Below are positions 1 through 64,000 of a DNA stretch of 64,000 bases, one piece after another. The stretch lies in the NCBI GenBank assembly GCA_951640195.1, contig OX621176.1, forward strand, positions 1,054,001 through 1,118,000. The letters are read 5' to 3'. The stretch is from Porpolomopsis calyptriformis (Eukaryota > Basidiomycota > Agaricomycetes > Agaricales > Hygrophoraceae). The notes under the pieces were generated by a model. The model worked only from the letters and a program-made list of their open reading frames with translations, was not told where the DNA came from and did not search any database. The position numbers and the translations under genes are program-made. How positions within the stretch are numbered: the first letter of the stretch is position 1; every line of letters starts with the position of its first letter.

Positions 1-1844
1 TTTATCACCAACATTATAGCAGTGTGATTCTTGGCGGTGTTGATCTGCATATTTCTTCATCAATATGGCAGCACTTGATAAGGCCTGCAAGGCTGCATTT
101 CGAGCTTGCCCAATATGGGCCACAAAGTTATTAGCAGAGGGGTTAGATGTTGGTGTAGAGGGAGTCAAAGGGGTTCGAGGATGACGACCATATTCAAGGA
201 AGAAGGGTGAAAAACCAGTCGAAACTTGTTCACGGTTGTTGTATGCAAACTCAGCTTGGGCGAGCCATTCAGACCAGTCATCTTGCATGAAGCTTGTATA
301 CAGGCGTAGATACTGTTCTAGCTCTTGGTTGACTCATTCGGTTTGGCCATCAGTTTGTGGGTGGAAAGCTGTGGATAGGGCAGTCTTGGTCCCAAGTAGC
401 CTATTCAGTGCCTTCATGAAGTGTGCCGCAAACTGGCTACCTCGGTCAGTGATAATTTTCCTTGGCCAACCATGGTGTCGCCAGATATGATCACGGTAGA
501 GCTGGGCTGCACCTTCAGCAGAAAGGTTGTTTGTGGTAGGGATAAAGTGAGCCCTCTTTGTAAATCGGTCAACAATAATGAAGATTGCATAGTAGCTATG
601 GGAGTCAGGGAGTTGGGTAATCAGGTCAGCCATGATTTCGTCCCAAGGGGTAGAGCTAGGAGGAATGGGTTGCAAGAGTCCAGCAGGTTTGGCTGGAAAG
701 GATTTAGTCTGTTGGCAAGTAGGGCATGAATGGATATAGGCTGCAACATCCTTATGGATACCATCCCAGAAGTAGTCACGGAGGATAAGCTGGGTGGTTT
801 TACGAATACCTAGATGCCCAACATGAGGTGGGTCATGGAACTGATAGATAACATCAGTGCGAAGGTTATCCATATTTGGGACATAGCGGGGTCGCCGTTC
901 GTCAAAGGTGATTCCCTGGTCTTGCGTCCATCCTGTGGATTCATCCTCAAGTTTGCTTCTAATATGGCCAGGAAGGGTCCCTAGTTGTAGCCTACTATCA
1001 AGTCTCTCACTCTCACTAGCAAGTGTAACTCCAGCAGGGGAAGGAGTAGTAGGGAGCTGCGCATACATGTGCAGTTGTTCATGCGCACCTTCAATCATAG
1101 CCACACTCTGAAAAAGGGTGCTTGGGAGTAACACTTGGTTAGTGTTGTCAGGAGAGGGAGGAAGGTGATCTGGTTGCCGTGATAGACCATCAGCCTTGTT
1201 AGTTTTCCCAGGGTTGTGTTCAATGATGAAGTCGAAACGGGATAGGTAGGTAGCCCATTGGGCTTGTCGCCTTGAGAGATTATGATTCGTCATGAAGTAC
1301 TTGAGTGCAATATTGTCAGATCGGATGGCAATGGTGTGCTGTGCACCCTCTAAGTAGTGTCGCCATTCTTCAAGGGCAGCTATAATCGCTAGTAGTTCTT
1401 TATCGTGAATGGGATAGTTTCGTTCAGGTGGGGTCATGGTTCATGAGTAGTAGGCAGTAGGGTGCCAGAGATTATCGTCATGGAGTTGGGAGAGAATTGC
1501 ACCAAGCGCAAAGTCAGAGGCATCGGTTTCAAGTTTATAGGGTAGCTTGGGGTCTGGAATTCGTAGCACAGGTGCACTTGTGATGGCAGCTTTGAGTCCA
1601 TCAAAGGATCCTTGTTCTCGGTCTGTCCATCTCCAGGGAGTATCCTTTCGAGTAAGGTCATGAAGGGGTCGTGCAATTGTGGAGAAGTCTTTGATAAAGC
1701 AACGGTATTCATTAAGCGTTCCTAGGAAGGCTTGGACAGCCTTGACCTTCATGGGGGGAGACCAGTTGACAATAGCAGAGATCTTGTTAGGGTGCATTTC
1801 AACCCTGCCCTGCTCAATAATTGAGCCTAGGTATTCAATCCGGG
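1..1844 (-). mobile_element. Ty3/gypsy retrotransposon pol fragment, truncated
   Basis: This is the end of reverse transcriptase, the RNase H domain and most of the integrase of a Ty3/gypsy pol, read on the minus strand. Visible landmarks in order are the RT thumb/RNase H region with LETDASDFALGA (about 1500-1540), RSDNIALKYF of RNase H, an integrase zinc-binding HHCC segment (about 730-830), the core motifs MADLITQLPD and TDRGSQF, and HPQTDGQTE near 340. The frame is broken by TGA near 1437 and again at 334-336. At both places a CGA arginine codon would restore the family pattern, so C-to-T decay is likely. The frame runs on to the window edge (EYGRHPRTP near 170-190). RT upstream of about 1844 is missing: the fragment stops exactly where the LTR of the next element begins, and does not resume beyond that element. 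Non-functional. Confidence 0.9.
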
Positions 1845-2203
1845 TGTCAGAGATATATTTTTTCTTTTTCCTTTGCTCGTCTGTTCCTATTTACATCAGA
1901 CAGTTTACATCAATAGCCGCTTAGCCACCCAAGCTCCGCTTAGTAATAGAAGGTGACCAAGCCATATCTATATTTAGTCTACCATCACTCTCCTTATCTA
2001 CATGACTCATCCATAGTCGTTATGACTCACACATAGTTAGTATGACTCATACTTAGCTAGTATATAAAGCTAGCAGTAGATAGACTTAGGATAAGTCTGT
2101 TTCTTTCGTTAACACCCCAATCAGTAGTCTTCCAACCCTTTAAAACCCTACACCCAGAGCCTGAAGTAAAACCTTGCGATCAACCCTAGACTGCCGTCTA
2201 ACA
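1845..2203 (+). repeat. 5' LTR
   Basis: This is a 359-bp terminal repeat, TGTCAG...TAACA, matched by 8470-8828 with no indel. It holds a TATA box (2061-2067) and the start of the fold-back primer (2093-2105). The 11 differences from the 3' copy are all transitions: four in the first 45 bases, two near 1912-1915 and five in the 2030-2060 region. Confidence 0.95.
2061..2093 (+). promoter_or_regulatory. LTR core promoter: TATA box and inferred transcript start
   Basis: TATATAAAG at 2061-2069 stands about 30 bases ahead of AAGTCTGTTTCTT at 2093. The spacing fits a TATA-driven start near 2091-2093. That start is also where the transcript's 5' end would have to be for the self-priming pairing with 2204-2215. 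The same box recurs in the 3' LTR. The exact start is inferred. Confidence 0.7.
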
Positions 2204-2215
2204 AGAAACAGACTT
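2204..2215 (+). other. Primer-binding site complementary to the element's own RNA 5' end
   Basis: AGAAACAGACTT lies immediately after the LTR and is the exact reverse complement of LTR positions 2093-2104; the pairing extends one more base into the LTR end (2203 with 2105). In the Tf1/sushi group of fungal elements the mRNA 5' end folds back onto such a site and serves as primer in place of a tRNA. The geometry here (site abutting the LTR, complement just downstream of the TATA box) fits that mechanism. Confidence 0.8.
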
Positions 2216-2383
2216 CCTTCTTGCTCACTCCACGCTATACAACCCCTACTCTGTCTGGCCAGTGCTGAAGGTCTTCACCCACGAGATCAATTTCACCACC
2301 CAGACATTAACATCGATTAGGCTTGCTCTCTCCCCTTGTATTCCCGTCAAGCCCCCCAATATCCAACTGCCACCGTTCCACCA

Positions 2384-3805
2384 ATGGTTTTGACTCGTTC
2401 ATCATCCACTATCCCTCACCCTGCTATCCCTCTCTCCCAGGGAGGCTCTCTCCCTCCTGCCCCAGCTCCCATCCTCGACGAGACGGTTGACCCTGCCCAA
2501 GAAGAAGAACAAGAAGAACAAGAAGAACAAGCGGGTCCCTCTCACTCAAAAGGGAAAGGTCAAGCTGAGGACAATGATGAGGATGAAGAAGAAGATCCAC
2601 GTGTAGCCTTCGAGATCATGAAGCAGGATTATCAACAATTGCTGCAGGTCCAACAAGACCAAGTGCAAGCGAGTCATAGAATCGAACAACAACTTCAAGT
2701 ATTGATGGCTAACCTCATAGGCCCCCAACCTGTCCCTGCCCCTCTTGGGCCATTTCCCAAACCCTTCCAAGCACCCCCAGTATTCCCCCAACCTGTCCCT
2801 GCCCCTGCCCCTGTCCCTGCCCCTGCCCCTGCCCCCGCCAAGATCAAGATGAACCCTCCTGACAAATTCTCTGGTGATCCCACCAAGCTCTGCAACTTCC
2901 TGTGTCAAGTGAAGTTGAATCATTTGGGATGACCAGGAATCTCAGAGGCTGACAAGATTATCTATGCCTTGTCGTTTATGATCGGAGGAAATGCAGAACC
3001 ATGGGCTGAGCGTCAAGTGGACGCTTACACAACGTTGAACTGGGTTGGTGCCGATTGGGCTGTCTTTGAACAAGCCCTCACCTAAGACTTTGGAGACTTG
3101 GACCCCAAGTCAACTGCTCAACTGAAGATCAAGGACGTCAAGCAGTTCAACAAGAGTGCAGAGGAGTACAACATCAATTTCAATCGATGGGCCCATGATA
3201 CTGGATACGGACAAGAAGCTTCAGTGACTTTATATAAAGATGGACTCAACCCCTCCCTTTTGCGACAGATCTACCTCTCAGATCATCAACCCACCACCCT
3301 CTTTGAATGGCAGTCTCATGCTGCAGAACTTGACAGACGACATCGAGAATTTCTGGCTAGAACATCCTCTAAGCCCCAAACTCGTAACACTCGCATCACC
3401 AACACCCCCTACCAACAAGGACTACCTGCTGGTCCTTCCACCTATTCCAACCCTGCTGCCCCCAGAATCAAACAAGAAGAAAAGCCTGCTTCACTAGGAG
3501 GAATTCCCAAAGGAGCATGTTTCAACTGTGGACGATTTGGCCACTTTGCCAGTTCTTGTCCCAATGCTCCTAGGACGAGTACTTCTGGTTCTGGAAGCCG
3601 CTCCTTCACCCCAGCAGCTAGAGGTTGTGGAGGAAAGAAACCTAGTCGAGGGAGAAACGTTCGAGTTCTGGAGACCTCAGCCTCAATTGAGGAGGTCAAC
3701 TCCAATGAAGATTCTTGTCAAGATTTCAAGAAGTGTGGTATCATCAACTGGGAGCCTAAGAGGAAAGAAGAGCTGAAGAGAGCTTTGGAGAAACAGGGTT
3801 TTTGA
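2384..3805 (+). pseudogene. Retrotransposon gag (capsid/nucleocapsid) with two internal stops
   Basis: Gag packages the element RNA. The frame opens at ATG 2384 (MVLTRSSS), runs through a proline-rich, acidic, Glu/Gln-rich leader, then a capsid region typical of gypsy Gag (NPPDKFSGDP, later FNRWAHDTGYG), and ends with a nucleocapsid carrying one zinc knuckle, CFNCGRFGHFASSC (about 3517-3558), followed by a basic Gly/Arg/Ser tail. It is interrupted by TGA at 2930-2932 and TAA near 3083; both are one C-to-T change from CGA and CAA. The natural stop is TGA at 3803-3805, directly after a -1 slippery heptamer. The leader from 2216 to 2383 has no other feature. Confidence 0.85.
3796..3802 (+). promoter_or_regulatory. 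Programmed -1 frameshift slippery heptamer GGGTTTT
   Basis: In the gag frame the bases read G GGT TTT followed at once by TGA, the canonical X XXY YYZ arrangement. The pol frame lies at -1 relative to gag and is open from 3802 (TTG AAC AGT) onward without its own nearby ATG. Slippage here would produce a Gag-Pol fusion. I did not fold the downstream RNA, so a stimulatory structure is not shown. Confidence 0.75.
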
Positions 3806-6800
3806 ACAGTCTGGACAATAGCTCATGCATTGCGGACTCCTTTTCTATGTGTACCACTACCCCTATGCAATCTATTTCCCAAATTCTTGGTGCACTTGAT
3901 TCGAGCGAAGAAGCTTTAACCATACCCCTTTGGTTGGAAACCACAGACACTGGTAGACGAATTGCCGCCAGTGCATTGATAGACTCTGGCGCCTCTGGAT
4001 GCTTTATAAACTGGAACTTCGTGCAGGAGCGCGATATCCCTTTTTATCGATTGGAAGGACCAATCCCCATGCGGAACGCAGATGGGACAGACAACCGAGG
4101 AGGTCCCATCAAATATGCTGTAGACCTGTGGATGGAGACGCTGGATTTTCCTAGGGAACGAACCCATTTGGAAGTGACAAATTTAGGAGATATGATACAG
4201 GTTATCCTCAGCTACCCGTGGCTCAAACGTAACGATCCCCTGGTTGACTGGAAGGCTGGAACACTGACTTCACATCAGACTGTGGCCCCAACCAAGACTT
4301 CTCAGGCTGGAGTGATAGTGTCACGAGTAGGCTCTACATTGAATGGCGACTCCTATGCCAAGATTATTAGACTGGTCTCACTGGGAGATCATGCAAGACC
4401 CACTACTGTGGAGGAAGATATGAAAAAGTATGTGCCAAAGAAATACTGGAGGCACTGGAAGGTGTTTATGAAGACTACCTTCGATGAACTTCCCCCACAA
4501 CGACCAGAATTTGACCATGCGATCGATCTCGAACCTACCTTTAGACCCAAGATCAGAAAGGTGTACAAACTCACTGAGTACAAACAGGGAAAGCTGAATG
4601 AATTCCTAGAGGAACAACTTGCAAGTGGACGAATACGACGATCAAACTCCAAACAAGCTGCCTCGTTCTTCTTTGCTGCCAAAGGTGAAGAAGTTAATGC
4701 CCAAGGACAAGATGCTGGACTACGTCCAATCCAAGACTATCGCTATCTGAATGCTCACACAATCCCAGACGCCTATCCCTTACCTCTCATCTCTGAGATT
4801 ATTCAACAGACCAAGTTATCAGAAGCGGAACTGTTCACAGTCATGGATATCCGATGGGGCTTTAACAATATTCGTATCAAAGAAGGAGACAAATGGAAAG
4901 GAGCCTTCAACACTCGACAAGGGCTGTTTGAGCCCACCGTTATGTTCTTTGGAATGCGAAACTCACCTGCCTCCTTCCAACGAATGATCGACGTTCTCTT
5001 CAAAGAGGTTATCGATTCCAAGCAGGTCCATATCTATATTGATGATATCCTGATCATGGGAAAGGACCTTACTGAACTCACCTATTGGACAGAACGAACT
5101 CTAGAGATCATGGAGAAGAATCAATTGTCCTGCAAACCCGTCAAGTGCCAGTTTGAGAAAAAGGAAGTGATTTATCTGGGGATGATGATCTCTAAAGGCC
5201 ACATTGCTATTAACCCCAAGAAGGTTGAGGCGATCAGAACCTGGCCTATCCCCCAGAAGAAACGAGACCTTCAATCCTTCCTTGGCACTGCCAACTTTTG
5301 GCGGAGGTTTATCAAGGATTACTCCCTGATTGCTCGTCCTCTTAATGAGCTCCTACGAAAGGATCAAGAATGGATTTGGACCCCTAAGCAACAACGTGCT
5401 TTTGATACCCTCAAGAATGCGCTTACCTCTGCTCCTGTTTTGAGGACCCCAAAGCCAGACCTTCCTTACCTTCTGGAGACGGATGCTTCTGGTGTTGCAC
5501 TAGGTGCAGTCTTGACCCAGAAAGAGAATGACGAAGAAGATTGGCATCCCATTGGCTTCTACTCCAAGACCCTCCTCCCAGCTGAACGAAATTACCCCAC
5601 CCATGACCAAGAGCTTTTGGCCATCATATCTGCCTTGAATGAATGGAGATACCTTCTACAAGGGACACGACAGCCTATTATGATCAAGACTGATAACCAG
5701 TCCCTCCAATATTTCATGACCAGTCATCAACTCTCCAGGCGCCAGGCTAGATGGTCTGAATTTTTAGCTCGCTTTTGGTTCAGAATCAGCTACCAGCCTA
5801 GAATCAAGAATAAGGCTGATGGACTCTCCAAACATCCAGATCATTACCCAGAGTCTTATGAGGAGGTGGAGGACAAGGTCCTTCTGCCAAAAGAACTTTT
5901 TGTCAATGCGCTTTTCATCAATGCGATTATCAGTTTATCGTCCCCCAACTTTTTATCCAAGCTTTGTTTTCATTCCCCCCTACCTCTCGAGATCATGGCC
6001 AAAATTGAAGATCCCTCTTCCGGATACACCCACGTAGATGGCATTGTGCGCGATGCTGGAGATCGTATAGTTGTGCCAAAGGACGTATCTTTGTGCACAG
6101 AAATTATTCGATTGACCCACGACACACCCACTGGTGGCCATCCCAGCATTGAGAAGACGAAGGAACTGCTCCTCTGTAATTATACATGGGAAGGTGCCCC
6201 ACAAGATATCACCAATTACGTGAAGTCCTGCCTTGCTTGTCAACAGACCAAGGTTTATCCACAGAAACCCACTGGACTTCTCCAACCGTTACCCCCTCCT
6301 ACTAAACCGTGGCAACAGATCACTGCTGATCTAATCATGGAACTCCCTAATTCAAAAGGATTTGATGCTATTCTAGTTGTGGTGGACAGATTCACCAAAT
6401 GGGCTCACTTCATCCTAACAACTGGAAACCTGTCTGCTAAAGGAACTGCTGCGCTGTTTCAAGAACATATCTGGAAGCACCATGGATGGCCAGAGAAGAT
6501 CATTACTGATCGAGGAACCCAGTTCTCATCAAAATTCGCTACGTCATTGAATGAACTCCTAGGAACCACTTCTGGGCTTTCTACCACCTATCACCCCCAA
6601 ACAGATGGACAAACCGAACGAACCAATCAAGAGTTAGAGCAGTACGTATGGCTCTACACTAACTTCATGCAAGACAATTGGAAAGATTGGTTAGCTCCGG
6701 CGGAGTTCGCTTATAACAACCGAGAACATTCCTCCACTCACCAATCCCCCTTCTGGCTTGAATATGGCTGACACCCTCACACCCCCTTATCAGTTCCAAC

Positions 6801-7383
6801 CCAAACCTCAAATCCCGATGCCAATGAGTTTTACGTGCAGCTCACTAGGGCTAGAGAGAATGCTGAAGAGTCTCTCCAAAAGACCGCTAACTCAATGAAG
6901 CTCTATGCCGATCGAAAACGTCAAAAGGAACCCACGTTTTACAAAGGACAAAGGGTCTGGCTTGATGCCAAGAATTTGAAAACTGGCCGGCCCGCGAAGA
7001 AACTGGATGTCCGCCGGCTCGGACCTTTTATAATCCTAAAACAAGTATCGCCTGTGGCTTACCGACTAAAGCTACTGCTGTCATGGAGGATTCATCCCAT
7101 GTTTCACATTTCACTACTCAAGGCTCTAGAAGAGAATCTCGATCTCCACCCCCCGATTGGAGAAGATGACAATCTCCGACCACCTCCAGATGTGATCGAA
7201 GGAGAGCCCGAGTATGAAGTGGAACGTATTCTCAATCACACCCCAGGAAAACGGAACCGACAATACCTAATCAAGTGGAAAGGCTACCTGATAGAGGCAG
7301 CCACCTGGGAACCACGATGGAGCCTCAAGCACACAAAAGATGTCTTAATGAATTATGAAAAGTCTATTCAAGCGGCGATTTAA
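3802..7383 (+). pseudogene. Retrotransposon pol: protease-RT-RNase H-integrase-chromodomain, one internal TGA
   Basis: Pol is read in the -1 frame after gag. Counting from 3802: aspartic protease with DSGASG at residues 61-66; reverse transcriptase with YIDDILIMG near residue 412; RNase H with TDASGVALGA near 560 and TDNQSLQYF near 630; integrase HHCC zinc module (about 773-816), then core acidic residues in TADLIMEL, TDRGTQF and DGQTERTNQELEQ; finally a C-terminal chromodomain (about 7210-7365) with YEVERILNH, YLIKWKGY and TWEP. In chromoviruses this last domain binds histone H3 methyl-lysine and directs integration to heterochromatin. The one break is TGA at 6769-6771. The related minus-strand fragment at 1-1844 has arginine there, so CGA to TGA is likely. 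Confidence 0.92.
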
Positions 7384-7497
7384 CTCTCTTTCACAAATAC
7401 TACCGACATCACGATCATTAAATCTCTTTTTCTCCTTTTCAATCTCCGACGACTATAAGGACTTCCCCTTCCCGACAATCATCAAAAGAAGCATGAA

Positions 7498-8230
7498 ATG
7501 CCCCGCCAAGTTCTTTATGCCTGCAAGTCGACTGGGAGGCGTTCACCCCGAGGGAACCCCACTGCTTCTACCTCCAACCTTCCCCCTGATTCCTCTTCCT
7601 CCTCTTCCTCATCTGACAGCGTCTTGGTGACCCGATGGTTCAAGAAGCCAAGACGACATACTGATACCATTGACAAGCCGGGATGAAATCGTAACTACCG
7701 AGGGCTCCCCTTTGCCAAGGTCGAGCACCTATCTGGGTGCCCCGAGACCTACATCCCATTTATTTCTGGAGCACGTCGATGCGAACTCAACTACGACCGT
7801 CACTGGTACACGTTCGACAAGGACAGCGACTTTGATGACAAGAAGAATCAACTCGAAGATTGGCTGGAGGCGTACCAAGTTGGGCACCAACTTTTGATGG
7901 TTATACCGGACTAGGATGAATCCGACGTCACCACCCCCACTATCCCCGAAGACCCCATCTCGCACCGTATCTATCGCGTTGCCAACTGACTCTATACTGC
8001 CCGGAACAGGTACCGCTCGATGATGGATGCCAAGTATGAAAGGATCCTTGACCTGGAGGAGAATGCTGTAATATGTAGGGAGCTGGCTGAAACTTGGTTG
8101 CGACGTGCCCGGGAGTTGGACGGCTGTTACCACTAGTTTGACCCAGATGGACACCTGCTTCAACCCCCAGTTTATGATGGCGCGACCTAGGGACCAGATG
8201 CTGTTCCCGAACGAACAGTATTCCTTACGC
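7498..8230 (+). pseudogene. Decayed third ORF between pol and the 3' LTR
   Basis: After pol stops at 7383 about 1.1 kb remains before the 3' LTR. From ATG 7498 one frame keeps coding character for some 700 bases although it meets five stops (TGA at 7684, then TAG, TGA, TAG, TAG). All five are one C-to-T change from CGA or CAG. The product would start with the basic segment ACKSTGRRSPRG, then a serine run, then an acidic/aromatic region (RHWYTFDKDSDFDD, LEDWLEAYQVGHQLLMV) and a helical stretch (MMDAKYERILDLEENAV). I recognise no family. The N-terminus resembles the histone H3 tail around lysine 9. The bases 8231-8458 are C/T-rich with no gene. Confidence 0.5.
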
Positions 8231-8458
8231 CTCCCTTCTGGATGTGTGGTTAGAGAAGGTGATATCTACTGGAGAGTTGAGGAAAAGTATACCTAGTGGA
8301 TAGTCTTTGATCCGACAACTATCCACTCATCCCTCCTCTTCATCGCTCACCCATCTCATCACCCCTCTACCCACCTCTACCATCCCTTTACACCTCTCCT
8401 TGACACCCTTCCTTCGCTTCGAAGGGTCTCCTCAAAATTCGGGACGAATTTCCTTTTT

Positions 8459-8469
8459 GTGGAGGTGAA
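8459..8469 (+). other. Polypurine tract for plus-strand priming
   Basis: GTGGAGGTGAA directly precedes the 3' LTR and follows a T-run. This is the usual position and composition of the plus-strand primer of LTR retroelements. Confidence 0.8.
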
Positions 8470-8828
8470 TGTCAGAGATATATTTTTTCTTTTTCCTTTG
8501 CTCATCTATCTCTATTTACATCAGACAGTTTACATCAATAACTGCTTAGCCACCCAAGCTCCGCTTAGTAATAGAAGGTGACCAAGCCATATCTATATTT
8601 AGTCTACCATCACTCTCCTTATCTACATGACTCATCCATAGTCGTTACGACTCACACGTAGTCAGCATGACTCATACTTGGCTAGTATATAAAGCTAGCA
8701 GTAGATAGACTTAGGATAAGTCTGTTTCTTTCGTTAACACCCCAATCAGTAGTCTTCCAACCCTTTAAAACCCTACACCCAGAGCCTGAAGTAAAACCTT
8801 GCGATCAACCCTAGACTGCCGTCTAACA
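8470..8828 (+). repeat. 3' LTR
   Basis: This is the 359-bp partner of 1845-2203, same ends, no indels, 11 transitions. It joins directly to TPR-coding sequence of the neighbouring STAND gene at 8829. Confidence 0.95.
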
Positions 8829-11031
8829 AGTGCCTCAGCCTCGTCATTTTGTTCTTGTACATGATAAACTCATGCAAGATTGTTCACTGATATAAGCGTG
8901 GCTGGGTGATTGGCACCCAGATGCTCCTCGGAGTCAGCCAGGGCCTGCTTGTAGAGTATCTCCGCCTCGTGATATCGTGCTTGTGAATAGTAAACAGTTG
9001 CGAGGCTGTTCAAGGAGGTAAGCATGTCTGGGTGATCAGCACCCAAATGTCACTTTCTACCAGCTAAGGTCTGCTTGTAGAGTGCCTCAGCCTCTTCATA
9101 TCGTCCTTGGAACAAATAAACATTTGCGAGCGTGTTTGCTGAAGTAAGCGTGGATGAGTGATCAGCACCCAAGTACTTTTCTCCACTAGCTAGGGCCTGC
9201 TTGAGGAGTGTTTCAGCCTCATCATATCATCCTTGTGAGTTGTAAATGCTTGCCAGGTTGCGCATCGACAAAAGGGTGGAGAGATGTTCGCATCCAAACT
9301 TCATTTTGTATGCTCCAAGGACTTCATTGCACAGTGATTCAGCATCATTGTACTTTCCCCGACTCTCCAAATATGCCGCGATCCTCCTATTTGCGTCAAT
9401 CAGCTCAAGGTTCATACCATAATCGTAATTCCACCATCGACCCAGCGACCGTAAATGAGGCATGAACTTTTCACAGTTAGTCCACTGCTGTGGCAAGCTA
9501 GGGTCTTGAATGTGTCGGAACGCGCCACAAATGAGTGATACTGATAACTGAAGCCATCCTCGATATCTTTCTTCTTTCTTGGCACCTTCCTGCCTTACAA
9601 ATCGGATTAAATCGTGTATCCATAGCGAAGGGTTTTGCTCATTGGATCGGTATTCGATGAGAGATAGGGTTTGCAGTGTCCGCAAAGCTGCCCGGAATTT
9701 CACCTTTGAGCAAATCAGGGTGACCAACGAAAGAAACTCGACAGATATATGAGAATCGGGTTCGGGTTGAGAAGGAAGCGGGTCCTGAGGGTGCAGCCAT
9801 TCTTCAGCTCCTTCGGCAATCATCGTAACTGGGATATTTTCAGGGTCGAGGAAGGAAAGAATTTTGAATAGGTTGCTAAGGTCGACGGATTCTTCTTTCA
9901 ATTTATCGAATTGTTTAGTGAACGTAGTTGCAACTGATTGCTCCTGGTACGGAGTCAAGTCATTCTCCCATTTGATTACCTATCACCACAGCTGAATGAT
10001 ATCAAATACAACGTGAGCAATTAAACTTACTTCAATCTTTTCATTACCCTTGTAAAATTCGCACATTTCCTCCAGATTCGTGAGTGTTTGTTTCATATAG
10101 GCTGCCGCTTGGACAACGGCAAGAGGAAGACGACCAACGGATTCGACCAATTCTTCAGCACGGCCCAACAGAGAAGGTGTTACCATCTCCATGTTGATCC
10201 CAGCGTCTCGCAAAAGAAGATCTGCCGAGTCCCGCCGTTCAAGCGGGTGAAGTTGGAGTGTCGAATGCTCATTTCCTGCTATCGTCACGAGAACCTCGGC
10301 GATGTCTGCGGTCCGTGTCGTGAACAGGATATTGCCCCGGACATTTCTGAGAGGAAGGTGTGACCGAAGAAAGTCAAGTGTTGTCCTGTCAACATTATCG
10401 AAAATGAGAAGCCAATCGCCATGCGGCTCTTCAAGCCAGCGTAGTGCTGCCGTTAGTTTCGCATTTTGATCTTGGAGGTAGCGATCTGGGTGAGTGACGA
10501 GATCGAGAACATTGGTGAGCCCATGATTTAACTTCTCGACGTTGGTGGCTGATATCCAAAATATGTACGAGTACTGGCCCTGATCGGATATTTTCGCGTA
10601 ATGCAATATCAGCTGTGACTTGCCGACCCCAGGCATCCCATAAACAGCACAACAGCTTAGTACACCTTGCTGCACCTTGCTTAAAGCATTGTGCAAGAAA
10701 TCCACCTCTTTGTCTCTTCCGGTAAAGTGGGCAGAAAGACGACCGAGGGGGGAATTGTTGATGGATTGTGGTGATACCAGTCCACGGTCACGATCTGGTG
10801 GATAATGGAAGTCAGAAGTGGGAAAACGAGATACCAAGATCAACAATTCGAGATTGCTCCTTTGCGAACTCGATGGCAAGTGAATGGTGAATTATGCTAG
10901 TCACTGCCCAAGACATCTTACAGCGACAACTCACCGTTTTTATAATTGGTGATATTATGGGTGATGTTGTATTGATGACCCTCGACGAAGTTGACCGTAC
11001 TGTCGTTGATCTGAGTCACGGGTGAAGACAT
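8829..11031 (-). pseudogene. NB-ARC/TPR STAND receptor, 3' end cut off by the retrotransposon
   Basis: This is a fungal NLR-like signalling ATPase (NB-ARC-TPR type), thought in fungi to act in non-self or partner recognition. A short first exon at 11031 reads MSSPVTQINDSTVNFVEG...NITNYKNG and ends at GTGAGT. The main exon (to 10032) has P-loop GMPGVGKSQ, Walker B LLIFDNVD and GRLPLAVVQAAAYM (the GLPL motif). A 52-bp intron at about 9980-10031 precedes VIKWENDLTPYQEQ and a winged-helix-like stretch. From about 9350 down, kinesin-light-chain-type TPR units follow (EAETLLKQALA, EAEALYKQTLAG, EAEILYKQALAD). Three TGA stops interrupt the TPRs (at 9227-9229, in RK*HLG near 9050 and in LA*VYH near 8870), each one transition from CGA. 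At 8829 the last TPR is cut by the 3' LTR. The exon boundary near 10880 is uncertain. Confidence 0.85.
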
Positions 11032-11549
11032 GATGGATGAGATGAGGAACGATACAGATATTGCACAGCTTTTCGAGAAAGTGAATTTCCTAATTCGTGA
11101 CAAATTTGTCGGGATGAAAGGTCACATGGAAAGCAATGTCTGGGCTAAATTACCATGGTAAAGGAATGTATGGCCTGGGTTTTTTTCGTACAATAAAACG
11201 TATGGGTGCTAGATCTGCATTGTAGAGCCTGCTAGTAGCTATAGGAAAGAAGGGTGAAGGGCTTGAGGCGTAAGGCACAGCACCCCAGATTCACTCTTTA
11301 GACCTTCACAAAGCAGAAAAAAGCGAGACTCCTGGATAGACGAGCTCTCGGGGTGAATAGATCGTCGCCGTTCACGAAGACCAAAAGGGGAATCAAGCAA
11401 CCAGGATTTGATAGCAGTGATTGGGGCTCCAAACGACCAGGTGTTAATAGCGTTAAAACCTGGTGGATTGCTCAAGGGATATCGTGTCATTGACAACGTC
11501 AGTGGTCCACTGACTTCATTCTGATGCACAAAGGAAACGAACCAGCAGG

Positions 11550-11640
11550 CGTTATGCCTTTGATTGGAAGCGGCGCCGACAAAGTTGACTGTACTGTCAT
11601 TGATCTGAGTCGCGGGTGAAGACATGGACGAGATGAGACA
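11550..11640 (-). pseudogene. Relic of a second STAND 5' exon
   Basis: The minus strand reads MSSPATQINDSTVNFVGAA from 11624, nearly the same as the first exon of the adjacent NB-ARC gene (MSSPVTQINDSTVNFVEG). Similarity extends upstream of the ATG to about 11710 (shared GAAATTTGTCGG against GACAAATTTGTCGG near 11110). It therefore looks like a duplicated promoter plus first exon with no ATPase behind it. The stretch 11110-11550 between the two copies shows no gene I can support. Confidence 0.6.
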
Positions 11641-11817
11641 CACAGCCTTTCAATGAGCTATGAGAAAAAGTGATTTCCTATTTCATGAGAAATTTGTCGG
11701 AACGGTAACGAGCAATGTCTGTCCAAATTTCAAATACGATCAGTCGCAATACTGCGAATAAGATACGTTAGTATGCCTTATGCCCAGAATGCAAAGTACC
11801 TACCTGGTCAATCCACG

Positions 11818-12777
11818 CTATCCCGCCCGACTGGTAGAACAGCCCCCTAAATCCTCCCAACCAGACCTAATCAAACCAGTACTCGGGTCCCTCCAGGTAT
11901 GGACTCCACCCTCTTTATTGAGGCACATATGGACTAAGTTACCCTCCTTCGCGATGCAGAAGAGGCTAATATGCCCTTCCCCACAGCTCACTGCTTTTGG
12001 GGGGTGAGTAGCAATTCCCCCTAAGCTACTCCATCCACTCCATGTTCCATCCCAATAGCAATGGTAAGTTGCGCTATCGAAGCCGGCAGCGAATACGTCG
12101 ATTCTTCCGGGACCCCAAGAAATAGCCTCTGGCGTGGAGTGCCATATGCCATCCATCGAACGAACGGGACTCCAAGCGGAATAAGAATACGATATATGGT
12201 TGAGAGTGCACATATCGCTAATGCCAAAAACGTCGATATTTCCTGGTTTATCTGAGACCGCTTTGGGTGTCCCGATCCATTTACCATCCAGCTTCTCAAA
12301 TGGATACCATCCAAACCGTGATGACCAGTGGGCATAATACAATGCGCTATCGAGTCCGACGGCAAACAACGCCATGTGATCGGATCCCCAGCTGACAGCA
12401 GTAGGGACATGCGTGAACCTACCACCGTCCAACCTGGCATGATAAGGATCGGTTGTTGGGCCTTTGCAGGTTAAGTGGTAGATGGCGTGGTCTTTACCGA
12501 CATAGAAGACATCGACGACTGTTCCTCGAAGGACGACGGCAGGAGGAGTGATGAGGTGCCCACCAAAACTTGTGAGCGCACTCCCAGAGCCATCGTGGTA
12601 GAACTTGTATTGCAAATCGTGACCTAAGCCAACAACAAAAAGGCTTGCGTCGCCGTTTCCGTGTTCAATGGAGATGGGGTCGTAGAGAAAATTTCCATCA
12701 AAAAGACATCCACGCCATTCCGTAGCATCCCACCACTTTTTAGAGAGGGCAGTTCCATTGGTAATGAAGAATACCAT
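11818..12777 (-). CDS. Beta-propeller lectin-like protein (PLL/fucolectin-type repeats)
   Basis: A single-exon ORF of 319 residues is built from six to seven repeats of about 45 residues. Each runs roughly LDG..[HT].P.AVSWG...[DI]DVFAVG.DSALYH..W....W, for example near VPTAVSWGSDHMALFAVG and PEAISWGPGRIDVFAAG. This is the pattern of seven-bladed propeller lectins related to PLL and fungal fucose-binding lectins. There is no signal peptide (start MVFFITNGTALSKKWWD), so a cytosolic defence lectin is a fair guess, but sugar specificity cannot be read. A possible GTGAGT...TTAG intron lies just upstream of the ATG (12776-12830), either in the 5' UTR or joining an alternative first exon (frame MLRNVDSFDS from 12965). 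I chose the ATG at 12777 because the upstream exon does not splice in frame. Confidence 0.75.
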   Translation of the reverse strand: MVFFITNGTALSKKWWDATEWRGCLFDGNFLYDPISIEHGNGDASLFVVGLGHDLQYKFYHDGSGSALTSFGGHLITPPAVVLRGTVVDVFYVGKDHAIYHLTCKGPTTDPYHARLDGGRFTHVPTAVSWGSDHMALFAVGLDSALYYAHWSSRFGWYPFEKLDGKWIGTPKAVSDKPGNIDVFGISDMCTLNHISYSYSAWSPVRSMDGIWHSTPEAISWGPGRIDVFAAGFDSATYHCYWDGTWSGWSSLGGIATHPPKAVSCGEGHISLFCIAKEGNLVHMCLNKEGGVHTWRDPSTGLIRSGWEDLGGCSTSRAG

Positions 12778-13302
12778 TCTAAGAGAGCGATGAGAGGTTG
12801 AGTACGGATGATGTCTAGTATAGATGACTCACTCAAGCGGAAAAGATGTTTGGCAAGGAGGTACACCGTGAGAGGGAGTGCCTGCTTTTTATCCACTGCC
12901 GCTTGCTCACCACACGCGGCGACTGTAAGAAGGGTGGAGTCAAACGAGTCAACGTTGCGTAGCATGCTAACAATGACCTAGACACCCTTCAGACTTTCAT
13001 AAAAAATGCCAGACTCCTGGTCTCTGAGTGTCCGGATCGCCGCATTGCGTGATAAGACAAAATGAATTTGTGAATCGTGGGGGCGATGATAAGCTACGAT
13101 AGTAAGACAGGCGGAGACGGCTCCAAAAGACCAGGCGAATGCCTGGTGCACCCTGTCATTAACCGATGCACAATGGAATGTCTTTGATTACCGCACTGAC
13201 ATAACGGCCACGATACTGGCCATAGACTTCGAGCTGACACTCATCGCGTCTGGGTTCGCCTCAAGCAGGCGCAGTCTGTCTTCTGGATTGCAGAAAATAA
13301 GA
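12778..13302. other. Intergenic, divergent promoters
   Basis: This is the 5' region between the lectin-like gene (minus) and the NIF-type gene (plus). An open frame on the minus strand (12965 downward, MLRNVDSFDS...) could be an upstream exon of the lectin gene but does not join in frame. No repeat or RNA gene was seen. Confidence 0.5.
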
Positions 13303-14872
13303 ATGTCACGTCAAGCACATTCCCAATATCCATCCAGAAACGACCATTTCTTCTGGTCAGGATATGATCCTGGTGAGAGACAGGCCTCCCCTTATTCTAA
13401 CCCTTCGTACTACGAGGTAAATGGTGCGAGACCCATCTCCCTGGCTTTCTTTCATCACTGACCAACCCCTCAGAGTCCACCATTGCCAGTGACTATACAC
13501 CCACCTATTCGCGACCTATCGCTGGTCTTCAGCCATCCCCCACCCCCACTGAACCCACGGCTGAGTATCTCCAGATTTCTCTCACCCCTTCAACATCCCT
13601 GAAATCATCAGCACCCTCCCGTAAACTCCTCATTCTCGACCTAAACGGTACCCTCCTCCTGCGCTCCCTCCACTCTACTCAAAGAAAGCAGAACTACTCA
13701 GCCATAAATAGCCATGGTACGGTCACTCCTACTCCTCTACCGCGCCTGCGCCACGTATATCCGAGACCATATCTTACTCCCTTTTGTGCGTATCTGTTTG
13801 CCCCATCGAACCGCGCGTGGCTGGATACCATGGTGTGGAGTTCCGCACAGCCTCACAGCGTGAACGATATGGTGAATAAATGTTTCGGGGACAACAAGAG
13901 GATGCTTGTTGCCGTATGGACAAGGGATACGCTAGGACTGACAAACTCAGATTACCGTGCGTGTTTTAGCTCTTTTGTTCCTTCTGGTTTCCTTTTTGGT
14001 GTTATTTTATGCCTTTGATGATGGTTCTCGCGATTCTCCATGTCCCTCCTGCCTTGACTCATCCTCTCATCACTTCAGATCGCAAAACCCCAACCACAAA
14101 AGACCTGGACAAACCATGGTCTCAACTTCGCCTCCTGCCCTCCCGCAGTGCTCTGTATTCAAATCACCCTACTTCTCCCACGTATTTGACCCATGAGGAT
14201 CGGGCAACAAAGCCACAGGTCCATTCGGCTATGACGACTATTCTCTTGGACGATTCACCGCGGAAAGCGCAACTCCAGCCATGGAACCATGTGTGTGTCC
14301 CAGAGTACGTCAAGAATACGAGGGCGAATGATCTGCAAGTTTGGGAAAGGGAGATGGAAGGAATGGCAGATCAAGAGAGAAAGAGAGGGGTGGTACCACA
14401 AGGTAGTTTGGTTCAGAGAGGCAAGAAGAAAATGAAAGATAAGCGAGATGGGCTGGCTACGGGCGCGTTCGTGTCTGCACTGGAAGCCGAAGCAGGTTCC
14501 GTAACACCCTCTCTTCCAATGTCACCACCCCCACTCTCCTCTGACACCACTGGACCCGGAAGGTATGACGAAACACTTCTTGCGGTGGTTGGAATCCTCG
14601 ACGCCATCAAGGGGGAGAGCAATGTGGCGGGTTGGATTCGGGCCGGCGGGCTGTGGGCTAGACCACTGGATGCCAATGTCTCGTTGGCTGAAAACAGTGC
14701 CGACAAGGACACCACACTACTTCCGTGCTCACCACCCTCGGCGCCTCGAACCACAGTTGATCCATCGCCGATGTGGTTCGAACATCCACCCCTGGTGGAC
14801 TATTGGGCGGGACAAGGGAGGAAGGCATTGGAGTTTTTAGGTATCGAGGTTGACGCCGGGATAACAGGCTGA
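13303..14872 (+). CDS. FCP1/NIF-type HAD-fold protein, copy 1
   Basis: The gene has three exons, 13303-13416, 13476-13956 and 14079-14872 (462 residues); both introns are GT-AG and preserve frame. It belongs to the NLI-interacting-factor/FCP1 homology group of HAD phosphatases. Motif I is LLILDLNGTLLLR, motif II is seen in MLVAVWTRDTLGLTNSDY, and the region TTILLDDSPRKAQLQPWNH matches the DDS...Q..N segment that closes the HAD active site. A disordered Lys/Ser insert and a C-terminal helical segment (DETLLAVVGILDAIKGESNVAGWIRAG split) follow. Motif I has Asn where the canonical DxDxT has its second Asp, so catalysis may be altered; this variant is known in related fungal proteins. A close paralog sits in inverse orientation at the right end of the window. 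Confidence 0.85.
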
Positions 14873-15323
14873 TCTTGCATTGGGCGTTGAGAGACGGTAC
14901 GTACGGCGGGCTTTTGTACTCGTGTCTGGAAGTTCAAAATGGAGAATTATACAACCAATTCTGAATGGATCCACTCGCAATGCAAGGCTATCTGCTCAGG
15001 ATTTTCCGAAGCTCAGAAAAGATGATAGAGATGCTGGGATGTTCCCGCTTCAACAATCAAAGGCTCGATGTATGGATCGTCCTTGCGAGGGTACAAGATG
15101 GATCAAAGTCTGTTCGGCAGAGGAGGGTGAAAGAAAGCATTTAGCTACGCTCTCGCAGAAAGTCCCAACAACTCATTCTCTCCTGTACATGATGTGCTCG
15201 TTGACTGTCCATCTGCAAAATTGTCCTCATCATCTCTCAACTAATGCTTCTGTTTGTCCACACTCTGTTTGCTACAAGGGTGCATCCTGAGCCCTTGTTA
15301 TATTGAATGACAATCATAGCGGC
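14873..15323. other. Intergenic
   Basis: No gene that I can support. Open frames here begin at non-ATG codons and lack splice or family support. Confidence 0.5.
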
Positions 15324-15806
15324 TTAAGTTTCACTGAGGTGTGTAAGTGATCCGGACGGGTGAGTGATGGGTAGGGAGGATTTAAAATATGACTTACTTC
15401 GTAGCGGTTTCCAGTGATCTATCTGGGTGAAGAATGGCTGAATGGATGTTGAAATTAGGGGGACAAATTTGAATTGGTGGAATATCGCACCCAAATTTCG
15501 GATGTCCTTGAACTTTCTGGCTCGCGAGGCTTTCTTGAGCATCTCCAACAGCTGAGGATGGTCAATCACAATAGATGTCGCTTCTCTTTGTCTTTGATAT
15601 TGCCGATCCACCTTCCCTTCCGAGTGTATTGTAATATAGATGAGAAGGATCGCGGCGTCATGAATGGTGTTAACATGCACGTTATATCCTCTGAGAACCA
15701 TGTCATCCATGCGAGCGTGGGCGGCATCATCCAAGTCATCAGGAACGACCTCCAGAGTCTCCATACGGGAGGGCCAATTCGAAATGGGACTTGAAAGCGG
15801 ACCCAT
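15324..15806 (-). CDS. Hypothetical protein, doubtful
   Basis: A 160-residue open frame on the minus strand starts MGPLSSPISNW and contains a segment of coding appearance (MLKKASRARKFKDIRNLG, with alternating hydrophobic and charged residues) but no family I recognise. It is divergent from the conserved gene at 15862, only 55 bp away. It may be one exon of a longer gene or a chance frame. Antisense frames over the same bases look worse. Confidence 0.3.
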   Translation of the reverse strand: MGPLSSPISNWPSRMETLEVVPDDLDDAAHARMDDMVLRGYNVHVNTIHDAAILLIYITIHSEGKVDRQYQRQREATSIVIDHPQLLEMLKKASRARKFKDIRNLGAIFHQFKFVPLISTSIQPFFTQIDHWKPLRSKSYFKSSLPITHPSGSLTHLSET

Positions 15807-15861
15807 GAACGATGCTGGTCAAGAAAGCTCCCCTGTCTCATTCTGCTAACACGTGAAGAAC

Positions 15862-16509
15862 ATGTCTAGCTCAGACCACGCCCTCGATCACACCACCGAA
15901 TGTTTCCCATCCAAGTCCATACCTGCCCCGCACTGTCATGGCATGGCTGAGCACCCGTCTGCGATCCTAGAACGCTCGCATCCCGATCCATCTTCACCCC
16001 TCTCCATCCACATCTTCAGACACGGGCTCGCATACACCATCGGCTCCGCTCTTGGGTCTACCCCTCCCTCCGTTGACGCCTGTCTATCTGCCTTTCTCGT
16101 CCCAAACAAGGCCGGGTTGACAGCGGGTGCCCGAGCCTGGTCCAAACACTCACACCGATCACAGAATGAGGGTGCGCCAACAGCAGCAGCAGCAGCACCA
16201 CCCTCTCACACTCTCACCGATCCCAGCAAGGGTTGGTGGGGGATACCGTCAGGCCCAGTAGCGGTCATCAATGAAAACGCGCTGCGGTTGTTCCACAGAA
16301 TAATGAATGGCGCGAGCTGGCGGAACCTACACTGGTTGCCGCATCAAGTGTTGGTCTATGAAGTTAGGGTGCCGGAGGGTTACGGGATGAGATGGTCTCA
16401 AGATCAAAAACCTGATGAGGACGGAACCAGCGTTGATCGCCCTTGGATTTTTAGAGGACTCGTGGAGCCCATGATGGAAAACGGCCATGAAGTGGGCTGG
16501 CGACATTAA
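15862..16509 (+). CDS. Conserved fungal protein of unknown function
   Basis: A single-exon frame of 215 residues. The ATG at 15862 is used because the upstream in-frame codon is GTG. The N-terminus is low in complexity. From about residue 60 it has the look of a conserved globular domain: GLAYTIGSALGSTPPSVD, KGWWGIPSGPVAVINENA, WLPHQVLVYEVRVPEGYG and a highly conserved-looking end, FRGLVEPMMENGHEVGWRH. I have seen this C-terminal pattern in uncharacterised proteins of ascomycetes and basidiomycetes, but know no function. A four-alanine run follows a CAG repeat near 16180. Confidence 0.8.
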   Translation: MSSSDHALDHTTECFPSKSIPAPHCHGMAEHPSAILERSHPDPSSPLSIHIFRHGLAYTIGSALGSTPPSVDACLSAFLVPNKAGLTAGARAWSKHSHRSQNEGAPTAAAAAPPSHTLTDPSKGWWGIPSGPVAVINENALRLFHRIMNGASWRNLHWLPHQVLVYEVRVPEGYGMRWSQDQKPDEDGTSVDRPWIFRGLVEPMMENGHEVGWRH

Positions 16510-16546
16510 TTATTATTACTACTGTATACCTATATTCCAGCTAGAG

Positions 16547-18114
16547 TCAAGCGGCTACGAACGCATTGAAATTGTAAGACGGGGGTGTGGTAGAAAACTC
16601 AAAGCCAGCGGGGGTGAAGTCCTTGATAGTAACACCGTCTCTTGAAATCAACCCTCGTACTCGACAGTTTGTCACCAGGGGAAGGCTGAGTCGCGAGACA
16701 CCCTTTGGCAGGGAATTCGTCTGACGTTCTGAGCCACAGGACAATGTGACATTGGATGGTGCGGTCAAAAAGACGACCGCCCAAAGATAATCTTCTGTCT
16801 GGTGTCGGATCAGGACTCGAAGAAAAGTGGGAACCTGATGTGACTCACAAACTGCCAGTTAGCTGGCCTTCCAACGGAATCAGGGGCAGTCCCTTGGGCG
16901 GGATATAATCGTGCCCACAAGAACAGCCGGTCTTCAACAACGGCGGGGTACGATCCGGTCTTGAACGCCTTGATATAGTATGCTATCAGATCAAGCCAGC
17001 CTTGAGAGAGAGGTCAGGTCAAAAGACCGCAAGTCGTAAGATGACGTTCACCTTGGTGATCGAAGCCGTTCGTCCATGCTTGAGAGTTGGGTTGCGCACC
17101 TTCGATAGGCCCAACATAATGCGATTCGCCATAATCGTTCCATGATATCACTTGGGCTAGGTCCACAGATCGACGGTTTTGAATAAGAAGTTCCCAGCGT
17201 TCTGCCAGAAGCCAGTCATCTCCACGATATATAAAATTTTTGTTATAAGAATTAGGGCCATAATGCTGCAATGACAAGCTTTAGACACGAGTAAACTGAC
17301 GAACCAGACTATACTCACCGTAAAGAACCAGGGAGATACGCTGGCCATATAGGAACGGCCGCCGAGGCTCGAGAGGTAAGAGTTATCAGGATTGAAGTTG
17401 ATGTCGTAATCTCCCATTGGCCACGCTGCATTCCACTGACACCAAGTTAGTCATGTTATCCACAAAAGCAACATTGTAATTCACATTGAATGCCCCGTCC
17501 ATCACCGACATAGAGGGAAATTCAGAAGGGTCCATGAAGAAAGCAGGCACAAAGTGGATCGGGGGTAAGCCAGTCTTGATGGCAGCGGTCCATCCGTCGT
17601 TGACACTGCCTGTTCCGAAATAGCAACTTTCCCCAGAAAATGTGGAAAGGAAAGTCTTTCCGTGGTAGCGAAATTGGTTTGGATGCGGATGATACGTGTT
17701 GATATACGTTCGTAGGATACTGGCATCACTCGGATCGGAACATGGCAGGGAAGTCATGTCGAACGAGAGAAATAGATTGAAGATAGTGCCATGATCAGCG
17801 CAGGCTTTTGCCGCCTCGAAAGCATCTGCTACTCGGGCGGGCTGCCAGAAATCTACCCCTACATTAAGGGCAAAGGCGTCGATCCCTTTAGATGCAGCTA
17901 GCGTGATATCTAGTAAACAAACGATGTCAGCCTCTGGCGCGGAAGGCTTCATGAATGGCTCACCTCTCATCCAATCAACCTTGGTGTACGGATAGGTGTT
18001 CCCGACGATAAAGTGTGCGACTACAAGGCTAGATTTTTGGTAATCGAAACCTGATTGGACGGACGCGGCAAGTGAAAGGCAAGGTAAGTTGACGAGAAGC
18101 AGAAACAGCCACAT
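16547..18114 (-). CDS. Secreted alpha-1,3-glucanase (mutanase), glycoside hydrolase family 71
   Basis: GH71 enzymes cut alpha-1,3-glucan of the fungal cell wall. Six exons on the minus strand give 436 residues: 18114-17964, 17909-17485, 17435-17319, 17265-17052, 17000-16849 and 16798-16547, all introns GT-AG, 49-63 bp except the first of 54, and all in phase. The signal peptide is MWLFLLLVNLPCLSLAAS; an in-frame ATG at 18201 could lengthen it. Family landmarks are VVAHFIVGNTYPYT, GIDAFALNVG, NAAWPMGDYDINF, ASVSPWFFTHYGPNSYNKNF and AQVISWNDYGESHYVGP. GH71 usually carries C-terminal carbohydrate-binding modules; here only a short beta-rich tail (FVAA end) follows the catalytic domain. Likely role: wall remodelling during growth, autolysis or attack on other fungi. 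Confidence 0.9.
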
Positions 18115-18879
18115 CTTCCGGGTGAATGGTTGGGCCCAAAACGCAGAAAAGAACAGCAAAACCAAAGGAGTGTAGTGAAAGAATGTGGTGGTCAGCCGCA
18201 AAGTTGGTCTTCATGAATCCGGGTGACTGGTTGTCGACAAAATATACAACGATCACTTATACCCAGAGGCATTTTTTATTTGTGGGACGATCGTCGGTGT
18301 CCAGAGGAACGACCTATCAATCTAGTGGCCAAGCCTCGCCTGTTGAAATGGTTTCTCGGCTGCTGCGTCGGACCTGTATCGAATCCGCGATTTGGGCGCC
18401 GTTACGCTCAGTAAAACGACATACATATGTCTGCAATCAGGTAAAGGCTGCCTGAAAGCCGGGCAAGCCATGCAAAAGTTTGTATCTATTGCACAATGAG
18501 TACATACTCCGGAGGTATAGTGCTTGGATACTCACATTGCTTGGCCAGACCACAACTTGTTGGTCCAATCAATTTGAAAATGATGAACAGAGAGCTGAGG
18601 GCTTTGAGGAAGCTCGTCCAGCAGGATTACGAGCCCAGCAGAGACAAGCTGGATGACAGCACCGAGATGAACGCTAACGGTGGCTTGGCAGTGTTACGCG
18701 TTATCCTCGATTTGTCGTGAATTATCATCCTTTCTCCTCGCCGTCGTTTTCTCCTTCAATCCTCGCCCATCTCGCGTCTTTCGAAACGCGTCCCCGCCCT
18801 GGGCTCATACCGAAGGTCTGTGAACAAAGTAGCCGCTGCCTCAAGCACAAGCACAAACACACCTTCTGCTCTCCGCTCA
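18115..18879. other. Intergenic, divergent promoters
   Basis: This is the 5' region of the GH71 gene (minus) and of the proline-rich gene (plus). An ATG-initiated 74-codon frame at 18496-18720 (charged, RELRALRKLVQQDYEP) has no support beyond being open. Confidence 0.45.
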
Positions 18880-20294
18880 ATGAATGTTGACTGTGTGATG
18901 GATCAAGACATGGAACCGATAGAAACTCATCCCAAGGCGATGCTGCCTACAGATCAGGATATTGTCCGATGGCAGAGCTCACAGTCTTCCTGTCCTGCAC
19001 TTGAGGCCCTCTTAATGGAATCATCAGTACCTGAACAAGATGTATGTAAGTTTGCTACCACCAGTCTTCCACACACACCGCACCCTTGACGCACATATCA
19101 GCCCTCCCAGAATGTCGCTCATCTTCCTGGGACTTTTCCGTACCGTCCTCTCCCCGCGGCTCTTTCTCAAGACCGGGATCATCAAGCGGACCACCCGGTC
19201 CAAGTTCACGCGCCCGCCCTCCCGGTTTGCGATCTAATTGGGTCTCCCCGCCCGCCCCCACAGAAAAACGCGATCCTTCCCATTTGATAGCCCTCATCCA
19301 AGGCGTCTCCGCCCAAGTCGACGACAATGCTCACCGTAAAACGCGTCTTTTGGCTCGCGACCGCGTCAAGAAAGCAGCCACCATCGGAAGCCATCGAAAC
19401 GAAGCCGGGAATTCTAGCAAGGGTAAGGTGCGGGCAGCCGACCATCGCAGCCTGCCAAACTTGAACTCCATGAATCAACCCCCGGAAGAAGACTCTAATC
19501 TCGAGACACTACCCTGGAACATAATCCGTCCTAAATCTACACCATTCGATCCCCCGGCACATTCAACTCAAACTTCCTTCCCACCCCCAACTCAACCAGC
19601 CCAACAACCTACCACCCGTGCACCTCCAACGCGATCGCACATGCCACCGCCCCCCGTCCCCATCTCCAAATTAAAACCCTCTTTACAAAGCCAATCTCGC
19701 AACACCACCACCACCACCACATATTCCTCATCTCCAAACCCACCGCCGCTACCACCACCACCACCCTCCCAAAAATACTCGCCCCCCATCAAACTCCACC
19801 CCCTCTTACATTCTTCCACCCGCCCAAAACCCCACCCGAAACCCAACCCAAAACCCGCACCCCAATATCCACGTCTCCCTCAACCTTCGTCTTCCTCCGC
19901 CTCGTCCTCCTCCCGCCCCCCCGTACTCGGCATGCGCCGACTCTCACCCTACCCCACCATCACCCTCCCAGACAAACAAAAAGGGTTCAAAACACCCTTC
20001 CTCAAACCCTCCCCCCCTCCGCTCCCCGCAACCAAACGACCGGACGAACCCGCCCGAACACCCACCACAACCAAGCCGCCCTCACAACCGGCGAACTCGC
20101 CCGTGGTCGCTCCTAGTCCGGCTCCGGCTTCGGCTTCCCGTCCTCCTCGTCCTCCTTTGAAGGATGATGCCGATGACGACGATCCAATGGAAAACGAACG
20201 ATCGTCTTCTCCGATGGCAGAAACCGATTCTTCTTTCAGTGAAATGTCGTTTGATATGGATGCATTAGAGGAAACGATGAAGATGTATGACTGA
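18880..20294 (+). CDS. Proline/serine-rich protein with acidic C-terminus, unknown
   Basis: Two exons, 18880-19045 and 19102-20294, joined through GTAAGT/TCAG in phase 1, give 452 residues. The first 140 residues contain a possibly folded segment (LIALIQGVSAQVDDN, RKTRLLARDRVKKAATIG). Residues 150-380 are almost pure Pro/Ser/Thr/Lys low complexity, and the end is acidic (DDADDDDPMENE, then MSFDMDALEETMKMYD, a possible short helix). No domain recognised. A nuclear or scaffolding role would be a guess. It is convergent with the RING gene, with 320 bp between stops. Confidence 0.65.
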
Positions 20295-20614
20295 AACTAG
20301 AAACCCTTGGTCGTCGTCATCTTCTCGCAAACTTAATCATAGCCTGATATAATATTCATATTCAAAAAAAAAGCAACAAAAATCAATCATAAAAATTTCT
20401 TTATCAGCATGAAGGTGTTATCGTTTACAGTCCAGTCAAAAATTCGGGGGAATCATAAATAATAGATGGAAATGGAACGGGGATTGTTGGGTCTGAGGAA
20501 ACGAACCCAGTCCATCAAAAAAAAAAAAAAAAAAAAAAACGAATCTACCACTTTCTTTTCTTTCCTTTTTTTTTTTGGTTTTCTACCCACCATTTCCGCT
20601 ATATTGACCCCTTA
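20295..20614. other. Convergent 3' region with A-runs
   Basis: This lies between the stops of two convergent genes. It holds an A-run of about 22 bases at 20517-20539 and a T-run near 20565. No gene. Confidence 0.6.
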
Positions 20615-23600
20615 TCACCGCCCATCACTCCTACGAATCCCGCTGGGTCCAGGATCCTCACCTAAGCCGCGATGTTGTTGTTGTTGTTGTTGGCGCTGTT
20701 GCTGCTGCTGCTGGTGATGTTGATGATGACGATTCAATCCACCAAAGTCCTCCTCGACACGCCTGCGACAAACCGGACAAGTACTTGCTCCACGCAACCA
20801 TTGCTAGTTGTAAAAAAAAAAAAAAAAAAAAAAGTCAGAACTAGGTTTTTATTTATGTTAGCACCACCCACCTCCAAACACTTTTTGTGAAGCCAGTGTG
20901 AGCAACCCCAAAGTTTTGCAACAGGGTCCAAAGGCGTGTACTTTGTAACCACCAAGAGTCAATACATATAGATAAAAAAAAAGAAGAAAACATTCTTACA
21001 TCATCCAGACAGATCGGACATCGTTTATCACTCTCAGCCAATGCCCAATCTTTGTATAATCCAGTTGGTAAAGAGGCAATCACGATTTCTGGCACCGATG
21101 GCGGTTTCACATCCCCCAGAGCGGCAGCAAGCGAGAGTAAGCTTTCATATGACGAATCAAAATCTTCATCCCTCTGCAAAGAAAAATAAACAAACAATCC
21201 CATCATCATTTCATCAGCCGAAAAACTCACCATATAATCGCCCATCGCCCGACTACGCCGTCCAAAGCTAAACTCGAAATTCGCCAAGTCCTCAATCAAC
21301 TCCCGATCCGGATGCAGCCTCGCACGCACACCCCGACTCCGGAACCTAGATCTCATCGTCACCCGCTCGTGCTCACCACCATGCTCATCCCGCGACGGGC
21401 TCTGCGACGGCCGTCGGTGCCGAGCTGTATTGCCACCCCTCCCTGCGTTCAATCGCGACGGCGGCTCGCTCACGGGCACAAACCGATCGGACGGCGTGTC
21501 TTGGCTTCTGCGCACCATCCCCCTCCGCCTCCCAAACATCTCAGAATTCGGGAACAAAATCCGCCCCTCCGAAACACCCTCAATCTCCCCCCAATTCGTC
21601 GTCGTCGTCGTCGTCGTTCTCCTCCTCAGGCCAGCGCCCCCTCCCTCTTGCCCTCGCCCTTGGCCGCTCGCTTCTCTCTCGAAATGCTCCACAAACTGCC
21701 TCTCAGAACTCCCGCTCAGCCCGTCCCCCCTCAGAATATCAATCGCATGAGCGAAGCCCGAGAGTCGCCCTCGCAATCCCGGATCCGCACTTTCCATCCT
21801 CCCAAGCTCGTTCCCCCGCGCTTGACTCGGCGACGTCCCGTGCGTGTCCCCTCCCCCCCTTCGAGCCTGCATATGATCGCCATCAGACAGGTGCGGTCGG
21901 TGCTGCTGCCCACCGACACCACCACCATACAGAGGCGTAGTGCCATTGCGCCAGCCGTCCCTGCTCGTGGGTATCGACGGCGGCGCTCTCCGCCTCAACC
22001 TCTCTCGCAGAATTTCATCAATCGCATCAGATCCGACTCTCGGCCGACGCGCCTCCATTCTGCCCGTTCCGAATCCAGTATTGGGGTTGGACGAGGGGAC
22101 CTCCTGGGTGACCTATAGATAACATTAATCTTCTGCAGCCGAGGGAGAGACTATACGTACCGAAGAACTTTCCCCACCCGGCGGGAGAACACCGTTCAAA
22201 GGGGGATATTCAAAATGTAAAGGAGGAAGAGAAGGAGGGAGAGAGCTATTCGAACTGACGTCAATCGCAGTCTCTGATCTATTTGGTCTCCACCCGAACC
22301 GATGTTCAAAAGGCCTCAGCAGAGAAGGGTCGGGGCCGTCGTGGTGGGTGTTCGGATCGGCGTTTCTATATATGGATGCCTGATTCTCTGACGGTAAATG
22401 AGAGGACGAGGACATGGTGGGTGGCCCTCGATCTCGCTCTTCAGAGGTTGGGGAGGAGGTGGTGGATTGAGAGAGATTGAAATCGCCGAGGGAGAACCGA
22501 GATCTGCTCCGTGAAATAGAGCTTGGGTTCAGATCAGGTTGCGAAAATGGGTTCAATTCCCCGCGATCAGATAGTGGGTCAAAGATTGGGCTAAATTCCG
22601 GAATCGGCAGGGAAAATGGAGCACGTGGAGGTGGAGGTGGAGGAGGAATACTCCGACGTCTATTGTGGTATGCCGGTCCGCGAGCTTGCGTGTGCGTCAG
22701 GTCCATGTCAGGACGAGAAGGTAAGATTGAAGAAAACCAAGGGGTTCCCTGAGCTGATAAAGGAACGCCAATATCCACGCGGGAGTCCTCCCACGTGTTT
22801 GGAGTTTCGTCGACCGCAAGAAATCGTCTCGCCATACTCGGAGGGTTTCGTGAAATGGAGACTGGACCACCATTATGACGACCTTCGTCGCCGCCTCCGC
22901 CAGTTGCTAAATCCAACGAGAATGAACGACGAGAAAACAAAGAGTTTGTCGAGCCATGTGAGTTGTCCCCATTACGTCTGGGTCCGGAAGACAAAGAGGC
23001 AGAACTAGAGTTGGATGCATTGAAGGGGTTGACACGCGTGGCTCGAACTGGAGGTTGTGAACCTTCGTTTCGAGGATCAATATCCGAAGGCCACCTAGCC
23101 CTATCCGCTCGCTCTTCATAGTCATTAGGAGTGAGCATTACGTCAAATGGATCGTCAGACAACTGAGATAGCATCCGTAAACGAGCCATACGTTGGTCAA
23201 ACTCAGAAGCAACCGGATTGGTTGGAATGGTACGGGAATTGGGCAAAGTTGATTGAATGTGGGGTCGTAATGGAAAGCCTGGAGGGGGTGGGAGGGAAAT
23301 CCCAGATCGAGAAGGTCCCGGTTCGTCTGTATCTGTTTCGTAAAAGCGATCAAAAGAGGGGAACGAAAAGAAGATTAGAGATGGTGCTAACCAGGCGTCA
23401 TGTCGAAAATGGGCGAGGGGGTCGAGAGCCGGCTGATGGCTGGAGGGGGTTGAGTCAACAAGAAAGTTGAACGTTGAATCAAGGTGCACGCACTGAATGG
23501 GGGATATGAACCCGAAGAACTAAAATTCTGAGATTGCCTGTGCGCGAGAGGTCTGGATTCGTGACTAGTTGATTCAACTATCCAAAAAACTCTGTGAGAA

Positions 23601-25605
23601 AAAAAATAGCTGGAAAGAGGGATGACAGGTATACCGTTGGCTGCAGAGAGAATGTCGTGGTTCGCACTAGCACGTCCCGGAAGATCAAGGCGGAGTAGAC
23701 GTGACCGGCGACGTATCCATTCCGAATCCGAGGAATCACTACTGCTTGTAGCATCGTCCCCCATATTCTGAGGGGGGTTTTGAGGGTGAACCTGCCTGGA
23801 TTCGGTGGGCAAACGAGGGAGGGTCCCACGACGGGTGAGAGGTCGAGTCTCTGTTTGAGATAGTTAATGGTTGCATTCTACGCTCTAAGCAAGAACATAC
23901 CTGCACGATCATTCAACTCACGATCTATGAAGGTGGCGATCTCAGGGCTAAAGCCGCTCCGGTTCGGGGGTCTGGATGTAGAATTACGAGCCAAACTGTT
24001 CAGGCGAGTTGAAAAATGTTCGGTTTGACTCTCCAGGCTCCTGAGTTCGGCCAATAATTCCAGTTGTCTGGCGATGTCCAAGTCCTGATGGAGGTTCCTC
24101 ATACGCGGCAAGAAATCGCGTGGACCGGTTCTCACTGATGTGTCATGGTTATTTTCGTCATTGGAATCACTCTCACGCTCCCATCGTCTATTCCGATCGG
24201 GGAACGTCGGGAATATGTCGGAACGACGTTCCGAGGAAGAGGTGGAAGATTCGCGGAATACTGGGGGAATAGTCCGGGAGAAACTCGATCGCTCCGGGGC
24301 GGGCAAAAACGAGTCGCTGGAAAATGAGGATAGACTAGAGCTAGGAATACTCCATGGATCATGATCATCAGTGTGCGAGTGGGTACGAGAGAGAGGAGGG
24401 GGAAAGGGATCAGGTCTAGTAGATGGCTGATCCTCGCTATCAGACAAGAGAGGGGAGTGTGACCTGAGGAGGCGAAGGGCTGCATCCAATCGATGGCGGA
24501 AGGGGGTGGTGTCACGACGGGAATGTTCCGGCCCGGGTGCCGGAGGGGAACCGCCCAGGGACCAAAAGTGTGGTGGGATGCCGTTGGTCGTGTCGGCTCT
24601 TGTTGCCTGTGGAAAAGTGAAGGCTGAAAGGGAAGAGGAAGAGGTGGTGCGATCTAGAGCAGGAATGTGAGGATGACAGAAAAAAAAGCATAGTCGAGGA
24701 CGAGAGTTACCACGATCATTTCCTGACCCTGATCCTTCTGGATTACGCATGTTATGGGAGAAATTTCTATGGGAGTCGAGATGTAAGTCGAACGTACCAT
24801 CACGAGGGGATGGCTGAGGATGTGAGGAGTAGAGAGAAAATAAAGACTCGCGAACAGGAGATGGCTCTGAGCGTGAGGATGGAAGGGAGGGGGAGACTGG
24901 GTTCAGGCTGGGTCCGTCATCAAGGGTGGAGGAGAGGGTGAGAGGGGGAAGAGTGGGAGGGGGTGATGGGGAGCGCACAGAATGAGAACGAGAGTCTCTG
25001 AGGACGGAAACTTGGGAGTCGAAGGCTGTGAAGCGATCAAAGGACAATCTGAAGAGGTCATCACGCCCAGAGGAAGGGACAGGGGAGACAGGCTGAGAGA
25101 CCTCCTCCAAAGGGTAATCAGTCATCTCGATGTCGGGCAAGTCAGGGGTAGGAAGTCTGGGTGGTTCAAGGAACGAATTGAGAGTGTGAAGACGGCTTGG
25201 GATGGTGCTGGAAGGGAGGGGTGGGATGGGTGAGGGTGCAGAGTGCTCCGAGTCGGTTCTGAAATCGGCTATCCTTGGAGGGCTTGGACTTGAATGCGAG
25301 GTACGAGTGGATTCTGGGGAACGGCCACTACCTGAGGAGGTGCTTGTGCTCCTCGCTCGCTTGTTCCTCTCACTCCTTTCACTGGCAGAGGTGGGTGCTG
25401 AAGAAGGATGATTGCTGCTATCAGAGCTACCGGCCTCAGCGCTGGCTACAGGACTCTCTAGGTCGAAACCAAACTGCTCAAAAGAGCGCTTGAAAGAGGT
25501 CGCATTTGTGGGGAGGGTGAGATGCAGCTGTGGAGGACAGTTTGAGGAAGACATGAGGAGGACGGGGTTTGGGTTCAGTTCAGAGCAAGAGTGGCAACCA
25601 AACAA
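20615..25605 (-). CDS. Very large RING-H2 finger protein, probable E3 ubiquitin ligase
   Basis: Seven exons join in frame to about 1549 residues: 25605-23901, 23850-23392, 23332-22161, 22112-21231, 21173-21000, 20940-20872 and 20803-20615. A further in-frame intron at about 24656-24712 is possible. About 1430 residues are disordered Ser/Pro/Arg-rich sequence. The C-terminus is a RING-H2: CPICLDD, then GCSHWLHKKC, then CPVCRRR, split over three exons. Such fingers recruit a ubiquitin-loaded E2 and pass ubiquitin to a substrate held by the rest of the protein. The tail is Gln/His-rich, coded by CAA/CAG repeats (20676-20725). A second in-frame ATG (MSSSNCPP, 51 bases downstream) could be the true start. 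A degraded copy of its 5' end lies at 27308-27502. Confidence 0.82.
20672..20725 (+). repeat. Trinucleotide repeat coding a polyglutamine tail
   Basis: TTG/CTG triplets on the plus strand (CAA/CAG on the minus) code two Gln runs at the end of the RING protein. Such repeats vary in length between strains. Confidence 0.8.
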
Positions 25606-25737
25606 AACATCGCTCTGTCACGAAACCGGCACTTGCACCTTTCCACCCATTCATTTTCAAACGTTCCTATCAACGCTTTCTTCCTCTCTCCAACCGCTCA
25701 ACCATCAATCGCGAAACGAAAGAAATCATCAAAAAAG

Positions 25738-26334
25738 ATGGGAAAATCAGCCACCCAGTCACCACGTGATCACTCCTCTTCAATGCCAGATCAATGTAAG
25801 TCTTCGTCTCTTCCTCGTACCGTCGTTGACGGCAAGAACAGATTCAGCAGCATCTCATATTCCATTAATCAAGTCTCCGAGTCTCAGAGTTCCAAAACCT
25901 GTACTTACCTTTCACTTACCACCACCCAAACTTACCCAGAACCGCCCAGGTCCAACTGCCCCCAGATATCCACCCACTTCCGGACACCATAACCGCATAC
26001 GTGAGTGATCTTACGCCCTCACCCCACCAGCTCACCGCAGACCCAGTTCGTCTACCCGTTCACAATCGAACCCCACATCCTCACCATGGAATCGGCCCGG
26101 AGGTCAACACTAGCCGCCCATGAAGCACGCTGCCAGGCATACCTCCGCTCTCGCCAAGCCGAAAAGGACCGCCAAAAAAAGGACGCACTGAGAAAGATCG
26201 CCCCAGGATTCGAGCCACAAGCTTCGCCATTGATTCCGGTCAGAAGAGGGACTGGCGCAGAGACCCATCAACTCGATGTCATGGATCAATTGGTCGATCA
26301 ATTAGCTGCTTTGGATTCCACCTCTCAACGGTGA
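25738..26334 (+). CDS. Small conserved fungal protein, unknown function
   Basis: The well-supported part is two exons, 25950-26000 (VQLPPDIHPLPDTITAY) and 26047-26334, read as ...AY-FVYPFTIEPHILTMES, then a charged helix rich in Arg/Lys/Glu (RQAEKDRQKKDALRKIAPGF) and a C-terminal helix DVMDQLVDQLAALD. The layout (LPP..HP, FVYPFT, long basic helix, IAPGFEP) recalls an uncharacterised family present across fungi. The start is unresolved: ATG 25738 (MGKSATQS) precedes a GTAAGT donor at 25796, but that exon does not join the next one in frame, so the true first exon may be elsewhere. It is divergent from the RING gene. A decayed copy of its 3' half is at 32700-32890. Confidence 0.65.
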
Positions 26335-26394
26335 TACGACACTTTACATATAATACAACACGTATAGTAGCCGCTGCTAATCCCTTCCAAACGA

Positions 26395-27307
26395 AAAATA
26401 ACCGTGATAGACAGGTGTTACCCACCTACATATTGATCAACAATCCGACACCCGTTGATTTCGACGGATGTCTAGAGACAAAAATAGTTTGGACACAATC
26501 CAGAAATCCAGACGCGGACACGTCGCGAGAGTGACAACCACACTTTCACCATTACCAGGATGTTGCATGAAATAATTTGGCAGATCAAATCGTCAGTCAG
26601 ACCCTTCCGCACAAGAAAAAGACGACGATAAATGAGTAGACCTTCCGATCGTGCCGCAGAAGCATAGACGAGCCCAGCATTAAGGAGATTCAAAAAACCG
26701 AGACCAACCCTTCCACAGACATCCAAACAAAAAAGCAGATCATCAACTCATCATTCTGCACCGTGACATGTTTGCACCAAGGGTCGAATCTCGATCCCCG
26801 CCCTCGCGACATTCGCGAGGCTTGTCCGGTTAGAAAGTATGTCAACAAACCCACAATGCCACGCTGCAACGCTGTCAAATAACACTCACGAAATCACAGT
26901 GAGTTAAAAAACAGGTGGGGTGAGGGTATTCAGCCTTTCGTGAGTAACATCCTTGCTACACTTGCCGCCCCCAACTGGACCACTCACCCACAAGCACACC
27001 ACTATCTGCACAAACCGTGATCCCCCTATGCCCAACAGCGAAGGTTATAGTAGGTACGATGAATATTTTAACCTTCCCCCATATAAAGCTCACCTTCACC
27101 TCATTGGGCATAGGCAATCCGTCCTTCATTCTGACAAGGGAGGTCACCACTTCCCTTAATGGTGCCTGGTGCCGCTGCATGACCGCCATCTTGGGTACGC
27201 ATATGTCAGCTGGGTCGAACCCAGCGATCGCAACCATTGGCGGGGGTGAGCTCTACCAGCTGCGTTCCCGCCAGCGTCCTTCGAACTGTCCTGGCAACGA
27301 GTTTCAG
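26395..27307 (-). pseudogene. Decayed, internally deleted copy of the Mus7/MMS22 3' region
   Basis: This segment aligns in the same orientation with scattered blocks of the intact gene at about 33190-35055. Shared pieces include LTYFLTGQASRM against LIYFLTGRASRI, GLTDDLICQIISCN against GLTDDLFRRRIQVISC, YASAARSE in both, and at the right end GGGGGTGAGC...CCGCCAGCGT...TTTCAGAAAC. No frame stays open across it. It ends at about 27307, where sequence derived from the RING gene's 5' end begins, so this is the junction of a tandem duplication. Confidence 0.75.
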
Positions 27308-27502
27308 AAACTGGCCTCAGGACACTCTAGGCCAAAACCAAACTGTTCGAAAGCGCTTGAAAGAAGTCGCTTTCATGGGAAGAGTGAGATGAAATTGGGC
27401 AATCAGATGAAGACGTGGAGGAAAGAGGGTTTTGGTTGAGTTGAGACAACAGCGTGATGTTTGTCTGGCTTGACTAGATACAAAACTTCACACCTTTCCG
27501 AT
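27308..27502 (-). pseudogene. Decayed copy of the RING gene's 5' exon
   Basis: The bases match 25434-25645 in the same orientation: for example CTCTAGGCCAAAACCAAACT against CTCTAGGTCGAAACCAAACT, then CGCTTGAAAGAAGTCGC against CGCTTGAAAGAGGTCGC, and GAGTGAGATG against GGGTGAGATG. Similarity runs past the RING start codon into its promoter (ACACCTTTCC against GCACCTTTCC). It stops where the NACHT-WD40 locus begins. Confidence 0.75.
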
Positions 27503-27620
27503 AACGCAGCGTGTGATCACAAATACTAAAAATAGGCGAGCAGGGAAGGATTGTCCTGAATTTGGTTGTAGGGAAACATTGCGAATCCAATACTTGGCGA
27601 TAAGAGAGTTAGCAGAGTTA

Positions 27621-30600
27621 TTAATAATAGCTATAGTCCAGGTACGCAAAATCAAGCATAACGAGACGACCATTCTCTGTGATAATAATTACAAAATCTC
27701 CGTCATTGCTCACTCGTACAGAATCTCCATTATCGAAACTTGTCTTCGGTCTATGAGAGACAGGAAGCCAACAAATCCGTCGACCCCAGGAAAATGAGTG
27801 GACCCACCCATTTTTAATATATCCAAATACTGGGCCTGTTGGGTTTGGGCGATCGGCAGACGATAAACGATAGGATCGAGCGACCGATTCAACTGAGCCG
27901 AATTGTGGATCGAAGGTGTCAAGGTGTGCACCGCTGACCACGTCCCACAACCGAAAGGTAGTGTCAGAGGATCCAGACATTATACGTGTGCCATCGGGGG
28001 AGAATCCAACCGACAATACCTGGTCGGAATGTCCCTCGAGGGTGCGCAGATGTTCACCGCTGACCGCGTCCCACAGCCGAACGGTATCATCGCAAGATCC
28101 AGATACGATACGCGTGCCATCGGGAGAGAATGCGACTGAGTTCACCGTGTTGGAATGTCCTGCGAGGGTGTTCAGATGTTCACCGCTGAGGGCGTCCCAT
28201 AGCCGAATGGTATGGTCAAGGGATCCAGACACGATACGCGTGCCATTGGGGGAGAATGCGAGTGATTTTACCAAAGTGGAGTGTCCCTCGAAGGTGTCCA
28301 GATGTTCACCACTGCCCGCGTCCCACATGATAACGACTCCGTCGCGGGATCCAGACATAACACAAATGCCATCGGGGGAGAATAAAACCGACATTACCCA
28401 GTCGGAGTGTCCTTCAAGGGTGTCGAGATGTGCACCACTGACTACATCCCACAAGCGAACAGTAGTGTCCTCAGATCCAGATACAATACACGTGCCATCG
28501 GGAGAGAATGCGACCGACAATACCGGTTCGGAATGTCCTTCAAGGGTGTTGAGATGTGCACCGCTGACTGCGTCCCAAAGTCGAATAGTAGTGTCCTCAG
28601 ATCCAGATACAATTCGGATGCCATCGGGGGAGAATGTGATCGATACTATTAGATCAGAATGTCCGTCCAGGGTGTGGAGATGTGTACCACTGACCGCGTC
28701 CCACATCCAAACAATATTTTCGAATACAGACAGCATACGCGTCCCACTGGGGGACAGTGCAACCGACCATACGCAGCCGAAATCTCGCTCGAGGGTGTTC
28801 AGATCTATGCCGCCGACTGGCTCCCATAGAACGGGCCTATCGTTGGATATATATACGCTACGCGTGCTATCCGAGGAGAATGCGACCGATCGGACCCAGT
28901 TGGAATGTCCCTGTAGGAGGTTCAGATGTGCACAGCGGGCCGCGTCCCACAGCCGAACGGTATTATCGCAAGATCCAGATACGATACGCGTCCCACTGGG
29001 GGAAAATGTAACCGACAATACCCAGTTGGAATGTCCCTTGAGAGTGTTCAGATGTGCACCGCTGACCGCGTCCAACAGCCGAATGGTATTATCGATAGAT
29101 CCAGATACGATAAGCGTGCCATCGGGGGAAAATGCAACCGAAAATGCACTTTCCTCGAGGGTGCTCAGATGTGCACTGCTGACGGCGTCCCACAGCCGAA
29201 CGGTATCATCGGTAGATCCAGATACGATACGTGTGCCATCGGGGGAGAATGCGACTGAGTTCACCGAGTCGGAATGTCCTTCGAGGGTGTTTAGATGTTC
29301 ACCGCTGACCGCGTCCCACAGCCGAACGGTTTGATCGTGGGATCCAGACACGATACGCGTGCTATCCGAGGAGAATCCAACCGATGTGATCCAGTCGGAG
29401 TGTCCCTTGAGGGTGTACAGATGTACACCACTGATTGCATCCCACAGCCAAACGGTATTATCGCGAGATCCGGATACGATACGCGTCCCATTGGGGGAGA
29501 ATCCAACCGACAATACGCAGTTGGAATGTCCATTGAGAGTGTTCAGATGTGCACCACTGACTGCATCCCACAGGTGAACAGTATGGTCCCAGGATCCAGA
29601 CACGATACGCATGCCATCAGGGGAGAATGCAACTGATGTTACTTTATCGGAATGTCCCTTGAGGGTGTTCAGATGTGCACCGCTGACCGCGTCCCATAGC
29701 CGAATGGTACGGGCAGATCCAGACACGATACGCGTGCCATCAGGGGAGAATGCGACAGATTTAATTTCCGGACCATGTCCTTCCATCGTTCGTATGCATG
29801 GACTCCACGTCTTGTCCAATCCTTGGTGTATTTTCACAGGAAGGTCCAGCTCCCTCCCATATATCTTTTTCATTAAGCTTTCCTGAGGAGTGAATAATAA
29901 CGCTGAGTGGTATATTTGAAGCGAAGAGGTACTGATGATCCCGAAGAATTCCAGGGTAAACCGCTCGCAATCATAGAGTAAATCCTTGGTGTCAACCATG
30001 TCTCGGTCCGCCCTCTGCGGAATGAGGTCAGCATCGTGAATTGGAGGGGGAGAACAACATACAACAATCGCCCTTTGTGCCGAATCTAATGCAAGGAGAG
30101 CATTTCGAACATCTCCCATCACACTGAGTGCCTCAATCCAGTACAATAGATATTTCAAGCAAAACTTGTTCACCAGGTCAACCAGAACGTCAGAGAACGT
30201 CGCATTTTCTAGGTGCCAAGCCCAGTGACGACATGCATACTGCAGCTCAGGCCGAATGCAAGTCAGGACACGCGTCGGAAGGTCGCCCACCTCGCTATTC
30301 AGCAATGATGGATCTCTTATTCCACAGACATCTCGCTTCAGCTGCTTCATAGCACCGAGACAGGCACACGCAAGTAACGTATGTTGGGTCTGCGGGTCAA
30401 CAACATATTTTGGATTGAGACATCGAGTTGGATTCGTTAAAAAGTCGAACAATGATGGATGAAGTGTTCGGATCACTTGCGTATCGTCATCGGGTACCAT
30501 GATCAGTGAATGAAGACGCTGAAGTGTCACTCCCACTGTACGTGATGGTACGCCTAGTAATCGTTCGAGGGCAAGTGGCGAGAGTGGGTCTCGAAGGAGG

Positions 30601-32438
30601 ATGATTGTGCCTAGGATCATCTTCAGTCGACCAGAAAGATGAGAGGAAATGTTGGGAAATGCATCGTTCAACACTTGACCGTATAACCGATCAAGGTTAT
30701 AATCCGGAGACGAGTCTTCCGTTACCGTGGGTGCATTACAGAGAAGACGCCCAAGTTGATGTTTCGGGTCGCAATAGTTTCGGTCTTCAATAAATCTGAC
30801 TGACGTGGACGCAAAGATGAAAAGTCCAAAAGACATCCGCGTCAGGGAATGGACGTCCGCGATAGAAGGCCATTCGTTTTCAAGATGATACGACTCTCGC
30901 GTAGCAGCGAGCTTCGTCGAAAGGTAGTGTTTGATATCGTTCTGCACGACGCCTAGTTCCACTTCGTGCAAAATGTATCGCTGAGTCACTGGGTTCAATT
31001 CGCTCGACCTAAAGACAGTGGTAATATGATTTTCTGGCCGACTCGTTACCAAGAATTTTAACGGGAACAGCTCGTTGACGTGACGAGAGAGTGATGATAA
31101 GATGATGGAGGTCGTCCCAGTCTCCTTGCATTCATCAAGTGCATCCAATACAACAATGCATGGAGGGAATAAGTTTCTGAGTGTGCGAAGAGGCTTTATG
31201 ATGAGCTCTTCAAGTTGATATGGAGGTGTGGTATAACCAATGTCAGGATTTGACCTCATAGCACGAGTAACCTCCGCTCTGAACGAAGGGTTCAGGATCC
31301 CGAGCTGGTAGGCGATGGTGGTGAAGATCATATTCGGATTGCTGCAATTTGCGTCGTCACGCGAGCAGAAGAAGCTCGCACCAAGAATATCAAATATTCT
31401 GCAGGCCTCCGCGACAGTGAAAGCAATCGTGGTTTTCCCTGTCCCAGCCGATCCATTGATCCAAAAGATAGTCGTATTCATTGCAACCGCATTGGCCTGA
31501 CTTCCTAAAATGAGGGTTGATTGGGGTTGTGAATCACTGACGCCAATCCAGCGAAAAATTTGATCAAGAATATCCGCTCGCGTGCCTTCCAAGCATCGTG
31601 CTCGATCTTTGCAGTTAAATGGAGCAAAGATGGCGTGTGGGGGGTGATGCTCATCGAGGATGGCTTCATGGAGGTCATCTATTTTGTCTTGAATTATGAC
31701 AGCATGTTCCTCCATCCTGACCGCATGTTCCTGGGAGTACGTGAGCGATGATCCTATTGAGGGGAATGGAAATTAACACACATCAAGTGCCGATTCGATC
31801 GAAAGTGCAGCCTCTGCCTGTCCACAAAGCCCGGCACCGATTCATATCATTCAAACATTGAACTACATAAGCAAACAGCCATACCATAAAGGTTTGCATC
31901 GACCACGTAATCGTCTGGATATGGCCGTTAATTAACTGCGTATCATCGTCACAGCGGACAAATCGCTTCAAGGCATGTCGGGAAGCCATCTTTCGCAGTT
32001 CTTCTAGGGCCGCATTCGAGGTGCTATAGAGACACAGATCAAACTAGTTCATTGTGGTAAGGAGACAGTGCGTACGTGAACAAGCGATTTATTCGGTCAA
32101 GGGCCAATGGAGAAATCGTCCCTTGACTTTTCGAATTTCCAAGGACCAGGTTGAAGCTTTCGATCTGTTTTGAGAGTCTCTCGACATCTTCTGCGTTTTG
32201 AGATGTTTTCTGCATCTCTCGTCAGAAGGCACAAACGCACACAACAATTGAGATCTACCTTGACAACGTCTAGAACGAATAGCAGACCACTTATGCCTGC
32301 TTTTAGCCCAGGCACTGCTGCATCTCCTACCACGTCTTTGGCTATTCGGAGAGTTGTTTGGAGAGCACTAATAGCGGTGGAACACGCCTGCTTCAACTTC
32401 TCCTTGTTCTCCAACTTTGCTTTAACTGAGCGGAACAT
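27621..32438 (-). CDS. NACHT-WD40 STAND receptor with about 15 near-identical WD repeats
   Basis: Five exons join in frame to 1532 residues: 32438-32259, 32209-32076, 32023-31885, 31817-31782 (36 bp) and 31730-27621. The N-terminus (ALQTTLRIAKDVVGDAAVPG, GLLFVLDVVK) is the helical region usual before NACHT in agaricomycete receptors. The NACHT has P-loop INGSAGTGKTT and Walker B CIVVLDALDECKE, then a winged-helix-like part. From about residue 800, fifteen 42-residue WD units follow, most of the form GHSDxVxSVAFSPDGTRIVSG and LWDAVSGAHL; units 6, 8 and 9 are degenerate. The end is an atypical blade (FGYIKNGWVHSFSWGRR). HET-E/HNWD proteins of this architecture control heterokaryon incompatibility and recognise ligands through rapidly changing WD repeats. 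The tiny exon 4 and the last acceptor (CCCAG at 31731) were chosen to keep frame. Confidence 0.9.
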
Positions 32439-32699
32439 CGACGGGGACTTGGATGGATGTGAGATGGGTCAAGGATGGATAGGCGCGCAAACCCACATAA
32501 GATCACATTTAAGATCACACATGTCACTGTCACGGGTCGTCACGCTCTCATAAAGTCAAGTTCGGGTATACGAATTGGATTTGGATAAAATTCTGACGGG
32601 ATTATGAGTAGATGGCACTCACATACGTGGTTATGGTGTCTGGATGAGGACGGATGTCTGGTGGTCCCATCATGCGGTGAACTCCGTTCCTATCATCTC

Positions 32700-32890
32700 G
32701 AAAGTCAACGTCCATGAAACACGCTGCCAGGTCTACCCTCTCCCGCCAGCGACTGGGAAAGCTCGCCCTAGGATTCGAGCCACAAGATGACTATTCATTC
32801 CGGTCAGAAGAGGCAGACCTGTCACCACCATCAACTTTCAATTGGTCGATCAATTAGCTGCTTTGGATTCCACCTCTTCTCAACGATGAT
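32700..32890 (+). pseudogene. Decayed copy of the small conserved gene's 3' half
   Basis: Matches 26105-26340 in the same orientation: CATGAAACACGCTGCCAGG against CATGAAGCACGCTGCCAGG, then CTAGGATTCGAGCCACAAG against CCAGGATTCGAGCCACAAG, then a stretch of about 30 identical bases around TTGGTCGATCAATTAGCTGC. It has indels and no open frame. It lies just ahead of the intact Mus7 3' end, in the same relation that the intact small gene has to the ruined Mus7 copy. Confidence 0.8.
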
Positions 32891-33020
32891 TCACACAGCT
32901 TACCAGAGGTAGAGCTACATATTGTATCTTCCAACGTATAATACATCCAAGAAAGTTCCTGATCTACCCGGGACAGAATTAAGCAGCGATACACATAAAT
33001 TATATGCAGAGAAAAAGGAA

Positions 33021-36000
33021 TCACAATGATCGTCCCCAATCAATCCAACTCGCCAGTCGCGGCTCAGACGACAACTCCACACACGGCACCATGAGCGCAA
33101 AAATACTTTTGCAAAAATCCACGTATGGCACACACATCTCATCATCTGCTACCAATTCCTGCCCAAAAAAAAACAAAAAAAAAATCAGTAAGGGTGACCG
33201 TAGGACTTGACAGGTGTTACCACCCACCCGCTTCGTCGCCTCCATCATCGAGAACATATTGATGAACAATCCTATACCCATCTGATTTTGGACCGTCAGC
33301 CAAACGTCCCCTTTCTTTTCCCCACGCAGGCTTTCTTCCACGCCCTTAAAGACCTCTGCGAAAAGAAAAAAAAATACTTAGAGACAAAAATATTTCGTTT
33401 TGACCCAACCTTTACCTCTTATAACATCCAGTCGCAAATCCAGAAACCGAGACGCGGAGATCTCGAACTTTTCATTCCCCACTGGATCAGGCACGCACGA
33501 TATGCCCCGCAAGAGCGTATGCCGAAGCCCATCAACCACGAATAACAGCGACGCGTATTCGTGTTCCAATGTTACTCTCGCTGTTACCAGAGACTCAAAA
33601 AATACTTGCATGAAATAACTTGTATGCGTCTGCGGAACAAATCGTCAGTCAGACCCTTAGGCACGGGCGACCAAACATAAACACTTGCCAAGTAGATCTT
33701 CGGATCGTGCCGCAGAAGCATAGACGCAAACCGAACCCCCGCACGTTGACGCCAAGAACGCCGGCTGACGGTCTCCCAGCATTGAGGCCCGAGATTCAAA
33801 AACCGAGACCAATCCTTCCATAAACTGGTTCAGACATCCAACCAAAAAAAAAATCGTCTGTCAGACAATCAACTCACCCGTATATGATTTTGCACCGCGA
33901 CATGGGCACACCCAATCCAACAGTCAATCCACTGATCGGCATCATGGCAGTACTCCCTAAACTTGACTTTGCTCGAAGAATCATTGAAAAACTTGCACAT
34001 CAAACGGTGAATGGCGGGAAAGACATGAACATCCACAACCTAAATCCCACCCCCCCAAAAAAACAAAAAACAAGTCAGCACGACCGACTTCCACGACACA
34101 TGATCACAACAGTACTTTACCCGGCTAACCCGAGCGTCCTTCTCCCTCATCTTTATCACATCTCCAGACAGCGGTTCATCCCCCAGCGCAGCCAACAACT
34201 CAGGATCGTTCAAATCCAGCTCAAGCGCACCATACTCATCCTGGCTTTCCTCGGTTTCACCACTCGGCGCGGGGGTCACGCAGTGCACGTCTGGAAGTGG
34301 AAGCACCGCAGCCCGAGCGTTCAAGAACGTTTGCACCAATCGCCGGATCTCGATCCCCGTCCTCACCATATTCGCGAGGCTCGTCCGGTTAGAAAGTATA
34401 TCAGCAAGCCATGCTGCACCGCCGCCAAATCAACACTCATGAAACCACAAGGTAAATAAAAGAATAGACGCACATTCATCAAGCAAGGCCGGATCAGGGT
34501 ATTCAGCGCTTTCCCGAGTGGGATCCTGCAGTTGAGTTTCGAGTATGAACCGAGCCGAGCCCAATAAAATTTGCACCGAGAACGTCACCCGATCTTTAGC
34601 CATGTTCGCCAGTCGGTCCCCTCCCGTCGCCGCCTCTCCAAACTCCTCCACAAGTACATTCGCCATCTGCGCAAACCACGACGCCACTTCCCCCAACGGA
34701 ACCCGGCGGTGCCGCATGAGTATCCCAAAATACATCGCCCCACGGATGCACGCCACCCGCGTGGTCTCGTCCGCATTCTTAAAGTCAGCGAACCCACGCG
34801 CGTGCCCGAGCCGGAAGTGCACGTTGGACGGCGTCGAGTCCAAATAGACTGTGATCGCCACCGCGCTGATCCGGTTGTACAGCATCGACAGTTCGTGCAC
34901 CGTCGGCGGCTTCGCTTTCGTGAACGGCACCGACCCGACCGGCATCGCGAGCGAAAGTATCTTTTTCAACTTGGGGGTGAGCCCCACCCCGACCCTCCCG
35001 CCAGCGTTGTCCGAATCACCCTTGGCGGCTTGCACGATCAGTTTCAGAAACAACTCAAACGCGGTGTCCCCCGTCTTGTACTGTGACAGCAGTCCAAAAT
35101 CACACTCTCGCATAAAACTCGGAAAATCCGAAGGCTCCCGGCGCAGATTGGCGAACGAACGGCTGCGAAAGATCTCTGCCAACTGATGGAACATGCAAGA
35201 CGCGTGTCCGAGATCCCAACGCCACCGATTCCACAGGATAAAACACCTCGAGACGATGACCCCAATATAAGCATCACGCTGATCGAGCACGCGCTCCGAA
35301 CACGCGTGGTCCTTCTCAAGTTCGGCTCCCAGTCGGATTTGAGTGAGTGCGACGGTGACCAGCTCCCACGCGGCGCCAATACGGCAAGTCGACGTTACCA
35401 TCCCGTGAACCGAAAACTGAGTGAGCGCACAGAGACTGAATATCGCCCGCCAGATCGCCTCGCTTGGTTCTAATCCCGGTTGCTGCACACCCTTGGGCTG
35501 CTGCAGCACCTGTTGGACTACACGCCAGAGCGGATGCACGTGTTCGGCGACGGCGACGCTGGACGAGAAGGAGACTTGGGAGTGATCCAGGAGATGGAAC
35601 AGGCAGATCCACAGTTCAGCCGACCGCTGAGGGGCGGCGAGAGCGTCAAGCCCATCCTCACTCGTCTGGATGGGAACCATAGTCTTCTGCAATCCGTATT
35701 CGAGAAGCCGCTGTAAGGCTTGCACTATACACTGGACCAGAACCTCCGTGTCTGCAGCTGGTAGATCGGCCTCCCTCGGGAACGTGTAAGCCAAACGAGC
35801 GGACAGCTCGATAGTGAACCAATAGATCGTGAACACGACGTCTTCCAGATAGTCTTCTCGCTCTTCGATGCGCGTGATCAACCGGAGGACCTGCTCGCGA
35901 ACCGCCGTTTGCAAAAGGAGTATGTGTTCAGGATCGGCCTTGGTGGGCAGCCAAGAAACCATTTGACAAGCAATATGCATGACGTTCTCCCATCGCTTCA

Positions 36001-38188
36001 GATCTTCAGCGTGATTGTCAGCGGGAGAGGAAGCAAACTCCAGTAAACGATCGCAGATCAATGCCAGCGAAACCGAAAATTGCGGAATCGACATCTCACA
36101 GGAGAGCTCGAGGCCGTATGCAGCGTACGAAAACGGTGGGATGACGTTCGACGCGTCGGAAAGGACCGTCACGAGTTCGTACAGCCACCCCTTGCCAAGA
36201 TATGTATCGACACGGAACGCGATCCCAGAAGGTAGGAAAGGGATATCGAAATCGGGCTTGATCTCGCAGTATTGAGCAGGGAGATGTGACGGTCCGGAGT
36301 GAACAGCGTCGGCTTCTGCATTCACCATATAAGCATCTAGTGGGCCAGAAAACATACTGCTATTTGAAAACCGAGATTTTGGTGTGGAGTGATCGTCACT
36401 TGGGCGAACAGGCAAGGGGGCGAGTGCCTTGCGGAATCCTTCATCTCCCACATTGACGGTGAGAGTAGCCTTTTTTCTCCGCCCGGTTGAAATACGTGTC
36501 CCTTTGGAGGGGAAAACATGAAGGTGTGCTTGTGAACGAACGCGCTTCTTTTTCCTCTCCTGTGGTTTTGGGTCCTCTATGATCTGCACATCCCCCGTGT
36601 CGAACGTTACGTCAGGCGGCGAGGAACGTCGGCGAATGTGACCATCACGATTGCCGGATGAACGTCGCCTTGCCTTTGCGTGTTCGAAGGGCAGCAAAGT
36701 TTGTCTTCCTGCCAAGACTTTTTCTGCCCCTCCCGTCACGACCTGCAGGCGTGGGCGCCATCGGGCCTTTGACTTTGCGGGTTTTCTTCTTACTCGATTT
36801 GGGTTTGCACCGACCGTCCTCGTCCGGGTTAACATCCAATCGATCAGATCTTCCCTTGGCAGCGAACTGCGATGGCGGGTATATCTGGGAACTGGTTCCT
36901 GCTCCAGCCAGGCACTGATTTCAGTATCACCTACATCGTCATCACCAGAACTCGTGCCCTCTTCCTCGCTAGATGAGATCAAGATAGGAACAGTATTGAC
37001 AGACTTGCGACGGGAGATACGTCCGACGACAGGTGACGTAACGTCCGCTGTGCCTTCAGAGGATGGGGGGCCAGCAAGTTCAAACAGGCTATCGGAGAGC
37101 TCGTCTGAGCTTTCCGAGTCTCCCTTGATGTCACGTCTGGTGCTTGGCGAGTAGAGCGCTTTCCGGACTCGAGTTTCGCCAGGTTGAAGGGGTGCGTCCT
37201 CGTCATCGCTGTGACGGTTTACAGGAGCTGCCCGCTTGGGCTGAGTTGACAACCCTCCTTTGAGATACTTATTAATCATAACGGCTGGCCAAACTTTTCT
37301 CAGCTCCCGGAGACCTTTGATGTCCTGTTCGGATGAGGAAGTTGAATGAGAGTCTGGTTCGGTCTCATCGTCTCCGTCCTGGTCTGTGTCCTCGGCAACG
37401 GCGCGTCCAAACCTCACCCTTCTCTTTGGGCTCTGTGTTTGGGAATCCAATTGTTGATCATCCGCCAAGTCCATATGCTCACTAGGAGGGCGTGGGGGAG
37501 AACCCAATGGTGCTTCCTCAGCTTGACTTTGCTCGACCATTTCAATGTCAAAACCTTGCAGTGGATCCTCTTCCAGTTTCACATCCTGTCCGAGACTTTC
37601 TGCCAGGGTCTCCGCCATTTCTACATCGCTAACGGCGTCTCCCTGTGTTGGAGTCACCTCCTCTTCGGCGCCGTCCTCACTAGGGACTGTTCCAAAATGA
37701 GTCCACACCCCTTGACTAAGGATTCTCCTGTTCACAGGATCCAAACGCACGCCCTCCCGATCCTGCGCTCTGTGCACATCCTCACTAAGGGCACGCGCAA
37801 AACCACCACGATTCCTCCGTTTCCATGGATAAATAAACGCGGCGTCGTCCTCTTCGCCCAGTTCCACGTCCAGTTCCACGCCCTCGCTAGCAGCGCGTTT
37901 CGGCCTGTCGGCCCTCTTTTTTGGGCTGAGGACGCGTACGATCGCGTCTGGATGAGATCGCATCTGTTGTTGATAAAGTAGCTTGTCGTAGGCATACGGG
38001 TTGAGTTGTTTCGCGTTTCTGGCGCGAAGTGAGTAGCGCGTAAACTGAATAGGTAGTGGTGGTGGTGGTGGCTGTGGTGTATGGAGCACACGGGACGGGG
38101 GTGGTGAAGAGAGGGAGGAAAGAGGGGACAGGGATCTGTAGAGAACATGAGGGGTTTCCTCGAGATCGTGCGCGACGTCGAGCTCCAT
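33021..38188 (-). CDS. mus7: Mus7/MMS22-family replication-repair protein
   Basis: The first exon (38188-34470) codes about 1240 residues. Several small exons follow to a stop at 33021; the joins I can see are at 34470 (GC then GTCTAT), near 34370 and near 34297. Later ones are approximate. The N-terminus has YSLRARNAKQLNPYAYDKLLY, typical of the Mus7/MMS22 family; residues 90-650 are acidic/disordered; the rest is helical repeats, ending ELVADDEMCVPYVDFC...WIDWGRSL. In yeasts MMS22 acts with the Rtt101-Mms1 cullin ligase to protect stalled forks. Two further conserved-looking exons are W..FLNLGPQCWETVSRRSWRQ (about 33690-33800) and DLNDPELLAALGDEPLSGD (about 34140-34200). It lies 92 bp downstream of UBC13 on the same strand. 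A broken copy is at 26395-27307. Confidence 0.82.
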
Positions 38189-38280
38189 GTGAGTGTGATG
38201 GTTTGTTTGTTGCTAAATCTATTTTATTTTATTTTATTTATTGCAGAGCGAGCTATTGGGTTGAAAGCCCCAGTTCCGTA

Positions 38281-38991
38281 CTAACCAGAAGCATACTTCT
38301 CGGTCCATTCTCGACTCACTCTCTGCGCGTCCTTCTCGTTCTCTTTGTAATGCTTGGCGACGTCGGTGGCCAATGGATCGTCGGGGTTGGGCGCACTGAG
38401 CAGGGCTTGGATGGATAAAAGGACCGTCCGGATTTGCAACGCGGGAGACCACTTGTCTGCACGCGAGTGAACATCACTCTCTGTGAAAACGGAAGGCGCA
38501 CCTTTCAATATATCTAAACAGATCCTGCCCAATTTATCTAAGCCGTTCGAGGTGAACATAACCAAGCGCACACAGCTAGCGATGGGACAGACCGATGTTG
38601 GGATGGTATATCTTTGTCAAAAATCTCACTTTGGGGGGACTCATAGGGTACTCCTCGGGCAAGAAGAGCTCCAGATGGAAGACGCCCTCTGAAACCGGCT
38701 GATTGAGTGACCGAGGCATGAGCAGGAACGAGAGAGAGACACACGCTGAAATGGGCTACCGTCAGGGCCTTGGATGGTCACATCGAAGTAGCGTAGATTG
38801 TCGTCGTGTGGTGATGCGGTGATACCTGGTGCAGGATCTGCGACGAGGCGCTCAGTTTCCTGTGGAGATAATGAGACGGTTGAGTGCATTTTATCCCCCG
38901 CGACGTACTTTGATGATGCGCTGCGATGAGATGAGCGATGAACGCCGATGAACGGGGAGAACCGTCGTCCACTCACCTTGGGTAGAGACAT
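38281..38991 (-). CDS. ubc13: Ubiquitin-conjugating enzyme E2, UBC13 type
   Basis: Six exons, 38991-38977, 38920-38909, 38859-38745, 38688-38593, 38537-38502 and 38456-38281, give 149 residues, all introns GT-AG and in phase. Exons 1 and 2 are only 15 and 12 bp. The sequence is that of UBC13/UBE2[78 protein letters not shown] with the catalytic Cys, and [20 protein letters not shown]. With an Mms2 partner it builds K63 ubiquitin chains for error-free bypass of DNA damage. It ends close to Mus7 and its start lies 48 bp from the elongin C start, so the two probably share a promoter. Confidence 0.95.
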
Positions 38992-39039
38992 CAGTGTGAT
39001 GGATAACGTGACGTTGCTAACCTTTGTCAGAGACCCCGC

Positions 39040-39640
39040 ATGGAGGCCGATGAGGTTCGCATTCGTCCGTTCAGGCTGTTTTTCGTGGTGCTCACACTCC
39101 TTTCAGAATGGCGACAACGACGACTGGGTCCGGGTCACCAGCAACGACGGTTATTCGTTCATGCTGAAACGGAAAGCCGCCCACACGAGCGGTACACTCA
39201 GAAACATGTTAGACGCGGAAAGTGCGTGCCCACCACGCTTAACGCCACTCTCACTCACCCCCCCCCCACCCTCACAGGCAGCTTCGCCGAGGCTCTATCC
39301 CACACCTGTCCCATTTTAGAACGGTGAGTTTCCGCGTCAGCCCCGGTTCAACCGCTCATCCTCTCAAAGCGCCGCCGTGGCTCAAGCGTTGTGCGAATAC
39401 ATGGTATTCCGCTCAGCTTACGAAAACGTCGGACCCAAAGAGTACATCCCCATTCAAGAATTCTTGGAGCGCATCCCGCCAGAGATCGCTCTAGAGCTGT
39501 CAGTCCTCCCCATCCTGCCCCTAGAACTTCATGTTGACTCTCTGGACGCGTAGCCTCCTCTCCGCTGACTACCTCGAAGGTGAGCGACCGAAACGTGTCA
39601 TCATCACCCCCTTCGTCTGACATCCTCGCGTCTAGTTTGA
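39040..39640 (+). CDS. elc1: Elongin C (Skp1/BTB fold)
   Basis: Six exons, 39040-39054, 39107-39221, 39278-39323, 39370-39498, 39554-39579 and 39636-39640, give 111 residues, the length of elongin C. Landmarks: [55 protein letters not shown] and [17 protein letters not shown]. Elongin C is a BTB-fold adaptor that links substrate receptors (BC-box proteins) to cullin ubiquitin ligases and takes part in removal of stalled RNA polymerase II. The first donor (GAG/GTTCGC) is weak, and an ATG at 38999 is an alternative start. If the last tiny exon is not used, the frame ends about ten residues later in the intron. Confidence 0.88.
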
Positions 39641-39799
39641 CGCGCACCACAGTCAGTTGACTCCCCCCCTCGGTCTGATCCGAGTCCGTTCGTAACCACG
39701 ATGTATACATTACTTTTTGCCTCGACGATGGCCCTGAGATAGATAATTCAGAGTATTTCCTATTGTCGTAGTCAGCGGCACATGTTAGCACAGAAGCGC

Positions 39800-42267
39800 C
39801 CAGCCTTTGCCTCATGTCCCCGTTCCGCCACACCATACCCTCCCTTTGATTCCTCCTCATCACAACCTTCCAGTTTATGCAGTCGCCCCGTCTCCAACAC
39901 CCAGACGATCCCGTCCTTCCCGGTGGCTTGCCAAATTTACCCCGCCACCTCCCCTCCAACCTGCGAGAACGGCAGGTGCACGATGTCAGTCTCCCAACAT
40001 CTCACCACCATCTCTTTTGATCAGACCTCCAGGTCCCGGAGCCTTTTTACTCCAAACCCTCCGATGAGGACTTCTTCGTGGAGGACCCCCATAGCGGCGA
40101 GCAGAGACCGAACGCGAGTTTCTTGAAACAGCACTTTTTCAACGAGGGTCGCCTAAGGGAGGACCATGCCCTCTTCATTCTCGACAAAGCCACCGAGCTA
40201 CTCTCCCGGGAACCCAACATGGTCGACGTCAAAAGCCCCGTCACAAGTCCGTCTCTCTCTCTCTCTCTTACCTTCCTAATCTATTTCATCCAGTATGTGG
40301 AGACATACACGGCCAATACGTGAGTGCAATAAATCCCTCGGCACGGCAACCACCCTCTAGCAGCGCGCACTAATGTCCGCCTATCTTTGAGTGTACAGTA
40401 CGACTTGATGAAACTCTTTGAAATAGGCGGCAACCTGATCGACAACTCGTATTTATTTCTCGGCGACTACGTCGACCGGGGCTGTTTCGGAATCGAAGCA
40501 AGTCGCCCACTCTGCCCTTTTTCTCCTCTTCCTGACCTTCTCTCACCAGTGTCTGCTGTACTTGTATACCCTTAAGCTTTGGTACCCGAACAAATTCGCC
40601 CTCTTAAGAGGAAACCACGAATGTCGGCACTTGACTGAATATTTTACCTTTAAACGCGAATGTGACCATTTTCTCACACACTCTTTCTCCACCCCCCATC
40701 TCACCCTCTCTCACAGGTCTGCACAAGTACACACCTCGCGTATACGACGCATGCATCAAATCCTTCTGCGCCTTGCCCATCGCCGCCCTCGTCGACGGTC
40801 GCTTCTTTTGCGTGCACGGTGGCATCTCGCCCGAGCTCGAAGTCATCGATGATCTGGACCGCGTAAATACCTTCTCTTTCCCTTGTCCCCTCCTAATTAA
40901 AATTTATTTACTCCAGATGAATCGATTTCAAGAACCCGGTTCTCACGGGCTTTTATGTGATCTCCTTTGGGCTGATCCCATCGTCAACTTCGGACATGAG
41001 GAAGAACATACCATCCACGGACCAGGCCTAATTCCCGGTACCACATTCGTTCATAATTCCACAAGGGGATGTTCTTTCTTTTTCACGTACGCCTTCACCT
41101 TTTCGCCAAGAAACCTAGACCGTCCCTTCTGATAACGTTGTAGATACGAGGCTGCATGCAAATTTCTCGCTCGCAATAAGTTGTTGGGTATCATACGTGG
41201 ACATGAAGCCCAGGATGCCGGGTATGTTTTCCTCCTTCCTTCCTTCTCTCCGCTTACCAGATAATCAGTTACACGATGCACCGAAAGACGCCGACTAAAA
41301 AGTTCCCTTCCGTAATTACCATATTCTCCGCCCCCAACTACCTCGACGTCTATCACAATCGCGGAGCCGTCATCAAGTACGCAAATAAGAATATCACCAT
41401 TCGGCAGTACAACTCGAGCACGCATCCATACTGGCTCCCAAACTTTATGGACGCCTTCACGTGGAGCCTGCCCTTTGTCGGCGCGAAAAGTGAGTTTTCT
41501 CTCCCCCGCCTTCTTCGTTACTAAAGAGCGAGCGTAATAGTCACCGAGATGCTGCTGGCTATTCTTAGCATCTGCAGCAAAGAGGAATTGATCGGCGAGA
41601 CTTGGGCCGACGAGGAAGAAGCCGACGACACCCGCACTGTTGTCGAACAGCCACTCACGCCGAGTGAGATTTCCCAACGGAGGGCACGCATCAAGAGCAA
41701 GATTCTGGCTGTCGGGAAGATGCAAAAGGTGTTCCAACTCCTCCGGTGCGATAATGACCATTCTCTTCAAATGACGTGCCACGCTCATTTCGTTTTTTTT
41801 TTTTTTTTTAGAGAAGAGGCAGAAAACGCAACCGAGTTTGCTACCAATATACCTCCAGAAGAACCCAGTGTGGGACTTCGATTAGGTCCCAACGCGCTTG
41901 GTGTGCAAGGCAATCAAGTCCGGCGAAATATTCGCAGTTTCGACGAAGCGTGAGTTGACCCCCGAAGATACAGTTTTTTCCTTCTTCTCAAAAAAAAAAT
42001 TGCGCACTATCTAGTCGCAGATTCGATATCGAAAACGAACGTCTGCCAGACTTTGACCCCTCGGTCTCGACCGGGATTTTCCCTGCGCCGAGCATGCGCG
42101 TGCGCGGGGGCGATATGGAGAACATGGAGATGCTGATCAAGAGGACGTTGGAGGAGGAGGAGGACGAGGACGGCCAGGGGTATGTGGATAAGATTGCGGA
42201 GAAGATAGCGATGGCGCAGATCCCTCAGGGGCGACCGAGACCGTTGAAGAGATTTGAGACGGCTTGA
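39800..42267 (+). CDS. cna1: Calcineurin A, catalytic subunit of Ca2+/calmodulin phosphatase 2B
   Basis: A multi-exon PP2B catalytic subunit; the first exon and start codon are unresolved (before about 40020). Landmarks in order: [107 protein letters not shown], the calcineurin-B-binding helix [14 protein letters not shown], the calmodulin-binding segment [18 protein letters not shown] and the autoinhibitory segment [19 protein letters not shown]. All metal ligands of the PPP family are present. The intron at 40498 starts GCAAGT (a GC-AG intron). Calcineurin drives Crz1-type transcription, stress tolerance and hyphal growth. The stop is TGA 42265-42267. Confidence 0.92.
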
Positions 42268-42758
42268 TTGGGGGAGGGGGGAGGGGTCGGTGGAAGATAA
42301 AATGTCATCGGAGAGGGGGTGGTTATTTATGTAATATCAAGAGAGGTGTACGTGTATGAAGATGAGGGCGATGGGAGGCAGGGCAGGTTTTTTTCCTCCA
42401 CGTTCTGTCCTGTTGGGCGACCATTTTCAGAAGGTATTTTTTCTTTGGTGTCGAAGAGGGTTGGTCTTGGAAACAAAGGATTGATTATATGCATAATTTC
42501 GACAGGTAACTGGTAAAATAAAAATTTAACGATGATAGTTTCGTGGCATGTTCGCGAGCGTGTAATTGAGAGTTAGATGCGGCCGCGAATAGCTTGACGG
42601 GAAGGTCGATGATCAAGGTGCAGTCAATAGCAACGGCGGTCCGGGTCTTTATTAAAAAGGAGCAAAGTGTCCTAGAGGTGTGGAAGGAAAGGCAGGGCGG
42701 CTGATGGGTAGGTCCCGACAACATTTCAAAGATGGAGGAACGTCTTGCTGGCGTGAGT
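42268..42758. other. Intergenic, calcineurin 3' side
   Basis: G-rich then A/T-rich spacer between calcineurin A and repeat R1. No gene supported. Confidence 0.5.
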
Positions 42759-43440
42759 CCCGACAAGCGGATAATTCAAACGAACCGAATGTTGTATGAC
42801 GGATAGTGACCAGGCTAGTCTCGACGTAGCGTATCCACTGGTGGTCGGAACGTGAAAAGCTTACGCTTGGTCTTTATATGATTCTATATAGCTAGCCAAC
42901 TTGTTCGACATCTGGGGAAGGAAAGTTCTTGAACTTTCCTTCGGCGGATGTTGAACAAGTTACCAACACAGAACGCGACGAGACCCAGACTCTCTCCTTT
43001 GAAGGTCTTGCCACCAGGGTTGCGGATGAGTGATCGAACGGGAACTGTGCGTGCAGCGATTTCTGCTGATGCTACCATACGCAATCACAGCTCTGGCAAC
43101 AAGACCAGTGCGTGAAGAGCAGAAGGGATGAGCTACTATTTGTTCCGTGTGGACAGCTTGATCGCGGTGAGACGATGGATGGGGAGATAGCCTGTAGCCA
43201 CGAACAGCAACACATTGATCAGAGTGATCTTATATCCTCGAAGACAAAGCCTTCGTGAACGGTGAAATAATCTATCGCCTTGGTATTAGGGCAGTGCAGA
43301 CAAATAGGAGAGGACTTGGATAGATGACATCGCCTCGGTGAATTTGTCCTCGCGAGTTGTATAATGTTGAGCGATAGAGATGGACCCAGCCGCTGGTGAG
43401 CATGAGATTCAGTCGAATGATGGACGTGATGGAATGCGGA
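42759..43440 (+). repeat. Dispersed repeat R1, left copy
   Basis: The first 410 bases are almost identical to 45167-45578, and weaker similarity continues to 45747 with deletions in the right copy. It contains a long hairpin (42898-42961). On the minus strand an open frame (SAEIAARTVPVRSLIRNPGG...) is present in both copies but lacks an identifiable family, so this may be a relic of a gene or a non-autonomous element. Ends are sharp: CCCGACAAGCGG at the left in both copies. Confidence 0.85.
42898..42961. other. Long hairpin inside R1 (left copy)
   Basis: Arms of 31 bases (42898-42928 and 42931-42961) pair with four mismatches around a TT loop; the inner 11 bases (AAGGAAAGTTC) are perfect. 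The right copy has the same hairpin at 45308-45371 with AA as the loop. Confidence 0.8.
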
Positions 43441-43444
43441 CCGT

Positions 43445-43640
43445 ATGGTTGAAACGATTGTTATCCCCTTCGTTACGCGGGACAATCTTCAAGGAATGCT
43501 CAAACACGACCTTGTGAATGACAGAAATGCGCATGTCCAGATCCTTGGGAGTTCAGAATCAATAAATGAGATGATGGTCGATAAAAATGATACCTCCGCT
43601 CGACGGCAGTTGAAATCGCTCACTTCGACCGCTGCAAGCC
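43445..43640 (-). pseudogene. Relic of a microexon secreted-protein gene (repeat R3, left copy)
   Basis: Read on the minus strand this matches 46060-46265 read on the plus strand. Both contain a shortened version of family exon 3 (GATTCTGAACTC...AAGGATCTGGACATGCGC) and the next acceptor-like CTGTCATTCACAAG, so they are scraps of the secreted-protein family caught in an inverted repeat. Confidence 0.65.
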
Positions 43641-43765
43641 AACCAACGGAGTAGGTAGCAGCATCCAGTCAGATTTCTACCGCTAGATCTCAACCATCCG
43701 GTCGTGAGTTTGAAAGCAGAATTTGACTGATCCCTCGCAGGATTCTTGACCTTGTGCAGGCTTGC
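43615..43765 (+). repeat. Inverted repeat R2, left copy
   Basis: About 150 bases whose reverse complement recurs at 45745-45895 with few changes (for example CTACTCCGTTGGTTGGCTTG read on the minus strand). It lies directly upstream of gene A. Confidence 0.85.
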
Positions 43766-43801
43766 CCGACGATCACTTCACGTGAGAGGTGCCTCGCACC
43801 C

Positions 43802-43809
43802 TATAAATG
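43802..43809 (+). promoter_or_regulatory. TATA box of secreted-protein gene A
   Basis: TATAAATG, 133 bases before the ATG, followed by GAGCTGGTCTCCCC (about 43842), a motif shared by all family promoters. Confidence 0.7.
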
Positions 43810-43934
43810 ATCACCGATATTGGCATTCCCAATTTTCTAGAGCTGGTCTCCCCATTTTAACAAACACCTCAGTCAGTACCCCTCCTGCTCATATCAGGCT
43901 GTCACACCATTCCTGGTCCCCAGATCGAATCACC

Positions 43935-44538
43935 ATGCGCTTCTCCCGTTACCTAGTAGCCACCGCCGCCGCCGTCTTTGCCACCACAGCAATCGCCATG
44001 CCCATGGTGTGTGAAATCACCGTTTCTCTCTGTCCATTTCTATCTCAATTCCCTGTCTCTGCAGCCTGACGATTTTTCCTATGATCTGTCGGCCCGTGTG
44101 AGTCACCCGTTCTGAGAGTCGAACGACCCTCGAACCCCGCCATTTACGCCGTTCACAGGAAGATTATGATTCTCCATTCCTCCCAAGGTCTTACGAGGAT
44201 CTGGACATCCGCGTGCGTCGCCCCCTCCACGCTTAATCCTCTCCACGCAACTGACCATTTCTGTCATTCACAGGACGACATTGGAAGGGAAGTGTACCAC
44301 CCGAGGGATTACCAAGTCCTCGAAGCCCGCGTACGTCGTGTTCGGCTTGAATCTCGTTTTCGTAGAATTGACCATTTCCCTCCGCCCACAGATGGGACCC
44401 ACCGAGTTGGCTTTGCAACCCTATTTGGCCGAGCTCCCGAGTCTAGTAGAGGGGATGATAAAGGGTAGAAAAGCGAGGAAAGAGCTCCCCTGCTGCCCCT
44501 CCAGGGAGCAGTGTAAATATTGTTCTGCTGGACCTTGA
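43935..44538 (+). CDS. Microexon small secreted protein A
   Basis: Five exons, all phase 0: 43935-44006 (72 bp), 44065-44097 (33), 44159-44212 (54), 44274-44330 (57) and 44392-44538, giving 120 residues. Exon 1 is a signal peptide, MRFSRYLVATAAAVFATTAI, ending AMPM. The microexons code PDDFSYDLSAR, EDYDSPFLPRSYEDLDIR and DDIGREVYHPRDYQVLEAR. The last exon is unique to this copy: a helical, mostly acidic start (LAELPSLVEGMIKG), a basic RKARK site, then a four-Cys tail (CCPSREQCKYC). No family outside this window is known to me. It is the most diverged of the intact members. Confidence 0.8.
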
Positions 44539-44740
44539 GAATTTGACAGCGATCGATATGGAAACCCTTGCAGAAAGCTGGGCGCGTTCGTCTCTCAAAC
44601 AGTCATCCATGTGAAAAACCAGCGCAGCGGAGACATGAAATCATAACGCCAGCCGTTGGCAATGTCATGCCAACCCTTTTCGCAAGAATGCAAACCTTCA
44701 GGTTGACAAGCATCGTGTCATGTCTCGCATGCCCTTACCG

Positions 44741-44748
44741 TATAAATA
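44741..44748 (+). promoter_or_regulatory. TATA box of secreted-protein gene B
   Basis: TATAAATA, 116 bases before the ATG; the following CGCTGAAATTTGG and CAGAGCTGGTCTCCC are shared with copies C, D and F. Confidence 0.7.
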
Positions 44749-44856
44749 TCGCTGAAATTTGGATACTCAATTTCCCCTCAGAGCTGGTCTCCCATTCCAT
44801 TTCACCTTCGTTCTCTTCCTGCCCATATCAGATCGTCAGACCACACTCGAATCACC

Positions 44857-45166
44857 ATGCACTTCTCCCGCTGCTTCGTAGCTACCATGGTCGTCTTTGC
44901 CGTCACAGCGATCGCATTGCCTGTGGTGTGTACTCCCCCCCTCTGTTCGTTTTTTATCTCAATTCCCCGCTTTTGCAGCCTTGACGATTTTTCTTATGAT
45001 CTGTCGGCCCGTGTAAGTCGCCTTCTCGGGACCACCATCCCATTTTAACCTTTCCACAGGAAGATTATGATTCTCGACACTTCGCAAGGTCGTACGAGGA
45101 TCTGGACATCCGCGTACGTCGCCCCTCCACCCTTCATTCTCTCCACACAACTAACCTTTTGCCATG
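44857..45166 (+). pseudogene. Microexon small secreted protein B, frameshifted and truncated
   Basis: Exon 1 (44857-44925) codes MHFSRCFVATMVVFAVTAIA plus LPV. Exon 2 has one extra T (CCTTGACGAT against CCTGACGAT in other copies), which creates an immediate TGA. Exon 3 (45061-45114) is intact, EDYDSRHFARSYEDLDIR. The gene then stops inside the third intron, at TTTTGCCATG, where repeat R1 begins at 45167. It is nearly identical to copy C over the shared part. Confidence 0.85.
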
Positions 45167-45747
45167 CCCGACAAGCGGATAATTCAAACGAACCGAATGT
45201 TGTATGACGGATAGGGTGACCAGGCTAGTCTCGACGTAGCGTATCCACTGGTGGTCGGAACGTGAAAAGCTTACGCTTGGTCTTTATATGATTCTATGAA
45301 GCTAGCCAACTTGTTCGACATCTGGGGAAGGAAAGTTCAAGAACTTTCCTTCGGCGGATGTTGAACAAGTTACCAACACAGAACGCGACGAGACCCAGAT
45401 TCTCTCCTTTGAAGGTCTTGCCACCAGGGTTGCGGATGAGTGATCGAACGGGAACTGTGCGTGCAGCGATTTCCGCTGATGCTACCATACGCAATCACAG
45501 CTCTGGCAACAAGACCAGTGCGTGAAGAGCAGAAGGGATGAGCTACTATTTGTTCCGTGTGGACAGCTTGATTGAGATGAGACGATTTGAGGATGGGGAG
45601 ATAACCTGTAGCCACGATCTTATGTAAACGGGCAGTGCAGACAAATAGGAGAGGACTTGGATCAAATCGAGATGACATCGCCTCGGTGAATTTGTCCTCG
45701 CCAATGTTGAGCGACCCAGCCGCTCGAATGATGGACGTGATGGAATG
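45167..45747 (+). repeat. Dispersed repeat R1, right copy
   Basis: Direct copy of 42759-43440. It interrupts gene B exactly before its fourth exon. Its hairpin lies at 45308-45371 with an AA loop. Beyond 45570 it lacks several short blocks present in the left copy. Confidence 0.85.
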
Positions 45748-45895
45748 CACAAGGTCAAGAATCCTGCCAGGGATCAGTCAAATTCTGTTTTCAAACTCAC
45801 GACCGGATCGTTGAGATCTAGCGGTAGAGATCTGACTAGATGCTGCTACCTATACTCCGTTGGTTGGCTTGCAGCGGTCGAAGTGAGCTACAGTC
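45745..45895 (-). repeat. Inverted repeat R2, right copy
   Basis: Reverse complement of 43615-43765. It joins R1 directly at about 45747, whereas in the left locus R1 and R2 are separated by R3, so the right locus has an inversion or rearrangement. Confidence 0.85.
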
Positions 45896-46059
45896 GAACC
45901 CGTCTTAACCCATACCCCTCAGTTACAGCTCCAGGCTATGGGTTATAAGAGAGTATGGGATTTCAGGGTGCTGCTATGGTGGTAAATGGCAATGGGGGAG
46001 TATGTATGCGTTATCAGGGGTATGGGTTCGACTGTATTTCAACTGCCGTCTCGCTAACT

Positions 46060-46265
46060 TTGAGAGCGGAGGTATCATTTTTTGCAGCCCACCTCTCGGG
46101 TCCATCATTTGATTCTGAACTCCTCCCAAGGATCTGGACATGCGCGCAACTGACCATTTCTGTCATTCACAAGGTCGTGTTTGAGCATTCCTTGAAGATT
46201 GTCCCGCGTAACATCCGCACAATTACGAACGACACCGTTCAACTACGAAGGGGATAACAATCGTT
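46060..46265 (+). pseudogene. Relic of a microexon secreted-protein gene (repeat R3, right copy)
   Basis: Contains GATTCTGAACTCCTCCCAAG and GATCTGGACATGCGC, matching exon 3 of gene A with an internal deletion, then CAACTGACCATTTCTGTCATT as in intron 3 of gene A. The same block occurs inverted at 43445-43640. Confidence 0.65.
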
Positions 46266-46407
46266 TCTTAGCGGTATAGAAAAGCGAGGAAAGCGCTCCC
46301 CTGCTCCCCCTCGAATTTGACGGCGATCGATATGGAAACCCTTGCAGAAAGCTGGGCGCGTTCGTCTCTCAATTGAACAGTCATCAACCAGTGCAGCGGA
46401 GACATAA

Positions 46408-46465
46408 CGCCAGGCTGACGTCGGCAAGCAATGGCATGACATCGTTTGCCGACGTCAGCCTGGCG
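46408..46465. repeat. Perfect 20-bp inverted repeat with 18-bp spacer
   Basis: CGCCAGGCTGACGTCGGCAA (46408-46427) and its exact reverse complement (46446-46465) flank 18 bases. Outside the arms the sequence TTCGTCTCTCAATTGAAC occurs on both sides as a direct repeat. The arms contain the palindrome TGACGTC, but the unit looks like a small insertion or a template-switch product ahead of gene C. Confidence 0.8.
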
Positions 46466-46570
46466 CGTTCGTCTCTCAATTGAACGGTCATCAACCAGTG
46501 CAAGAATGCAAACCTTCAGTTGACACGCATCGTGTCATGTCTCGCATGCCCACAGCCGTCACTGGCACCG

Positions 46571-46578
46571 TATAAATA
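46571..46578 (+). promoter_or_regulatory. TATA box of secreted-protein gene C
   Basis: TATAAATA, 113 bases before the ATG, with the shared block AAATTTGCACACTCAGTTTC and GAGCTGGTCTCCC behind it. Confidence 0.7.
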
Positions 46579-46683
46579 TCGCAGAAATTTGCACACTCAG
46601 TTTCCCCTCAGAGCTGGTCTCCCATTCCATTTCACCTTCACGCACACCGTCATATCAGATCTTCAGACCACACTCGAATCACC

Positions 46684-47649
46684 ATGCACTTCTCCCGCTG
46701 CTTCGTAACTACCACGGTCGTCTTTGCCGTCACAGCGATCGCATTGCCTGTGGTGTGTACTCCCCCCCCCTCTGTTCATTTTTTTAAATCTCAATTCCCC
46801 GTCTCTGCAGCCTGACGATTTTTCTTATGATCTGTCGGCTCGTGTAAGTCACCTTCTCGGGACCACCGTCCCATTTAACCTTTCCACAGGAAGATTATGA
46901 TTCTGGACACTTCGCAAGGTCGTACGAGGATCTGGACATCCGCGTACGTCGCCCCTCCACCCTTCATTCTCTCCACACAACTGACTGCTTTTGCCATGCA
47001 CAGGACGACTTTGGAGGCGAACTGTACTATCCGAGAGATTACGATGACCTTGAAGCCCGCGTACGTCGTGCTCCGCTCGAGTCTCGTTTTCATCTAATTC
47101 ACCATCTCCCTCTCACCACAGGCATACGAAATTTCCCATCTGAACTCGCGTGATCAAAATCCACCCATATTCTCGCGGTCGATGCCCAATCTTGTGCATA
47201 TTTTCCGCCGCGGAAATGAACACAGGAAACGAAAACCAAAGTTCTCGCCCACAGTAGAACAACACCATATCGCCGGCCCATCCAACCCAAGTCACCCACA
47301 GAAGAAAGCCAAGTCATTTGACCAGGAAGGATCGAGTCCCTGGCCGTCGTCCTCCGATCCCCAGCAGGGACACATTTTGCCCAAGCCTTCGCGCCAGTCT
47401 TCTTCGCACCAGTCTTCGCGCCAGTCTTCGTTAAGTGTAGTAATACCACCATATTCAGGAACCGGACTGGAACCTCCGGTAATAGCGGTTCAATCACCGG
47501 GTAATATGACGCCTAAAACACCGGGTGGACTACAGAGTGGCACGGTCTACAATGCCAAGACCAATGAGCAACAGTATCAACCCAAAACCCCGATCTCTAT
47601 AACACCAGGGCCGTACCCCCGAACGCCGGAGCAGCGACATGGTAGCTAA
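46684..47649 (+). CDS. Microexon small secreted protein C (long tail)
   Basis: Five phase-0 exons: 46684-46752 (69 bp), 46811-46843 (33), 46890-46943 (54), 47004-47060 (57) and 47122-47649, giving 246 residues, the longest member. Signal peptide MHFSRCFVTTTVVFAVTAIA. Microexons: PDDFSYDLSAR, EDYDSGHFARSYEDLDIR, DDFGGELYYPRDYDDLEAR. The last exon begins AYEISHLNSRDQNPP, shared in pattern with F and G, then becomes unique: RR and KRK basic sites, a Ser/Gln repeat (SRQSSSHQSSRQSS) and a Pro/Gly/Thr-rich end. Predicted secreted and largely disordered. Function unknown. Confidence 0.82.
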
Positions 47650-47838
47650 TTCAGTCGATCGAGTCCTACAGTAGTTAGCCTTCAACTAGCAATTCACTCT
47701 GCATACATAAGCTCGTGACTCGGCGTGCAGATCATTTTCTCGTGGTAATTTGTTTGCGGTCAAGACCCGACCGTTGCCAACCGTAAGCGAGATAGGGGTC
47801 ATCTGATCGACCGCAAATATGAAATTATCACCAAATCG

Positions 47839-47846
47839 TATAAATA
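47839..47846 (+). promoter_or_regulatory. TATA box of secreted-protein gene D
   Basis: TATAAATA, 99 bases before the ATG, followed by CTGCACACTCAGTTTCCCCT and GAGCTGGTCTCCCC, as in copies C and F. Confidence 0.7.
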
Positions 47847-47937
47847 TCGCTGAAATCTGCACACTCAGTTTCCCCTCAGAGCTGGTCTCCCCATTTTACC
47901 TTCACGCACCCCATTCCCCCCCCCCTAGTCAATCATC

Positions 47938-48529
47938 ATGCACCTCTCCCGCTGCTTCGTAGCCACCACCCTCATCTTCGCCGTCACAGCGATCGCCATG
48001 CCCACGGTGTGTACTCCCCCCCCCCCTCTGTTCATTTTTTTTAAATCTCAATTCCTCGTTTCCGCAGCCCGACGAGTTTTCTTATGATCTCTCAGCCCGT
48101 GTAAGTCACCTTCTCGGGGCCACCATCCCATTTTAACCTTTCCACAGGAAGATTATGATTCCGGACTCTTCGCAAGGTCTTACCAGGATCTAGACATCCG
48201 CGTACGTCGCCCCTCCACCCTTCATTCTCTCCACACAACTAACATTTTGCCATGCACAGGACGACCTCGGAGGCGAACTGTACTATCCGAGGGATTACGC
48301 CGACCTTAAACCCCGCGTACGTCGTGTTTGGCTTGAACCTCGTTTTCGTAGAATTCACCATCTCCCCTCCCCGCTATAGAAACTTGAGAATTCACCCCAA
48401 AGAAGCCCAGTACCTCCGCGGGATCCCAATTCTCATGTCCAAAGAGATTCCTCGAAAAAGCCCGAGGAGCATTGCCATTGCCATAAAACCAAACGATACA
48501 TTCCACCCGGACCGAGAAGACTGTATTAA
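47938..48529 (+). CDS. Microexon small secreted protein D
   Basis: Five phase-0 exons: 47938-48006 (69 bp), 48068-48100 (33), 48148-48201 (54), 48260-48316 (57) and 48380-48529, giving 120 residues. Signal peptide MHLSRCFVATTLIFAVTAIA. Microexons: PDEFSYDLSAR, EDYDSGLFARSYQDLDIR, DDLGGELYYPRDYADLKPR. The last exon starts KLENSPQRS (E and S align with AYEISH of C), then has a His/Cys patch HCHCH, a KR site and the short end YIPPGPRRLY. The 3' flank (48590-48640) recurs inverted beyond gene F. Confidence 0.82.
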
Positions 48530-48649
48530 AGTACCACCATCAGCCTCAACCCGTAGGGAAAAAGGTAAAGGGAGGACCCTGAATGGGATAGTGCTGAGCG
48601 CTAAGCCATGCATTCGTTGGTACTGTAATGATAATTCCCCTAAATGAGA

Positions 48650-48905
48650 TCGCTACTGCTCTCAATACCGTGACGCGTCAGACCTTTGCTCTCAACCCAC
48701 ACACACTTACCCCTGTCGTTATTTGTCAAGACGGCTCATTTGTGTGAATCAGATAGGGTCATCTCGTATGATTATGAGGTCCGGTACCATGTCAATATCA
48801 CTGAAATTTGCATGGATACCAATTGGTCTTTCTGGCATCGCATACGGAGATGGGGGATCATCTGACGGACGGGTGAAAACTGAGTGTGCGGTAGGGGGAG
48901 ACCAG
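48650..48905 (+). repeat. Promoter-type repeat upstream of E, inverted copy at 62090-62360
   Basis: The block containing AAATTTGCATG, ACCAATTGGTCTTTC and CATCTGACGGACG matches the reverse complement of the region upstream of gene G. It lacks a TATAAATA. At its end GGGGGAGACCAG (48893-48904) and CTGGTCTCCCCC form a 12-bp palindrome around CTCTGATCAGAA, a duplication of the promoter motif in opposite direction. Confidence 0.7.
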
Positions 48906-48944
48906 CTCTGATCAGAACTGGTCTCCCCCTTCGCCCATCGCACC

Positions 48945-49187
48945 ATGCACTCCTTCGTAGCCACCACCGTCATCTTCGCCGCCACAACGATCGCCTTGCC
49001 TGTGGTGTGTACTCCCCCCCTCTGTTCATTTTTTTAAATCTCAATTCCCCCCTGTTGCAGCCCGACGATTTTTCTTATGGTCTGTCGGCCCGTATAAGTC
49101 ACCTTCTCGGGACCACCATCCCATTTAACCTTTCCACAGGAAGATTATGATTTCGGTCTTACCAGGATCTAGACATCCGCGTACTCC
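48945..49187 (+). pseudogene. Microexon small secreted protein E, broken
   Basis: Exon 1 (48945-49004) is 9 bp short in the signal peptide (MHSFVATTVIFAATTIALPV). Exon 2 (49061-49093) codes PDDFSYGLSAR but its donor is ATAAGT instead of GTAAGT. Exon 3 starts EDYDF and then has a deletion that shifts it into TAG. No fourth or fifth exon follows; the GIT1-type gene's stop is 40 bases further. Three independent lesions make this a dead copy. Confidence 0.88.
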
Positions 49188-49227
49188 CTGGCTGCGATCG
49201 CCGTGAATGCGCGAGTCCATAAGAGCC

Positions 49228-51565
49228 TTACATCGTGGATACGATAGATTTCGTACCATCATCCTCCCCAACCTCACCATGCCATCCGTTAGCAGCGAGA
49301 TAATTCATGAACTTTCCATCCTCGTCCGCCAAATCGACCCCAGTCATGTCTGGCACAAAGAAATACGTGACTAGGATTCCAACGATACCGCAAATGGCGG
49401 CGATGATGAAGGTCCATCTGATTGGTTATCTTGATGAAAAAGTGAAAGGGAATGGTACCTGTCGAACGCACTTCTTTCCAAGGGCATTTTGGATGGGTGT
49501 GAAAGCCTGTGTGCCCAGTGCTGCGCCGGTCTTACCCACAGCAGCTGAAATGCCGTAGAATGAACCCCTAGGGAGAATATTGTCCTGAACGTTTCAAGCC
49601 AGAAAAATACTGTTACCTTACCTGATGGGCGTAGGATATGATCTGAAGCTGTCTTTGTGGAACGTAGATTGAAGAGCAAAGCAAGCACGTACTCGGCACT
49701 GACAAGACCCAACATATCACCAGGCCCCTGCATAATTGTCAGATTTATCAACGAACAGAGAAAACCGCGTGATCAAGCTTACAAGATTCCCGAACGATTG
49801 CATAAGACCATAACTGGGGTATATCAAGCCAGTTAATTGATCGTTGGGAAGTGCCAAGGGAACTCACAATATCACAAATAGCGGGATGATCTGGGTGATC
49901 TTGTCGTAGCTAAGGCCGATCGCCAAGCCTAAGCATGAAGTTAACATCAACATGAGCTTGTTCAATAGGCAAGACAGACCGAATATAAGATATCCACTGA
50001 AACCAAGCATCATCTAAACCAAAGATGGAAAACAGGAGTAAGGAGAAATCGACGCCATGCGTACCGTCCCACGCCTACCCAATCGGTTACAGAGGAGGGC
50101 ACCAACAAGTACACCTGGAAGAGCAATTGCACCCAGCAAAAGCTGCCATTCAGCGGTTCGCTTGATGTCCCCGTCGCGAATGACGCTGGAGATAATTGTG
50201 CCAGAGAAAACGCCATTGGGAAAGGTAACCTAGATGCGAATGGATAATTCAGCAAAAAAAAAAAAGCTGCTAGAATCACGCACAAAGTCGTAAAGGAACC
50301 TGTAAAAATTCAACTTAATGTCGTGACGCTGAGGAGACGACGAAGACTCGCCAGGCACCGCATGTTCCAATCAAGGACCTCCAATAACGTCGTATAGCAA
50401 GTCCATAAGGCACACGACCTAAATGAAAGAATTAGGGCAAAGCGGGGCTGGTCACTTGGTGACGGGTACACACTCTTGATTGCTCCTTTCTTATAGAGCT
50501 TCGAGCTAAGCATTCGCAGACGAAAGAAGAATACTGTCGTTGGGAGCAGAATCCCGATACCAAAACATACACGCCAGACAGTCTCTAAATGATTTGTGCC
50601 TGCGGCCGAGAGGACGATCAGAAAAACAGACACGGCCAACGGACCCCCGAACTTTCGGAAGGTGATATTATCAGTGGGACATGTTTGATTCATGTTTGAT
50701 TCACGTATGTACATACGCTGAGAACGAAGTTTGTGACCATTATGAAAACTGCGTGAAGATATATAAGGATCATGACATATGAAGACAATCAGTTTGACTG
50801 CACCCGGTCCTCGATTTGCAACCATCTTTTCGTTGGCGGCTTCGCTTGCCGACGTGGAAGAGGCGGGGTATTCCCCGCCGACACCCTGAAGCAAGCAAAT
50901 TTAATGAGCCCTCTCAGTGTAAAGTGGGCCATAAACTACTGACGATCCCGGTGATACCTCGGGCGAATGTCAAGAACCAGAAAAGACCAGGTGCAGACCC
51001 CCCAGAACCGCGTGCGGTAGTTCCCAATGTAGCCCCGATGACAATAAGTAACGTTGTTGAGACTAGGGCGACCTTCCTTCCGAGGCGGTCACATACGAGG
51101 CCAACAACAACTTGACCGAAGACAGCGCCTTGAAATTTAAGAGAGAAACAGATGTCAAGGACAAGAAAAACGCCTCGGTAGACTTTGAGTGTTTACCAAC
51201 GAGCAAGGAATTCGATACTCGAGTGGAAACTTCCGGGGTGTACGCTTTGGGGTACAATTTCTTAAAGACAACCTGGGCACAATATTAGGCCTTCCACGGG
51301 AAAGTTTTGCAGGATGATCACATTTGACATGGTCATTATATTGTTCTGATCTTTAAGACGCGATCAGAGCGCGTGGAACATTTATCGATGTACGGTACTC
51401 ACAACCATCGCTGATCAAGCCGAATGCTGCAGCCAAGATTGTGAAAAACGCGCTCAACCGTTCCTTTGGGTCGACATTGGGCAAGTCATGCACAATGGCG
51501 GATTTTTTGGAAACCGGCTCGCCGGCTGAGATATGCTCTTTTTCTTGCATGGACATGGAAGTCAT
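49228..51565 (-). CDS. git1: GIT1-type MFS transporter (glycerophosphodiester/phosphate family)
   Basis: About a dozen small exons on the minus strand, start ATG 51565 (MTSMSMQEKEHI), stop TAA 49228-49230. Landmarks in order: LSAFFTILAAAFGLISDG, YQNNIMTMSNVIL, LYPKAYTPEVSTRVSNSLLV, GAVFGQVVVGLVCDRLGRK (the MFS motif A), FWFLTFARGITGI, GVGGEYPASSTSASEAANEK, VTNFVLSFGGPLAVSVFLIV, TIISSVIRDGD, GLVSAE and a cytosolic end VDLADEDGKFMNYLAANGWH. This is the plasma-membrane phosphate:H+ symporter group that includes yeast Git1, which imports glycerophosphoinositol and related compounds. Twelve membrane helices are expected; I did not place each. Exon boundaries between 49600 and 51350 are approximate. 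Confidence 0.85.
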
Positions 51566-51845
51566 GATAGAGAAGGACGAGGGAAGCCATCTCTTTAGCT
51601 TTTATCCAACCTTCGAAATTTTGGGTGTTTGGCACGTGCTCGTCTGGAGACGAGCAGTGGAGCATCTGCTAGCGCTGGTGAGTATGTAGATGCGAGTAGT
51701 AGCTGGCTGTGTATGTGTCGAGTAGTAGCTGGTTGTGTATGTGTCCGGGGGCGGTGATGAGCTGCAAACAATTAGCCGCTGGGGAGTGGAGTCATCAGAC
51801 ATAACTGGAACAGCTCAGAGCGGGAGTCTTGCCAGTACGACCACC

Positions 51846-54870
<3,025 letters not shown>

Positions 54871-55239
54871 TGGAAGGAGATAAGAGACGAACCCACAATC
54901 TATGTGGCAACCAAGCGGGAGCCATCTCTCGCTCAGAATAAGGGTACCATGGCGTAAGTATCGTAGGAGGTGGCCTCTTGTATCTATCCTGGGGCTCGCA
55001 TGTCGACCACTTGGAATATCAATGGGTTGATTGAGGGATTGAGAATGCAGGATACCGTGCCACAACCGCCGTTGTGGCTTACAGGGGTACCGGCCGTTGA
55101 CAACAAGACCTTTTTTGTTCCCAATTTCAACGATGCTTGGACCTTTCTGAAAGAGGAACACATTAAGCGAGACAAAAGAAAAAGTCTGAATAGTACAAGA
55201 GATCTAAAGTCTAAATAGAAATAAAGAAATGAATCTATA
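54871..55239. other. Convergent 3' region
   Basis: Between the stops of ARG5,6 and the C2H2 gene. Open frames here start at non-ATG codons and show no family signal. Confidence 0.55.
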
Positions 55240-56444
55240 TTACAAAACATCTGTCCACTCTTTCGTCCAGTCAAAAGGTGTGGGTATGAGGAAATCATAC
55301 AGGCAAGGGTCAAGGGGTGTCAGAGGGGGTGTCGGTGACTGTGATTCAGGTGTTCCACTGGGAGAGGGGGTAAAGTTTTCTAAGATCCGATTGTAATCTT
55401 GTTCGTTTGGTATATAACCGGTGTCACAATTGACGCTCTGTTGTGCGAATCCCCATAACCAGCTATCAAAAGGGCTGTCTTCAAAGGAGGGGTACAGGGG
55501 AGCCTGACCAAACTCGCTCTGGACATTGGGAGTGAGAACGGATGGAGGCATGGGCTCGAACCAAGAGCCGGTGGATTCGATGTCCGCGTTCTCTCCCGCA
55601 GGTTGGGCTTGCGAATATGTTTCGTAGGAGCTGACAAGCAGGTCGAGAAATCCAAGATTCGGGCTCTCGACGGAGACCAATGGTTTCGGGTCTGGGGTAG
55701 GGTGGGGTGAATGATGCCCCGAAAACGTGCGGGGGTGGTCCGAATCTGGTGGCGCGATGCCGATCTCTCCGTGGAGTGTTTCGGGCAGAAGAGGAAAAGG
55801 AGGAGGAGGAAGCCGTGCCATGAGTGAATAAATCGACTCGGTCGCGGCATCTGGCGGGGGTGGTGTGAGATCGACGGTGTCCCCACTCGATGACGAGTGG
55901 GCATCAAGCCTCGAGTTGGGTGGACCTGCAGAGGGCACTTTCCGAGCAGGTTTCTTCCGTGGCTTTGGGTTGTAATTGTGGTTTCGCTTCCGGTGTCGGT
56001 TCAACGAGCCGGGGTCGGTGCAGGAAAAGTCGCAGCTGGGACATGGTACTCGTTCACCGGTGCTGTCGTCGAGAGGGCATGTGAGCGAATGGTGCTGAAA
56101 AGCATAGTGGGATGGACTGACTGTGTTCGAATGTGGGTGACCACATTGGGCTTTTGTAGATTCTTGTAGTCGCACTCCTTGTACGGGCAACGGAACATTC
56201 TGCGGTGCCACATGAAATATGAGCTCGATACGCGTCAAGGAGGAATATAGACGTACAATACGTCCTTTTCGGGATCGTGTGTTCGCATGTGTCGGGCAAG
56301 GTCCGACTTTCGACCAATGATAGCTTCGCAAATGGGGCAAGAGACGGGAGAAGGTTTCCTCTGCATGACATCATTTCGCGTCACAAGACGGAAGGAAGGA
56401 AGGAGACTCACGGCAGACTTGCGCGAAGAGGGAGCAGGAGGCAT
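55240..56444 (-). CDS. C2H2 zinc-finger transcription factor (three fingers)
   Basis: Minus-strand gene with small 5' exons and one long last exon. The start MPPAPSSRKSA at 56444 splices (GTGAGT...GCAG) to RKPSPVSC; an in-frame ATG at 56528 (MALSLLPF) is an alternative. Fingers: CPICEAIIGRKSDLARHMRTH, CPYKECDYKNLQKPNVVTH and CPSCDFSCTDPGSLNRHRKR followed by NH, each on its own exon or part exon. A basic segment (KPRKKPARK) follows, then a Pro/Ser-rich acidic region of about 230 residues ending TPFDWTKEWTDVL, likely an activation region. Targets cannot be inferred from sequence. Confidence 0.82.
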
Positions 56445-56929
56445 AGTGAGTCTGGGAGAGGACGGGAGATGATCGGGAACGGTTGTGGGGAGTAGGTTGG
56501 AGGGAAAGGGGAGTAAGGACAGTGCCACGAAGGATCGAAACGCGTCCGCTTAAATAGGACGGGGACGCTTTGGTGGAAGGTGCCATCGGACATGATTGCT
56601 TTGAAGATTTCTACCGTAAAAGGAGAAAAAACAGAGAACCAAACAAGTGAGCCACCTAAAGTTGACAATTACGGAAATTTAATGGATTGGTTGCGATGCA
56701 TGTTTGGTTTTATTGCCATCTCAGGTAGGTGTGTGCGCCTAAAGAAATTGCCTCGACCGGGAAGAAAGGGTTGAATGAGCGACGGAGAGGAGATATGATG
56801 GTGGCACGAACTTACCTTCGAGGAGGAGAAGTCGAAGCCAAGCTGAGAAACACGATCGACGGTGTACGTAATAATCCAAATCGAGACGGATCGACGCTTG
56901 AACATTGAATCAACTACTACATTATCACT

Positions 56930-58683
56930 TTAGAACAGTCCAGCGAGGTCTGCAAACGGATCCTTCCCTTGACTTTGACTCTGACTTGTAGGGATATCTA
57001 CAGAACTACCTTGCTGCCGCGGTGGCATCTGCTGTGGTTGACTGTGCGGTCGCTGTGGCACCATCGAAGTCATCCCACCGCTCACTCCAGGCCCTCCAGC
57101 CATGTAATTCGGTATCGTGAACCGGGGTTGAGGCGTCCCGGGCAACATGATCGATCCCACCTGTGGCTGCAGAGGTGGCGTGCCCGAAGGTTGCATCATC
57201 GACATCGGTCGCGGCGCCGACCCGCCCACCAAACTCGCGTTCATGCCCATCCCAAAGTTGTTCGAAGGCACTGGCGAGGCGAACATTCGCGGCGCGGAAG
57301 AGCTTAGCCCGATCGGTGGGTTCGACGGAGCGAGACCCGGGCCAAAGAGCGACGCGAGCTCGTCCTGGGCCGAGGGGCCTCCTGTCGGTTTGGGAGACGT
57401 GCTCTCGTCGAAATCGATCAGCGATTGGTCGCTCTTTCCCGGCGGGTCGGCTGCGAGTTCGGCGGGGATGGGGTTCGAGGACGTCACGTAGTCGCCTTTC
57501 TTGAACGCCTCGTAGCGGTTCAGTACCGTGTTGATCTGGTCGTTGATTTGAAGGAATGTGTCTGTTGGGGGGGGATTTTCAGAATGGAAAAAGTCTGGAA
57601 GACGTGATACTCACCTAGTGATTCTGGGTCATCAGTCTCAGCATCCGAGATCCACTTTTGTATCTTCGGGCGTGCACTCGACAGAATCGAGGCCACTTGC
57701 TGTTACATTGAGAAACACTTCAGTATCATTCGTTAGCATCAGCCCAACCGACGTTCACCTCGTACACATCTCCAGCCGCAAACTTCTCTCCTTTCTCGGT
57801 ATCCACATTGTCCAGCATCTCATTCAACAAAATCACTTTCTGTTCCAGCTTGTTCAGGTCGGTCAGAGCCTGACTGCGGTAATCTGGCTTGGATTCCGGA
57901 TTCGCTCCCGCAAGTGTTTTCATCAACTCTTGTGCAGCCGCCAAATCTCGAGGCGTCCCTCGCCGAATCAGCTCCTGTAGTTTGGCGGATTGGGCTTCCC
58001 TATCCTCGGATTCGAGCTCCTCGGCCGATTTTAAATTCTGTTGTGGAAAAAAAAATGGATACGATTGTTTCTCCGGTAGAGTACATTCGACACACACCGT
58101 AGCCGCGTTAAGAGATTGTTGTGGGGGAACAGGGCGGAAGCGATATCCTTTGAACGTCAACAACCGATGCATGTCCCTAATGTTGCCCAAATCTTCGCGC
58201 CATCTCGAATCGACACAGATGCCTTCCTTCCAACTGTTGATAAGTTCCAAAATTCGGGTCATCACAGGGCCAGGGAAGGGTGGCGGCTTTTCGGGGAAGC
58301 GCCGCACAAGCTCGTTCAGGAACTCCTTTGTCGAAATTTGCAGGTGGAAGGGATATCCGCAGGACTGGATCAGGGTTTCTAGAAGAGCTAGAGCCAGAAT
58401 CGCGACGTGCGGATTCCGATGGTTGGAGAAACGGGCGATAAGCATGGCTGCCTCTCGAGGACTATGGAATGCGCCATGTCCCAAAGTCAGCCTGTGAGGT
58501 CGATCGGGTGGGTGAGGGGCCCTCTGGAAGTAGCACGTACCTGTTTGCTTTCTTGGTATTGATGAACTCGGCAACCTCGAGATGGACCGCATAGTTGGGC
58601 TCGTGCAGCGAAGGATCGCAGGCCCGGGTGATGAGGACCTCTATTGGAGAGACTTTGAGCCAATTCGTTGAACTGCCCAGCAT
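56930..58683 (-). CDS. VHS-GAT domain trafficking adaptor (GGA-like, no ear domain)
   Basis: Start ATG 58683 (MLGSSTNWLKVSPIEVLITR). The VHS domain covers about residues 10-150: NYAVHLEVAEFINTKKAN-SPREAAMLI (joined over an intron), HVAILALALLETLIQSCGY, FHLQISTKEFLNELVRRF and ILELINSWKEGI. A GAT-type three-helix region follows (QSAKLQELIRRGTPRDLAAA, QALTDLNKLEQKVILLNEML, ILSSARPKIQKWISD, DQINTVLNRYEAFKKGDY). The rest is a Pro/Gly/Ser/Met hinge with acidic DQSLIDFDES and the end DPFADLAGLF, which looks like a clathrin/adaptor-binding peptide. GGA proteins sort ubiquitinated cargo at the trans-Golgi and endosome; this one lacks the C-terminal GAE ear, so it may be a distinct fungal VHS-GAT type. 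Confidence 0.85.
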
Positions 58684-59461
58684 ATCGATGGATTTTCAGA
58701 CACGGGCCGCTTACAACTGGAGCTAGCTCTTGATCAAGATTTTCTGCTGTGCAGTTGTGACAACATGACTTGGAACATAGATCACGCTCGCTGCTAACAA
58801 CGATGTCCTCAAGCTCAATACTCTATTCGTTTGGTGATGCCCCGCTTGGACCACTCGTCCTTTTCGGCTCGGTGTGACCGCCTCATCTAACGAGTGATAG
58901 AAAACGTAGGATCGATGCCCAGTAGCATGCCACTGGCAACGATGTGCCCGGGGAGAGCAATCTTTGGTTCAATGGTATGTAGCTAGCCTTTGGCCTATCA
59001 TTACATCCTTAGAAGATCGTCGAGAGCGTATTGATCAAAAAGCACTCCTACCAGAAACGTACACCTATCCACACTTTTTATGAGTCGCGCCCTCACAAAA
59101 AGACGCCTTGGGCGTAACAGATCCTAAATCGCAGCATTGTTCCCCCTAGGCGTCGCTGGCGGGCAATTGCAGGAGCGAACGGCGATGGGCCAACCAAGGT
59201 GGATTTCAGTCGCCACTTTTCGCTTTTAAGCCACTCAGCATCTCCATGTTTGATCACTATCAGTACGTTGACCACAGGTTTTACAGCCTGATGATTCACG
59301 AAAATTTATTATTGCAGGTTTTGGAATAAATGTCTAAGCGACAGGTCTTGGTGGCATACCATGCCACCGCAGTCGTATAAACAACGCGTCCTTTAATCTC
59401 TAGATCCACCAAGTCCCTAAGAGCAGCTCTCCTCACTTGGCCACAACAAATCCGGTCACTA
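58684..59461. other. Intergenic, divergent promoters
   Basis: 778 bp between two divergent genes. Minus-strand open frames (59299-59093 and 59496-59296) have no support. No RNA gene or repeat was seen. Confidence 0.5.
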
Positions 59462-60268
59462 ATGACGAAAACGCGAGATTCGACCACCTCAGACAATCGA
59501 CCTCAATCTACCTTCGAGCCAGAACGCGAAGCCGCCATTGATTCAAGCGTGTTCTCCCCCGAAAACCGTGCCGGGCTTCTCTATCCTCACCCCAGCGATC
59601 GCCGCGAGCAGGTCGCCGCCGCCAACGAGAGCAGCCACGACCCAATCCCGTTCCCATCTCTCGGACCACCGGACGATGTCAGTCCACTCCTCGCTCTACA
59701 CGGCTCGATCGCGGAAATCCATGTGGACAACGAACACCTCGAGGTATGGGATGTGAAAGAAAAGTCAGTAGCCGCCCTACCCCCTCAATCACTGACTAAT
59801 TTTGTTTTATTTCTTCCCCTGCCCAGTTCGTACGTCGTTTTTCCAGCCGAGCTGCACATCCAATTCGAGAGTATGGCCGCGTGCGGACGCGCCGGCCGAC
59901 TGCGTTCCTACACCATCAATCTCTGCTGCCGGACGGTGGGCCCGCCGCGATGGCGGTACGAATTGTACGCGGTTAGCTACGCGGGCCATGATATCTGCGA
60001 GAGCAGCCTGTGGAAAATGAAGCACGCACACGGGATCCATATGGAGCACTCCTGGCGGGTGGCGAGCCTGGGAGGGGAGGAGCCACCGAGATTCCGGAAG
60101 AAGTTGTGGATACCGCTGCCGGCTGAGCTGTTTGCGAGAAAGGAGACGCGGGCGTGTGTGATCCACGCGTGGGTCGAGAGAGGGGAAGGTTTGCAGCCGT
60201 TGGAGGCGTCTCGGCAAATAAGCGTCACGGTGTTGAGGAGCCGTACGTATTGTTGTACTTTGACATGA
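59462..60268 (+). CDS. Conserved hypothetical protein
   Basis: Two exons, about 59462-59763 and 59827-60268 (GTCAGT...CCCAG), join as DVKE-N-SYVVFPAELHIQF. The first 85 residues are low complexity (Ser/Pro/Glu). The second exon looks like a folded beta-rich domain with conserved-looking aromatic and Cys residues (RLRSYTINLCCRTVGPPRWR, ELYAVSYAGHDICESSLW, EPPRFRKKLWIPLPAELF). I do not recognise the family. Without the intron the frame also stays open, so splicing is inferred from the quality of the joined sequence. Confidence 0.65.
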   Translation: MTKTRDSTTSDNRPQSTFEPEREAAIDSSVFSPENRAGLLYPHPSDRREQVAAANESSHDPIPFPSLGPPDDVSPLLALHGSIAEIHVDNEHLEVWDVKEKSVAALPPQSLTNFVLFLPLPSSYVVFPAELHIQFESMAACGRAGRLRSYTINLCCRTVGPPRWRYELYAVSYAGHDICESSLWKMKHAHGIHMEHSWRVASLGGEEPPRFRKKLWIPLPAELFARKETRACVIHAWVERGEGLQPLEASRQISVTVLRSRTYCCTLT

Positions 60269-60381
60269 TCAAGATTGTCTTCACCAGAGTCTTATAATTG
60301 ATCATTACTGCATCAACGAATGCATGGCTTAGCGCTCAGCACTTCTGTCATCATTTCAACACTATCCTTCAAGTACATTCT

Positions 60382-61102
60382 CTACTGATACCTGGGCTGC
60401 GAGCCCCTGAGACTCCTCCAGGCGTCTTTCACGCGCTGGATGCGATGCTTGTGATGCTTGTGGTGCCCGTTTCCCCCGTAGCCTTGGTTGTCTCCAACGG
60501 TGGCAAGATTGGCAGAAGGATCGGGGGAAAGTTGTTGGTTTGCGGTTCCATCATCCTGGAGCATATCCGGATCCGACATGCTGCGGCGGAGAATACGATT
60601 TGGGAGGCGGACTGCGGACAGGGATCCTGATGAATCCGGTTCACGCGAGTTCAGATGGGAAAATTCGTATTCCTGTGATGAGGAAGGTGAGTTATATGAA
60701 GACGAGGTTCGAGGTAAGCACGACGTACGCGGGATTCAAGGTCGGCGTAATCCCTCGGGTAATACAATTCGCCTCCCAAGTCGTCCTGTGCATGACAAAA
60801 GGTTAGTTGTGTGGAGAGAATGAAGGGGTGGAGGACGACGTACGCGGATGTCTAGATCCTGGTAAGACCTTGCGAAGAGACCAGAATCGTAATCTTCCTG
60901 TGGAAAGGTTAAATGGGATGGTGGTCCTGAGAAGGTGACTTACACGGGCCGACAGATCATAAGAATAATCGTCAGGCTGCAAAAGCGGGGAATTGAGATA
61001 AAAATGAACAGAGGGGGGGGGGAGAGTACACACCGTGGGCATGGCGATTGCTGAGGCGGCGAAGACGACGGCGGTGGCTACGAAGCAGCGGAAGAAGTGC
61101 AT
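60382..61102 (-). CDS. Microexon small secreted protein F
   Basis: Five phase-0 exons on the minus strand: 61102-61034 (69 bp), 60976-60944 (33), 60897-60844 (54), 60785-60729 (57) and 60672-60382, giving 167 residues. Signal peptide MHFFRCFVATAVVFAASAIA. Microexons: PDDYSYDLSAR, EDYDSGLFARSYQDLDIR, DDLGGELYYPRDYADLESR. The last exon begins EYEFSHLNSREPDSS, then unique sequence: RILRRS (dibasic), SDPDMLQDD, a His/Lys run GHHKHHKHR and the end WRSLRGSQPRYQ. Its 3' flank shares GCTGAGCGCTAAGCCATGCA with the 3' flank of gene D. Confidence 0.82.
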
Positions 61103-61237
61103 GGTGAGTAGAGTTGAGGACTAGGGCGATGGTTTGGTGAGTTGCTGGTATGGTGAGCGGGAGGGCTTACATGTTAAGGGCAGTTGTGAAAGGGAGACCA
61201 GCTCTGGGGGGAAACTGAGAAGGCAAATTTCAGCGAT

Positions 61238-61245
61238 ATTTATAC
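61238..61245 (-). promoter_or_regulatory. TATA box of secreted-protein gene F
   Basis: TATAAATA on the minus strand, about 143 bases before the ATG, followed by CGCTGAAATTTGCC and CAGAGCTGGTCTCCC, as in B, C and D. Confidence 0.7.
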
Positions 61246-61401
61246 GGTACTGGACGGGACGAGATAGGATCTCGTTCCGTCCTTTCCTCGGCAATCATGC
61301 AAATTGACCCCTATCTGACAAATATTCTGAAATTGGTCTGATCTACGGGTACATGATGGTTGCGCTCAGCACTTCTGAAATCATTTCAACGCTACCCCTA
61401 A

Positions 61402-62042
61402 TTACACACTCTTCGTTTGTAGGGGGCAGGCTGGTGGGGCTTGTCCATTGTAGAAATGGTTGTGGACCTGTGGGGGTTGGTGGGCGGGTGTTGGGTCGTA
61501 TGGCTTTGGGGGGGCCTTTCCGACGGAATAACGTTTTTGGAGGTGGACAGGAACATCGCGGGACATCAACCTCGATGGATTTTGTTCACGCGAGTTCAGA
61601 TCGGAAATTTCGTATTCCTGTGATGAGGAAGGTGAGTTATAGAAAGACGAGGTTAAGGTAAGCACGACGTACGCGAGATTCGAGGTCGGCGTAATCCCTC
61701 GGGTAATACAATTCCCCTCCCAAGTAGTCCTGTGGATGGCAAAGGGTCAGTTGTGCGAAGAGAATGAAGGGTGAAGGATGGCGTACGCGGGTGACTAGAT
61801 CCTCGTTAGACCTTGCGGAGAGTCCAGAATCGTAATCTTCCTGTGGAAAGGTTAAATGGGATGGTGGTCCTGAGAAGGTGACTTACACGGGCCGACAGAT
61901 CATAAGAATAATCGTCGGGCTGCAAAAGCAGGGAATTGAGATAAAAATGAACAGAGGGGGGGGGAGTACACACCGTGGGCATGGCGATCGCTGTGGCGGC
62001 GAAGATGACGGCGGTGGCTACGAAGCAGCGGAAGAAGTGCAT
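61402..62042 (-). CDS. Microexon small secreted protein G
   Basis: Five phase-0 exons on the minus strand: 62042-61974 (69 bp), 61919-61887 (33), 61840-61787 (54), 61729-61673 (57) and 61617-61402, giving 142 residues. Signal peptide MHFFRCFVATAVIFAATAIA. Microexons: PDDYSYDLSAR, EDYDSGLSARSNEDLVTR, DYLGGELYYPRDYADLESR. The last exon begins EYEISDLNSREQNPS, then unique sequence: LQKRYSVGKAP with a KR site and a Pro/His/Asn-rich end. It is tandem with F (same strand, 300 bp apart) and nearly identical to it outside the last exon. Confidence 0.82.
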
Positions 62043-62132
62043 GATGCGATGTAAGGTTTTTTGATTTGATATGGGCGAAGGTGAAATGGGGAGACCAGCT
62101 CTGAGGAAAACCCAGTGTGCAGGTTTCACCCG

Positions 62133-62140
62133 TATTTATA
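62133..62140 (-). promoter_or_regulatory. TATA box of secreted-protein gene G
   Basis: TATAAATA on the minus strand, 98 bases before the ATG, with GAGCTGGTCTCCCC between. Further upstream (62150-62360) the sequence is the inverted copy of the block at 48650-48870. Confidence 0.65.
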
Positions 62141-62629
62141 CATAAATTCGTCCGTCCGTCAGATGATCCCCATCAACAATGCGATGCCGGAAAGACCAAT
62201 TGGTATCCGCTTCATGCAAATTTCAATGATATTGACACGTGCCGGACTTCGTATCATGCGAGATGCCTATCATTCACAAATGAGCCGTCTTGACAAATAA
62301 CGACAGGGACTCAACAAAGGAGGCGCAAGTGTGTGTGGGTTGAGAGCAAAGGTTGGACGCGCACTTCTACAACACTATCTCCTCCCTACCTTTTTCCCTA
62401 CGGAGGCTGTCTGTTCCAGTGGTGGTACTTTGACCCCTGTGGCCAGTCCACTCGGTCCTCCCTCCTCGCCCCAGTAAAATTTGTCGTCATCGTTCGGTTG
62501 TAACCCGAGTGCTCTGGGCCGGTTGTTGTACAAATTTCAGACATTCTTCCAATTGCGCAGCCCTTATATGTTATTGACTGAGGTTACCGGGTGCAACTTT
62601 GGATAATACTGAAGCCATGAGATTCTGAT
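62141..62629. other. Intergenic with inverted promoter-type repeat
   Basis: 62150-62360 is the reverse complement of 48650-48870, and 62340-62440 resembles the reverse complement of the end of gene D (TTTTTCCCTACGG against CCGTAGGGAAAAA). No gene. Confidence 0.65.
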
Positions 62630-62957
62630 GACGCCGTCACCTGGGACAATCATCGTATTGGATGGGGCAACAGGGACATACGGGGGAAAATTCCATTTCC
62701 GATTCCGAGACCTTTTTCTCAGGTCCTTTTCCAATAGCTCGAACCCAACCAGTCTGGTGTTTGGTTATATCGAAAGACGGATGGCCTTACCCGGAATCGA
62801 AGAATTTGTTGGATTCCGGTCTCTTATAGACCATGCTCACTGGCTGCGAACGAAAATCGTGCAGTTTTTGGCGTGGCGAATGGTCGTTTCATACATAGAC
62901 TCTTATTTTCGTTCTCTTGTGACTGGCATACCCATTAGAGTTGTGTTAAATAAATAA
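62630..62957 (+). pseudogene. Relic of the 3' end of a NACHT-WD40 gene
   Basis: Matches the last part of the intact NACHT-WD40 gene (27620-27850, minus). In one frame NPTSLVFGYI corresponds to NPTGPVFGYI of that protein, and the shifted frame GIEEFVGFRSLID corresponds to GVDGFVGFLSLID in the same DNA. The level of change and the frame shifts show it is dead. No WD repeats are recognisable upstream of it. Confidence 0.7.
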
Positions 62958-62985
62958 AATCTTCTTATAAATACCCAGCTCCAGA

Positions 62986-64000
62986 TCAATCTGTTACTCC
63001 GGCGTTAGCTTCGATACCCAAAGCCTTCAAAGCCTTCCTTCCCTGCCCCACCCAATACTCCACCAGAGGAGGATGTTCGAACCACACCATTGGTGGGCGT
63101 TCAATGTCAACCGCAACCAAAGAGGCAGAGGACGACGAGGCTGGAGGTGAAAGCGGATAGGCGAGAGCGGCGTCCCTGTCAGCATCGTTTTCGGAAAATG
63201 TAATGCCACCATCATATCCCTCTATCCCTCTGGCCCACAACCCACCGGCCCGAATCCACCCTGCCACGTTGCTCTCGGCCTTGATGGCATCGAGGATTCC
63301 AACAACCGCGAGAAGTGTCTCGTCGTACCTTCCGGGCTCAGCCGTGTCCAGGGCGCGTGATACCAGTGGGGGAGACGATGTTACGGGACGTGCTTCAACT
63401 TCCCGTGCCGGCACAGATGTGTCCCCGGCTAGCTCACCCCCATTTTCTTTCTTTTCCATTCTCCCCTTATTGTCGACTGAACAGCCTTCTATTAAATCTC
63501 CCTTTCTCTCTTGATTTATCCTTCCATTCTTCTCCTTTTCCCAAACTTGTAGATCGTTCGCCCTCGTATCTTTGACGTATTCGGGGACACACAGATGGTT
63601 CCACGGCTGGCATTGCGCTTTCCAAGGCGAATCGTCTAGGAGAATAGTTGTCATAGCCGAATGGACCTGTAGGTTTGGTGCCGGATCGTCGTGGCTCGAG
63701 TGTCTTGAGGAAGTAGGTTGATTCAGATGTAGGGAAGGAGGTAAGAGACGGAGTTGAGACCATGGTTTGTTTAGGTCTTTTGTGGTTGGCGTCTTACGAT
63801 CTAAAACCCATGAAAGCTTAAGTTATGGCGGAGAGAAACAAAGGATTACTACAAAAATCACGAATGGCATAACACAATACCATTGGGGAAACAGAGGGAA
63901 ATGAAAGAAATAAATACGTACTGTACTCTGCGCTTGTTAATCCAAATGTATCCCTCGCCCATACGGCGACCAGCATCCTCTTATTGTTCCCAAAACATTT
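62986..64000 (-). CDS. FCP1/NIF-type HAD-fold protein, copy 2 (runs off the window)
   Basis: Paralog of 13303-14872 in inverse orientation. The last exon runs from 63800 to the stop near 62986. Its upstream exon ends at about 63920 with NKCFGNNKRMLVAVWARDTF and continues beyond 64000. Shared landmarks: TTILLDDSPWKAQCQPWNH, VCVPEYVK-type segment LCVPEYVKDTRANDLQVWE, DETLLAVVGILDAIKAESN, MVWFEHPPLVEYW and the end ALKALGIEANAG. The central Lys/Ser linker has diverged strongly, while the HAD parts are conserved, so both copies appear under selection. Motif I lies outside the window. Confidence 0.85.

Follow-up and report, generated by a model that had tools for sequence, protein, structure and literature searches.

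Our preferred reading, held with moderate confidence, is that the gene cluster in the window (the whole 64,000-nucleotide stretch of Porpolomopsis calyptriformis DNA analysed here) encodes secreted prepropeptides, a single family within a promoter-tagged and rapidly diversifying set of secreted proteins. As a plausible mechanism, constitutive splicing would yield one precursor per copy. Trimming would involve signal peptidase and a kexin-type protease, perhaps also a dipeptidyl peptidase; it would release the tail, which is basic and often rich in His or Pro, as the mature product, with the acidic region serving as its pro-part. The copies would have spread through local duplication, with the tail either replaced or diverging far faster than the introns, and their activation would probably be shared with three or more further secreted families via a TATA-linked leader element. 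A tail that outpaces its introns is as expected for molecules engaged in conflict or recognition.

Gene structure of the cluster

Five intact and two broken copies share a common gene plan, in agreement with the preliminary description, and to these we add a third remnant. The intact copies are c1 (43935–44538, + strand; exons 43935–44006, 44065–44097, 44159–44212, 44274–44330 and 44392–44538; 120 aa), c3 (46684–47649, +; exons 46684–46752, 46811–46843, 46890–46943, 47004–47060 and 47122–47649; 246 aa), c4 (47938–48529, +; exons 47938–48006, 48068–48100, 48148–48201, 48260–48316 and 48380–48529; 120 aa), c6 (61102–60382, −; exons 61102–61034, 60976–60944, 60897–60844, 60785–60729 and 60672–60382; 167 aa) and c7 (62042–61402, −; exons 62042–61974, 61919–61887, 61840–61787, 61729–61673 and 61617–61402; 142 aa). 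All five carry the exons 2–4 of 33, 54 and 57 bp, the phase-0 introns and the terminal exon described earlier. The range of 60–72 bp given for exon 1 stands in its upper part for the intact copies (72 bp in c1; 69 bp in c3, c4, c6 and c7), the value of 60 bp occurring only in broken copy E. Terminal exons measure 147 (c1), 528 (c3), 150 (c4), 291 (c6) and 216 bp (c7). Each of the 20 introns is GT-AG, in phase 0 and 46–63 nt long, and intron length varies whereas exons 2–4 keep their lengths throughout.

We regard the exon models as real because of these fixed lengths, the codon-position pattern (variable sites in exons 1–4 of c3, c4, c6 and c7 number 15, 9 and 24 of 71 for codon positions 1, 2 and 3) and the low dN/dS of exons 2–4 (0.11–0.32 in the six pairs among these four copies). 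The most divergent intact copy is c1, whose four pairs give 0.42–0.91; because they reach 0.91, c1 may be under relaxed constraint. Since the copies are paralogs, the shared plan reflects inheritance, and the identical exon lengths amount to one observation because the five copies come from one gene. If about 40–50% of introns are in phase 0, four in a row would be expected in a few percent of genes. Within the genome, a single DNA query (44000–44600) and a single protein query using 101 c6 residues confine the family to this cluster, in a search for which exons this short make copies elsewhere hard to detect.

Broken copy B (44857–45167, +) comprises exons 1–3 only, with a 34-bp exon 2 that loses the frame and other sequence inside intron 3. 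Copy E (48945–49187, +) has, after its 60-bp exon 1, an intron 2 without a GT donor and a 41-bp exon 3, with nothing beyond. The third remnant, at about 46145–46312 (+) upstream of c3, was overlooked in the first reading; it consists of one piece that matches the part of c1 intron 3 close to the acceptor (46145–46171 to 44246–44272, 100%) and one that matches the c1 terminal exon (46277–46312 to 44466–44501, 94%).

The acidic precursor region and the first basic pair

All five intact copies begin with an N-terminal hydrophobic signal closing with A-x-A, called from hydropathy and not by a dedicated predictor, with a cut-off fixed after the hits were seen; the sequence after the signal peptide starts with X-P-X-P. 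Exons 2–4 encode 48 residues with a net charge of −7 to −11, and exon 5 a stretch of +2 to +10. The 48 residues form five short units, each closing with an Arg that is invariant in all five copies, usually as L-x-x-R, and the internal exon ends coincide with unit-ending Arg codons. A sixth such unit stands at the start of exon 5 in c3, c6 and c7, and two copies have an extra basic residue within units (R in c1, K in c4). The first basic pair ends 98–101 residues from the initial Met in every copy, starting at exon 5 residue 26 in c1 and c4, 28 in c7 and 29 in c3 and c6. A single one of 200,000 joint shuffles was equally tight, in a post hoc test where c3, c6 and c7 share ancestry at this place and where 146,064 of the 200,000 shuffles left at least one copy with no pair at all. 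The pair is RK in c1 and KK in c4, both poor kexin sites. A kexin-type P-domain is found at one locus in the genome, with one TGA in the match frame (an intron or a broken gene).

It is possible, though improbable, that the Arg-ended units are themselves the products, forming a string of one or two per exon like a KEX2-processed repeat, with the tail as spacer or by-product. The invariant arginines fit this arrangement, the X-P-X-P start resembles dipeptidyl-peptidase sites, and PMC9769878 reports cleavage of Agaricomycete precursors after single Arg in P. pastoris, giving single-Arg-ended products from KEPs. KEPs, as described in that paper and in PMC6339444, are known in Agaricomycetes; in them a signal peptide precedes a series of short peptide units flanked by basic residues, an arrangement that the cluster family shares. 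KEP units, however, are identical or near-identical repeats split by KR, RR or KK, whereas those of the cluster are dissimilar and end in single Arg, with no dibasic sites between them; the units precede the first basic pair of exon 5 and are followed by a single-copy variable tail, for which this alternative gives no reason. The likeness between the exon 3 and exon 4 peptides is likewise weak (in the five copies, 78–842 of 20,000 shuffles that keep Arg fixed). Exons 2–4 may have arisen by exon duplication: the exon 3/4 peptides are suggestive, but the exon DNA is not above shuffles; a shared donor may account for much of the exon-plus-intron similarity scores. A genome-wide excess of exons ending in L-x-x-R before a donor was also discarded (35 sites, 10 of them in the cluster, versus 37 in a reversed control), and a stricter form of the pattern gave no genome-wide excess either (3 sites versus 2).

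Unrelated tails behind conserved introns

The introns upstream of the tail are 69–100% identical among four of the five copies (98, 100, 84 and 94% for introns 1–4 of c6/c7). The shared front stops at intron 4 (c1, c4) or after the first 30–42 nt of exon 5 (c3, c6, c7), and past nt 120 of the terminal exon none of the ten pairs scores above shuffles (96–291 of 300 shuffles reach the score). Between c6 and c7 the likeness resumes around the stop codon (82.7% over 52 nt); the variable segment of c6 (60384–60638, −) is thus flanked by a c7-shared part and a c7-shared 3′ stretch, its counterpart in c7 lying at 61413–61583 (−). Tails are open in all five copies and several are Pro- or His-rich. The c1 tail, whose 21 aa beyond the first basic pair include 4 Cys, is the sole one with more than two Cys, and four of the five full proteins have at most three. 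Donor genes for the tails of c3, c4, c6 and c7 were sought and rejected, genome searches with these terminal exons returning nothing beyond short within-cluster matches; the c1 tail, covered only by the DNA query 44000–44600, has genome matches solely within the cluster.

Among c3, c4, c6 and c7, introns 1 and 2 vary at 0 of 36 and 3 of 28 sites, against 16 of 31 fourfold sites. The precursor part is more conserved than the tail, beyond neutral divergence, with 5′ gene conversion possible. The conserved front may stem from such conversion and not from selection on the tail. The proposed likeness to conserved-precursor peptide families is thereby supported and sharpened: a constant signal and pro-region, a basic pair at fixed distance and unrelated tails, with conserved introns between. 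This combination of constant front, renewed tail and conserved introns offers a system for studying the origin of new secreted peptides.

A TATA-linked leader element shared with other secreted families

The 13-mer AGAGCTGGTCTCC lies in the leaders of the cluster genes, 37–39 nt downstream of a TATA box: at 43839–43851 (+) for c1, 44780–44792 (+) for broken copy B, 46610–46622 (+) for c3, 47878–47890 (+) for c4, 61193–61205 (−) for c6 and 62090–62102 (−) for c7. Upstream of broken copy E (48896–48927), an inverted exact element (48909–48897, −) stands beside a one-mismatch element (48914–48927, +). The exact 13-mer has 26 sites in 33.5 Mb. Outside the window, a signal-peptide-like ATG follows within 130 nt at all 19 sites, against a background of 1548 of 34,383; 17 have a TATA-like box at the set distance, and the sites belong to three other secreted families. 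Of seven outside sites where the 13-mer contains a mismatch, none satisfies the ATG or the TATA rule. By BLAST, the leader likeness between families is almost wholly the element and a few flanking bases. An ungapped between-family leader comparison was dropped as uninformative because the true relatives c3 and c7 score low too.

We consider it an even call whether AGAGCTGGTCTCC, placed about where the mRNA would begin, marks at least four secreted families, several of them rapidly diversifying, as one set through a common promoter core or 5′ mRNA tag, with genes that keep their 5′ half and renew their mature exons and with locus L114 as a branch whose exons have multiplied between near-identical introns. 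If it is an mRNA tag, transcripts would begin at or just before AGAGCTGG. Finding effectors and signalling peptides of mushroom-forming fungi without homology, RNA or annotation is a standing difficulty; if the element does what it seems to do, a single short string would predict a set of a fungus's fast-evolving secreted proteins without any of the three and would provide a handle on a common regulator of the tagged genes.

Diversification in the sister families

Several tandem copies in the sister families likewise combine a constant front with variable mature exons. L110 and L111 are identical across 287 nt at the front and 56 nt in the intron, and their exons 2 and 3 differ at 32 nonsynonymous versus 3 synonymous sites. 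Across L109–L111 the mature exons differ mostly at nonsynonymous sites around an identical intron (56/56); judged against synonymous sites alone, the nonsynonymous excess is borderline for L110/L111 (Fisher P 0.055) and not significant for L109/L110 (P 0.11). In the second sister family (L104–L106) the front is 92–95% identical and exon 2 approaches saturation at synonymous and nonsynonymous sites alike (dS 0.75–1.16, dN 0.67–1.11). Some sister copies resemble each other from end to end (L106/L107, 83.5%; L073/L074, 77.7%).

These data bear on a further alternative, which we think slightly less probable than Arg-ended products, namely that gene conversion homogenises the 5′ halves, the tails being old, unconstrained and drifting, with no special role. 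The excess of fourfold over intron variation in the cluster and the conserved front beside a nearly saturated exon 2 in L104–L106 are compatible with it, but five open tails of five, together with the mostly nonsynonymous differences around the identical intron of L109–L111, argue against mere drift.

The preliminary description had likened the plan to the logic of micro-exon genes; on such a reading, leaving out exons 2–4 or joining them in different ways would produce many secreted variants. The internal exons are all multiples of three with phase-0 borders, and introns 1 and 2 are unusually conserved in four copies, as splicing control would require. This symmetry merely permits skipping, however; internal exons of 33–57 bp are of ordinary length for an intron-dense Agaricomycete, the exons are few, and 20 short GT-AG introns of 20 suggest ordinary constitutive splicing. 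With a plan explained by descent, short introns and three internal exons only, such logic is not supported for the cluster family, and we consider it very unlikely. It may fit the sister locus L114 better, because there five near-identical introns alternate with dissimilar stretches. Schistosome micro-exon genes, as described in PMC10526429, have 10–20 exons, mostly of 15 bp, and introns of about 0.1–5 kb, up to almost 5 kb. Like the cluster family they are secreted, with short exons mostly in multiples of three; the cluster family differs in having five exons, of which the three internal ones are short, and introns of 46–63 nt.

Searches for relatives and comparison with known systems

In the protein collection, which includes Agaricomycete proteins but whose intronless gene calls would miss such genes, the alignment query found no homolog at E≤1 (7996 candidates scored) and the constant-part query none at E≤10 (6 candidates); gene finders may also miss genes of this kind, their exons being 33–57 bp. 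No Pfam family matched any of the five members, the PDB gave a single chance-level match (E 3.3), and at gathering thresholds Rfam had none within the window. Secreted or wall-associated proteins that are disordered, unprocessed and release no peptide would suit these results, the Pro- and His-rich tails and the scarce Cys, yet the fixed position of the first basic pair despite unrelated sequence and the charge change from exons 2–4 to exon 5 make them a most improbable account. Dikaritin-type RiPP precursors were rejected, since the two genomic UstYa (PF11807) hits are on C11 and C3 and the window is on C14. The earlier statement that no described fungal family has this plan gains slight support, none appearing among the literature matches listed.

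Precursors of the conotoxin type share with the cluster a conserved signal and pro-region, a hypervariable mature part, conserved introns and local duplication. The cluster family differs in being fungal and unrelated in sequence, with more than two Cys only in the c1 tail and no detectable homology past nt 120 of the terminal exon. In cyst nematodes, HYP effectors have a hypervariable middle flanked by conserved 5′ and 3′ ends (PMC11228951), as the cluster genes do; the HYP variation is a shuffled set of short motifs, whereas no shared motifs are seen in the cluster family. The DELD proteins of Serendipita (Piriformospora) indica, a small secreted multigene family like ours, are His/Ala-rich with a C-terminal DELD motif, according to PMC3192844. 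The exon 3 sequence RSY(E/Q)DLD of four copies resembles RSIDELD but lies internally, in the pro-region, and none of the five C-termini carries RSIDELD. For the leader element, two papers describe a STATAWAARS promoter element that marks secreted-effector genes in a nematode (PMC6062891) and a MITE in Fusarium effector promoters (PMC3599309). Like these, AGAGCTGGTCTCC is a short upstream element that predicts a secreted product of the next gene; it differs in sequence, in its near-fixed distance from the TATA box and in its Agaricomycete host.

Gene plan and constraint

Gene models for the five intact copies in the window, c1 (43935–44538, +), c3 (46684–47649, +), c4 (47938–48529, +), c6 (61102–60382, −) and c7 (62042–61402, −), were built exon by exon from the sequence; their contig, C14, belongs to a 17-contig, 33.5-Mb genome. 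Exon 1 is 69 bp long except in c1, where it is 72 bp, exons 2–4 are 33, 54 and 57 bp in all five, and the terminal exon 5 is 147, 528, 150, 291 and 216 bp in c1, c3, c4, c6 and c7, respectively. All 20 introns are GT-AG and in phase 0, and indels alter their lengths among copies while exons 2–4 stay constant. Among c3, c4, c6 and c7, changes fall mostly at third codon positions (15, 9 and 24 of 71 at positions 1, 2 and 3), and dN/dS over exons 2–4 is 0.11–0.32 in their six pairs and 0.42–0.91 in the four pairs with c1. With exon lengths fixed, changes mostly at third positions and dN/dS low when c1 is set aside, the five-copy microexon plan of the preliminary description is borne out. Its two broken copies, B and E, are both present, but the count was incomplete, as a third remnant lies upstream of c3. 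Because the copies are paralogs, their shared exon lengths amount to one observation, and exon symmetry would permit skipping without demonstrating it. Searched with a single DNA query and a single protein query, the rest of the genome gave no further members. The family is real and unusual, though it had been picked for a secondary reason; a constant front with a renewed tail and a genome-wide leader element are stronger findings than the microexon plan.

A constant front and a renewed tail

Pairwise similarity starts at the TATA region or the ATG, crosses the introns and then stops, either at the end of intron 4 (c1, c4) or 30–42 nt into exon 5 (c3, c6, c7). Intron identity is 69–100% among c3, c4, c6 and c7 (c6/c7: 98, 100, 84 and 94%) and 53–85% in pairs with c1. 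Beyond nt 120 of the terminal exons, none of the 10 pairs rises above shuffles (score reached by 96–291 of 300); c6 and c7 are weakly similar at nt 46–120 (2 of 300 shuffles), and their similarity resumes near the stop codon, at 82.7% across 52 nt. Judged from these comparisons, point changes at the intron rate cannot account for tail divergence: the tail may have been replaced or have diverged much faster, or the front may have been homogenised. Short within-cluster matches aside, no further copies of the c3, c4, c6 and c7 tails were found in the genome. Introns 1 and 2 vary less than fourfold sites among these four copies (0/36 and 3/28 versus 16/31) and introns 3 and 4 are variable (12/39 and 18/44), a contrast between introns and fourfold sites that weakens once c1 is added (P = 0.07 over all introns).

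Organization of the predicted precursor

Exons 2–4 can be read as a run of short units, each ending in Arg, which in c6 are PDDYSYDLSAR, EDYDSGLFAR, SYQDLDIR, DDLGGELYYPR and DYADLESR; exon 5 of c6 starts with EYEFSHLNSR, and a similar start occurs in c3 and c7 and is absent from c1 and c4. The five Arg of exons 2–4 are invariant in all five copies, every internal exon ends on one of them, and extra basic residues within a unit are limited to one Arg in c1 and one Lys in c4. Directly after the predicted signal peptide, all five copies carry X-P-X-P, which resembles the Ste13-type sites given in PMC9769878. Net charge is −7 to −11 in exons 2–4 and +2 to +10 in exon 5.

The first basic pair of exon 5 begins at residue 26, 29, 26, 29 and 28 in the five copies and ends 98–101 residues from the Met, including in c1 and c4, which have no detectable similarity to the others there. 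Only 1 of 200,000 joint shuffles was equally tight (146,064 of them left at least one copy with no basic pair), a post hoc test in which the exon 5 start of c3, c6 and c7 is of shared ancestry; taken singly, c1 and c4 would have a pair at these four positions by chance with probabilities of about 5% and 6%, respectively. The tails after this pair are 21, 145, 22, 66 and 42 residues long (c1, c3, c4, c6, c7), and no sequence common to the five is detectable. The c1 tail (44482–44538) is the only one with four Cys, all within its last 15 residues; the others are Pro- or His-rich.

The family would work in a manner like conserved-precursor peptide families, and the likeness drawn in the preliminary description holds in that the front is constant across copies and the tails are renewed. 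The parallel to micro-exon genes fails on exon number and intron length. KEX2-processed repeat proteins (KEPs) are ruled out by definition, the units being dissimilar with no KR between them, dikaritins by gene neighbourhood and DELD proteins by motif position. Among the papers listed, mostly from outside subscription journals, none describes fungal or other families with the same plan; functional microexons, according to PMC11121469, were undescribed in filamentous fungi before that work.

A leader element shared across the genome

The 13-mer leader element AGAGCTGGTCTCC, between the TATA-like box and the ATG, lies 38–39 nt after the start of the box in c3, c4, c6, c7 and broken copy B and 37 nt after the box in c1. 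The distance from the start of the element to the ATG is 60–103 nt. In broken copy E, the element is present in a form with one mismatch, alongside an inverted exact copy. Extended by a final C, the 14-mer occurs 12 times in the genome versus once for the reversed control, and at 34 versus 4 sites with one mismatch allowed, 26 of the 34 holding the exact 13-mer (7 within the window, 19 outside). We examined all 19 exact outside sites and the seven outside sites with a mismatch inside the 13-mer. A signal-peptide-like ATG lies ≤130 nt from the element at all 19 exact sites and a TATA-like box 34–39 nt before it at 17, versus none of the seven inexact sites passing either rule. Of 34,383 random window positions, 1548 satisfy the ATG rule and 31 satisfy both; these counts serve as a guide, since the hydropathy cut-off of the ATG rule was chosen after the hits were known. 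We take it to be accidental that the inverted element beside copy E satisfies the ATG rule too. Among the papers listed, mostly from outside subscription journals, neither the element, among promoter elements of secreted-protein genes, nor the string itself is described, and none of those listed for the string concerns a fungus by title.

Sister families under the element

The signal peptides sort the 19 outside sites into families 2, 3 and 4. Family 2 has 12 sites, on C1, C4 and C11 (MHFFRPLLAILASLAVAAAA and similar); family 3 has two, on C8; and family 4 has five, on C13 and C14 (SAPLRVRSIDGFDLYPR and similar). At least three other secreted-protein families share the TATA-linked element (loci L071–L075, L086–L090, L092–L095, L098 and L100–L115), with tandem arrays on C4, C11 and C14. 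BLAST found no links between families 2, 3 and 4 at E 1e-4 (17 of 19 loci compared), and matches of sister loci to the window's family (family 1) span 15–43 nt centred on the element, with two exceptions: the first codons of c6 against L110/L111 (34 nt, 85%, E 0.006) and c1 against L111 (15 nt, E 0.06). Because of these, the signal-peptide exons of families 1 and 2 may descend from a distant common ancestor. By eye, families 3 and 4 have Arg-ended stretches shortly after the signal; against Pfam, five of the six stretches taken from families 2 and 3 had no match and one had a sub-threshold match (E 0.25).

In family 2, L104–L106 have fronts 92–95% identical and share 18–27 of 79–82 residues in exon 2, where synonymous and nonsynonymous sites are both near saturation. 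L109–L111 are younger copies: between L110 and L111 the front (287 nt) and one intron (56 nt) are identical, and exons 2 and 3 hold 32 nonsynonymous versus 3 synonymous differences (Fisher test: P = 4e-9 relative to front and intron and 0.055 relative to synonymous sites; for L109/L110, P = 0.11 relative to synonymous sites). Repeated introns aside, the family 4 stretches that were compared lose similarity after about their first 300–390 nt. Exceptions to the variable-tail pattern are L106/L107 (83.5%) and L073/L074 (77.7%), alike over more than 1 kb.

The family 4 locus L114 (C14, about 100 kb past the window) contains, at its positions 327–1371, five near-identical introns of 52–57 nt between dissimilar stretches, pairs being alike at 41–54 of 52–57 positions; between them lie four occurrences of a further repeated core that is intron-like, and introns resembling these are also present in L112, L113 and L115. 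The pattern suggests either duplication of exon-intron modules whose exons changed fast, or introner-like elements.

Proposed mechanism and genomic surroundings

The gene plan, the constraint on exons 2–4, the Arg units, the fixed basic pair, the renewed tails and the common element are all seen in the sequence. We propose that the families may be co-expressed via the leader element and that the precursors would be secreted; kexin would cleave at the basic pair, perhaps also at single Arg, and the mature tails may act extracellularly in a recognition or conflict role. According to PMC9769878, KEPs from Agaricomycetes are cut after single Arg when produced in P. pastoris. A kexin-type P-domain is found at one locus in the genome, with a TGA within the matched frame.

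The window's family is arranged as two inverted arrays flanking about 11 kb with other genes, including NAT/semialdehyde-dehydrogenase and a VHS-domain protein. The best 120 of 994 matches to a neighbouring arginine-biosynthesis protein include sequences of the named Agaricomycetes Lyophyllum and Pholiota, at 73–74% identity, and unnamed sequences at 82–84%, which makes the genome most likely that of an Agaricomycete. An approximately 1-kb stretch (42759–43758 and 45167–46212) has been duplicated, partly in inverted orientation, into the third intron of broken copy B, as four pieces with 71–96% identity. Elsewhere in the window, 9983–10879 and 27621–31715 (−) encode an NB-ARC (ATPase) domain and a large protein with WD40 repeats, features of fungal NLR-like genes. 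Retrotransposon reading frames lie at 334–1437 (−) and 3802–6771 (+), both with RNase H and integrase domains and the second also with a reverse transcriptase.
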